Below, in pieces: positions 1 to 42,334 of a stretch of DNA of 42,334 nucleotides (position 1 is the first letter of the stretch; every line of letters starts with the position of its first letter). The stretch spans positions 1 through 42,334 of the IMG/VR virus record IMGVR_UViG_3300031749_000010, one strand, 5' to 3'. The notes beneath the pieces are model-generated. The model was not told the origin of the DNA, did not search any database, and was given only the letters and a program-made list of their open reading frames with translations. Made by a program: the position numbers and the translations under genes. Origin of the DNA: a virus.

Positions 1-82
1 GCCGTCACCAATTCAGGCCGTCGCCAAAAACCTAATGTTTTCCTTTATATGCCTGATAAGTGAAAGATATCGCATTTTTCCT

Positions 83-111
83 TTGCAAAAAGTTTCCGAT
101 TCCGGTATAAA
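83..111 (+). promoter_or_regulatory. sigma70-like promoter of the repressor gene
   Basis: TTGCAA at 83-88 and TATAAA at 106-111 are separated by exactly 17 bases, a good match to a sigma70 promoter. It lies about 70 bases upstream of the repressor start. The rest of positions 1-171 is AT-rich and gene-free, and probably also holds operators and a divergent early promoter for genes to the left of the window. I could not pick out a convincing repeated operator by eye. Confidence 0.55.
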
Positions 112-180
112 AAACAACAGGGAAGATAATGGACGTTAGCGGGTATTGTCAAGAAATTTTTTTAGCCGAGGATGGTAATC

Positions 181-903
181 ATGGCCAAGAAGATGTTTTC
201 CCTGGAAATTTTTCTGCGCCAGGTAAAAAAGCTCATGGCAGAGAAGGGCATCAAAGACCAACAGACCTTCAACCGGATGGTCGGAGTGCACCGCGCCCTC
301 AGCCGCTGGAAATGCGGGGAAACCCGGCCCTCGGTGGATACCCTGATGGTCATCAAAGAGGTCTTCGGAACCTCCATCGACTGGCTCCTCACCGGCCAGG
401 AACCCAAAGACTTTCAGAGCATCCAGCCCATCATCACCTTGGCCGGGACCCAACCCGAAATCCCCGAAGGCCTGCACCCGGAATACTACCTGGCCGTCCC
501 CCTGGTTGAGGGCCGCATCGCCGCCGGCTACACCGGGGCCATCCCGGGCGACTATGTGGAAGACCTGGTTTGGGTCTATAAACCGGAGATCGGGGCCCGG
601 GAGCACCACAACCTCAGGGCCGTGCGCCTGGCCCCGGACGCCGACTCCATGGAGCCCACCATCCGCCGGGGCTCCATCGTCATCATCGACCCCACCGAGG
701 TCCAGCCTTTACCCAAGGCCATTTTCGCGGTAAGATTGGATGAAGAGGGCGGCTGCGCCATCAAAAGGGTTTTCCAGACCGAGGCCCACTGGGTGCTGGT
801 GTCGGACAACCCCGAATACCCACCCTTGGCCCTGGAGAAGGCCAGAAACCCCCACCTCATCATCGGACGGGTCATCTGGTCGTGGACCAGTTGGGTGAGG
901 TGA
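181..903 (+). CDS. LexA/CI-type phage repressor (HTH plus S24 peptidase)
   Basis: This is a 240-residue cytoplasmic transcriptional repressor of the CI/LexA class, expected to bind operators near 1-171 and hold the lysogenic state. Residues about 10-70 form an HTH_XRE-like domain ending in the typical SIDWLLTG. Residues about 105-235 are an S24 peptidase domain: the nucleophile is Ser156 in ADSMEPT, the general base is Lys195 in AIKR, and a candidate self-cleavage bond is Ala115-Gly116 in RIAAG. All parts for RecA-stimulated self-cleavage therefore seem present. The start at 181 is chosen because GAGG at 168-171 lies nine bases upstream; the in-frame ATG at 172 would touch the Shine-Dalgarno. 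It is the first gene of the rightward block. Function by family is secure; which operators it binds is inference. Confidence 0.85.
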   Translation: MAKKMFSLEIFLRQVKKLMAEKGIKDQQTFNRMVGVHRALSRWKCGETRPSVDTLMVIKEVFGTSIDWLLTGQEPKDFQSIQPIITLAGTQPEIPEGLHPEYYLAVPLVEGRIAAGYTGAIPGDYVEDLVWVYKPEIGAREHHNLRAVRLAPDADSMEPTIRRGSIVIIDPTEVQPLPKAIFAVRLDEEGGCAIKRVFQTEAHWVLVSDNPEYPPLALEKARNPHLIIGRVIWSWTSWVR

Positions 904-942
904 TTTTTTGTCAGTATTTCCAAAAGGCGAAATTATTAATAT

Positions 943-970
943 TTGACATTTTCTCAAAGATGACGATAAT
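943..970 (+). promoter_or_regulatory. near-consensus promoter for the toxin-like cassette
   Basis: TTGACA at 943-948 and GATAAT at 965-970 are spaced by 16 bases, closer to consensus than the repressor promoter. The -10 element lies downstream of the ATG at 960, so a transcript from here would begin near 977. It would miss that ATG and need a later start for the DUF4258 protein. It may drive the cassette independently of the repressor. Confidence 0.45.
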
Positions 971-1259
971 AAACATTGACAATGCCCGTTCCTTGATTCG
1001 TGAAATCTTAACCGGAAAAGGGCACAAATGCATTTTCCTTACCAGACATTGCCGGCAGCGGATGGTCGAACGGCAGGTTCAGATGGATGATATTTTTCAG
1101 GTTTTGTTTTGGGGAGAGATTGCTCCAGGCGTAGAGCCGGGAGACGAAGAGAAAGGGATTTTCCGGATTTCAGGGAAAGACTTGTCTGAGGAACCCCTGA
1201 CCATTGTATTCCAAATCAACCCAACCGACAATATGCTGACCTGTTTATCAGTTTTCTGA
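960..1259 (+). CDS. DUF4258 protein, toxin-like
   Basis: This is a small protein of about 99 residues matching the DUF4258 pattern: a core of the type F-L-T-R-H-x-x-x-R-M-x-E-R near residues 26-38, followed by a DDIF helix and a beta-rich end. DUF4258 proteins resemble RelE/ParE-fold toxins and are often paired with an antitoxin carrying an MqsA-type zinc finger, which is exactly the next gene, seven bases downstream. The role as a ribonuclease-like or gyrase-directed toxin is inference; no catalytic residue can be asserted. The start is uncertain. The ATG at 960 has only a weak AAAG upstream and lies inside a predicted promoter, so the TTG at 993 is an alternative. An ATG at 882 would overlap the repressor and is unlikely. 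Confidence 0.65.
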   Translation: MTIINIDNARSLIREILTGKGHKCIFLTRHCRQRMVERQVQMDDIFQVLFWGEIAPGVEPGDEEKGIFRISGKDLSEEPLTIVFQINPTDNMLTCLSVF

Positions 1260-1266
1260 GGAAGCC

Positions 1267-1773
1267 ATGAGACAGATCATCTGCCCAGTCTGCGGGCGAC
1301 CCGGAGAAACCGTCATCGGCGATTATCGTTATCTGGAATCCGGCCTTGAAAATGTCTGGTTGTGTGGCATCGAATTATTTCGCTGTGCCTGTGGCGAGGA
1401 AGGGCCGTTGATTCCCAGCCCCATTGAACTTCATAACCTTATCGGCTCCTGCCTGTTATCTCAGAAGCATCCTTTGAACGGCAAAGAAATCCGTTTCTTG
1501 CGCAAACGCTTGGCTTTGACCGGGGTAAAATTCGCCCAACTCCTGGGGGTGGACAATACCACACTCTCCCGGTGGGAAAATGATAAGGAAAAACCTTCCA
1601 GCATCGCCGACCGGTTGATCCGGTTACTTTATGCCGCCCGCATGGGATTGCATCAGGAGTCCAAGAAATTGGCAGAGAGCATATTTTCTGAAATGAAACC
1701 ACACGAACCCAAAGCTTCAATCCATATACGCACCGACTCTTCCGGCCAGTTCACCTGTGCGGCTGCCTGCTGA
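1267..1773 (+). CDS. MqsA-like antitoxin/regulator (zinc finger plus HTH)
   Basis: This 168-residue protein has the MqsA/YgiT architecture. The N-terminal zinc-binding segment has Cys6-Pro-Val-Cys9 and then Cys33, Cys40 and Cys42 (LCGIELFRCACGEE). An HTH_XRE domain follows at about 78-112 (LRKRLALTG, FAQLLGVD, LSRWENDKEKP). In MqsA the N-terminal part binds the toxin and the HTH represses the operon. Here it most likely neutralises the DUF4258 product upstream and autoregulates. A good Shine-Dalgarno (GAGGA) precedes the ATG. The tail beyond residue 125 is unusual: it is hydrophilic and ends in Ala-Ala-Ala-Cys. It could also be a pure regulator working with the metallopeptidase downstream. 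Confidence 0.7.
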   Translation: MRQIICPVCGRPGETVIGDYRYLESGLENVWLCGIELFRCACGEEGPLIPSPIELHNLIGSCLLSQKHPLNGKEIRFLRKRLALTGVKFAQLLGVDNTTLSRWENDKEKPSSIADRLIRLLYAARMGLHQESKKLAESIFSEMKPHEPKASIHIRTDSSGQFTCAAAC

Positions 1774-1782
1774 AGCTGTTGT

Positions 1783-1798
1783 GCTCCGTGGGCGGAGC
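1783..1798 (+). repeat. short hairpin between antitoxin and metallopeptidase genes
   Basis: GCTCCG (1783-1788) and CGGAGC (1793-1798) form a perfect six-base-pair stem with a TGGG loop, ten bases after the antitoxin stop codon. There is no T-run after it, so it is not a normal intrinsic terminator. It may protect or partition the mRNA. Confidence 0.35.
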
Positions 1799-1840
1799 CT
1801 TAGGTCCTGGCCAATTGAGTAATGAAAACAGGAACTGGCA

Positions 1841-2512
1841 TTGAACCGGCAAAAGGCCATCAGAAAAGCCATCAAAAAGCTCCGATCTTCGCTTAAATGG
1901 CGGGTGCTTGAGAAATGCAGCTCTGACTCGACCTTTCATATTTTGTCCGACCACTTCAGGAAAGAGCATGTAATCTACATCCCATCCGGCAGCCAGGCTG
2001 ATCCCTTGCGACCTACCGAATATCTCCATGAGCTCTGCCATGCCAAACTGGCTGAGACCGTCCACCCCCAGTTCTCAGCCCAAAACTTCAAGCGGGGAAC
2101 GCCGGATGAGCAGATACGGCAAATGGCGATTGCCTGCCGGGTAGCCAATGACTGGTTCGCCGATGAGTTGTTCTATTCTCTCGTGCCTGAGGATTTCAAG
2201 GCTGAGGTTGCGGAGCATTTTGACCTGATAACCAAGGCTCTGTCCCAATCGCCCCCAGGGGAACCATTCCTGGTGTTCTCCGCCGGCCTGATTATCGCCC
2301 AGGCCATCCGGTATCTGGGGCAAAAGGTGGAGGCCCGAGGCGACTTGGGCCGCATCGTGGACGCCCTTCTGGGAACCGATCCAGCTAAGCCCACCATCCA
2401 GACCCTGGAGGACCTGCTCAACAGACTCCTGGAAACCTACTGCGGCTACCAGGTCAGGCTGGTGGATGACAGTGGGGTCGAAGTGTGGGAGGTTGAGGCA
2501 ATATCTCGCTAA
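1841..2512 (+). CDS. ImmA/IrrE-like zinc metallopeptidase
   Basis: This is a 223-residue soluble protein with a zinc-peptidase motif His63-Glu64-Leu-Cys-His67 (YLHELCHAKLAE). It is followed about 40 residues later by VANDWFADELF, which resembles the third-ligand helix of ImmA/IrrE peptidases (usual form EAN-FA-ELLMP). ImmA-type enzymes cleave phage or mobile-element repressors and, in some defence pairs, an HTH partner. Here the nearest HTH partner is the MqsA-like protein just upstream. The C-terminal half (about 125-223) is not recognised. The TTG at 1841 is the likely start because AGGA sits seven bases upstream; the nearby ATG at 1822 is in another frame. The Cys inside the motif is unusual but does not remove a ligand. 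The substrate is unknown. Confidence 0.6.
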   Translation: MNRQKAIRKAIKKLRSSLKWRVLEKCSSDSTFHILSDHFRKEHVIYIPSGSQADPLRPTEYLHELCHAKLAETVHPQFSAQNFKRGTPDEQIRQMAIACRVANDWFADELFYSLVPEDFKAEVAEHFDLITKALSQSPPGEPFLVFSAGLIIAQAIRYLGQKVEARGDLGRIVDALLGTDPAKPTIQTLEDLLNRLLETYCGYQVRLVDDSGVEVWEVEAISR

Positions 2513-2614
2513 ACGCTTCTGGCCGATACCAAAGGACAGAGAAAGCTTGTTTACCCGAAACGGCTAAGGTTGCCGCCAAATCCCCGTTTTTTGGGTGGAG
2601 CCGCAAGGTCCGCA

Positions 2615-2734
2615 ATGCATATAGGAATAAGAAAGGGAATCAGGGGCCGGTGGGGGCTTTTTATCCTCCTCCTGGTGTTCCTGTGGCCCGTTTTGGCCTT
2701 GGCCTTAAAACTTGTAATAGGAATAGAAAAATGA
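2615..2734 (+). CDS. small single-pass membrane protein (39 residues)
   Basis: ATG at 2615 opens a 39-codon frame with AAGG six bases upstream. The product has a basic N-terminus (MHIGIRKGIRGRW), then an uninterrupted hydrophobic segment at about residues 14-36 (LFILLLVFLWP and LALALKLVIG), and a short IEK tail. The pattern is positive-inside, as for a single transmembrane helix with its N-terminus in the cytoplasm. Its TGA stop (2732-2734) overlaps the ATG of the restriction enzyme at 2731, an ATGA junction typical of translational coupling. The function is unknown. It could serve as a leader that sets expression of the downstream enzyme, or be a small membrane effector of the cassette. It could still be a chance frame in a 218-base gap. 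Confidence 0.5.
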   Translation: MHIGIRKGIRGRWGLFILLLVFLWPVLALALKLVIGIEK

Positions 2735-5700
2735 ATGCAGATTCTTTTTATAAACATGGTTCTCTTGAATATGAAATCTCTTTGTCACCCTACATATTTC
2801 GAATTAAAAAAGCTACTGATAGTTGCCGTTCAGAAGCCAAGCTGGAGATAGAGCTTCATCAAATCCTCAGAGAATTACTCGGTGAGTTTGGTATTAAGTT
2901 TGACCCTTATGTAGATGAAACTCTCCAGAACATGGGTCTGGCTCAGATTAATGCGGATAGGCCGGATGGTGTCTTTGGACATATTGTTTACGATTATAAG
3001 AGTCCTAATTTACTTAACAAACCCAAGGAGCTTCTCAAGGCTAAAGAACAGATCGTCAAGTATCTCGATGGAGTAACGAATGGTGGGCATACGAATAATC
3101 CTGAAGAATGTAGTAAATGGATAGGTTACCTTTGGGACGGGTCTTCTCTGTTTTTTTGCACATCTACTGGAAATTCTTGGTCCTGGTCAAAAAGGATGCT
3201 GATCACCGAGAGTAGCTTGCTCTTCCTTATTCAGGTTTACCGCTCTTTGAAACGCAAGCCCCTAACATCCAAGATGTTAAGCCAAGCTTTTGGCAAACAT
3301 TCTGAAGTGGCGATAGAGGTTATCCGAGTAATGTGCTCCCATCTTGCCAAGCCTAAGCATCGAACCAACATGCTATTTCGAGAATGGAAAAGATTATTTC
3401 AGCAGGTTTCAACTTATGGGCTTGAGCAGTTGCCATCTGTTAAAGCCTGGGCGATACAAAACGGCATTGCCACAAAAGATTCATCTCATATCCTTTTTGC
3501 CATGCATAGCTATTACAGCTTAGTGGTAAAAATCCTAACGTCCGAATTACTTGCTGCTACAACTGCTATTCCTTCTACCTTATGCGAATCTTTGGCAACT
3601 GCGCCATCTCATGAAGATTTATATAAGATTTTGGTTTTTCTTGAGGATAGTGAATATTATCGGAGATACCGTATTAGTAATTTTCTTGAGGGAGATTTTT
3701 TTAGTTGGTATATTCATGAGGAGTCCAAGCCATTAGCTGTTGCTTTTAAAGCCTTGGCCCGTGAATTTCTTGATTTTGAACCAGCTACAGCCATTCTTAA
3801 ACCTGAAGCCATAAAAGACCTTCTCAAGGAATTCTATACTGATTTGGTGGACGAGCAAATCAGGCATGATTTGGGCGAATATTACACACCTGATTGGCTA
3901 GCCCAGCATCTTCTCGATCAAGTCGGTTACAATGGAAATACCAAACAAAAGGTTTTGGATCCCGCATGTGGTTCAGGCACATTTTTGGTTGAATGCATAA
4001 TCAGGTTAAGAGCGCAATGCGAGCGGGAAAATTTATCGCCTCTCAAGACCCTGGAAACTGTGCTCATAAATATTAAAGGGATCGACCTAAATCCCCTTGC
4101 AGTTATTTCTGCCAGGGCTAATTACATCCTCTCCATTGCAGATTTGGTATTCGCACTCGGTCATGATGTGGAAATCCCTGTGTATTTGGCAGATTGTATC
4201 AATGTGCCTATTGAAAAGGAAGATGATGATGGTAATGCTTATCTCGAATATTTTCTTGATACCGAGGTAGAACTCTTTATTTTGCAAATTCCTCTATCTC
4301 TCGTTAAGTCACGTGTTTTAGAAAAAGTTTTACTTAAATGTGAAGAATGTGTTGCGCAAAATAAAGATTTCACCTTTTTTAAAAAAGTTTTAGAGGGAGA
4401 TGATAGTGTCAAAATACATTTAACACAATATGTGATAAATAAATTGGAGGAGTTTTATAACATAATATCATCTCTTCATAAACGTGAATGGAATAAAATA
4501 TGGTGCCGTATTCTTAAAAATAACTTTATACCTAAAAGCTTTGGTAAAATTGATCTGATTGTGGGAAACCCACCTTGGGTGAGATGGAGTAGGCTGCCGG
4601 AAACATATAGAAAAAGGGTAAAAAGTTTCTGTTTATATTATGGTCTTGTTTCCGGCAAGGGATATTCCGGGGGAATAGAGAGCGATATCTCTACAGTAGT
4701 CGCCTTTAGCTCGGTTGACCACTGGCTTAAGTTGGCGGGCAAAATTGCATTTTTGATCACTTGGACTGTGTTCAAATCAGGCTCAGCAAGGGGCTTCAGA
4801 CTTGGCGCCCTACCAGATGGTACTGGTCTTAGAATTTTACATATCGAGGACCTCACAGCATTGCAGCCCTTCCCCGATGCTACAAATGAAACATCAATAT
4901 ATATAGCTGAGAAGGTAGAAAACGCCTCCGATGCAGAATTCACGGAGATTCCCTGTAAAATATGGCACCCCAAAGGAAGCGGCAGGGTCCATCCGGCATT
5001 ATCACTTACAAGAGCTTATGAGCTTACGCAAATTGTTGACGGCTCAGCCTGTCCGGTCGGAGCCTGGGGCTCTCCTTTTTTTACAGGAGATAGGGAACAT
5101 TACGATCATTCTTATTTTCTAAAGGGTCACTCAAGTTATTATTTAAATTTGGCTCACCGTGGCACCAACTCTGATTTTTCACGCATTTATTGGGTTAAGG
5201 TTGAGAAATATTCTAAATCTTCTGGTAGAGCCCTCATAAGAACCTTAACCGAAGAGGAATTACCTGGAGCCCAACTCATTGACTCAGTTGAGGGAGCATG
5301 GATTGAAGCAGAATTACTTTATCCTTTGATTAGGGGACGTGATTTGGGTAGGTTCAGTTATCGCACCAACGGATGGTATCAGATCATTCCTAATCTACAT
5401 TATAATGATGTAGAAAGTGAAGATGATTTTGCTAACAAATATCCCCTGGCCTATTCTTATTTCTCAAATTATGATAAATTATTAAAAAAGCGATCATCAT
5501 ATAAAAGATATCAACAAGATTTGCCTTTTTACGTAATATATTGCATTGGTAATTATACATTTTCACCGTATAAGGTGATTTGGATGGAACAACAAAACCC
5601 TAAGAAATTTAGAGCCGCTGTAATTTCATCAAAACAAGATTCTATTACTCCTAATAAGCTGCTTATACCAGACCACAAGCTTTATTTTGCATCATTATAC

Positions 5701-5988
5701 GATGAAAATGAAGCACACTACTTATGTGGCTTTTTGAATTCACGCCCCGTGAGAACTTGGTTGGGCGGGTTTTTATTGGGCAAGCAAATTGGCACAACTA
5801 TTTTTGAGTATATGAAAGTGCCAAAATATGATCCTAAAAATGATAATTTTATTCAAATTGCAGAAATTTCTAAGAAGGCGCACTCCGTTCGTGCAGGGAC
5901 TATTATCAAAGAAGATTTAAGTCAGACTGAAGAAGAAAATCTAAAAATCCTAGTAGAAAAAATCTGTAAGAATAACCCACAAGTCTAA
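2731..5988 (+). CDS. type IIG restriction-modification enzyme (fused nuclease and N6-adenine methylase)
   Basis: This 1,085-residue protein fits the Eco57I-like type IIG layout: nuclease, helical connector, gamma-class adenine methylase and target recognition domain in one chain. Residues about 77-90 carry a PD-(D/E)XK-like site (RPDG, then YDYK). Methylase motif X is near 387 (LGEYYTP), motif I at about 410 is DPACGSGTF and motif IV at about 613 is NPPW. Residues beyond about 750 are the likely recognition domain. It should cut unmodified DNA and methylate its own sites, giving a lysogen protection from other phages. The start at 2731 has AGGA eight bases upstream and overlaps the small membrane-protein gene; a GTG at 2650 is less likely. 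The gene is clearly richer in A and T than all later genes, suggesting separate acquisition. A BREX PglX-like methylase is an alternative, but the N-terminal nuclease site argues for type IIG. Confidence 0.8.
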   Translation: MNADSFYKHGSLEYEISLSPYIFRIKKATDSCRSEAKLEIELHQILRELLGEFGIKFDPYVDETLQNMGLAQINADRPDGVFGHIVYDYKSPNLLNKPKELLKAKEQIVKYLDGVTNGGHTNNPEECSKWIGYLWDGSSLFFCTSTGNSWSWSKRMLITESSLLFLIQVYRSLKRKPLTSKMLSQAFGKHSEVAIEVIRVMCSHLAKPKHRTNMLFREWKRLFQQVSTYGLEQLPSVKAWAIQNGIATKDSSHILFAMHSYYSLVVKILTSELLAATTAIPSTLCESLATAPSHEDLYKILVFLEDSEYYRRYRISNFLEGDFFSWYIHEESKPLAVAFKALAREFLDFEPATAILKPEAIKDLLKEFYTDLVDEQIRHDLGEYYTPDWLAQHLLDQVGYNGNTKQKVLDPACGSGTFLVECIIRLRAQCERENLSPLKTLETVLINIKGIDLNPLAVISARANYILSIADLVFALGHDVEIPVYLADCINVPIEKEDDDGNAYLEYFLDTEVELFILQIPLSLVKSRVLEKVLLKCEECVAQNKDFTFFKKVLEGDDSVKIHLTQYVINKLEEFYNIISSLHKREWNKIWCRILKNNFIPKSFGKIDLIVGNPPWVRWSRLPETYRKRVKSFCLYYGLVSGKGYSGGIESDISTVVAFSSVDHWLKLAGKIAFLITWTVFKSGSARGFRLGALPDGTGLRILHIEDLTALQPFPDATNETSIYIAEKVENASDAEFTEIPCKIWHPKGSGRVHPALSLTRAYELTQIVDGSACPVGAWGSPFFTGDREHYDHSYFLKGHSSYYLNLAHRGTNSDFSRIYWVKVEKYSKSSGRALIRTLTEEELPGAQLIDSVEGAWIEAELLYPLIRGRDLGRFSYRTNGWYQIIPNLHYNDVESEDDFANKYPLAYSYFSNYDKLLKKRSSYKRYQQDLPFYVIYCIGNYTFSPYKVIWMEQQNPKKFRAAVISSKQDSITPNKLLIPDHKLYFASLYDENEAHYLCGFLNSRPVRTWLGGFLLGKQIGTTIFEYMKVPKYDPKNDNFIQIAEISKKAHSVRAGTIIKEDLSQTEEENLKILVEKICKNNPQV

Positions 5989-6026
5989 ACTGTCCGCCTC
6001 CACCCCTAGGGAAGCTTTCCGTACAT

Positions 6027-6266
6027 TCACTTCCAATTCTCCCGCACCGCCTCAATCGACTCAGAATATTTGGTCAACTTACGCAGGTCTGGGATGCTGA
6101 TCCAGACCCCTATTTCCCCGGTCGCATCGTTCTTGTCCTGGACGATAGAGGTTAGGGACGGACGCTCCGGCAGGGGCGGCGGGGCCACCTTCTGAACCGT
6201 CGTGGCGCAGCTACTTGCGCCAGTAATCAATAAGCTCATCAGGAGTAGATTGATCCACCTTCTCAT
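6027..6266 (-). CDS. o-spanin (Rz1-like outer-membrane lipoprotein)
   Basis: This is a 79-residue predicted lipoprotein. Residues 1-19 form a signal peptide (MRRWINLLLMSLLITGASS) with the lipidated cysteine at 20. A proline-rich stretch follows (APPPLPERP), as in Rz1-type proteins. The start lies inside the inner-spanin gene in another frame, a 56-base overlap and the classical Rz/Rz1 arrangement, with a GGAGGAGG Shine-Dalgarno upstream. It should sit in the outer membrane and meet the i-spanin across the periplasm to fuse the membranes at the last step of lysis. It is the last gene of the leftward late unit, facing the end of the restriction gene across 38 bases that hold nothing recognisable. 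Confidence 0.8.
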   Translation of the reverse strand: MRRWINLLLMSLLITGASSCATTVQKVAPPPLPERPSLTSIVQDKNDATGEIGVWISIPDLRKLTKYSESIEAVRENWK

Positions 6267-6441
6267 GGCGGCGCTCCTCCTCCTTCTTCACTTCCAGGAT
6301 GGTTTCGGCCACTTCGGCCCGGGCCTCTGCCTCCTGCCGTTTGGCCTGCTGGTGTCTCCCCCAGGCCCATAATCCCAAAAACCCCAGAACCGCACCGAGG
6401 ACAGCCCCTACTTTCGAAAAAATTAGCCTGAGAAGCCACAT
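6211..6441 (-). CDS. i-spanin (Rz-like inner-membrane protein)
   Basis: This 76-residue protein has one N-terminal membrane helix (about residues 2-27, ending LWAWGRHQQ). A charged helix rich in Glu, Lys and Arg follows (about 28-65), the expected periplasmic coiled coil of an i-spanin. It is short compared with lambda Rz. It pairs with the lipoprotein gene that begins inside it. The ATG at 6441 is four bases after the holin stop codon, with a GGTGAG Shine-Dalgarno overlapping the holin end. Confidence 0.75.
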   Translation of the reverse strand: MWLLRLIFSKVGAVLGAVLGFLGLWAWGRHQQAKRQEAEARAEVAETILEVKKEEERRHEKVDQSTPDELIDYWRK

Positions 6442-6444
6442 GGG

Positions 6445-6765
6445 TCACTCACCCCGGTGATTCCGCCACACCCTTGCCGCCGAGTTGAGGCCATAAATCC
6501 CCGCCAAGGTCCCGGCCAGGGCCACAAAGGAGGTCCACGCTTGTCCTAAATTGAACCCCAGGGCCTGGAGCACCAGGCTGGCCGGGAACAGCACGGCCAC
6601 CAAGAGGAACATCCCCACCCGGGAGCAAGAAAGCTGGCCGCTGGCCGGGTCTATGAAGATTTCCGTAAACCGATGCCGCTCTTCCTTCTTCAGTGCCTCC
6701 CGCACCTCTTCCCGGATGATGCGCTCAAACATGGGCCTCAAGATTTCCATTTCGTTTGTGCTCAT
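6445..6765 (-). CDS. holin-like membrane protein
   Basis: This 106-residue protein has a charged, probably amphipathic N-terminal half (about 1-45). Two hydrophobic segments follow, at about 50-70 (GMFLLVAVLFPASLVLQALGF) and about 76-95 (SFVALAGTLAGIYGL), with a basic tail. Its size, two membrane spans and position between endolysin and spanins point to a holin, which would assemble lesions in the inner membrane and set lysis time. The product family is not one I can name. Initiation is unusual: the strong GGAGG is ten bases from this ATG but only five from an out-of-frame ATG, and a structured leader lies upstream (see the next two entries). The single-span protein at 7529-7801 is the alternative holin or antiholin. 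Confidence 0.65.
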   Translation of the reverse strand: MSTNEMEILRPMFERIIREEVREALKKEERHRFTEIFIDPASGQLSCSRVGMFLLVAVLFPASLVLQALGFNLGQAWTSFVALAGTLAGIYGLNSAARVWRNHRGE

Positions 6766-6780
6766 GGCATAATCACCTCC
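6762..6780 (-). promoter_or_regulatory. holin ribosome-binding site with a two-codon upstream frame
   Basis: Read on the minus strand, GGAGG (6780-6776) is followed after five bases by ATG CCA TGA (6770-6762). The TGA overlaps the holin ATG (6765-6763) as ATGA. The Shine-Dalgarno is therefore best placed for a Met-Pro mini-frame, and the holin start lies ten bases away. This may lower or delay holin synthesis, or feed it by re-initiation. The bases are seen directly; the regulatory role is inference. Confidence 0.45.
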
Positions 6781-6783
6781 AAT

Positions 6784-6850
6784 CCGGTTACCCGGAGGAC
6801 GGCTTGGCCGTTGCTAATCAGGGCGGCAACTGAGCAACTCGGGTGCCGCC
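6784..6850 (-). promoter_or_regulatory. structured 5' leader of the holin gene (predicted pseudoknot)
   Basis: On the minus strand three elements lie in the 105-base gap before the holin. A seven-pair stem GGCGGCA (6850-6844) with TGCCGCC (6828-6822) has a 15-base loop. The loop contains GTTGCT (6838-6833), which is complementary to AGCAAC (6815-6810) just downstream, an H-type pseudoknot arrangement. ACGGC/GCCGT (6811-6799) can form a competing hairpin that uses two bases of that arm. CCGG-GTAA-CCGG (6795-6784) is a GNRA-capped hairpin just before the Shine-Dalgarno. It matches no riboswitch class that I recognise. On the plus strand the first stem is followed by TTTTT (6851-6855), so it could instead be a terminator against rightward transcription. 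Confidence 0.4.
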
Positions 6851-6870
6851 TTTTTACTGGTGGGCCAACC

Positions 6871-7527
6871 TTACGACGGCCACCTGAAGTTGGTAATCGG
6901 GTCCCAGGGAAAATGGCGGATGCTCACCCGGTTCCCTTGGTTCCCACCAAGGCAATAAACCCCTTGATCATCTTCGTCCAGATAGAGGGCCACATGGTTT
7001 CCGCCAGGCCGGGACATCACCACCACGCACCCCAGACGCTGGCCTCCATCCGGCAGCTCCCGGCCCCAATCCCGCCAGGACGCCGCCGCCGCACTTCTGG
7101 TGCTATTAAGACCAGCCCGCTCCATCCAGGCGCACAGGATGGCTGAGCACCAAGGCGTCTCATCCGGCTGAGCTCCCAAGCTGGTGTGCCGGAACGCCTC
7201 CACAATGTCCGGGTGATGCTGGGGGCCTGGCACCTCCTCCACCCCTTTCCCCAAATCCTTCAGGGCTTCTATTAGCCAAGGGGGTAAAAGCCCAAAGTCA
7301 TGGGATGGCTGGGCTTGCTCTTCTCCCTGCCCAAATAGGGCCCGCCAGGTCTCGGGACCGACCACACCGTCCGCCGCCAGTCCGTTGGCCGCCTGGAAAG
7401 CCCTAACTGCTGCCTCAGTCATCTCCCCGAAATTCCCCCGGGGCGTCCCGGTGAAAAAGCCAAGCTCCTGAAGGCGCTGCTGCACCCGGCGCACCTCAGG
7501 GCCACTCATGCCCTGCCTTAAGACCAC
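6871..7527 (-). CDS. endolysin (peptidoglycan-binding domain plus NlpC/CHAP-like peptidase)
   Basis: This 218-residue protein begins with a PG_binding_1 domain at about residues 3-66 (GMSGPEVRRVQQRL, GVVGPETW). After a linker comes a cysteine-peptidase-like domain of the TIGR02594/CHAP type: Cys127 in PWCSAI, His178 in NHVALY and Asn196 in GGNQ are a plausible catalytic triad. It should cleave peptide bonds of murein at lysis. There is no signal peptide, so release depends on a holin. The start is GTG at 7527, with GGAGG six bases upstream, one base after the stop of the preceding membrane-protein gene. Confidence 0.8.
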   Translation of the reverse strand: MVLRQGMSGPEVRRVQQRLQELGFFTGTPRGNFGEMTEAAVRAFQAANGLAADGVVGPETWRALFGQGEEQAQPSHDFGLLPPWLIEALKDLGKGVEEVPGPQHHPDIVEAFRHTSLGAQPDETPWCSAILCAWMERAGLNSTRSAAAASWRDWGRELPDGGQRLGCVVVMSRPGGNHVALYLDEDDQGVYCLGGNQGNRVSIRHFPWDPITNFRWPS

Positions 7528-7528
7528 C

Positions 7529-7801
7529 TCAATCCTCCCTTCTTAAGATCACACTCCCATTGGGGGTGTGAGTGTGTTTGTTTATTCTCTCCCACAAATC
7601 CCGACGCCCATCTTTCCACTCCTGAAACTCATCCCGGCGCACGAACAGTTCCATCTGTCGCTGTCGGCAGTCCATATGCTCCTTCCACCATTGATCCACC
7701 TTTTCCTCCATCCGGGTAAGCATACGCCAGAACAATACTCCAGCAATGCTGGCTATAATCCCCATAAGTGCCAAAAGAAAATTGGTGAGCTCCTGTGCCA
7801 T
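7529..7801 (-). CDS. single-span membrane protein with coiled coil, lysis cassette
   Basis: This 90-residue protein has one membrane helix at about residues 5-27 (FLLALMGIIASIAGVLFW). A highly charged helical segment follows (MEEKVDQWWKEHMDCRQRQM) and then a hydrophilic tail. It immediately precedes the endolysin, where many phages keep a holin, antiholin or lysis accessory protein. Its layout also resembles small phage membrane proteins of unknown role. Which of this protein and the two-span protein at 6445-6765 is the pore-former cannot be told from sequence. The 94 bases before it (7802-7895) contain no recognisable signal apart from a GGAG eight bases before the ATG. Confidence 0.6.
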   Translation of the reverse strand: MAQELTNFLLALMGIIASIAGVLFWRMLTRMEEKVDQWWKEHMDCRQRQMELFVRRDEFQEWKDGRRDLWERINKHTHTPNGSVILRRED

Positions 7802-7895
7802 GGTCAGAGCTCCATCCGACCCGCGGTGAGAATTGGCCCAACCCTGCTGGCCAGATAACGGGTAACCGCCTGTTCATAGGTGAGAGGCAGCCAAC

Positions 7896-8348
7896 TCACA
7901 ACCCTCTCCCTGTTCTTTGTTCCATGACCTGCTTTTTGGCGAGGTGAAGGTCCCGGGGATACTCCAGTCCCCGGTCAAAAACCCGAGATTCCCAGCGTCC
8001 GATGCCGAAGTGCCCTACCAGGAAATTAACGGCTGTTTCCACCGGGAAGGCCTTGCAGGAAAAGATGTCGGCGCTGAGGTAGGCCCGTTTTGGGTAGGTG
8101 TGGATGCTGATGTGGCTCTCGGCGATGATGACGAAACCAGAGATACCCGCATCCTCCGGAGGACGTGGAGGTTGTGGGGTGAATTGAAAAGCATACGGCG
8201 GCATGATCTTGGTCATGCCAATAATGTCAGGGGCCCTGTCCAGAAAATCATATATGGAAGACAGGTCAGCCAGGCGCATGGGGTCGCATTCGTAGCCGTC
8301 CAGGACCAGATGAGGCCCATAAGCTTCTATTATCCGCTGTTCCCTCAT
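7896..8348 (-). CDS. SpeD-like pyruvoyl-dependent decarboxylase (AdoMetDC family)
   Basis: This 150-residue protein belongs to the short prokaryotic S-adenosylmethionine decarboxylase family (class 1B), which self-cleaves to make a pyruvoyl cofactor and normally supplies decarboxylated AdoMet for spermidine synthesis. The catalytic set is intact: Ser78 (ESHISIHT, pyruvoyl precursor), His83 (processing) and Cys98 (FSCK). Their spacing matches Ser63, His68 and Cys83 of the Thermotoga maritima enzyme exactly. The usual HT-W/F-P-E is HTYPK here, so the conserved Glu is Lys87, and the Gly after Cys98 is also Lys. The insertion near 55-66 is proline-rich. Phage SpeD homologues that decarboxylate ornithine or arginine instead of AdoMet are known; the altered pocket makes that possible here. 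No other polyamine gene is nearby. GGAGG lies nine bases before the ATG; an out-of-frame ATG at 8352 is better spaced. Confidence 0.85.
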   Translation of the reverse strand: MREQRIIEAYGPHLVLDGYECDPMRLADLSSIYDFLDRAPDIIGMTKIMPPYAFQFTPQPPRPPEDAGISGFVIIAESHISIHTYPKRAYLSADIFSCKAFPVETAVNFLVGHFGIGRWESRVFDRGLEYPRDLHLAKKQVMEQRTGRGL

Positions 8349-8366
8349 TCATTGAGCCCTCCTTAC

Positions 8367-8729
8367 CTATCCGTCCCGGCCGATGAAATAAACCACGGCT
8401 TCAATCACATATCCGCTTGTCCCCGGGTCTCCCGAGATGGTGCATTTCAGGGTATTGCGGCCAGCGAGAATGCGCCGGATGGTGACCCCAAACTCATGGT
8501 TATAAGTGCCATTGGCAGCCTTGGCGGTGCCGTCGAAAATCTGGAAGCCGTCGTCGTCCTCCAGGGTCAACTGTGCCGTCACGCTGTTGGTGTTGGCCCC
8601 ATTGCGCTGGTGAATCCAGAGCAGTTCCCCCTCATACGGCAGGGGCACGCTCTGAATCAAGCCGCCCCCCGAAGCCCCATTGGGGAAGGTGAAGGTATAC
8701 CGTTTCCGGTGATAGCGCTCATATTTCAT
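8367..8729 (-). CDS. small beta-rich virion-type protein, unknown
   Basis: This 120-residue protein is predicted to be mostly beta strand. It begins with a basic MKYERYHRKRYTFTFP and continues with alternating hydrophobic strands and Gly/Asn turns. No cysteine cluster beyond one residue, no membrane segment and no recognised domain are visible. It starts by an ATGA overlap with the end of the giant polyvalent gene, so the two are probably translated together. The composition resembles small decoration or fibre-associated proteins elsewhere in this unit, but that is only resemblance. Confidence 0.55.
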   Translation of the reverse strand: MKYERYHRKRYTFTFPNGASGGGLIQSVPLPYEGELLWIHQRNGANTNSVTAQLTLEDDDGFQIFDGTAKAANGTYNHEFGVTIRRILAGRNTLKCTISGDPGTSGYVIEAVVYFIGRDG

Positions 8730-11700
8730 GATCCGGCCTCCTCCCGTTTAAGCCTGAACCCCGTCTTCCAGGGGGTGGGTATTTTTATAAAAGTGCCGTA
8801 AGCTTCCCGGGCCCTTTCATTCTCCTCTTTGGTGGGACGGTCCCAGATAGTTTTTGAGCGAAGCGCCTGTATCTTTTTGGCCTGGGCTTTCCGCTCCATT
8901 TCCTCCTGGACAAGGCCTTTCTCAGTCCTGATGGCTTGGACAAAACGATTGCGCCGCTTGTTTTCTTCCATCTGCGCCAAGGCCGGCCATTGCATCTCCA
9001 GTTTTTTGAAGGCCCCGGCGGCCGGGTTCAACAAGATGGCGCTATACTGGTCCATGTCCTTCTTCTGCCGCCCGGCAGGCACCTTGGAGGGAAGCCCAAC
9101 TTTGGCCGCCACTTCCGGGTCTATGAACATGTTTGTCTTCTGAGCAATGGCCAGCAGTTGTGCGTCGATTTTGTCCAGTTTTTCGCGCTTCTGCTCCGGT
9201 GTCAACTTGGCGTCGTTATAAATAGTGTCACGTTGACCTCTGAGATCGCCCATCTGGGAGATAGCTTTGCGGGCCACCCGGGCAAACATAATCTCGGGAT
9301 GGGACCGTAGCTGCTTGTTAGCCTCCTCCTGGTTGCCGGTTTTCAAGAGCATTTTCCAGGCGGCTTCGGCCTGCACCACGTCTTGGTATTTTTCAAAAAA
9401 ATCCGCCACAGAGCGGGCCCGATATCCCGTGGGAGGTTTGGAGAAAAATGCCCGCACTCCCCACACCTGCTCAATGGCGTCCTGGGCCGGCTGGGGCATA
9501 TCTTTTAAAACGCCGGTCTTACGCAGTATGACATCCACTCCCGGGAGCAGATAATTGGCCCCCAGGCCGCCCCCCAAACTGCGGATGAAGTGCTCCATCA
9601 TTACCGGGCTGATACCGGTGGCCTCTCCAAAATGTTTGCCCCAGGCCTTGGCGGCCTCGGTGGTCCAGGGCTTGGCGCGCAGTTGCACCGGCAGTCTTTT
9701 CATAGCTTCATCCTCAATTGCCCGCCCCCGGAAGAAATCGTAGTTGGCTTGGAATTCAACAATGGGCCGGGCCAGGGTGGGCACGATTTCCGGCATGGCG
9801 GCCTGCCAGGCCGCTTCCAGGGCCTGCTTCACCCCTTTCCCCTCAGATCGTCCTAAAGCCCAATCCAGCATGGCCACTGGAACTGAGCCGAACATGATCC
9901 CTGCCTCGAAGGGTTTGGGGATGCGGAGGATAGGCTGGTCCGGCCCCAGGGGGATGTGCCAGAAGTAGTTGCGCTCCCAAGGCTCCAGTTCCTTGTAGCG
10001 CTTGTCCCGAGAGGCCAAAAGGTAGAGTAAAATAGACGCGGTGGCCAGAAGGCTCAGCCGGAACCAGACTTTCTTCCGGTTCGGCCCCTTAAGCTCCGTC
10101 ACCAGCTTGTCCACCCCTTGAATCGAGGCATTGAAGAAAGGAATGAGCATCCCCAAATAGCGGACGGCGGGGTTGCCCCCAACCCTGCTGAAATCCAGGG
10201 TGGTGCGCCGGGCCTCATGAATAGCCTCAGCATGGGTCAGCCCCTTCTGTCTGGCCTGCTTGTAAATGGAAAACCTCGTCATGTTCTCCAGGAAGGCCGC
10301 TACGTGGCGCAGGGCCTGGAGGGGATGAGGAAAATAACGGAATTTGGACGGGTCAGCAATCTGCTCCGCCGTAATCTTCTCAGGGTCGGTAAAACTCTGA
10401 GCCAAGGTCGCCAAGGGCCCGCCTCCCGCCTCCCACTGGCGGCGCAGTTCCATGGCCCCTGGGTCCTTGCTGAGAAGCTGAAAAGCGTCCTTGAACCAGA
10501 GCAGGGGATTGAAGCCGAAACTGCTAAAGAGCCACGCCTGAATGATATCTCGCACCGGGTTCCGGGAGACGAACTCCGGATTTAATACCGCCCCGGTCCG
10601 CAGGAGATCAGCCGGGAATTTGGCGATTTTCATAAGCACCCCCACTTCTGAGGGCATCATGTTCACCGCCGCGTTATAGATATCCGGCGGCACCTTGAGC
10701 CAGCGTAATACCCCGTCCCGGTAATAAGGCAGGGTGCCCGGCTCCGGCGGGAAGGGGCTACGCACCCAGAGTTTGGTATAAAAATCCCTAAGAGCAGGCC
10801 GGGCCGTAGGCGCAAACTCCAGGAGAGGTTGCAACTCCGGCTTGGACCTCAGAAATTCCTCAAACTTGGCGGTGGTCTGGGGAGCCGTGCGCCGGCTCAC
10901 ATCCCGATCGGTGATGAACCGGTTGACAAACTCCGCCACCTGCTCCTCTCGTTTCCTCACATATCTGCGATAACTGACGGGGGTTCCCGGCCCACATCTC
11001 TGGTCGGCGATCCGCCGCAATTCCCGTTTCATCTCCGGAGAGCCCTGGTTGATGAGCAGATTTTGGAGTTTGTATCTCTGGTCCAGGGCGTGCCCCAATT
11101 CATGGGACAGGACTTTCTCGGTCGTGGCGAAGCGGGTGACGATCTCCCCCCCGTCATCCACTTCCTGGCCGTTGACTATTTGCTGTTTTATCCAGCCCTG
11201 GAAATATCCTAACTTGTTCTTCCCCAGGGAGTGGAGCGTCTTGATTTCAAACCCCAGGGCCTTCGCCAATCTCTCCAACTGCGGTCTCAAAACGCTGTCG
11301 ATCTCCTGCTTGAGGGTAACTGGCACCGGTATAAACTTAGCAGGGATTTCCTTGATTTCTGCCATATCCGCATACTTGGCAAGGACGTAAAGCCCGCGGA
11401 AGACCCGATTGCGGGCATAGGCAAAGTTGGCCTTGTAGGCCATCTCAATAAGCATCTCCAGCGGGTCCAGAACCAGCTTTTCAGACCCCTTGATCCGCTG
11501 AATAACCTTGCCTTTCACTCCGGCCCCGCCAGCATTGGCCGCGATGTAATCATCCAGGCCCTCCAGGAGGCGTTTAAAGGGGATGTAGAATTGGTTCCGG
11601 GCCTTAATGTCTTCATAAAGCTCTGGTGATAGCATCCCCACCCGGAGCAGAGGTTGCAGAATCATGGTATCGGCCCACTCCCGCACTGAGGCCGCTATCT

Positions 11701-14700
11701 CATCCAACTTGGCGAAGCCGTCCTCCCCATATTTAGCCTTGAGAGCAGTGATCACCGCCTGGCTGTCCTCTGGATGCACCCCCTTGATCTCGCCTGGTAG
11801 CCGGTTGCCATATTCACCGGCCAATTCCAAATCCCTCTGGGCGGGCATCAGGACGTGGAAGAGATCAGAGTTGACTTCTGCCAAGGGTGCCCCCCGCTGC
11901 TGGGCGATTTCCTTAAGGGGTTCCAGACGCCGCACCAGAGAGTCACCGGCCACATCAGGGGCCTCACCACTGAACACCATCTGGTTGGTTTTTTCATCAA
12001 ATTCCATGGGGTCCAGATAAACATGATCCCCGGTAATGCCTTGGCGCACCCGCCCCTCAATGCCCCGCATGAAACTCAGGCAGTTGACGATGTTCTCCCC
12101 CGCTGGAATCACCAAGCCCTCTTCCGCCAACTTCGTGCCGGTGCGCAGGGCCAGCTTCTCCCATGCCCCCCACCGGTCCACCAAGCCCGCATAGAGGTCA
12201 TCCAAGACTTCTGGCAGGCTGGCAACACCATCCTTTAATTTCTGCACAAGCCCTTTCTTCTCGGGCAAGGCGATATAGGTGTCCCGATAGCGGTCCACCA
12301 TCTCTTGGGGTGTGGCTGCGTCAAATTCTGCCTGAGTCTCAAAGAGCCGGAACGGGAAGCGATCTGCCTTGTCACTCGATGGCTTTTCAAAAACCTGGGG
12401 CGCTTGGTCGCTGGCCAAAAGGCCGCTTGGGGTTACGATATCCAGCAGCCAATCGCCCAGCTTCATGTTCCCGGAGGTCAGGTTGCTGGTTAACACGAAG
12501 GAAGGTGTAAAGATGACGGCCCTGACGCTGTCGAAGGACTTAGCCCGGGCCTTTAGCTTGGCCGCCACTTTTTCGGGGGCATCGTTGAGCAAGCTGGCAT
12601 GGTGGATTTCGCAGACATTGACCTCATTCTGGCTGTTTAGGTAGGCCACGGCAATTTCATCACTTCCCAGCTTGAGGCTGGGCCCCAAGGCCGCCACATC
12701 CGCAGAAGTGGCTATTTTCTCCTTCCTGGTGAGGAACCGGGACATGTTCCGGGCATTGTAATGGGCCTGGACAGCAGTGCCAGCCTGCCAATCATAAAAG
12801 CTAAAGCTGGTGCCGTCGATGACCACAAACTCACCCATCTTATCACCCAGGCCGGGAAGATTGGCGATGCCATTTTTCCACAGTTGCGCCGCGGCAATAT
12901 CTTGCCTGCTCATGGCGGGGTTGCCGCTCGGATGGTTATGGATGAAATGCACCTTGGCGGCTCCCAGGCGCTCGGCCCGGCGCACGATATCGTAGACCAT
13001 CTGCCCGGTAAACGCCACGTAGTGCAGAGCACCGCTGGAGATGGCAGTGTGGGCCAGGATTACCCCATCTTTATCGGTGTAGACTGCATGGAAATTCTCT
13101 TGACGCGGGGTGCGGAAAATGGCCATCATCTCCGCCAATTCCTTGGCCTCCTGCCCCGGGGTCAGTCGGAATCCGGCGATGTTGACATATTTTCGCTCTC
13201 CGTATTCAAGGGCAACCCGAGCCTTGTATGACTTGGCCGAAAGCCGATCCGGCACGGTTCCGGTTCGTAGCGCTTCGATTTTTTTGGAAACCTCGGTGGC
13301 ACGCTTAACGCCTTCTCGAATAACGGCACGACTTTGCCATTCTGAGCCAAAAGCAAAAACCTCCTCTTCTTTTCTCAATTCTTCGGCAACCTTGGGGTTC
13401 GGCGCCAGCCGCCGGCCCACGCCGCCAATGTTCACCGTTTTGAAAAGCGGCTCCTTTTCCGAAACCCGGAGAGATTGCTTGCCCTGATTCTGGCTCTCGA
13501 AGAATTGATCATATTCATTTCGCCTGAGCGAAAATGTTACTCCGAATTTGCTTCTTAATAATTCCAAGACTTCCCTCAACCTGCTTCCCGGAAAATCTGC
13601 TGCCATATTCCTGCGATAAGTGCTGTGGAATGTGCCTACCAGATTCAGGAGGTCCTGATCCAGGTAGAATTTGCCGCCCCGCGCCCGGGCTTGGGGGACT
13701 TCAATCCTGTATGTGTCCCCCTCTCCCGGCATTACTCCGATTCCCAGATCATGGGTGTGGTTGACGACATGTCTGTATTGGCTCCTTCTCAGCCAGTCCG
13801 CCGTCTGGTCAACTGTCATGGTGACGTATTGCAGGTTCTGGTCTTGGGCGGGATTGTAGGTCAAGGGCATCAGCTTGCCGAAATCGGTCCTGCCATCGGC
13901 CCGGGTAAAGTAGACGTATTGGCCTCCCCTGATAGTATTTGAGAGCAGATTCCCGGTCACAATAAAGCGGGTCTCATAACCTCCGAGGCGAAATTCTTTG
14001 GGCTTCTTAAGACGGAGCCAGCCGCTCCGCGTTTTATCATCTTCGCCGATCCATTTAAGTTCCCTGAATCTGCCTCTCATGATGTCATAAGCCTCTTTCT
14101 GGTTATCCGAAGTAGGCTTTTCCACACTTACCGAATCAATTTCGTGATGCTCATCCCGATGAATCTCGGTCTGGAGATTGGTGGCCTGGGCGAATTCATC
14201 CAGAATTTTTTTCAGGTCCTCTTCAGAAAAGATAATGCTGGCATCCCAATGCTCTCCAGGGCCAAACTCCTGGGGCTTGCCCCATATCCGCTCCCGCATG
14301 AACTGGCGCATAGTGCCAGTGCGCTGGCGCTGCGCCGTGTTTTCGGCCATTACCAGCTTGAAGTTAGACAGCTTGGCGGGGTTGCCGACCCCGGGGCGAT
14401 ACAATAGGTTGGTAAGCACCCGACTCCAGATGGCTCCCGAGGTCATCCGCGTATCCCATCTCCCCCCAATTAGGAAGACCGCCAACGCCCCCTTCACAGC
14501 CTCCCAATCCCGCATGGCAATTTCCACGATTTGGCGGCGGCGGTCTGCGTCAGGGATGGTCTCTTCGAGCCCATTCACCCAAGCCTGAAAATCCTGCTCC
14601 ACCTTGGTCAGCAGGTCTTGTTTGAACTCTTCCGCGGTTTTCCCTTTAAGGGTCTTGTCAATGAGGCTCTGCAATTCCTTGGCGGTGTAGGGCTTGCGCT

Positions 14701-17700
14701 GCACCTTGGCCCGCACCGTTTCCATATAGGTGGGCTGGAGCAGGCCGGAAGCAGCATGAGGATCGCCCTGCACCATGGTCATTTTGCCCACGGTATCCGC
14801 CTGTAAATCCACCGCCTCGCTTTCCAGGTTATATTCCCCCGCTTGCTTGAGAGCCTCGACGTAATCATTATAGCGGGCATCAAAGGCCTGAAAGAACTTC
14901 TCCTGGTTCTCCACCGATTCGATGGACACATAACCGGTTACCCGTTTGACGAGAGCCCCATCGTCCGGGAAGTTTCCCAGGAGGCGTTGCACCCGGCCAT
15001 CGAAATCGGCGTCCATGTAGGCACGGTCGATATACTCACTGACCGCATCCCCTGTAATGGCCAGCATGGCCTCCGGGTCCTCAGCGAACATCTCTGCCAA
15101 TACCCGGTCGCCGTATTCATTCATATTATCTTTGACGTTATTCAGGGTGTAAGCGGTCTCCCCCTTGGCGGTGACATTGGCGGCCAGGGATTTCAGCTTC
15201 TTAGTCAGCACGATAAGGGGGCGCACCTCGGTTGGCAGGGAACTGAGGGCGATTTTGTAAATCGGCAGATGAATCTGACCGGTGCGGTGGATGCGCCCTA
15301 ATAACTGGATGACGTCGGAAATGTCCAAGGCCAACTGCCCAAGAATCATCACCCGTTGGCGCTGGTCTCTGAACCGTTCGCTGGCGTGCAGGGACAGTCC
15401 TTCGGCCGCGGCGCTGTTGACGATGAGTGCGTCCAGATCACCGTTGTTAAACCGGTTGACCGGGGTGTTCTTGTCCCGTCTTTCCTTATCTGACCGTTTT
15501 CGCAAAAGCAAGTCGTCGGTGTTCCAATCTCCCGCCCATTGTCGGCCGGTGATTTCTCCCACCTTCAGGCCGGCTTTGGTGAGGGCCTGTCCGATAACGT
15601 CGATGGGCGTGGCCCGCAATTCACTGGTAGTCTTGTTCGCCAGGTCTGCCAATTCATAGTAAGCCTGCTGCAAGTTCTCCGGGAGCATGGATATATTAAT
15701 CCGGCGCAGTTCTGTGCCACCACTGTGAATAGTCACTCGGTAAGAGAGGGATTTATCAACGGCCCGCTTTAAAATCTCCGAAAAGCTGAGGTTTAGAGGC
15801 TCACCTTCTTTCAGGAGGCCAGTATTTAGGGCATCATCAATAAAGGCATCCATGGTGTTGTAACACCCGATGACCACTTTCTTGTTATCCTGGGCCTGGG
15901 ACAGGGCCTCTTTGACGATGTTGTCCACCCGCAGGGCAAAGAGAAGCTGGCTCACCATGTTGTGCATTAAAGAGCCGAAATGGGTGTAATCGACGTTGGT
16001 GATGTCTCCCGGTCTGACGTCTTCTCCTTGTTCAACCAGGGTCGGCCCCAGCACATCCTTTATCCATCGTTGAAGGTCCTTGCTGAACCGCACCAACTTC
16101 CTGGCTACCAGGGTAACCTTGTCCGACTGTTCCCGCTCGAAGTCTTTGGTGGACAGGTCCACCTTGGGTTCCAGGGACACCCCGGCATATGATAACTCCA
16201 ATCGGCTCATCTGGCCGTTGATGGCCAGTTGGTTGGCGATCCATTCCTGGAGAGGCACCCCCCCAGATTGCACCACGTTAATCAATTGATTCATGTCCAC
16301 CGCGGTGCCGATGTCGGTCTTAAAATATAACGGCAGGTTGTCGGGTCGCTTGGCGTAAGTGGCTGACGAGTAGAGAACCCCCCGGGCATGATGCAGAATT
16401 TCAGTAATAAACTGGCGGCGCTTGCTACCCGCCGGAGCTTGGCCTCTTCTCCCGCTTTGTCCTCCCCCGGCAGCCTTGTGGGATTCATCCAGAATAACCA
16501 GAGCGTTCCCCGCCAAGGCATTTATCAAATCATGTTTCGCCGTCCTGTTGCCTTGAATTTGATAATAGGTGGTGAGAACCCCATTATAGCCTTTGGTAAG
16601 TCTTCGGGCTCTCATGGCCTCTTGGATGGCAGGCATGTCCAATTCCTTGAGCACGGTTCCATCCAACCGATAAATCCGGGCCCCTGCTGCATTTGAGGCA
16701 ATGACCAAGGGTTTATATTCACCCCAAAAAGCCGGGGGCTTATCCTCAGTGATATCCTCAATATCCCGATAGATATCAGAGAAAAGCTTGTCTTGAGCGG
16801 TGAAGAAAATAGGCGTCAGGCCTTGGCTGCGGGCATAGCGCATCATGCCTGCCACCACCCGGCCCTTCCCCAAGCCCGTCTGATGCCCCATGATGAACCC
16901 GCCAGGACCGTTCTCAATGGCATTGATGGCTAAAGCCACGGTCTCCGCCTGTTCGGCCCCCATAGCCCTATAAAGTTCTTCTGTTGAGGCATAGTTAAGC
17001 TTATTTGCTACATATTGGTCTACTTTGCCGACCTGCGCCTCCAATTCGGTGATGTAATTATGCAGCGCCTCGGCCATGAACTTCGGAGCCATGGAATTAA
17101 GCGTGGGGCCTTCAGAAACCGGCTTGTAGATTACTTGGTGAGCGCCGCTTTCTGGCTCTATCTTGGGGGGCAGCGGCTCGGTTTTCTCTGGGGGCCGTTC
17201 TTCCTTGGTGGGCTCCACTGCGTTACGAACTACGTCTTTTACTCCTACTGTGACCGGCCCGGCCTTGGTCTCTATGGTAATTCTGGCCCAATCGTGAGCG
17301 CCCCGCACCTTGGTAATCTGCCCCACGGTGCCATCTGCGGTCTCTACCCAGCGGCCCGTTTCGATAACCTTGATATTTTGCCACTCAAGGTCTCCCCAAT
17401 TGATAGGAGAGGCCTCTCCCTCTTTAACAATTAATGCTTTTGCCGATGGCTCCAGAATGGTAATGGTAGTCCCGTTCGGCAATTGGAGAATGGCGCCCGG
17501 GCCCGGAGGCTGCACTCCCGGTGGAACTGGAATATCCACCACGGTTCCATCCACCAGTTGCCCCTTAATGATGGTGGGGGCGCCACCTTCCGGCGACGTG
17601 GTGCCTTTGGGCGGCTTAGGACTCTCAGGAGGCTTGGGTTCCTGCTGCGGCGGCGGTCCCGGGGGTTCCTGCTGCGGCGGCGGAGCTTCCTGCGGCGCCG

Positions 17701-20700
17701 CCGGCTTGCCCTCCTCAATCTCGCTTTTCAGCAGGTTATAAACGTCTTCAAAAGTCTGGGCCCGCTCGATCTGGTCCGGCCGGTGTGGCGCGGCGGTTTG
17801 GTCCGGCATGGCCTTGCGTCCCTCAATAATGAGGAGCCGGATGGGGAAACTCGTTCCCATTCGCCGGTAAACGGTCCCGTCTATATTGATGTGATGAGTG
17901 ACGTTGTAGTGGCTATAAAGATAATTGAAAAAGGTGCGGTCCGTGCCGCTTAACTCATTGGTCGGTTTGCCCAGGTTGGTTTCGAAGCTGTGGCCCCCGA
18001 TAATGATGGCCGCCCGGCCGGTGTCGTCCATGGCCTGGAGGGCGTTCAGGGCAATGAGGTGTTCCAGCTTGCTAATCTTATAACCGTCAAAGTCGGTCTT
18101 CTTGTCCAGGGTGCCGAAGGGCGGATTCATCAGCACCACGTCGAAGCTCTTGGGATTGACGCCGGGTTTGCCAACCTGGCCGATGGCGTTTTCAGTCGTG
18201 GTGTTAAAACCTTGGTGCTTCAGATGCTCGGCGCGTAGGGGGTCTAATTCGTTTGCCAGAGTAATTTGCGGATTGGCCTCGATGAGGAGCATCCCATTGC
18301 CCGCCGTGGGTTCGTAAACATAATCCTCTTTGGTCAATCTGACGGCCCGGCTCATGAGGTAAGCCAGGGGCACCGGAGTTGAATAGGCTTGGTTCCTGAT
18401 GGTTTCTGAGGTCCGGGAGGTCAGGGCTGGCTGCTTCTCATAAAGATTATTTAAGACCTCGAAGGTGTCATGGGGTGACATTCCGAGGTCCTGGCCCGCT
18501 GCTGCCATCTCCCGGGCCTCCATGACCAGTGCCAGTTCAAAGGCTTCCTCGATGCGCTTGCGATAAGACGGCAACTCATCCTGGGACAGGCTATAGGCTT
18601 TTTTGGCATAATCCACCACCTGTTGGGCGCCGATAGGCAGGCGGCGAACGCGGATTTGTCTTCTGATTAACTTCTGGAATTCCTTGGCGAGGTTGATGGT
18701 AGTAAATTCATGTCTTGGCCGTTGCTCAACTTCGTTCTCTTTATCTTCCAGGATTTGTTCAATTCTCTCCTGTAATGGATCAGCTTGCATTTTAAGCAGC
18801 AAACCTTCACGCCGGGCCCGGTCGATAAGCTCCATAACCTCGCCCCGGGTGATTCTGCCCCTGATAATGTCATCGGCGACTTGCGCCGCATCAGCGTCTA
18901 AAATGCTTCGGGCCGTGGCCTTGTTGCTGGCGTCTTCAATAAACCGCCTTCTGATTTCGGTAAGGTCTGGCGGCGGCGGAGGAGGCGGAGGCGGGGGCGG
19001 CGGGGCGGCTTTTTTCTCGGCCAAGGCCTGTTTTACCGCCGCCACGTCGATGCCGGGGTAAGCCATGCCCATGAGCACGGCTACAGGAGCGCCCTGCCGA
19101 TATAACACTGCCGGCTTTCCCAGATCATCAGCCATCCGTATTTCGTCAAACTTCACCAAGTGGTGAAGTAGGTCCAGGCGATCTTTGTCAAAAACCACAT
19201 ACCGACTGGCGTCATCAGTGCTCACCAGGACCTTGGCGTCTTCACCCTCGTCCCATTGCCCAACGATATTTATCTCATAAATTGCTTCAGCTACCGCATT
19301 ATTCCATAATTCATCTATCTGTTCTTTGGTAACTCTCTTAATAGGATTTTGTTTTTCCAGCCCAACCCGCCGAACTAATCCGGGAGACGCTACGATGGCG
19401 CTGGCCGGGATGAGCATACGACCGTCGGTGTAATATTCTGGGGCTGCGGAAGCGTTATTGCCCCAGGCTCGCCGTTTGGCGGTGCTGTATTGGTGAGGCT
19501 CAATTTTCTCGATGATTTCCTGGGTGAATTCATGGTCGATATATTCACTCGGCTGGGCTTCCGCGGTTCCCTCCTTCAAAGCTTTTATGATGTCATTCGT
19601 GTGGCGCAAAACCTCGGCGGTATTGAGCCCTGCCCTGATTAGGGCTTGTTTCAAGTCATTCGCCAACTTGACGCCGGCATCTTCATTCTTCAGCCAGTCT
19701 CCAGCCTTGCTGATGATGTCCGCCAACTCCGCGGCCAACTCCGGGTTCACAACGTCGATGTCATAGCCGGTGTCTTTAAAGGCTGTGGTGATGGCTTCCC
19801 GGATTTTTTTAATATCGGGAACCGTTCCTTTATCCGTTTCTGGAACCGTTCCTTTATCCGTTTCTGGAACCGTTCCTTGGGATTCCATCGGCTCTGGGAA
19901 CTTTCCTGCCTCCTTGGCTATTTCCCAGCGGCGCACCCCCTGGACCAGACCCATGTTGCCAGCTATCAGATCGTGCAACTCCCTGGCCGCTCCGGGGTCA
20001 CCGGTCTCCTCCACCTCCTGCATGAGGTTGTAAAGCCGTTCGGCAATGGGTCTCAGGCCGCTCCGGTCCTCTGGGGGCACCGTAAACATGTCCCGCAGGG
20101 TCTCCCGGTTGGCGGCCAAGAGATTGGAAAGCTCCTGAGTATCCCGGGGGTCGCCATACTGATCGACCCTTCTGGCCAGCACTTTGACTTTCTCCAGGAG
20201 ATCAGCCTGAGCCATGGCGGCGGGCCGGGCCGGCACCGGCTCTTTGCCAATCTCAGAGGCCACCGTAGTTTCATCCCCCGTGGTCGCCATGGGTTCCGGA
20301 CGGGGGCCTCCAAATTCCGGGGGCAATACCTGCTTGACGATGGGCCTGCCGGTAGGACCAACTACCTCTGGTGGAGATGGAGGCGGCGTAGCGAGGTCGA
20401 TAGGCTTGCCCTGGGCGTCCAGGATCGGTCCGGCGCTGGGCGGTTTGGCGCTGGCAGGTCCGCCCCAGGGCCCTAATATGGTGGAGGCACCCGGACCGCC
20501 CATGCCCGGGGTTCGGAACTCGGCTGGCAATGCCGCCTCTATTCCTTGGCGTTGCACCGTGTCCACCAGCCATTTCTCCTCAGCGGTGCGCTGGTGGGGG
20601 GGTTTGGACAGGGCTTCTTCATAATCTGCCAAAACATTCCATCTGGCCGCAACATATTCCGGGGTGCGCGCTATCTCGCCGCCAGGGCCATAAAGAGTTG

Positions 20701-22111
20701 GAGACCCGGGAGGGCCGGGCTCCAGCGGCCCGCTTCTTTGCTCCGGCTGGACCACTCCGGTATAGTCGAAACCAGGCAGAATTTCCTGTTTGCCTGTTTG
20801 GGGCCTGACCTGCTCTTCCGGCGCCAGGATAGGCTGCGCCAAGCCCGCCTGGATAGTGGGGCCGGTGCGGTAAATAGGGAACCCCATGGGAGATGGCGGC
20901 GGCGTTTCCGGGGCGGGAACCGCGGTGGCCTCGGCCCGTTCCTGTTTGTAGCCTTCAAGGATATCCTTGACCCTTCCCCGTATATTCGGGATGGACTCCC
21001 TGGCATGTTCGCCGGCGCCGGCCAGTCCTCCTACCGCGGCGCCGACCAAAATGCTTTCCACCACGCCCTCCAGCAAGTCCTGCCGAGGTTCATAGCCATA
21101 CTTTTTGAAAGCATTCTCTATGATCTGTTGAGCGCCTTCCGTGGTTCCCTCCGTGGCGATGCTGTCCAGGACTTTGCGGACTAAGGTCCAGCCATGCTTG
21201 CCCCGGAAAATATGCTCAAAAGACGCAGCCTCAAAAGCGCCGGCAACCACCCCGGTCCCCAATTCCGTCCAGACCCGTTGCCCCCAACTGATCTGCTTTC
21301 CGGGATTTTCTTTCTCCCATTGCCGAAGTTCTTCTTCCGCCCCGGCCGCCTCCATTGCCATGCCGGTGCCATAACCGGTGATCTTGGTCATTAGGTTTAT
21401 CTTGGAGGCGATCTTGGCCGCAGCGGCGGGGGTGGCGGCTGTGGCCAAGGCCTTTTCCAGTCCCAGGGCCTTCCGGGCCAGAGCCGCGGCCCCTCCCCCG
21501 TAAACAAAATATTCAGCTATGCTCCAAAGACCGGGAGGAAGTTGCGCAGCCCAGAAATTCGGATTGGCAATGGTCTCTTTAATCTGTTCGCTGACCGGTT
21601 TTTCCCCTCCCGTAAGGTCAATGGTCGACTCCGCCTTTTTGGAGGGCGCTATTTCCGGTGTCCGTTGCAGCGCCTCGATGTTCTCAATAAGTGGCGTAAC
21701 GGCTTGCTTGACCGTTTCGCTGCCCAACAAATCCGCACCAATAATCTTGGCGATTTGATAGGGCAGCTTCCGGAAGGACAAGGCCCCATACGCAATCCCT
21801 CCCAAAGTTTCTTCGGGCAGGGATTTCTCCTCCAAGCGTTCTTGAGGGATGGCCCCGGCGTATTCTTTGCCGTAGACCTCTGGAAGGGCGGCGGCCTTGA
21901 ACGCCTCCCATGTTCCTTTTTCGCTCGGCGTTTTGTCCTGAGCCGTCAGCCTGTCGTAGAGAGATTGTTGTTCAGGACTCAGCGTAGCCTTCTCAAGGCT
22001 GGGGCGGGTTTCCCCCCAAAGGCTCTCCTCCGGCTTTTGCCAACCGAGGGGAGTTTGCCCAAGGATGCTTTTTAGGGATTGGTCTTTGTCGTCATTTTCA
22101 AGAATAGCCAT
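8726..22111 (-). CDS. giant polyvalent protein (methylase, SF2 helicase, RadC/JAB, zincin), 4,461 residues
   Basis: A single unbroken 13.4-kb frame. Domains in order are as follows. The N-terminal region has helical and small-residue-rich stretches (1-380), then Pro/Gly-rich linkers (about 385-640) and a 12-proline run near 1036-1048. An N6-adenine methylase follows, with motif X near 1240 (QAYSTP), motif I EPTAGNG at 1267 and NPPF at 1329. A Strawberry-notch-type SF2 helicase has HQTGLGKG with Lys1749, DESH at 1875-1878 and GRIHRTGQ at 2272-2279. A RadC/JAB domain has His3058, His3060, Ser3068 and Asp3071. An HExxH zincin is at 3670-3674. The C-terminal helical region near 3960-4170 resembles polyvalent-protein domain LPD38. 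P1 DarB combines a methylase and helicase and is packaged to block restriction. A similar ejected role is inferred. The start is ATG 22111, with GAGG five bases upstream; the GTG at 22117 overlaps the Shine-Dalgarno. Confidence 0.85.
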   Translation of the reverse strand: MAILENDDKDQSLKSILGQTPLGWQKPEESLWGETRPSLEKATLSPEQQSLYDRLTAQDKTPSEKGTWEAFKAAALPEVYGKEYAGAIPQERLEEKSLPEETLGGIAYGALSFRKLPYQIAKIIGADLLGSETVKQAVTPLIENIEALQRTPEIAPSKKAESTIDLTGGEKPVSEQIKETIANPNFWAAQLPPGLWSIAEYFVYGGGAAALARKALGLEKALATAATPAAAAKIASKINLMTKITGYGTGMAMEAAGAEEELRQWEKENPGKQISWGQRVWTELGTGVVAGAFEAASFEHIFRGKHGWTLVRKVLDSIATEGTTEGAQQIIENAFKKYGYEPRQDLLEGVVESILVGAAVGGLAGAGEHARESIPNIRGRVKDILEGYKQERAEATAVPAPETPPPSPMGFPIYRTGPTIQAGLAQPILAPEEQVRPQTGKQEILPGFDYTGVVQPEQRSGPLEPGPPGSPTLYGPGGEIARTPEYVAARWNVLADYEEALSKPPHQRTAEEKWLVDTVQRQGIEAALPAEFRTPGMGGPGASTILGPWGGPASAKPPSAGPILDAQGKPIDLATPPPSPPEVVGPTGRPIVKQVLPPEFGGPRPEPMATTGDETTVASEIGKEPVPARPAAMAQADLLEKVKVLARRVDQYGDPRDTQELSNLLAANRETLRDMFTVPPEDRSGLRPIAERLYNLMQEVEETGDPGAARELHDLIAGNMGLVQGVRRWEIAKEAGKFPEPMESQGTVPETDKGTVPETDKGTVPDIKKIREAITTAFKDTGYDIDVVNPELAAELADIISKAGDWLKNEDAGVKLANDLKQALIRAGLNTAEVLRHTNDIIKALKEGTAEAQPSEYIDHEFTQEIIEKIEPHQYSTAKRRAWGNNASAAPEYYTDGRMLIPASAIVASPGLVRRVGLEKQNPIKRVTKEQIDELWNNAVAEAIYEINIVGQWDEGEDAKVLVSTDDASRYVVFDKDRLDLLHHLVKFDEIRMADDLGKPAVLYRQGAPVAVLMGMAYPGIDVAAVKQALAEKKAAPPPPPPPPPPPPDLTEIRRRFIEDASNKATARSILDADAAQVADDIIRGRITRGEVMELIDRARREGLLLKMQADPLQERIEQILEDKENEVEQRPRHEFTTINLAKEFQKLIRRQIRVRRLPIGAQQVVDYAKKAYSLSQDELPSYRKRIEEAFELALVMEAREMAAAGQDLGMSPHDTFEVLNNLYEKQPALTSRTSETIRNQAYSTPVPLAYLMSRAVRLTKEDYVYEPTAGNGMLLIEANPQITLANELDPLRAEHLKHQGFNTTTENAIGQVGKPGVNPKSFDVVLMNPPFGTLDKKTDFDGYKISKLEHLIALNALQAMDDTGRAAIIIGGHSFETNLGKPTNELSGTDRTFFNYLYSHYNVTHHINIDGTVYRRMGTSFPIRLLIIEGRKAMPDQTAAPHRPDQIERAQTFEDVYNLLKSEIEEGKPAAPQEAPPPQQEPPGPPPQQEPKPPESPKPPKGTTSPEGGAPTIIKGQLVDGTVVDIPVPPGVQPPGPGAILQLPNGTTITILEPSAKALIVKEGEASPINWGDLEWQNIKVIETGRWVETADGTVGQITKVRGAHDWARITIETKAGPVTVGVKDVVRNAVEPTKEERPPEKTEPLPPKIEPESGAHQVIYKPVSEGPTLNSMAPKFMAEALHNYITELEAQVGKVDQYVANKLNYASTEELYRAMGAEQAETVALAINAIENGPGGFIMGHQTGLGKGRVVAGMMRYARSQGLTPIFFTAQDKLFSDIYRDIEDITEDKPPAFWGEYKPLVIASNAAGARIYRLDGTVLKELDMPAIQEAMRARRLTKGYNGVLTTYYQIQGNRTAKHDLINALAGNALVILDESHKAAGGGQSGRRGQAPAGSKRRQFITEILHHARGVLYSSATYAKRPDNLPLYFKTDIGTAVDMNQLINVVQSGGVPLQEWIANQLAINGQMSRLELSYAGVSLEPKVDLSTKDFEREQSDKVTLVARKLVRFSKDLQRWIKDVLGPTLVEQGEDVRPGDITNVDYTHFGSLMHNMVSQLLFALRVDNIVKEALSQAQDNKKVVIGCYNTMDAFIDDALNTGLLKEGEPLNLSFSEILKRAVDKSLSYRVTIHSGGTELRRINISMLPENLQQAYYELADLANKTTSELRATPIDVIGQALTKAGLKVGEITGRQWAGDWNTDDLLLRKRSDKERRDKNTPVNRFNNGDLDALIVNSAAAEGLSLHASERFRDQRQRVMILGQLALDISDVIQLLGRIHRTGQIHLPIYKIALSSLPTEVRPLIVLTKKLKSLAANVTAKGETAYTLNNVKDNMNEYGDRVLAEMFAEDPEAMLAITGDAVSEYIDRAYMDADFDGRVQRLLGNFPDDGALVKRVTGYVSIESVENQEKFFQAFDARYNDYVEALKQAGEYNLESEAVDLQADTVGKMTMVQGDPHAASGLLQPTYMETVRAKVQRKPYTAKELQSLIDKTLKGKTAEEFKQDLLTKVEQDFQAWVNGLEETIPDADRRRQIVEIAMRDWEAVKGALAVFLIGGRWDTRMTSGAIWSRVLTNLLYRPGVGNPAKLSNFKLVMAENTAQRQRTGTMRQFMRERIWGKPQEFGPGEHWDASIIFSEEDLKKILDEFAQATNLQTEIHRDEHHEIDSVSVEKPTSDNQKEAYDIMRGRFRELKWIGEDDKTRSGWLRLKKPKEFRLGGYETRFIVTGNLLSNTIRGGQYVYFTRADGRTDFGKLMPLTYNPAQDQNLQYVTMTVDQTADWLRRSQYRHVVNHTHDLGIGVMPGEGDTYRIEVPQARARGGKFYLDQDLLNLVGTFHSTYRRNMAADFPGSRLREVLELLRSKFGVTFSLRRNEYDQFFESQNQGKQSLRVSEKEPLFKTVNIGGVGRRLAPNPKVAEELRKEEEVFAFGSEWQSRAVIREGVKRATEVSKKIEALRTGTVPDRLSAKSYKARVALEYGERKYVNIAGFRLTPGQEAKELAEMMAIFRTPRQENFHAVYTDKDGVILAHTAISSGALHYVAFTGQMVYDIVRRAERLGAAKVHFIHNHPSGNPAMSRQDIAAAQLWKNGIANLPGLGDKMGEFVVIDGTSFSFYDWQAGTAVQAHYNARNMSRFLTRKEKIATSADVAALGPSLKLGSDEIAVAYLNSQNEVNVCEIHHASLLNDAPEKVAAKLKARAKSFDSVRAVIFTPSFVLTSNLTSGNMKLGDWLLDIVTPSGLLASDQAPQVFEKPSSDKADRFPFRLFETQAEFDAATPQEMVDRYRDTYIALPEKKGLVQKLKDGVASLPEVLDDLYAGLVDRWGAWEKLALRTGTKLAEEGLVIPAGENIVNCLSFMRGIEGRVRQGITGDHVYLDPMEFDEKTNQMVFSGEAPDVAGDSLVRRLEPLKEIAQQRGAPLAEVNSDLFHVLMPAQRDLELAGEYGNRLPGEIKGVHPEDSQAVITALKAKYGEDGFAKLDEIAASVREWADTMILQPLLRVGMLSPELYEDIKARNQFYIPFKRLLEGLDDYIAANAGGAGVKGKVIQRIKGSEKLVLDPLEMLIEMAYKANFAYARNRVFRGLYVLAKYADMAEIKEIPAKFIPVPVTLKQEIDSVLRPQLERLAKALGFEIKTLHSLGKNKLGYFQGWIKQQIVNGQEVDDGGEIVTRFATTEKVLSHELGHALDQRYKLQNLLINQGSPEMKRELRRIADQRCGPGTPVSYRRYVRKREEQVAEFVNRFITDRDVSRRTAPQTTAKFEEFLRSKPELQPLLEFAPTARPALRDFYTKLWVRSPFPPEPGTLPYYRDGVLRWLKVPPDIYNAAVNMMPSEVGVLMKIAKFPADLLRTGAVLNPEFVSRNPVRDIIQAWLFSSFGFNPLLWFKDAFQLLSKDPGAMELRRQWEAGGGPLATLAQSFTDPEKITAEQIADPSKFRYFPHPLQALRHVAAFLENMTRFSIYKQARQKGLTHAEAIHEARRTTLDFSRVGGNPAVRYLGMLIPFFNASIQGVDKLVTELKGPNRKKVWFRLSLLATASILLYLLASRDKRYKELEPWERNYFWHIPLGPDQPILRIPKPFEAGIMFGSVPVAMLDWALGRSEGKGVKQALEAAWQAAMPEIVPTLARPIVEFQANYDFFRGRAIEDEAMKRLPVQLRAKPWTTEAAKAWGKHFGEATGISPVMMEHFIRSLGGGLGANYLLPGVDVILRKTGVLKDMPQPAQDAIEQVWGVRAFFSKPPTGYRARSVADFFEKYQDVVQAEAAWKMLLKTGNQEEANKQLRSHPEIMFARVARKAISQMGDLRGQRDTIYNDAKLTPEQKREKLDKIDAQLLAIAQKTNMFIDPEVAAKVGLPSKVPAGRQKKDMDQYSAILLNPAAGAFKKLEMQWPALAQMEENKRRNRFVQAIRTEKGLVQEEMERKAQAKKIQALRSKTIWDRPTKEENERAREAYGTFIKIPTPWKTGFRLKREEAGS
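19818..19877 (-). repeat. 24-bp tandem repeat inside the polyvalent gene (2.5 copies)
   Basis: Two perfect 24-base copies (19818-19841 and 19842-19865) and half of a third (to 19877) lie head to tail. On the minus strand they encode repeats of the eight-residue unit GTVPETDK in a linker before the methylase domain. Because the unit is a multiple of three, copy-number change would lengthen or shorten the linker without breaking the frame. Confidence 0.85.
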
Positions 22112-22118
22112 GATCACC

Positions 22119-23933
22119 TCATCCCTTTCCTGCTACTGCCACTTCGTCAAGCCGGGAAGGACGAACCTCATAGGGGTTCAGTAGCATTCGATTCCTTAGC
22201 TCCGACATATTGAATGGCGGTGCCGCCGTTGGCGTCATTCCCCCTGGTATTGAAGGGGGAGTGCCAGGGGCAGGGTTGGGCGGCCCCTGGTCCATCGGGA
22301 CAGAAACTTTAGGCTCTTCACGTATGGCAGGGATACTGGAAGGTGCGGCCGGGACAGCCGGGGCGGATGTGCGGCCCTCGGCCTCTTCTATCCACTTGCT
22401 GGCCTGCTGCCAGCTTTCCGGGGTGCCGAATATTTTTGTTCCCAAGGCACGTAGACCGGTCGTGATGCCGGTTTCCCGCGTATACTGCGCTTCCGGCGCC
22501 GTCAGCCGGCCGGGCACATTTTGCCAGGCGCGGACGACGCTTTCCCGGAGGCTGCTTTCCGGTGTCCCCGGCGCTGGCCCTTGGGCGGGACTCGGTGATG
22601 CCCCCGGTGGAGGGCTGGAAAGCAGGCTCTTGCCATATTCCGCCAGACCGCTGGTATAAGCCTGAAAAGCCGCTTTGGCCTTGGCGCCTTCATCTGGACT
22701 CAAGGCAAAGGCAACCTGCTGTCCTGTTGCCAGATTCTTCTTGTTCAGGGCATCCAGGACCATATAGGCCTTGGCTTCCGGCGAGGGGTCATTGGGTCCG
22801 CCCCGGAAGGTCAGGCCAGCTTGGGCTACCATCTCTGGTTTCAGCAAATCAGCCATGGAAACAGTCTGCACCTGATGAATGGGGATATCTTGTTTGACAA
22901 TTCCTTCCCCCATGCCGGTATAGGTCCGGTAAAAGTATCTGCCATCGGGGCCCTGGAACATTCCCGGCAATCCTCCCGGAACCGGAGTAGCCCCTTGGTC
23001 CTTGCCCGAGAGAATTTCTCCCGGGACCTGTTGTCCATAGATAAACTGTCCAAAGCCTTTCTTCTCCGGGATCAACCCTGCTTCCGTCGGGGTCAACCTG
23101 ACTACGTTTACAGTCCCATTAGGCGTTTTCTCATATCTACCCCAGAAGTTTCGGCCATCGGCGTCCTTCATCTCCCGATAACCTTGCACAAACATGTGGA
23201 CCGGAGAGGTATCGACGGTGCCGCCTACCGGGATTTCCCGCAACTTTTGGTAGCTTTCCGTGTTTAGCAGTTGATTGCCCTCAACAATCGTCCGCAGATC
23301 ACCCTTGGCTAATGACATGCGCTCCTGGTCGGTAAGGGGCCGGCCGAGTTGCTGTCGCATCGCGGCGGCTACCTTCTCGACCGTATTGGGCCATTCAGTC
23401 TGCATCTTGGCCACCGCCAGATCACGGGCCACGGAGTTTGCCGCCCTTTGCGGGTCTATCAGGGATTCGGCGTAATATTTTTGGGTGATGGGCGGCAGCG
23501 GCGCCCCTTCATCCAAGCTGGCCGCATGACGCACAAGGTTTTCGAATGTCTTCCGGTTTTGTTCTTTGACTTGTTGCTGGGCCTGGAACTGGTAAGGCAG
23601 ATTCTTGGCCGCGATGTCAAGAGCGTCCTTCCTGGCCCCCAATTGGTTTTTATGCAAACCCAGAATGAGTTTCGTGAGATTGTCCCTTTCCTTGTCCAAG
23701 CTGGCGAGGGTGCTGGTATAAGCCTTGACCTTGTCATTATCTGAGGCTTTGCCTGTTGGCCTCCAGCCGGTCCGGAGACTCCACATTCTCCCTATCTGCG
23801 CCTGCTGAATGAGTCTGTTGCGGGCCTCATCTACCTGTCTCAGTCTCTGTATGGCATCTTTCAGTGATAGCCCAACGTCTTCCAGGTCCTCATTATCTCC
23901 CTGATATCCTCTCAGGATTTCTTCATCCGCCAT
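22119..23933 (-). CDS. putative internal virion protein, 604 residues
   Basis: No known domain is recognised. The N-terminal third (about 1-210) is helical and charged, with heptad-like segments (LKDAIQRLRQVDEARNRL, LDKERDNLTKLILGL). The middle is mixed. The C-terminal 200 residues contain long Pro/Ala/Gly-rich linkers (PPPGASPSPAQGPAPG) like those in the neighbouring giant protein. The stop codon (TGA at 22121-22119) lies ten bases before the giant ATG. Its location directly upstream of the giant gene and its linker style suggest that the two products are incorporated together, possibly as ejection proteins. This is positional inference only. Confidence 0.6.
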   Translation of the reverse strand: MADEEILRGYQGDNEDLEDVGLSLKDAIQRLRQVDEARNRLIQQAQIGRMWSLRTGWRPTGKASDNDKVKAYTSTLASLDKERDNLTKLILGLHKNQLGARKDALDIAAKNLPYQFQAQQQVKEQNRKTFENLVRHAASLDEGAPLPPITQKYYAESLIDPQRAANSVARDLAVAKMQTEWPNTVEKVAAAMRQQLGRPLTDQERMSLAKGDLRTIVEGNQLLNTESYQKLREIPVGGTVDTSPVHMFVQGYREMKDADGRNFWGRYEKTPNGTVNVVRLTPTEAGLIPEKKGFGQFIYGQQVPGEILSGKDQGATPVPGGLPGMFQGPDGRYFYRTYTGMGEGIVKQDIPIHQVQTVSMADLLKPEMVAQAGLTFRGGPNDPSPEAKAYMVLDALNKKNLATGQQVAFALSPDEGAKAKAAFQAYTSGLAEYGKSLLSSPPPGASPSPAQGPAPGTPESSLRESVVRAWQNVPGRLTAPEAQYTRETGITTGLRALGTKIFGTPESWQQASKWIEEAEGRTSAPAVPAAPSSIPAIREEPKVSVPMDQGPPNPAPGTPPSIPGGMTPTAAPPFNMSELRNRMLLNPYEVRPSRLDEVAVAGKG

Positions 23934-23944
23934 GGCATCCCCCC

Positions 23945-25009
23945 CTATTCAAGCCCGACCCCGTAGAAGGTGACCGGGACAATGGCCCAATCTTCAGCAT
24001 TGAATTTTTCCGTATCCTCGTCGTCAAACCGTTGCGTAGGCCGGCTGGCCGTTATGTCCTTGAGCACCACCACCCGGTCGTTGCGCTTGTAAGTCGCAAA
24101 ATCTGAGGATTTGGCGCGGATCTCCTGCCCCCGCCATTTAATTACATACTCATCGTGGTCCTCGCCCTGGATGACTTCTTTGACAATCCCGGAGGTATAA
24201 TAAAGCGTGTCCATCCAGTTGCCGCTAAAGAGGTAAGGACTTGATTCCTGCTCCCCCCAGGGCAGGTTCGGGAAGAGGCGCACTGCCAGGCCCACGAATT
24301 CTCCGGGAAAAGGATAGAGGTCTTCCTCTTTCAGATTTACCCTCAACCACCAGAGGTTATCGGTCTGTTCCCCAGCCGCAACTGGCGGCGCCATGGCCTT
24401 GACGCCCTTTTCCACCAGCCAGATGTGATTGAAGAGGACGTATTCTCTCTTTTGTCCCTTGAAAAATTTTTCAGGCACTGGCGGAGCCGGACCCTTGCCG
24501 GGCTTGACAGGAAGGTCCTTCGGCTCTGTGCCTGCCTCAGTTATTGCCACAAGCATTTCCACCGCACCAAAGGGGATTCCAGACAGGAAATCAATCCACC
24601 CCACCACCATATCGGCTTCCTTTTTATCAAGCACACCTTCCGGGGTGCGCCAGCCCTGCTGGAAGGCCCGCATCTCATACTTGGCCTGGTAAATGATATC
24701 GGTGCGCCAGCGCTGCGCCGGCCAGACCATCAACTTCTCAAACATATGATCCAGGCTGTCCCTCGCCGTGTCCATGACGTTCTTGATCTTCTTATCCCTG
24801 ACGGCATACCAGGTAGGGGCCGGGTAGGGCAAAAAAATGCCCATGTGCGCATAGAGATTGACCGCCTCATGGGATAGCCTGGTCTTGGTTTCTTCTATGT
24901 GCTCCAAATGATTTTCGTATTGATCTTCCTCAAAAAATTCTTCTTCCGCCTCCCCCTCGAAGCGTCCACCACTCAGGTCATCATCAAAATCATCGAACAG
25001 GTCCACCAT
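23945..25009 (-). CDS. hypothetical virion protein with acidic N-terminus
   Basis: This 354-residue protein starts with a very acidic 32-residue stretch (FDDFDDDLSGG, EAEEEFFEEDQ) and continues as an aromatic-rich, probably globular protein (WYAVRDKK, WPAQRWRTD, NHIWLVEKG, LWWLRVNLKEEDLYPF). A Pro/Lys linker (PVKPGKGPAPPVP) divides two halves near residue 180. The C-terminal end contains a small beta-rich segment (YVIKWRGQEIRAKSSDFATY) that recalls SH3/Tudor-like barrels. The gene follows the preceding coiled-coil gene by two bases and has little Shine-Dalgarno of its own, implying coupling. The role is unknown; it lies in the putative internal-protein block. Confidence 0.55.
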   Translation of the reverse strand: MVDLFDDFDDDLSGGRFEGEAEEEFFEEDQYENHLEHIEETKTRLSHEAVNLYAHMGIFLPYPAPTWYAVRDKKIKNVMDTARDSLDHMFEKLMVWPAQRWRTDIIYQAKYEMRAFQQGWRTPEGVLDKKEADMVVGWIDFLSGIPFGAVEMLVAITEAGTEPKDLPVKPGKGPAPPVPEKFFKGQKREYVLFNHIWLVEKGVKAMAPPVAAGEQTDNLWWLRVNLKEEDLYPFPGEFVGLAVRLFPNLPWGEQESSPYLFSGNWMDTLYYTSGIVKEVIQGEDHDEYVIKWRGQEIRAKSSDFATYKRNDRVVVLKDITASRPTQRFDDEDTEKFNAEDWAIVPVTFYGVGLE

Positions 25010-25011
25010 AA

Positions 25012-26172
25012 TCAGTCGCTCACAATGGTTTGCTCTACGATCTCCCGGTAGTTGTCCTCGTATTCTGCATTTTGATACGTCTTCTCTTGTGCCGTATAAC
25101 CGGCGATTCTGGCCTGGGACTCCGCCTCGTTGATCTCTATTTTGGCCCGGGAGCGGGCGGCAATGGCGATAGCCCTGGCCAGGCCTACCCCGTATCTCTC
25201 TGAACCTTCTTCTACGGCTTTCTGGAAGATAGTTTCTACCTCCTTCTTGGCCACCATTAGGTCTGCCTTGGCATTATCAACTCTAAGGGCTTCCAGAGTC
25301 TTTTGCCCTTCCAATAAACGCCAAACTTCTGCCTGCAAGGCGGCTTCCGTGTCCCGGCGAATATTTTCCACCAGAGACCGCCGCTCCCACAAACTTAGCA
25401 TGTCATCCAGGTTTCGCTGGATATATTCTCTGGCCTCCTGGATTTCCGCCTTTTCCACCCCCAAACGGATGCCCGCCAAACAGCGGGTGATGATGTCCGC
25501 CATAATCATGGCAATGTCCGAATTCAGCGTGGCTTTTTCCGCCTCGGTCATCACCACCTCCAACTCCTCCTGAACCACCCGCAATTCCGCTTGTTCGGCT
25601 TCAATTTCGGCGGTGAGAGCCCGGATATTGGCCCGAGCAACCTCTATCTGGGTCCTGGCCTTCTCCGCCTCCAATTGCTTCTGATCCACCATTTCGAAAA
25701 ACACTCGGGCATAAATATCCTGACCCTGCAATTCTGCTTTCTTGGCGGCCAGTTCCGCCTGGAGCCGCTCCACTTCAACCTGTTCTTTTTCCACCTCAGC
25801 CGCGTATTCCCGAGCGGCCATAATGAATTGTTTTACTTTGGCGTCATACTCCTGGACGGCCAGGACCAAAAGGTCGGCGGCGTGCTTGATGGCCAGGGCT
25901 TGCCTTTGGGCTTCAATCCTGGCCAAGGAGTTTTTGCGGTCTTGGGTCACTTCCGCCAAGTCGGCTTCGTGCAGGAGGTTGCGCTGCGCAACGGACGCCT
26001 CCAGTTCGGCGTCGATAATGGCCAGAAACTGTTTCGTGCCTCCGATGCTGATGAGGTTTTCCAAGTCCTCGACTTCCGGCAAGCCCAGACCAAGCAGGTC
26101 AAAACTCTGCCAAATGGCCCTATCCCGGCGGTCGGTGCGGTCCCGTAAGTTTGTTATCCGTGAATCGGCCAT
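25012..26172 (-). CDS. long coiled-coil virion protein B
   Basis: This 386-residue protein is almost entirely Ala, Glu, Lys, Arg, Leu and Gln, with continuous heptads from about residue 50 to 365 (VEVERLQAELAAKKAELQ, LTAEIEAEQAELRVVQEELE). There is no membrane segment and very little Pro or Gly. It and the next gene upstream form a tandem of two similar-size coiled-coil proteins between the fibre genes and the internal-protein block. Such rods could be ejection-conduit proteins, as T7 gp14/gp15 are proposed to be, or tail rods. No family is recognised. The alanine-rich composition would also suit an extended helical bundle. Confidence 0.6.
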   Translation of the reverse strand: MADSRITNLRDRTDRRDRAIWQSFDLLGLGLPEVEDLENLISIGGTKQFLAIIDAELEASVAQRNLLHEADLAEVTQDRKNSLARIEAQRQALAIKHAADLLVLAVQEYDAKVKQFIMAAREYAAEVEKEQVEVERLQAELAAKKAELQGQDIYARVFFEMVDQKQLEAEKARTQIEVARANIRALTAEIEAEQAELRVVQEELEVVMTEAEKATLNSDIAMIMADIITRCLAGIRLGVEKAEIQEAREYIQRNLDDMLSLWERRSLVENIRRDTEAALQAEVWRLLEGQKTLEALRVDNAKADLMVAKKEVETIFQKAVEEGSERYGVGLARAIAIAARSRAKIEINEAESQARIAGYTAQEKTYQNAEYEDNYREIVEQTIVSD

Positions 26173-26176
26173 ATCC

Positions 26177-27391
26177 TTACCCCGAGTGGATCACCTGTTT
26201 CTCTATAATTTGCTTCACGATGTGATTGGTCTTCCGGTTGGCGCTGGCGGTGATGGCGGCGACATGGGCTTCACCTACTGACCCCGCGGCGCTGGACAGG
26301 GCGCCACCCTCACTCAGGGCAGCCTGTGTTTCCGCAGCATATGCACTAAGGTCCCCCAGGCTGTCGAGTTTGACTTTGATGGCAGAGGCCCGTGCCCCAG
26401 CCCCGGCTTTCTCCAGGCTCGTCTTCGTTTGCAAGTCGAGGACCAACCGTCGCACATGTTCTTCATAGTCCGTCAGCATCCTCCTGGCTTGGTTCCGGAA
26501 TAGTTCCGTCAAGCGGTCGGCCCGCACATACTCCAACTTAGCCTGTTCATAAAGTGCTTCCGCCAGTTGAATATCATGATCCGCTTCATGCTTTGTCCGG
26601 GTCACATTCACCTTTTCATAACCCAGGAGTTCCAACTCTTTCTTATCTTCCGTCTCCTTTATGATCGCTTCGGCCTGCTGATTCCTGGCAGCCGCTTTTT
26701 GCAGATAGAGAGGGATCATAGCCTTTTTTATTTCGGCCACACTGCGGCTGGCATCGACCACCCGCGTCAGGGCCTCAGCCTTTTTCTTCTCAGAAACCAG
26801 GACCTGACGCTCCGCTTCCACAATGAAGCTGAGGTAATCAAGGGTGGACAGCTTGACCTCCGCGGTGCGGACCTTCTCCCGGATGAGCAGACCTTCCGCA
26901 TTAAGATTTTGTCCTTCGGCGATGATCTGTAATTTCTTCCAGTAGTTGACCTGCCGCTCCACTTGGGCCTTTTCCAAGATGATGCGGGCTTGGTGCTTGT
27001 CAGTCTCGGCATTCATCCGGTCAATCCGGGCCCGGTATTCGTCTAAGCTGGCGCTTTTCTGGGCCTCGAACAGACGATAAGCGTTTTCCAGGGCGTTCCG
27101 GTAAGCCTCGGCATCCACCTTGAGAAGCCTGAGAATGTATTTCTGTTCCGTTTCATCGTCTTTGGCCAGCATTTCCCGCCGGACTTTGTAAATCTCCCCA
27201 TTCGCTTTGGCGAGTTCATTTTTGGCCTCCCGGGAAGCTTCCACCAGGGCCAGCCGGAAAATGCCGGGCGGCGCCATAAAGCCCCGGGCCGCGGCCTCAG
27301 CCATGGCCTTATCTGTCGCTTGCCGGTGCTTCTCCGTGACGGCGCTCACCGCCAGTGCCCATCTGGCTGATTCATTCTCATCGTAGGTCAT
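26177..27391 (-). CDS. long coiled-coil virion protein A
   Basis: This 404-residue protein is predicted helical over about residues 10-345 (AKANGEIYKVRREMLAKDDE, VERQVNYWKKLQIIAEGQN). An Ala/Gly/Ser-rich segment follows (about 350-385: AALSEGGALSSAAGSVGEA) and then a short helical tail. The start at 27391 is preferred because GAGGGG lies upstream; the in-frame TTG at 27415 has no Shine-Dalgarno. It is followed after four bases by coiled-coil protein B. The small-residue segment before the C-terminus could be a membrane-active or flexible element. The function is unknown; a structural or ejection role is inferred from place and composition. Confidence 0.6.
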   Translation of the reverse strand: MTYDENESARWALAVSAVTEKHRQATDKAMAEAAARGFMAPPGIFRLALVEASREAKNELAKANGEIYKVRREMLAKDDETEQKYILRLLKVDAEAYRNALENAYRLFEAQKSASLDEYRARIDRMNAETDKHQARIILEKAQVERQVNYWKKLQIIAEGQNLNAEGLLIREKVRTAEVKLSTLDYLSFIVEAERQVLVSEKKKAEALTRVVDASRSVAEIKKAMIPLYLQKAAARNQQAEAIIKETEDKKELELLGYEKVNVTRTKHEADHDIQLAEALYEQAKLEYVRADRLTELFRNQARRMLTDYEEHVRRLVLDLQTKTSLEKAGAGARASAIKVKLDSLGDLSAYAAETQAALSEGGALSSAAGSVGEAHVAAITASANRKTNHIVKQIIEKQVIHSG

Positions 27392-27440
27392 GAAACCGCC
27401 CCTCAATGACACCAATCGCCCTTATCGAGCCCAGGCCAGG

Positions 27441-29648
27441 TTACCTGTTCGCCAGCACAATCAGGTCGATTTGCGTTTGATCGAGCCGGGTGAAATCAGA
27501 AATTTCCACAGTGACTATCTTGTCTTCCACTTCCCGGCTCACTTCGTATCGTCCCCGGCTCTTTCGGTAATAACCTTCTTTCCCCTTTGTTTTCCCTGCA
27601 ACCCTGACTTCGGCATCGCCACAATCGCCGAGTTGCAGGAATCGGAGGCGCTTGAAGTTGTCGAGGCCGAATGTCGTCGGCCCGATTCTGACGCCTGGAT
27701 GAAAAGGTTTGCCATCGTCATCGGCGCCCTCCAGCACGTAAATCCCATCGTCCCGGGCCGCCAGCATCCTGCCCCGGTGGCTGGCATAGGAATTGAAGGA
27801 AAAGTTGCTGTAAAGGCTGGGTTCAAAGGTATAACCGTGCAGGGCGATGGTGTAAAAAGCCTCCGCCGCCTCTTCACCCTGGCCCTCCAGGATAATTCCC
27901 CCCACGGCCACATGGTCGAATATTTCCGGATAGTCCCAGAGAACACCGCAGGCGCCGCCTACCCTGATCTTGCCGAAATTCGTCTCATGCTCGAAGACGG
28001 TCGGGAGTTCCGGGTAATCCACCAGGGGCGCGCCGCTCAGTTCCAGGGAAACCTGTGTGGTCACCTCCAGAACGTCAACATCAAGCCCCGGCTCGACGAA
28101 TTCCACCGCCGGCACCTGGACCGGCCCCACCTTGGCGGCAACCACCGTGGTGTATTCTGTGATGAGGTCTTGCGGAGAGAGGTAAGTCGGAGATGTTGAA
28201 CCCGTCAAGCGGACGCCGCCCCGCGTCTCCACTGCCATATCCCGAGGGGACGGTGTGAAGTGTTGCGCCGACGAGGACCCGCCCAGAAGAATCTCTACCT
28301 TGGCGGTATAATCCTCCACGGGGATTTCCGGCCATTCCACCACCGGCTCGCCGCCCACAGCAGGCCCGCCCTGGGAATCCACCAGCAACTCCCCAGGTTT
28401 ACTATGCACCACCGTTGTGCGGCCCCCGACTTTGAGGTCAGGGTTGATGTCAAATGTATCTTCGGCGCAAAGAGAAACTTCCTTGGCGGTCGGGTCTATG
28501 ACCAGGGGAATGTCGCCGAGGACCACATAGAAGGGCGGGTCCTCCGATAGCCAGGAGAAATCCACCAGGCCGTAGCCGGTGAGTGAATCCCACCCAATTA
28601 CTGGCATCCGGACAGTTGGGGTGGGAAGAATTTCAATGTTTACCTCAGCAGTTGCAACGCGTACCGGGCAGGAGACTTCGGCCTCTGGCAGGATTTCTAT
28701 GAGAGGAGTAGCGGTGTAAAGCCGGTCCCAGATGGTGACGGGGGCGGGAGTCAGGCTTACCGTTACCAACTCAATAGCGACAAACTCTCCCGCCGTTTGA
28801 AATAGCGTTAAGGTTTGCGCTGGGTCAAGTGAGATCGTAGCCGCCGCATCTTTGGTGAATTCCCTTGTCGCAGCCGTGCTTGAAGGGTCAAGTGCTACTG
28901 TGACTGTGACCTGTGTGGTATATTGCCCAGGGGGCGTGGGAACATATTCAACCTGAGCAAAGACTTGTGAGACATCGATGTGAGAGGGGACTTGATATTC
29001 AACTTGGGCGTTGGCTTGGGAGACTCTGATATCATTAATGAATGTGATATTGGCGCTGAACTCAATCCAGGGGTTGTAGTCTGACGTGGTGCTTTCGTCT
29101 TCCGGCAGGTCTGCGGCCGCGGCATCTCCGAAGCGGTGGTAGGCATTATACCCGGAACTCACCACGTTGAAGGAGCGCGTGCCAATTTCCACCACAATGC
29201 GGTCCCCGGCTTGGGCATTAACCGATGTGATCGCCACATTAGGCGGGAAATATCTGTTGGTTAAAGAGGTGGCATATTCTGAGGAGAGGGACGCCGGGAA
29301 ATAGGACAGCAGGGTGCCCCGCACCGTGCCGCCGTCACTGGAGACTATCTTGATAATAATGGCGGCGCAGTAATCCATCGCCGCGTTGTCTTCATAACAT
29401 CGTATCTGCCCCTTGACATAGCCGCTGATAGTCTGGGCCTCAAGTGGTTCAGAGATATATTGCCGCGTCAGGAAATCATACGGAGCAGTGGTGACATTTT
29501 CGTAAGAGGTTTTGGTGGTGAGGGCGCTGTTTACCCTGAACGTCACCATGCCCCGCCGGTCAGCGTCAGCAGTCCTCTCCCACTCGCTGGAATATGCTGG
29601 CGTTATTGTTGTGCTTAAACTTGAGGGGAGATAAAAGCGGGTGGGCAT
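27441..29648 (-). CDS. large beta-rich tail/surface protein
   Basis: This 735-residue protein is predicted almost wholly beta. Residues about 1-205 look like a jelly-roll or carbohydrate-binding-type domain (TISGYVKGQIRCYEDNA, RIVVEIGTRSF). Residues about 210-580 are strand-turn units that repeat a loose pattern of short valine/threonine strands and Pro-rich turns (VTVALDPSST, ATISLDPAQT, VTVSLTPAPV, VNIEILPTPT). The C-terminal 150 residues form a distinct domain (HGYTFEPSLYSNFSF, DDGIYVLEGADDDG, GRYEVSREVEDK). The organisation suits an elongated fibre or tail hub. It directly follows the lectin-like gene after 12 bases. The exact role in adsorption is unknown. Confidence 0.6.
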   Translation of the reverse strand: MPTRFYLPSSLSTTITPAYSSEWERTADADRRGMVTFRVNSALTTKTSYENVTTAPYDFLTRQYISEPLEAQTISGYVKGQIRCYEDNAAMDYCAAIIIKIVSSDGGTVRGTLLSYFPASLSSEYATSLTNRYFPPNVAITSVNAQAGDRIVVEIGTRSFNVVSSGYNAYHRFGDAAAADLPEDESTTSDYNPWIEFSANITFINDIRVSQANAQVEYQVPSHIDVSQVFAQVEYVPTPPGQYTTQVTVTVALDPSSTAATREFTKDAAATISLDPAQTLTLFQTAGEFVAIELVTVSLTPAPVTIWDRLYTATPLIEILPEAEVSCPVRVATAEVNIEILPTPTVRMPVIGWDSLTGYGLVDFSWLSEDPPFYVVLGDIPLVIDPTAKEVSLCAEDTFDINPDLKVGGRTTVVHSKPGELLVDSQGGPAVGGEPVVEWPEIPVEDYTAKVEILLGGSSSAQHFTPSPRDMAVETRGGVRLTGSTSPTYLSPQDLITEYTTVVAAKVGPVQVPAVEFVEPGLDVDVLEVTTQVSLELSGAPLVDYPELPTVFEHETNFGKIRVGGACGVLWDYPEIFDHVAVGGIILEGQGEEAAEAFYTIALHGYTFEPSLYSNFSFNSYASHRGRMLAARDDGIYVLEGADDDGKPFHPGVRIGPTTFGLDNFKRLRFLQLGDCGDAEVRVAGKTKGKEGYYRKSRGRYEVSREVEDKIVTVEISDFTRLDQTQIDLIVLANR

Positions 29649-29660
29649 CCCGGCCTTCTC

Positions 29661-30641
29661 TTAGGCAACGGCATTCATGCCGAATTCGGCGGCGTTCACT
29701 TCCGACACAGTCCAGGCCGCGCTGGTGTTGGGGTTGAGTTGCCAGATGTTAAACAAGCTTTTTGGGTTGACATAGGGCACCGCCATGCTGCTGCTAAAAT
29801 AGTTGGTGCCGCCGGACCTCACCGCCAATTGCAGGTTCTGGGGTGTGGGCGCGCCATTCTTTATCGTCCGGGCCTGCAACTGGACACACTTGACCTCTTC
29901 GATGGAGCCGGTGAGGTCGCTGAAGATGTAAAGGTCCAGAGCGCCATTGGAATTAGTGGAAACATAATCATTATCATTAGCTGGGATTTCATCTACGCAG
30001 TCCCAATTGGAGCCGGATGAGGGGTTCCATTGCGTGGAGTTACCGGCCGCCGTCGGCTTAATGCCCTGAATGCAGGTTTGCCCAGGGAAAGATGCATTGT
30101 CGATAACAATGTTGTCATAATAAGCGTAACAACATGTGCCTGAGAATTTTGTGCCAAAACATATATTATCAATAGTAGTTGGCCCAGGTGTGGTGTCGCC
30201 GGTATAATCTATATCGGTTACACCATTTACCTTCACAACCCATCTGCCACCAGAATCTGCTGCCTTTAAATATACCTCTATAAGATAAGTTGTGTCGGTG
30301 TTAATTGAAGTGGTTCCTGTGGCAAGGATAGTCCCGGAGTAACTTCCGAGCCTTGCTGAAAATAGATTAGATCCCAATGTGAGGGTGCCAATTACTGTAG
30401 ATGAGTTATAAAACGCCATCAATACATTAGTGAGCGTGGAAGTTGATCTAAACCTAAACGCAACATAATATTCAGATGATGCTGGGACATTTTTAGCAAC
30501 ATGCGCATTATTTGTGGTATTAATATACACGTTATAATTACCATCCATTCCTGATTGTGCTGCCGTAACCGACGCGCCGGCACTTCCATCCCACAAGCCC
30601 AGATCGCCAGATTCAAACCCGTCAATAAAGACCCGCGCCAT
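29661..30641 (-). CDS. lectin-like (LamG/ConA-fold) fibre protein
   Basis: This 326-residue protein begins with FIDGFESGDLGLWDG, a common opening of laminin-G/concanavalin-like domains in phage surface proteins. The beta-sandwich pattern continues to about residue 185 (YYVAFRFRS, TYLIEVYLKAADSG, AYYDNIVID). The second half (about 190-326) is another beta-rich domain with no name I can give (LDLYIFSDLTGSIEEVKCVQ). Such domains usually bind host polysaccharide or decorate a fibre tip, so a receptor-binding role is likely. It has a strong GAGGAGG Shine-Dalgarno, just after a perfect inverted repeat. Confidence 0.65.
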   Translation of the reverse strand: MARVFIDGFESGDLGLWDGSAGASVTAAQSGMDGNYNVYINTTNNAHVAKNVPASSEYYVAFRFRSTSTLTNVLMAFYNSSTVIGTLTLGSNLFSARLGSYSGTILATGTTSINTDTTYLIEVYLKAADSGGRWVVKVNGVTDIDYTGDTTPGPTTIDNICFGTKFSGTCCYAYYDNIVIDNASFPGQTCIQGIKPTAAGNSTQWNPSSGSNWDCVDEIPANDNDYVSTNSNGALDLYIFSDLTGSIEEVKCVQLQARTIKNGAPTPQNLQLAVRSGGTNYFSSSMAVPYVNPKSLFNIWQLNPNTSAAWTVSEVNAAEFGMNAVA

Positions 30642-30656
30642 GTCCTACCTCCTCTT

Positions 30657-30678
30657 GGGAGGCATAATCATGCCTCCC
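30657..30678. repeat. perfect 9-bp inverted repeat before the lectin-like gene
   Basis: GGGAGGCAT (30657-30665) and ATGCCTCCC (30670-30678) form a perfect nine-pair stem with a four-base loop. On the minus strand it lies between the stop codon of the preceding gene and the Shine-Dalgarno of the lectin-like gene, without a following T-run. On the plus strand it is followed by TTTCTTTG (30679-30686). It is likely an mRNA stabiliser or processing site, or an attenuator of antisense transcription. Confidence 0.6.
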
Positions 30679-30688
30679 TTTCTTTGTC

Positions 30689-31087
30689 TTAGGCCGCGGT
30701 AATCTTAACCGTCACCTTTACCGCGCCGCCATCCGGCACGTTGTAGGGGCCGTCCGAAAACTGGCCCACCGCATAGACCTTGCCGGACGTGCCGGAAGGT
30801 GCGTTGCACAGGAACCAGCCATAGACATTGCCCCAGGCGCCTCCGGAGCAGGAAAAGGTTTTCTGGGTATGTGTAGCGAGGTCTGCCGATACCGTCCAAT
30901 CGTTATCCAATAGCTGTATGCGGTTGTAGCCATTTCCAGATGGTTCGGTCAGCCCTGAGAGGGTTATATCCTCCGCCGGTTCTGAAGAGGGAGCGGTATA
31001 GAGTCCCAAGTAAAATGAAGGCCTGGTCGTCCCCTTGAGAAAGACATTAAGGACTTCATTCTCGCCGTCATCACACCATTTGGACAT
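30689..31087 (-). CDS. small surface protein of the LGLY family, copy 3
   Basis: This 132-residue protein is one of three diverged members of a family in this window. Shared landmarks are an N-terminal GE-x-x-x-L helix, FYLGLYTAP, then EDITLSGLTE, GNGYNRIQL, WGNVYGWF and a C-terminal beta strand VKVTVKI. The fold is probably an all-beta sandwich. It has no signal or membrane segment. Position among fibre genes suggests a head or tail decoration or a fibre-base protein. Preceded by a short hairpin leader and GGAG. The closest relative is the adjacent gene at 31148-31549. Confidence 0.6.
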   Translation of the reverse strand: MSKWCDDGENEVLNVFLKGTTRPSFYLGLYTAPSSEPAEDITLSGLTEPSGNGYNRIQLLDNDWTVSADLATHTQKTFSCSGGAWGNVYGWFLCNAPSGTSGKVYAVGQFSDGPYNVPDGGAVKVTVKITAA

Positions 31088-31105
31088 ATTCTTGCTCCTT
31101 TCGTT

Positions 31106-31120
31106 GGGGCCAAAAGCCCC
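31106..31120. repeat. short hairpin in leader of LGLY copy 3
   Basis: GGGGC (31106-31110) and GCCCC (31116-31120) flank a five-base loop in the 60-base gap between two LGLY genes. It is a weak stem without a clear T-run on the minus strand, and is similar in placement to the stronger repeat one gene further on. Confidence 0.3.
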
Positions 31121-31147
31121 CTATTTCTGAGACCGTCTTGCCGAGAC

Positions 31148-31549
31148 TCAGGATATGGTGATTTTGGGAATAATCTTGATCCCTTTCCCGTCGACAATAT
31201 TATATGGCGTGCCAAAGTGCTCAATTGCCACGAGTTTCCCACCTGTGCCTGTCAAGGTCGTGGTGATAAAGTAGCCGTAAATATTGCCCCAATCCCCGCC
31301 TTGAGCCAGGAAAGTCTGTTCGGCATAGGTGGCTTGGTTTCCGGAAATGGTCCAGGACCCCCTCGCCAGGCTTTTCCGGGCGTAGCCATATCCGGATATC
31401 TCCGTTAGGTCGGCTACAGTGATATTTTCATCAGGTTCCGCCGAGTTCTTGTAGAGCCCCAGATAGTAGGCCCCGTCCACCGCCAGGGACCCGAAGAGGA
31501 TTTGCAAGACCCGCGTTTCCCCTTCATCCATCCATTTGGCTACCGACAT
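31148..31549 (-). CDS. small surface protein of the LGLY family, copy 2
   Basis: This 133-residue protein is closely alignable by eye to the next gene: GETRVLQILFG, YYLGLYKNSAEPDENIT, GYGYARKSLARGSWTI, FLAQGGDWGNIYGYFIT and a closing strand IKIIPKITIS. It also shares GLYKN and YARKSLA with the longer protein at 34137-34832. The start lies inside the small HTH gene in another frame (26-base overlap), with GGCGGGG upstream as a probable Shine-Dalgarno. It is predicted to be a beta-rich structural or decoration protein; function unproven. Confidence 0.6.
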   Translation of the reverse strand: MSVAKWMDEGETRVLQILFGSLAVDGAYYLGLYKNSAEPDENITVADLTEISGYGYARKSLARGSWTISGNQATYAEQTFLAQGGDWGNIYGYFITTTLTGTGGKLVAIEHFGTPYNIVDGKGIKIIPKITIS

Positions 31550-31736
31550 GAATATCCCCGCCTTTTCCTGAAATCATGGCCAGAAGCGCCTGTCTTGGAA
31601 TCCTCTGATAACCTCTATCAGAGCAGGCTTCCACGACACCTTTTTTCAGCCACCTGAAAACCGTCCTGCGGCTGACTCCCAGAAGAATCGCCGCTTCGTC
31701 TGGCCGAAAACTCTCTTTGTTGGGAATTGACATCAT
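31524..31736 (-). CDS. small helix-turn-helix DNA-binding protein
   Basis: This 70-residue protein (or 69 if the second of two adjacent ATGs is used) has a clear HTH_17/excisionase-MerR-like core: FRPDEAAILLGVSRRTVFRWLKKG, then a wing-like YQRIPRQALLAMI. Such proteins act as excisionases or small regulators. Its place, 12 bases after the protease gene and overlapping the next structural gene, is odd for a regulator. It would be expressed late. It could adjust the switch between early and late expression or be a relic of a transferred module. Starts further upstream would run inside the protease gene. Confidence 0.7.
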   Translation of the reverse strand: MMSIPNKESFRPDEAAILLGVSRRTVFRWLKKGVVEACSDRGYQRIPRQALLAMISGKGGDIHVGSQMDG

Positions 31737-31747
31737 GGCAAAACCCC

Positions 31748-33160
31748 TTAAATGTCCCGGCAGTGTTCGGTTATCCACTGCCTGATCTCCAGGTTGGTTG
31801 CCAAGGGATACCAGGACTTCACGAGGGCCGCTCCCGCCGCCACGTGGGGGCAGGCCGCCGAAGTGCCGCTGGCGCACATGTAGCGTCCATTAGACCCGCT
31901 GACTTGGTAATCTTTATAGGTGTTCCCAGCCCACGGACCCACTATGTATCTACCCGGCGCCGCCAAATCCACCTCCGGCCCCCGGCTGGAGAAGTCCGGC
32001 ACATTGTCGTTATAGTCCGTGGCGGCTATTGCTATGCAGGAGTTATATCGGGCCGGGTAACCCACCGTATTATCTCCAGGGCCCTCATTGCCAGCCGACG
32101 CACAGACCACTAAACCAGCATACCAGGCAGCGTCGCAGGCTTGCTGTAACGCACTGGACCCTTGCGAGCCGCCCAGGCTCATGCTGATGATGTGCATCCC
32201 ATGGGTGCGGGCCCAATCAACGGCTGCGGCGACGTTGGCCAGAGAGCCGGACCCCTTGGCGTCCAATACCTTGCACACGTATAGCTCAATGCCCGGGGCG
32301 ATGCCTTTATAACTCCCGGCAAGTCCATTATGCTGTGCCGCGATGATGCCGCTACAGAAGGTGCCATGGTCATGATCGTCCACCGGGTTGTTGTTGTTTG
32401 CTATAAAATTCCAGCCTCCTTTGAAAACGCAGACTCCATCTTTCCAGAAACATTCATGGGACGACTTAATGCCGGTATCGATCACACAAAGCTTCACTCC
32501 TTGGCCGAAGATTCCTTTGGCCCAAGCGTTCTCGGGGTTAATTCGGTCCACGCCCCAATCAATATTGGTCTCGCTTGGATTGTAGACCGGAATCTCATTG
32601 GAGCAGATATAGGCCAAGGGATCGATTTCTACCCGCGCCACGGCGGGGTGTTTGCGCAGTTCCGCAATGGCGTCTTCGGTGAGGTCGGCAATGAACATGC
32701 GGTTGTCAAAGCCGAAGGTCCATTTCCGTTCTCCCCCGTAATCCCGGGCCAAATTGTTGGACATGACCATGAGTTCCCGGGGCAGGCCGGTCACCACCTG
32801 CTCTATGTTGAGATAAATGGTAACAGTTTGAACCAGAGGCTCTTTGGAAGCCAGATAGCCATTCTTGCAACTATAATTTTTGAGCAGTTTTCCAGCCACT
32901 TCCCAAGCGTAGGTTAGAGCCGGCACCCTGGGGCTGTTCACTATCTCTTCCTGCCCTTGGGTCAGCGCATCATAGACTTTGATGATTTCTCGATAGAGGT
33001 CAGGGTTTTTCTCCTTAACCTCTTTGAGCATTTGCCGCCAGCGCTCCTTGCCCAGTTGGCCCGCCACCAGGCTCCACAGGTCCCGGTCTCTTTGTCTCAG
33101 GGCTTGCAGAAGCTTGCTGAAATTAAGTTCTGTGCTTTCCCTGTCCTTTGGGCCGATCAT
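31748..33160 (-). CDS. subtilisin-like serine protease (S8 family)
   Basis: This 470-residue subtilase has a complete catalytic set: Asp228 (CVIDTGI), His265 (DHGTFCSG), oxyanion Asn358 (SAGNEGPG) and Ser434 (SGTSAACPH). Residues about 105-180 look like an I9-type propeptide/inhibitor domain (VTIYLNIEQ, FIADLTEDAIAELRKHPAVARVE). Residues 1-95 are an extra charged helical extension (QRDRDLWSLVAGQLGKERW). No signal peptide is visible. It lies between tail-type genes, two bases after the preceding stop and with GGAGG six bases before its ATG. Subtilases are not the usual capsid-maturation protease. It may process the giant protein or other virion proteins, act on the host surface, or be packaged. 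Enzyme class is secure, role is not. Confidence 0.88.
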   Translation of the reverse strand: MIGPKDRESTELNFSKLLQALRQRDRDLWSLVAGQLGKERWRQMLKEVKEKNPDLYREIIKVYDALTQGQEEIVNSPRVPALTYAWEVAGKLLKNYSCKNGYLASKEPLVQTVTIYLNIEQVVTGLPRELMVMSNNLARDYGGERKWTFGFDNRMFIADLTEDAIAELRKHPAVARVEIDPLAYICSNEIPVYNPSETNIDWGVDRINPENAWAKGIFGQGVKLCVIDTGIKSSHECFWKDGVCVFKGGWNFIANNNNPVDDHDHGTFCSGIIAAQHNGLAGSYKGIAPGIELYVCKVLDAKGSGSLANVAAAVDWARTHGMHIISMSLGGSQGSSALQQACDAAWYAGLVVCASAGNEGPGDNTVGYPARYNSCIAIAATDYNDNVPDFSSRGPEVDLAAPGRYIVGPWAGNTYKDYQVSGSNGRYMCASGTSAACPHVAAGAALVKSWYPLATNLEIRQWITEHCRDI

Positions 33161-33161
33161 C

Positions 33162-34073
33162 TCAACCCTCCCAATCCTGGGCGTAAAACTCCGTATAAAT
33201 CCACCGCGGTTGGGGAATGGCGTAGCCCTTGAACCTGGAGTCGAATACCGACGAAAAGGTCTTTTGAAAATATGTCCCCGGATAGTCGACTTCGAAGTCC
33301 ATGGGGTTCATATAGCCGAAGATGCCGGTGGGCAGCTTGGCCTCTTTCTCTTTCCCGAGGGCAATGGCCGCTTCTTCCCGCTCCTTGGTCCAAATGCCGA
33401 TGTAAATTCTCACCCAGCCGGTCATTGGACCGGGCAAACCGATGGATGAAACCCGGAAGATCACCATGAGCGGCCCCACCACAATGAGCCAATCCCCGTA
33501 ATACTGCACGATGGTGCCTCCCTGCACTTCCCGGAAGCCAAAGAGGCGCCGTTGTTGCTTGGTCAACTTCAAAGGGCGGCCGTCTGGTTCGGCCATGGCC
33601 TGGTCTAGGCCACCATATTCTTTCTGCTGGCTCACGCAGTAGTGGATGTCGTGCCACCGCCCTTCCCAGCCGTAGAACCGCATCTTGAAGATGTCCTGGC
33701 AGGCCTTGGGGCGCTTGCCCTCGTTGTGCCCCATGACATAGCGCGCATTGACGTCGTCATACATCATGACCTGGACTTTTTGGCCTACCCGGAAGGCTCG
33801 GGCCCCACCCCGCAGGGCCTCGTTGGTCCGCAGCGTCGCAACCTGTTCGTCGTAATAGCCCTTGCGGCAGTGATAGAAGATCGGCACATCATGCGCCGTC
33901 CCACCGCCCTGCATTTCCACGGTGCAGGTGTCAGCCAGCGTGAGGGGATCGGTTTTCTCCACCCCGAAATCCGTGATGGTGCCTTCTTTGTAAGTGCAGT
34001 GATATACGTCCCCGAAGGTGTCATGGTCCACCAGATAGAGACGATCATCCTTGCGCTTGGCTTTGATTGCCAT
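33162..34073 (-). CDS. hypothetical tail/virion protein, 303 residues
   Basis: No domain is recognised. The protein is globular, rich in aromatic residues and glycine. A beta-rich N-terminal half (about 1-115: RLYLVDHDTFGDVYHCTYK, VQVMMYDDVNARY) is followed by a mixed half (GGTIVQYYGDWLIVVGPLMVIFRV, GYMNPMDFEVDYPGTYF). The hydrophobic stretch near 205 (DWLIVVGPLMVIFRV) is too short and interrupted for a confident membrane span. It is transcribed between LGLY copy 1 and the protease gene and abuts the latter, so it belongs to the tail or surface block. The 63 bases before it hold nothing notable. Confidence 0.5.
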   Translation of the reverse strand: MAIKAKRKDDRLYLVDHDTFGDVYHCTYKEGTITDFGVEKTDPLTLADTCTVEMQGGGTAHDVPIFYHCRKGYYDEQVATLRTNEALRGGARAFRVGQKVQVMMYDDVNARYVMGHNEGKRPKACQDIFKMRFYGWEGRWHDIHYCVSQQKEYGGLDQAMAEPDGRPLKLTKQQRRLFGFREVQGGTIVQYYGDWLIVVGPLMVIFRVSSIGLPGPMTGWVRIYIGIWTKEREEAAIALGKEKEAKLPTGIFGYMNPMDFEVDYPGTYFQKTFSSVFDSRFKGYAIPQPRWIYTEFYAQDWEG

Positions 34074-34136
34074 GACGGCTACCTACTACAGAATTTCCGA
34101 TTTTCCCCAATTTCGAACTTTTTATGTAGGATATTG

Positions 34137-34832
34137 TTACGCCGAACTCAGGTTCAGCTTCAGGGTGACCTTGACCTTCTGCCCGCTGGTGTCGATGAGC
34201 TTGGACTCGGTGAAGGCCTCCAAGAACATCAACTGCTTATGGGTGTCTCCTCCGAAAAGCGTGCCGGTGTCGGAAACCGCCTTCGTGCTGCCGCCCACTT
34301 GCAGGTTTTCACTGTTTTGAAAGGCTGCGGTGCTCTGATTCTTGACAAAAAGGTAACCAGCCGCGGTGCCGGTCCAGGCTCCGGAAGTGACCACCACCCC
34401 GGTGACCACTACGGTGGCCCCGGAGGTGGCCCCGGTCACGGTGTCCCCCACTTTGATCTCCGAAGAGCCTTGTTTGAAGGGTAAAACCCGGGTAATGCCG
34501 AAAAGGCCGTAAACCGTATTGCCGTCGGCCACATCGGTGGAGTTGAATTCCCATTCCAAGGGGGCATTATTGTATTGGGCCTCGGCCTTGCCGTCGGCGT
34601 TCAGCCGCAGATACCACTTATTGGCGGTAAGGCCGGTTTCCACAATCTCGTTAGCCAAACTCTTCCGGGCGTAATTCCGCCCGCCCCCGGTGGGCATTTC
34701 CTGCACGTTCAAGAAGGTGGTGCCGCCGTCCGGGGAGACCACATTTTTGTAAAGTCCCACCTCAAAGGCAGCCGCCTGCAAAATGGACTTCAACATCTCG
34801 ATTTCGCCGACATTGGGCACATAAATGGTCAT
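34137..34832 (-). CDS. LGLY-family surface protein, copy 1, with an inserted beta domain
   Basis: This 231-residue protein is the longest family member: FEVGLYKNVV, GGRNYARKSLA, NTVYGLFGIT and C-terminal VKVTLKLNL match the two smaller copies. Between NTVYGLFGIT (about residue 115) and the C-terminus is an insertion of about 75 residues rich in Gly, Thr and Val (VGDTVTGATSGATVVVTGVV, NSENLQVGGS). This resembles an Ig-like or beta-hairpin decoration module. The start overlaps the preceding gene as ATGA. It is likely a structural surface protein. Confidence 0.6.
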   Translation of the reverse strand: MTIYVPNVGEIEMLKSILQAAAFEVGLYKNVVSPDGGTTFLNVQEMPTGGGRNYARKSLANEIVETGLTANKWYLRLNADGKAEAQYNNAPLEWEFNSTDVADGNTVYGLFGITRVLPFKQGSSEIKVGDTVTGATSGATVVVTGVVVTSGAWTGTAAGYLFVKNQSTAAFQNSENLQVGGSTKAVSDTGTLFGGDTHKQLMFLEAFTESKLIDTSGQKVKVTLKLNLSSA

Positions 34833-36148
34833 GACAACGCTCCTTCTCCGCTAAGATTAACGCCGCCCTGAGCACCATGAAGTAAAGGGGCGGAAATGAA
34901 GATTTTGCCGCGTTCGAATATGTTCCGCAGGTCCTGATCTTCTTGGCCCGTCGGCGCGCCATAGAGAGTGACCAGGGTGAGGGGTCGGCCATCCTGCATC
35001 CAATGCGCCGCCGCCCCCCGGCTCATGGGCCAAAGCCGGAGGCGGCTTTCCGTCATGTGAACCAAGTGTCCGTTGGCGGTGCCAACTACCACGCCGGCCG
35101 GAGACATCCATACCGGACTCGGCAGTTGCGAAAGTTTCCGGGAAATCTCATAGCCGCCGCCTTCCACCAAGGCATAGGTCAAGGTTCCGGGCACCGCCCC
35201 CTCTCCCACATGGTCCACACTCATTTTGGCGGGGTCATAACCCTTGATCAGCCAAGTCGATCTCCGAGAGTTCACAAAGATGCCATCAGCTATGGGGGCT
35301 AAGAGGACGATCTCCTCGGTGAAGGGGATGGTGTTGGCCGGGGAAAAGTCCTCATAGCGAAACTCGTGGCTGTAGTAGAGGGTCTTCCCCGAAGCTCCCC
35401 ACAACCGCCCCGCCCCGGCAAACATGCAGGTGAAGAGAGGCGGCGGAATAACATGCAAGGTGGGAAGTCTTTGGGTGTAGTAAGGGCTTCGGATGACGTT
35501 ATCGCCGTCCACCTGAGCCAGGTAGAAATCTCCCCCGTTGGGTTGGGTGATCCAGCACAGGACATTCGCCGGTGGATTAATCAACTTGATCCCGAAAGAG
35601 TCCCCCCAAAACTCCACCGTTACGATGGAACCATTCCCCCCAATGCGTCCATTTTCGTAAGTCGTGTAGCACAGGCTATACCGCCCAGGGGGAAGGTCGC
35701 CGTCCACCAGAGACGTCTTTGGGGGAGGAGGTAAGGGAAGACCCCAAGACCGCACCGTGCCGGTTAATAAATCGTAAGCCCCCTTCCAGTAACCATTGGA
35801 GAGATAAACAATGTTGTTGACTTCCGCATACGACATGGGGGCCCTGCTTGGCCCCCTCACCGTTGCCACTTCCACCGGGGTATCCCCGGCCAGTTTGTGC
35901 AAGGCAGGAAGACCACTGGCGCCTTGAGCGACAAAGAAGGTCTCGGTGCCGGACCAAAGGGAATGGCAATTGGATACTGCGGCCAAACGGCGCCGCCCCA
36001 CCCGGGGAAGGAGCACCCCGTCACCCGCAACATCGGCGTTCAGAATGACTTGCGGCGTGATCAGCCTGGCGTCGTCCAGCAGGCGAGCCGGCGTAACCGG
36101 ATGGTTGCTCATGCCGCGAAAGCCCGCCGCCCGGATGGGTTTGGCCAT
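34829..36148 (-). CDS. propeller-like tail protein
   Basis: This 439-residue protein has a beta-propeller-like pattern of repeated strand blocks with aromatic turns (FFVAQGASGLPALHKL, NNIVYLSNGYWKGAYDL, GRLWGASGKTLYYSHEF, DGIFVNSRRSTWLIKG, AGVVVGTANGHLVHM). Proteins of this type sit at the distal tail of several podoviruses (compare P22 gp10-like plugs and nozzle proteins), which is the basis for the call. It follows the short-tail adaptor and a mini-protein. Its ATG shares bases with the previous stop (TAATG), with a GAGGGGG Shine-Dalgarno. Exact assignment as plug or nozzle is uncertain. Confidence 0.6.
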   Translation of the reverse strand: MAKPIRAAGFRGMSNHPVTPARLLDDARLITPQVILNADVAGDGVLLPRVGRRRLAAVSNCHSLWSGTETFFVAQGASGLPALHKLAGDTPVEVATVRGPSRAPMSYAEVNNIVYLSNGYWKGAYDLLTGTVRSWGLPLPPPPKTSLVDGDLPPGRYSLCYTTYENGRIGGNGSIVTVEFWGDSFGIKLINPPANVLCWITQPNGGDFYLAQVDGDNVIRSPYYTQRLPTLHVIPPPLFTCMFAGAGRLWGASGKTLYYSHEFRYEDFSPANTIPFTEEIVLLAPIADGIFVNSRRSTWLIKGYDPAKMSVDHVGEGAVPGTLTYALVEGGGYEISRKLSQLPSPVWMSPAGVVVGTANGHLVHMTESRLRLWPMSRGAAAHWMQDGRPLTLVTLYGAPTGQEDQDLRNIFERGKIFISAPLLHGAQGGVNLSGEGALS

Positions 36149-36291
36149 TACCCCCTCTCCTCGTAATTCTGGCAGGCCGGGATATCCTCCCGGGTTTCCC
36201 CCGTTTCTCCCAGCAAAACCCTACGTTTGCAAAACCCGCCCATGATAGGTTCAAAATGCTTACATCGGCCGCAGGTGTTTGCTCTGATCAT
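36148..36291 (-). CDS. 47-residue cysteine-rich mini-protein
   Basis: A 47-codon gene fills the space between the adaptor and the propeller-like protein and overlaps both by a few bases (ATGA with the adaptor at 36291-36288, TAATG at 36148). The product has four spaced cysteines: Cys7 and Cys10 (CGRC), Cys21 and Cys40 (PACQNYEERG). This is a plausible single zinc site. The tight overlap on both sides supports that it is real. The function is unknown. Confidence 0.65.
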   Translation of the reverse strand: MIRANTCGRCKHFEPIMGGFCKRRVLLGETGETREDIPACQNYEERG

Positions 36292-36962
36292 GGCAAGGGG
36301 TCCCTCCCGCCATGGCGCCGCGGCCCGCCTTTGGCCCGGGCCAGATAATTGACCAGCCCGATTTCCCCCCGTGGCTCTCCATACAGTCCCTTGCGGTATT
36401 GCTCCTCCCAATAGGCCAAGCTCTTGTGCGGGGCATCTGCGGCCAAGTCCTGGAGGAGTCTGAAATTCTTCACCACCACCTTGGGGATGATCACCCGCCC
36501 ATGAAACTCCGGCGGCATGAGATTGGGCACGTCCCCGTCGTTTTGGAGACGGCTGGGCTTCTCGTAAAACCAGAGTTTTAGCGTGTCATCTGCCCTTGGA
36601 TAGGTATAGAGATATTTGACCGGTCCGGTCTCCTCCACGGCTACATGAGTTACCCGGTCACCGATATCATCATGGTCTGGGTCCAGGTCAATGAGGTCAT
36701 CTGCTGTGCGACAGATGGTTACCTGATTTCCATCTCCATCAAGACATCGAAAGAGCTTTTTGTGGAACGTCTCCGGAAGCGGCCAGACCCATTCTGTGCC
36801 GAAGGTAGACAGATAAAAGGGGGTCTTGCGCTTGAGGGCTGGCAGGTCGAGATCGAGGGCAATTTCCTCTATGGCCTGATTGAGCCAACCCACGAAATAT
36901 GGCTTGAGGCTCGGGTCGGCCACAATCAGGTCCAGTTCCTGCACCATGTCAGCCATATTCAT
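36288..36962 (-). CDS. head-tail adaptor-like protein
   Basis: This 224-residue protein has the length and pattern of podovirus adaptor proteins. The N-terminal helices carry VGWLNQAIEEIALDLDLPALKR, then a beta-rich centre (FYLSTFGTEWVWPLPETFHKKLFR, GPVKYLYTYPRADDTLKLWFY). The C-terminal helices include PEFHGRVIIPKVVVKNF and KSLAYWEEQYRKGL. Adaptors form the ring beneath the portal. It starts at ATG 36962 with GGGAG upstream. The preceding 93-base gap holds only a few AT-rich palindromic scraps. Confidence 0.65.
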   Translation of the reverse strand: MNMADMVQELDLIVADPSLKPYFVGWLNQAIEEIALDLDLPALKRKTPFYLSTFGTEWVWPLPETFHKKLFRCLDGDGNQVTICRTADDLIDLDPDHDDIGDRVTHVAVEETGPVKYLYTYPRADDTLKLWFYEKPSRLQNDGDVPNLMPPEFHGRVIIPKVVVKNFRLLQDLAADAPHKSLAYWEEQYRKGLYGEPRGEIGLVNYLARAKGGPRRHGGRDPLP

Positions 36963-37055
36963 CGTCAGGCTCCCTACCCATTACACAACTCAGAAAGATT
37001 GTGCAGGTCATACAGTCATACATGGTGTATGCCGGTGATGAATTCCTGGTGCATC

Positions 37056-37337
37056 TCATGACTTTTTGCGGTTTTCCACAATCTTGTCCAGGACCGTCCC
37101 CAAAGAGCCTTTTTTGCTGGTTTCCATCTTGATTTGGGACACGGTTAAACAGAAACCGCTACTCTCCTTGTCCTGACGAAGGGACCGCACCTTGCCCTTG
37201 ACCAGCACCGTTAATTCATCATCAATGGTGAGGTCGCCGAACCCCTCTGGGGTTTCCAGTCCAGTCTTGCCGCCGAAAGTGAAATCAACTCTCCGGAGCC
37301 AGTCTTCCGGCATTTCTACGCCTTTTGACTTACCCAT
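37056..37337 (-). CDS. hypothetical 93-residue protein, head module
   Basis: This small hydrophilic protein has a predicted beta-rich middle (DWLRRVDFTFGGKTG, LTVLVKGKVRSLRQD, GFCLTVSQIKM) and a helical lysine-rich tail (LDKIVENRKKS). The pattern resembles a small OB-like or beta-barrel protein, but no family is recognised. AGGAG lies seven bases upstream of the ATG, overlapping the end of the zinc-ribbon gene. It lies between capsid-type genes and the adaptor. Confidence 0.5.
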   Translation of the reverse strand: MGKSKGVEMPEDWLRRVDFTFGGKTGLETPEGFGDLTIDDELTVLVKGKVRSLRQDKESSGFCLTVSQIKMETSKKGSLGTVLDKIVENRKKS

Positions 37338-37338
37338 G

Positions 37339-37482
37339 TCATTTCTCCTTCCACAGCCTGTCGCCCTCCGCCAGGCGGAACCCGCACTTGGGGCAGTATT
37401 CGTGCGGGTCCCGGTGAGTTCTAGAATCAGGACGGTATACTAATTTGCAGTTAAGACATATCGTCAGGCGTTCCTGGCTCAC
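37339..37482 (-). CDS. 47-residue zinc-ribbon mini-protein
   Basis: A GTG at 37482 immediately follows the TAA of the upstream gene (TAAGTG) and opens a 47-codon frame. It ends with TGA two bases before the next ATG, exactly filling the gap. The product has CLNC (Cys9, Cys12) and CPKCG (Cys30, Cys33), a textbook zinc ribbon with an 18-residue spacer. The GTG has no strong Shine-Dalgarno, so translation is probably coupled to the upstream gene. Such ribbons often mediate nucleic-acid or protein contacts; the role here is unknown. Confidence 0.7.
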   Translation of the reverse strand: MSQERLTICLNCKLVYRPDSRTHRDPHEYCPKCGFRLAEGDRLWKEK

Positions 37483-38010
37483 TTAGACCACCATAGCCGG
37501 TCCTTCCGCGGCGGTGGATTCCGGCGGCATAACGGGCTTTACAGCCGCCTTTGGGGTTTTAGGCTTGGGTTTGGGCTTGGCGATTTTCTTGGCGGCTTTG
37601 CCGGCCACCGTCTGGGCCGCCTTCGCCTCCTCCTGGACTATCCCCTGCATCATGGTGAAGGTCTTGATAGCCGCATCCAGGAACGGCCCCCGGGGGACAT
37701 GCTCGATGATCTCGCTGATGCTTTGCACCGGGGTGCCGTCGTCGAAAGAGATGGTGCCGTCCGGTTTGATGAGAATGCTCCGCTTGGGGGCTTCCACTTC
37801 ATCGTCCCGGTGTTCCCACCAATTCAAAGCCTTCTCCAGGGCAGGGCCTTTGGGAATGGCATCCCGCAGTTCATCTTTGCCCTGCACCGGCAGGCCTGAC
37901 GAATGGGCGTAGGCGCCATTGGTCAGTTCCACGATATGCAGGTTTCCTTTGACGAAGCTCCTGACCACCTCAATGTCGCCGAACTCTTTAGTGTGAAGGA
38001 TTTGAGGCAT
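37483..38010 (-). CDS. hypothetical head-module protein with basic Pro/Lys tail
   Basis: This 175-residue protein has a globular N-terminal part (about 1-120, including GNLHIVELTNGAYAHSSGLP and RSILIKPDGTISFDDGTPV) and a low-complexity basic stretch at about 140-165 (KPKPKPKTPKAAVKPV). Basic tails of this sort bind DNA or acidic partners. It lies downstream of the capsid genes and may be a minor head protein. No family is recognised. Confidence 0.5.
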   Translation of the reverse strand: MPQILHTKEFGDIEVVRSFVKGNLHIVELTNGAYAHSSGLPVQGKDELRDAIPKGPALEKALNWWEHRDDEVEAPKRSILIKPDGTISFDDGTPVQSISEIIEHVPRGPFLDAAIKTFTMMQGIVQEEAKAAQTVAGKAAKKIAKPKPKPKTPKAAVKPVMPPESTAAEGPAMVV

Positions 38011-38023
38011 ATGCTCTCCCTTT

Positions 38024-38377
38024 TTACACGCCGATAATCATGGCTTTGACCACCGTGGCCGCGGGAGCGGCGCTGGTAGGCAATTCCACCAGGGGACCAT
38101 CGGAGGCACCATCATTGTCTCCCTGGTAAATCCTGAGTTTCAGGGCGCTCTGGTCGGAGTAGTCGGTTTTGTAGACATAGCCATTAATGGGCTGGTCCAC
38201 AAAGACCGCTTTGATCTGCTTGTTGATGCCGAACTGCTCTTTCCCGCCGATGGGGATGCCGCCGCTCGGATAAGTGTTGGTGCCGTTGCCGAAGGCGATG
38301 CTCGCCAAAGTGATCTTGTTCGCCACTCCCAAAAAATCCCGGTCCACGATAGTGACCGTTGCTGTCACATCAGCCAT
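38024..38377 (-). CDS. small beta-rich head protein, unknown
   Basis: This 117-residue protein is predicted mostly beta (VTATVTIVDRDFLGV, KAVFVDQPINGYVYKTDYSD, ALKLRIYQGDN) and ends with an alanine-rich strand (VVKAMIIGV). It has a size and position, two genes after the capsid gene, that suit a decoration or head-completion protein. GGAGG precedes the ATG. No domain is recognised. Confidence 0.5.
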   Translation of the reverse strand: MADVTATVTIVDRDFLGVANKITLASIAFGNGTNTYPSGGIPIGGKEQFGINKQIKAVFVDQPINGYVYKTDYSDQSALKLRIYQGDNDGASDGPLVELPTSAAPAATVVKAMIIGV

Positions 38378-38397
38378 GCTCCATCCTCCTTATGCCC

Positions 38398-38417
38398 GGG
38401 CCGCCCGTTGACGGCCC
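38398..38417. repeat. 6-bp GC hairpin between head genes
   Basis: GGGCCG (38398-38403) and CGGCCC (38412-38417) pair around an eight-base loop in the 51-base gap between two head genes. No T-run follows on the coding strand. It is probably an mRNA stability or processing element. Confidence 0.3.
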
Positions 38418-38428
38418 AGGTCAAAGGT

Positions 38429-38881
38429 TTACAGAACTACCAGATTGGCACAATTGCCGTCGGACTCGGGCACCGGGCAGGCCAGGATGAACCAGTTGGC
38501 CGCGCCGGCCCCGGTGGCCCCAGCGGTTTTCTGTTCGATGATGACCTGCTGGCCGGGAAGCACCTTGAAGCCGTCGATGCGTTTGTGGATGATAATCCCA
38601 TCCGCCCGGGCCGCATTCATGGTGATGGTGGCCTTCTCCAGGCGGCCGCTGTCGCTGTTGTGCGTGGGTCGGAAGTCCAGGGCTACCACTTGGGCGGTGC
38701 CTGGCACGGTGTAGGCGGTGGTCACTTCGCAGCCCAACCCCATGACCCACATGGGCCGCCGGGCCGTAAAGGTAAACAGATCGCCGGCGGTTGCGTTATA
38801 GGCCGTGGGGGTCAAGCCAGCATCGGCCTTTTGCGCGGTCAGGACCTCGGCATCATAGCTGCCGTATTGATTCTGTCCCAT
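38429..38881 (-). CDS. decoration-like head protein
   Basis: This 150-residue protein lies directly after the capsid gene. It is beta-rich and ends in a Gly/Ala-rich, alternating pattern (FKVLPGQQVIIEQKTAG, NWFILACPVP). The start is ATG 38881 with GGAGG eight bases upstream; the TTG at 38887 would be too close. Genes placed here in N4-like phages often encode decoration or stabilising proteins of the capsid, which is the basis for the call. No motif proves it. Confidence 0.5.
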   Translation of the reverse strand: MGQNQYGSYDAEVLTAQKADAGLTPTAYNATAGDLFTFTARRPMWVMGLGCEVTTAYTVPGTAQVVALDFRPTHNSDSGRLEKATITMNAARADGIIIHKRIDGFKVLPGQQVIIEQKTAGATGAGAANWFILACPVPESDGNCANLVVL

Positions 38882-38908
38882 GGTCAAGTCCTCCTATCTC
38901 AGTCCTGC

Positions 38909-39880
38909 TTAGGACGAACCGAGGCGAATGATTTTGGCCTCGCCGTCGTTGGCGGTGTCCCACACCGAGCCGAAGGCCAAGATGCCATACCAAGCCACAG
39001 CCTTGGTGCGCCCGAAGTCGCTCTGGTAGTTGGGGTCGGCCCGCAGTTCCGGGGTTTCCACCTCAATACGGGCCACGGCCTCGTCGCCGAAGACCACCGC
39101 CTCACCGATGGCGGTGGAACTCCCTACGGTGTTGGCAAGGGCCGCAGAACGGTTCACCTCCACCCACCGGATGCGCTCGGTTTTGCCCTGTTCGCCCAGG
39201 AAGAAGAAGTCACCCTTCTGGAGATAAAGATGGACCATCTGCCAGAGGCGGTCCTGCTTCAGGCTCCGGATGTTTTTGTTGCAGGACAGACCGACGTAAT
39301 CCTCCCCCTCATAGGGCGGGCAGTGGATGGTATCCGCCAGGTAGTCGGCAATGGCGCAGCAATGGTCGAACCCCAGACCCGCGGTGGCCATAGTTGAGGC
39401 CGTGCCATCGGTATCCCATACACCGCCGGTGAGGCTGGTGGGGGTAAAGATGATCTTGACGGCGGTGGTATCCATAAATGCCTTGGCCGCGGTGGTGTCC
39501 ATGGCCCGTTCCATTTGCCGGCGGAGGGCCTTCTGAAGAATGCTGCGGGGGTTGAATTGCCCCAACTGCTCGGCCAGATTGGTGTATTCCACGCCCCGGC
39601 CATATTCCACCACCCGAAACTGCCGATTGCCGAACTGGAGCTTGTCGATGGGAATCCGGTTGGACTCTTCCAGTTGGGCGCTGGTGGGGTCGGGTAGTTC
39701 CTTGACGTGCATCAGGTTGACGTATTCGCCTTTGTTTTTTCCAAACCCGATGCCGAAGTCATGGGTGAAGGGCATAACCTTGCACTTCCCCAGGGATTGC
39801 TCCAGGAGTTTGTTGCTGAGATAGCGGTTCTTGTAAACGCCTACATCAGCATCAAATGTCCAGTTCATGGGAGTTGCCAT
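38909..39880 (-). CDS. major capsid protein, N4-gp56 family
   Basis: This 323-residue protein resembles the N4-gp56 family of HK97-fold capsid proteins. It has an N-terminal arm, then YVNLMHVKELPDP and RQFRVVEYGRGVEYTNLAEQL, a long helix at about 112-135 (SILQKALRRQMERAMDTTAAKAFM), GEDYVGLSCNKNIRSLKQD and a C-terminal part with VVFGDEAVARIEVETPELRAD and SDFGRTKAVAWYGILAFG. No protease-cleaved prodomain is evident. It forms the shell of the head. A putative scaffold precedes it by 13 bases and a decoration-like gene follows. GAGGAGG lies eight bases before the ATG. Confidence 0.8.
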   Translation of the reverse strand: MATPMNWTFDADVGVYKNRYLSNKLLEQSLGKCKVMPFTHDFGIGFGKNKGEYVNLMHVKELPDPTSAQLEESNRIPIDKLQFGNRQFRVVEYGRGVEYTNLAEQLGQFNPRSILQKALRRQMERAMDTTAAKAFMDTTAVKIIFTPTSLTGGVWDTDGTASTMATAGLGFDHCCAIADYLADTIHCPPYEGEDYVGLSCNKNIRSLKQDRLWQMVHLYLQKGDFFFLGEQGKTERIRWVEVNRSAALANTVGSSTAIGEAVVFGDEAVARIEVETPELRADPNYQSDFGRTKAVAWYGILAFGSVWDTANDGEAKIIRLGSS

Positions 39881-39893
39881 AATTTAGTCCTCC

Positions 39894-40943
39894 TCAGATG
39901 ACCCTCCTTTGCATCTGCTGGTCGAGGAGGGCCCCGATGGTTGCAGGTTTTTCGTTGCCGGATACTCTTGTGCTGGCATCACTGCCCCGTTCCATGACCG
40001 CGTGTTCCCGGTGAATGCTTTCCGGGGCCGGCCGGGCCGGGCTGGCTTTCGGTTTTAGGCGATTGGTCTCCTGGACCATCCACCTGACCTCATCCTGGAA
40101 GGAAAGGCCCTCCGGCAGGAAGTTCAGGTTGCTCCAGAAGAGCCGGTGGTCAAGAGAGCCGGGCGTCATATCCAGACCCGCCTGACGCGCCAGGTCCTCA
40201 GCCATGGCCACTACCCGCTGTTGATCATCTCCCGGTGGTGCTGGGGTAGCGGGTGGTGTGCCGGCAGCCAGCGGGGGCTGGGCATCTTGCCCTGACGCCC
40301 CCCGGAGGCGTTCTTCCAGGCGCCGGTCAATCTCGCTGAGAGCGGATTGCAGCAGGAGCTTGTCCAGCCCGGTTTTGGCCCAGGCTTTGGCGGCCAGCTT
40401 GTGGTAATTCGGGTCATAGGGGTCAAGCTCACTGATTTCGGTCAGGGCTGATTCATAGGCAGCCACGAGTTGTTCATTGGTCTTAGGCTCCTGAGTTTCC
40501 TCTTTTGAGGGTAGGGCCTTGCCGGACTTAACCTCTTCCAGTTCTTGGCGCAGTTTTTCTGCTTCTGCCTTGGCGGCGGCGGCGGCCTGAGTGGCCTCGT
40601 GCATCTTCCGCTCGGCTTCTTGATAGCCGATCTCGGCCTCCCGGTGGCTTTTGTATTTGGGGGTGAAGCCCCAATCCTCCGCCTGGCCGTCTCCTGCTTC
40701 TTTCGGGGGCTCTTTCTCGGGGGGCTTCTCGTCGGGCTTGTCTGGCGCTGACGCAGGCTCCGATGGAGTCTGTTCACCCCCACTCTCATCCTGCGTTTCA
40801 GGATTGCCCTCGGTGTCCGCAGGATGACCGGAGAAAACCCTGTTTTCCTGGATGCGGTCTATGACGGCACCCAAGGAGTCGGGATTATCCGGACCGATGG
40901 TTTCAACCGCCTTTACCGATGTTGCTTCTGCGCCTTCACTCAT
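39894..40943 (-). CDS. scaffolding-like protein
   Basis: This 349-residue, highly hydrophilic protein has a Pro/Glu/Asp-rich disordered first third (EPASAPDKPDEKPPEKEPPKE). A coiled-coil segment follows at about 108-145 (AEAEKLRQELEEVKSG), then helical segments (ALTEISELDPYDPNYHKLAAKAWAK) and Pro/Ala linkers. Its location between portal and capsid genes and its composition match scaffolding proteins that guide procapsid assembly and are then removed. It has no protease motif of its own. The late-module subtilase is not adjacent, so linkage to scaffold removal is only a possibility. Confidence 0.7.
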   Translation of the reverse strand: MSEGAEATSVKAVETIGPDNPDSLGAVIDRIQENRVFSGHPADTEGNPETQDESGGEQTPSEPASAPDKPDEKPPEKEPPKEAGDGQAEDWGFTPKYKSHREAEIGYQEAERKMHEATQAAAAAKAEAEKLRQELEEVKSGKALPSKEETQEPKTNEQLVAAYESALTEISELDPYDPNYHKLAAKAWAKTGLDKLLLQSALSEIDRRLEERLRGASGQDAQPPLAAGTPPATPAPPGDDQQRVVAMAEDLARQAGLDMTPGSLDHRLFWSNLNFLPEGLSFQDEVRWMVQETNRLKPKASPARPAPESIHREHAVMERGSDASTRVSGNEKPATIGALLDQQMQRRVI

Positions 40944-41015
40944 ACACTGCTCCTCTCCCCCGGGTGTCCTGGCGGGCCGGGTGGGGCATAGTTTTTATGT
41001 CCTTGCCGGTATCCC

Positions 41016-41381
41016 TTATGGGGCGGCATGTTTTGCTTGCAGATATTCTCTGGCCAGGGATGGCCCCATAAGCTGCTTCATCCTCTCCTCAGCAATCTTT
41101 GGGGCCAGGTCCACCTCGAATCCCATTTCCCGGGCGATGGCTTCAATGGTCTGGCAGCGGACGTCCTGCTTGGCCAGATCCGTCAAAATATTGACATAGA
41201 GCTTCGTCAGTATGTTCAGTGCGGGACTCTTTTGGAGTTCCGCTCTCAGCGCCATGCTGTTCTGAATCGCCTCATGGTATTTATCCTGGGCGCTTTCGGT
41301 CTTTGGCCGGGACGAGTGCGTCAGGGGGCGCCCGCTCACGATGTCAATATCCACGCCTTGACTGCTTAAGATGTCGGTCAT
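41016..41381 (-). CDS. hypothetical small protein next to portal
   Basis: This 121-residue helical protein (YHEAIQNSMALRAELQKSP, ILTKLYVNILTDLAKQ, APKIAEERMKQLMGPSLAREYL) starts by ATGA overlap with the portal stop codon. Small helical genes between portal and scaffold occur in many podoviruses, but I do not recognise the family. The following 72 bases hold only the Shine-Dalgarno of the scaffold gene. Confidence 0.5.
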   Translation of the reverse strand: MTDILSSQGVDIDIVSGRPLTHSSRPKTESAQDKYHEAIQNSMALRAELQKSPALNILTKLYVNILTDLAKQDVRCQTIEAIAREMGFEVDLAPKIAEERMKQLMGPSLAREYLQAKHAAP

Positions 41382-42334
41382 GCCATACCCTCTTCCGTTC
41401 CAGCCCCCAGACTTGCGGGCGGCATAGCAATCTGTTCATTGGTTTGGGGCTGCATCAGGAAGCCCGCGGCCTCCTGGCCGGAAGCCGCATCCTGGAGGGC
41501 CTGCACCTGGATTGCCTGTTCTTGTTGAAATTGCTGGGCCCCGTCAATGGCGTCAGCCGTCTGTTGGTCTACGACGATTCCCTCATCCTTAAGGTTCAGG
41601 CGTTTTTCCAATGACTTAAGCAGGGCGTAGGGCTTCAAATAGGGCAGGAATATTTGTCCTTCAGCAAAGAGGGGCAGGATCGTTTCCCGGATATTGCGGA
41701 TAATCTCCCAATCCCGCATGAGTGCCGAGATGCCGGATACGGAGAAATTGCCGGTGGTCAATTGTGGCAGCTTCAGACCGGTGGGGGAGGAGGGATCGGC
41801 ATAGCGGTCGGCCCATTCCTGCCCCATGAGGGTGGCCATTTCATCATAGGTGATATTGATGGCCACGGTTTCGGCCCCGGCCAAGATGGCGTCCAGGGCC
41901 CCGTGCTCCAGGTTTTTGCCGATAAGGCCAAAGACGGTGAGGTTCTGCTCCAGGCTCTGGGCCGACTCCCGGGCGGTGACTTCCGCACGGTAGCCGGGCA
42001 GGCCCCGCACCAAGCTGGTTATAAAGGTGCCTTCCTCAAAGCGCTGTTGGGCGAAGTTTTCGTTCGCCAGGATTTCATTGGTGATGCTTCTGCGCTCGAC
42101 TGTGCGGATGGCCTGTTGGCCGCTGACCGTGCCCCGGGTGAGGTATTTCTTGCCCGGGTAGTCGTCAATGTCGTCAGGGTCCACCAGGGAGGAGATGTCA
42201 ATCTCGGTGGGCGGATTAACCACCCAATTGAGGTTGTCGTTATGGAGGCACAGCAGGGAGCACATGAAATACCACAGGCTCTTGATACCATGGAGCAGTC
42301 CGCGGCCGTCAAACCGCAGAAGATGGGGAAGTGG
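41378..42334 (-). CDS. portal protein, C-terminal part (gene runs off the window)
   Basis: The frame is open to the window edge, so the visible 318 residues are the C-terminal part and the ATG at 42265 is probably internal: upstream codons read LLRFDGRGLLHGIKSLWYF. The sequence fits podovirus portals: a conserved helix-loop with CLHNDNLNWVVNPP, then a long helical portion (GLPGYRAEVTARESAQSLEQNLTVFG, KNLEHGALDAIL) and a C-terminal crown-like region rich in Gln (QQFQQEQAIQVQ). The portal is the dodecameric DNA gate and nucleates head assembly. It is the first visible gene of the late unit; the terminase presumably lies upstream off the window. Confidence 0.7.
   Translation of the reverse strand, partial: PLPHLLRFDGRGLLHGIKSLWYFMCSLLCLHNDNLNWVVNPPTEIDISSLVDPDDIDDYPGKKYLTRGTVSGQQAIRTVERRSITNEILANENFAQQRFEEGTFITSLVRGLPGYRAEVTARESAQSLEQNLTVFGLIGKNLEHGALDAILAGAETVAINITYDEMATLMGQEWADRYADPSSPTGLKLPQLTTGNFSVSGISALMRDWEIIRNIRETILPLFAEGQIFLPYLKPYALLKSLEKRLNLKDEGIVVDQQTADAIDGAQQFQQEQAIQVQALQDAASGQEAAGFLMQPQTNEQIAMPPASLGAGTEEGMA

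Follow-up and report, generated by a model that had tools for sequence, protein, structure and literature searches.

The gene studied here raises the question of what a phage would do with a protein of more than four thousand residues, and where such a protein would act. The sequence examined (the window) is a 42,334-base IMG/VR virus record, a fragment, of which this single gene takes about one third. An earlier note on this DNA had described an uninterrupted frame of 4,461 residues, and this was confirmed: the frame is open throughout, from 22117 to 8726 on the minus strand over 4,463 codons counted from a GTG, and the ATG at 22111, preceded by GAGGTG and the likelier start, gives exactly 4,461 aa (about 496 kDa). 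Residues and motifs are numbered below from GTG 22117. GC content by codon position (0.61/0.42/0.66) is as coding DNA should show. The giant is the last large gene of a minus-strand block of head and tail genes that includes a portal-like gene (phrog_332) and weak matches to major capsid, SU10-type adaptor and head-closure proteins; terminase and replication genes were not recognised in the window, which is a fragment. The features are listed in Table 1.

Table 1. Position of the giant gene, its predicted domains and its neighbours in the window
Feature	Coordinates	Strand	Remarks
Giant polyvalent protein gene	8726..22111	-	4,461 aa from ATG 22111; 4,463 aa from GTG 22117
N-terminal helical region, conserved (res. 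97-400)	20918..21829	-	PHROG 2206 2.5e-8; kept in L016-L018, L096
Predicted gamma-class N6-adenine methylase (res. 1190-1430)	17828..18550	-	TP, EPTAGNG, NPPF
Strawberry-notch-type SF2 helicase-like module (res. 1660-2500)	14618..17140	-	AAA_34 + Helicase_C_4
RadC/JAB domain (res. 2970-3110)	12788..13210	-	RadC 5.6e-12; HxHx7SxxD
MID, first half of C-terminal module (res. 3270-3600)	11318..12310	-	directly precedes LPD38 in 53 other large ORFs
Putative zincin-like metallopeptidase (res. 3600-3790)	10748..11320	-	HELGH 3672, EEQVAEF 3724; between MID and LPD38 module
LPD38 module (res. 3790-4330)	9128..10750	-	Pfam LPD38 4038-4199
C-terminal extension past LPD38 module (res. 4331-4463)	8729..9127	-	common to L016-L018 and L096
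120-aa gene directly after giant	8367..8729	-	71-76% identical, syntenic in L016-L018
604-aa gene directly before giant	22119..23933	-	no sequence counterpart in relatives
Three genes (354, 386, 412 aa) before giant	23945..27415	-	syntenic in relatives

Domains of several unrelated activities were found in this one polypeptide by Pfam, PHROG and alignment. The Pfam matches above cut-off are, in order along the protein, AAA_34 (4.2e-15), Helicase_C_4 (4e-24), RadC (5.6e-12) and LPD38 (1e-34). The helicase and RadC families expected from the motifs were thus recovered, but N6_Mtase, also expected, reached only 0.012 and fell under the cut-off. All the methylase, helicase, RadC/JAB and HExxH motifs quoted previously are present: EPTAGNG at 1269, NPPF at 1331, HQTGLGKG at 1745, DESH at 1877, GRIHRTGQ at 2274, HNHPSGNPAMSRQD at 3060 and HELGH at 3672. 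Weak in Pfam but firm through its homologues, the assignment of residues 1190-1430 to the gamma-class N6-adenine methylases is sound, since the region matches a PHROG DNA methyltransferase family (1.4e-7), its YSTP, EPTAGNG and NPPF motifs are kept in the giants of contigs L016-L018, and N6_Mtase is matched above its cut-off (5e-10) by the homologous part of a protein from an Acinetobacter phage. The helicase module matches both Strawberry-notch profiles and has intact Walker and VI motifs. The HxHx7SxxD signature of RadC and its upstream Glu are kept in all five proteins compared (the giant, L016-L018 and L096), as are HE(L/V)GH and EEQVAEF (PEQVAEF in L096) of the zincin region.

The zincin assignment rests on the HExGH motif, the third Glu and their conservation, and catalysis is putative. 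This region had no match in Pfam and no significant match in the PDB, and sequence searches of solved structures returned nothing useful. Structure prediction of slices, proposed in the earlier note, worked for residues 3600-4352 (pLDDT 82), where both zincin motifs are predicted to be helical, but not for the N-terminus (pLDDT 35); a PDB fold search with the zincin-LPD38 model gave nothing at E<=0.001. Membership of the common phage zincin clade was considered and dropped, the conserved strand-2 histidine of that clade not being kept in the relatives. At the other end of the protein, residues 288-389 match residues 334-433 of the N4 virion RNA polymerase (PHROG 2206, 2.5e-8), although the match is short and a profile built in this analysis scored N4 marginally.

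A single-sequence search of viral contigs returned no relatives of the giant; alignment queries then recovered 237 relatives of the methylase-helicase part and at least 596 of the C-terminal module, of which 80 each were kept. The Strawberry-notch form, published as occurring in a few instances, is therefore common in viral contigs. Three independent contigs (L016, L017 and L018) encode co-orthologues of 4,171-4,723 aa, about 40-65% identical to the giant across matched stretches, with the same domain order and every catalytic motif, so that the exact order and length previously taken as distinctive are not. The phage of contig L096 encodes a shorter protein (2,669 aa) that keeps the N-terminus, RadC, zincin and LPD38 and has no methylase-helicase; a ddrB-ParB domain stands in its place. 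The chassis at both ends is thus constant and the cargo exchangeable. The C-terminal extension was absent in the other phages aligned beyond L016-L018 and L096. The virion block is syntenic between the window and all four of these phages, with capsid identities to the window phage of 53% for the L016-L018 contigs and 66-67% for L096, whereas the C-terminal module and tail-side genes of the window are closer to L016-L018. Since the phage with the closest capsid carries a different cargo, these comparisons suggest that cargo has been exchanged within a fixed frame. Separately, when positions 36288-42265 were compared with L261-L266, the head genes (portal, capsid, adaptor) were nearest contig G004 and the tail and ejection-side genes nearest G001-G003, so that the head and tail modules of the window phage meet at a mosaic joint.

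The LPD38 module, unmentioned in the earlier note, is the strongest link of the giant to known virion proteins. In a survey of polyvalent proteins, Iyer et al. 2017 (PMC5512222) assigned RadC to conjugative members alone and LPD38 to phage members alone, and the giant carries both in one chain. The same combination occurs in L160, L023/L024 and L091-L093, that is, in at least four lineages including that of the giant. We read the giant as an exception to the published RadC rule, which is an observation of that survey and not a definition. Among 80 relatives of the methylase-Strawberry-notch dyad encoded in bacterial genomes, RadC was present in 14, before the methylase in 13 of them, and the LPD38 module was detected in none; the LPD38 half of the rule thus holds in this sample, whereas the RadC half does not, and polyvalent proteins outside the conjugative type can also carry RadC. 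In the open papers searched, the domain combination of the giant is unrecorded. In L091 (16219-16226), and also in L092 and L093, one in-frame TGA splits the corresponding giant into two adjacent large genes; it falls between the methylase-helicase and RadC-LPD38 parts and may reflect fission, a nonsense mutation or readthrough.

In 140 large ORFs the median distance from the end of the LPD38 module (about 560 residues) to the C-terminus is 4 residues, and in 53 ORFs the helical MID stands directly before it with no zincin detected between; these ORF sets were retrieved by the same queries, and the counts are hence not unbiased frequencies. Many of these MID-LPD38 relatives have no enzyme recognised by the profiles used. 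The C-terminal module is common to large genes of Bacillus, Pelagibacter, Vibrio, Escherichia, Aeromonas, Achromobacter and Burkholderia phages, many in number, mostly short-tailed and including the Bcep22-like family, and in annotated phages the gene with the LPD38 module lies within or ends the virion module. Among predicted structures of viral proteins, 59 matched the LPD38 module at E<=0.001, and no solved structure did. In the lineage of the giant the zincin is seated between MID and LPD38, i.e. between the halves of the C-terminal module, which is a new point. An N-terminal LPxGW/F motif was also considered as a general packaging tag and was too rare (present in 8 of 137 giants, where shuffles gave an expectation of 1.5).

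The C-terminal module of the giant could be aligned to that of DC1 gp67, the counterpart of JC1 gp69 (4,515 aa); the protein detected in purified virions, by 51 unique peptides, is JC1 gp69 (PMC9144972). Because this module is common to the Bcep22-like family with its virion-found member, the giant is probably packaged in the virion and delivered with the DNA to counter restriction; counter-restriction enzymes and virion association, as proposed in the earlier note, both find support in homology. For the Strawberry-notch-type relatives no proteomics was found in the open literature. What we infer for the giant is packaging, delivery, each of its activities and its cleavage, and we give a probability of roughly 0.8 to the following reading of it as a phage-type polyvalent protein. 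It would be made late in infection as one very long polypeptide, loaded into the head of a podovirus-like phage and carried into the next host together with the DNA. Packaging and ejection would depend on the two ends (residues ~97-400, and MID with LPD38), which are the chassis, and the middle would be cargo: the methylase and the Strawberry-notch motor would translocate on the incoming DNA and mark it ahead of any attack by restriction enzymes, RadC would have nucleic acid or protein as its substrate, and the zincin would cut the cargo off the C-terminal carrier. Only tentatively do we extend this to a general scheme, in which podophages generally use MID and LPD38 as a C-terminal carrier to package and eject many kinds of fused enzyme cargo and, in the lineage of the giant, a zincin placed inside the carrier releases the cargo after delivery, making a self-releasing protein-delivery system.

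The position of the zincin between MID and LPD38 would equally fit a cut made before or during head assembly, with only part of the protein packaged, as proposed for P1 DdrB, which is processed before packaging (PMC5512222). This alternative differs from delivery of the whole protein in timing alone and the two confidences overlap; we hold it possible but doubtful, as the N4 RNA polymerase likewise has a domain of this kind and is packaged without processing (PMC5512222), and the 53 MID-LPD38 relatives mentioned above have no zincin detected between the two. The giant could instead be made late and stay in the producing cell, methylating progeny DNA before packaging without injection. Methylase and motor are equally suited to replicated DNA, and packaging in this lineage is what we infer; the sharing of the C-terminal module with the family of the virion-found JC1 protein, the lack of a detected LPD38 module in the bacterial-genome copies of the dyad and the place of the gene within the virion block nevertheless make this unlikely. 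That the giant is mainly a structural core or pilot protein of a podovirus, with enzyme domains that are carried along in a decayed state, is in keeping with the candidate internal virion proteins encoded next to it and with the many MID-LPD38 relatives without a profile-recognised enzyme, but the catalytic motifs are all intact in co-orthologues of ~40-65% identity, and we consider it improbable. An assembly artefact or a fusion of frames is practically ruled out by the identical architecture, with all motifs intact, on the three further contigs L016-L018 and by the coding-type GC of the gene.

Delivery with the DNA had also been argued from the neighbouring genes. The 604-aa gene and the Ala/Glu/Gln-rich 386- and 412-aa genes do exist, and the products of the latter two and of the 354-aa gene are candidate internal or ejection proteins. 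The 604-aa gene, on the other hand, had no profile match, and of the genes that lie between a 735-aa gene and the giant it alone lacks a counterpart by sequence in the relatives (a 328-aa frame occupies its place in L016); it therefore supports nothing about an ejected particle. A subtilisin-like S8 protease gene (31748-33160, minus strand, 2.1e-55) lies inside the virion block, and the relatives have syntenic copies with 53-59% identity. Close behind the giant is an S-adenosylmethionine decarboxylase gene (7896-8348, minus strand, PF02675 1.9e-27), a phage-borne polyamine gene of which L096 has a copy in the same position (12567-12992, 53% identical). Positions 1-6000 have a different GC content, as low as 0.38, and include genes for a CI/S24 repressor and for a type IIG-like restriction-methylase of 1,112 aa, both absent from the stretches of the relatives compared; this leftmost 6 kb suggests that the window phage is temperate.

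Compared with known systems, the giant fits the phage polyvalent proteins of Iyer et al. 2017: it is encoded beside late/virion genes and carries the phage-type LPD38, both traits of the phage type, and with its multiple domains this reading, already put forward in the earlier note, is supported by homology. The comparison with P1 DarB (2,255 aa) made there holds for function, that is, an adenine methylase with an SF2 motor and an injected anti-restriction role, but not for family: the DarB methylase-helicase has no significant sequence match to the giant (best E 0.058, against 2e-19 for the DC1 and 1.8e-25 for the VvAW1 giants), the helicase of the giant is of the Strawberry-notch type, and DarB is not matched by the profiles for LPD38, RadC or the zincin. 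The bacterial-genome proteins, mostly of Bacteroidota and commonly 1.6-2.3 kaa, share the methylase-Strawberry-notch dyad, with RadC fused in some, and differ in the placement of RadC and in the undetected LPD38 module described above. For the dyad the closest annotated phage protein is gp3 of Bacteroides phage BS-TP4 (5,391 aa, 31-37% identity), with LPD38 near its end but with InPase and ddrB-ParB and no RadC match; annotated as hypothetical (L002 1511-17686), gp3 is itself polyvalent and joins these two domains and the dyad to LPD38 in one chain. Packaged and injected, the virion RNA polymerase of N4 (3,500 aa) resembles the giant in being very large, in ending the virion block and in the short N-terminal segment, although the giant has no polymerase match and N4 no LPD38 match. 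The DarB-like proteins of the Bcep22-like phages (DC1 gp67, 4,650 aa; JC1 gp69; Bcep22 gp75) are alike in size, in being encoded by the last gene of the virion module and in the order methylase, helicase and C-terminal LPD38 module. DC1 gp67 differs in its DarB-type helicase, N-terminal transglycosylase (none was found in the giant), LPD3 and lack of a RadC match, and only in the C-terminal module does the giant show significant pairwise homology to the Bcep22-type protein. The precise functions of LPD1-40, LPD38 included, were called elusive in the paper that named them. The present comparison gives LPD38 a testable role, that of a constant C-terminal carrier with exchanged cargo, and such a carrier, if it works as proposed, would account for the loading of very large proteins into podophage heads.
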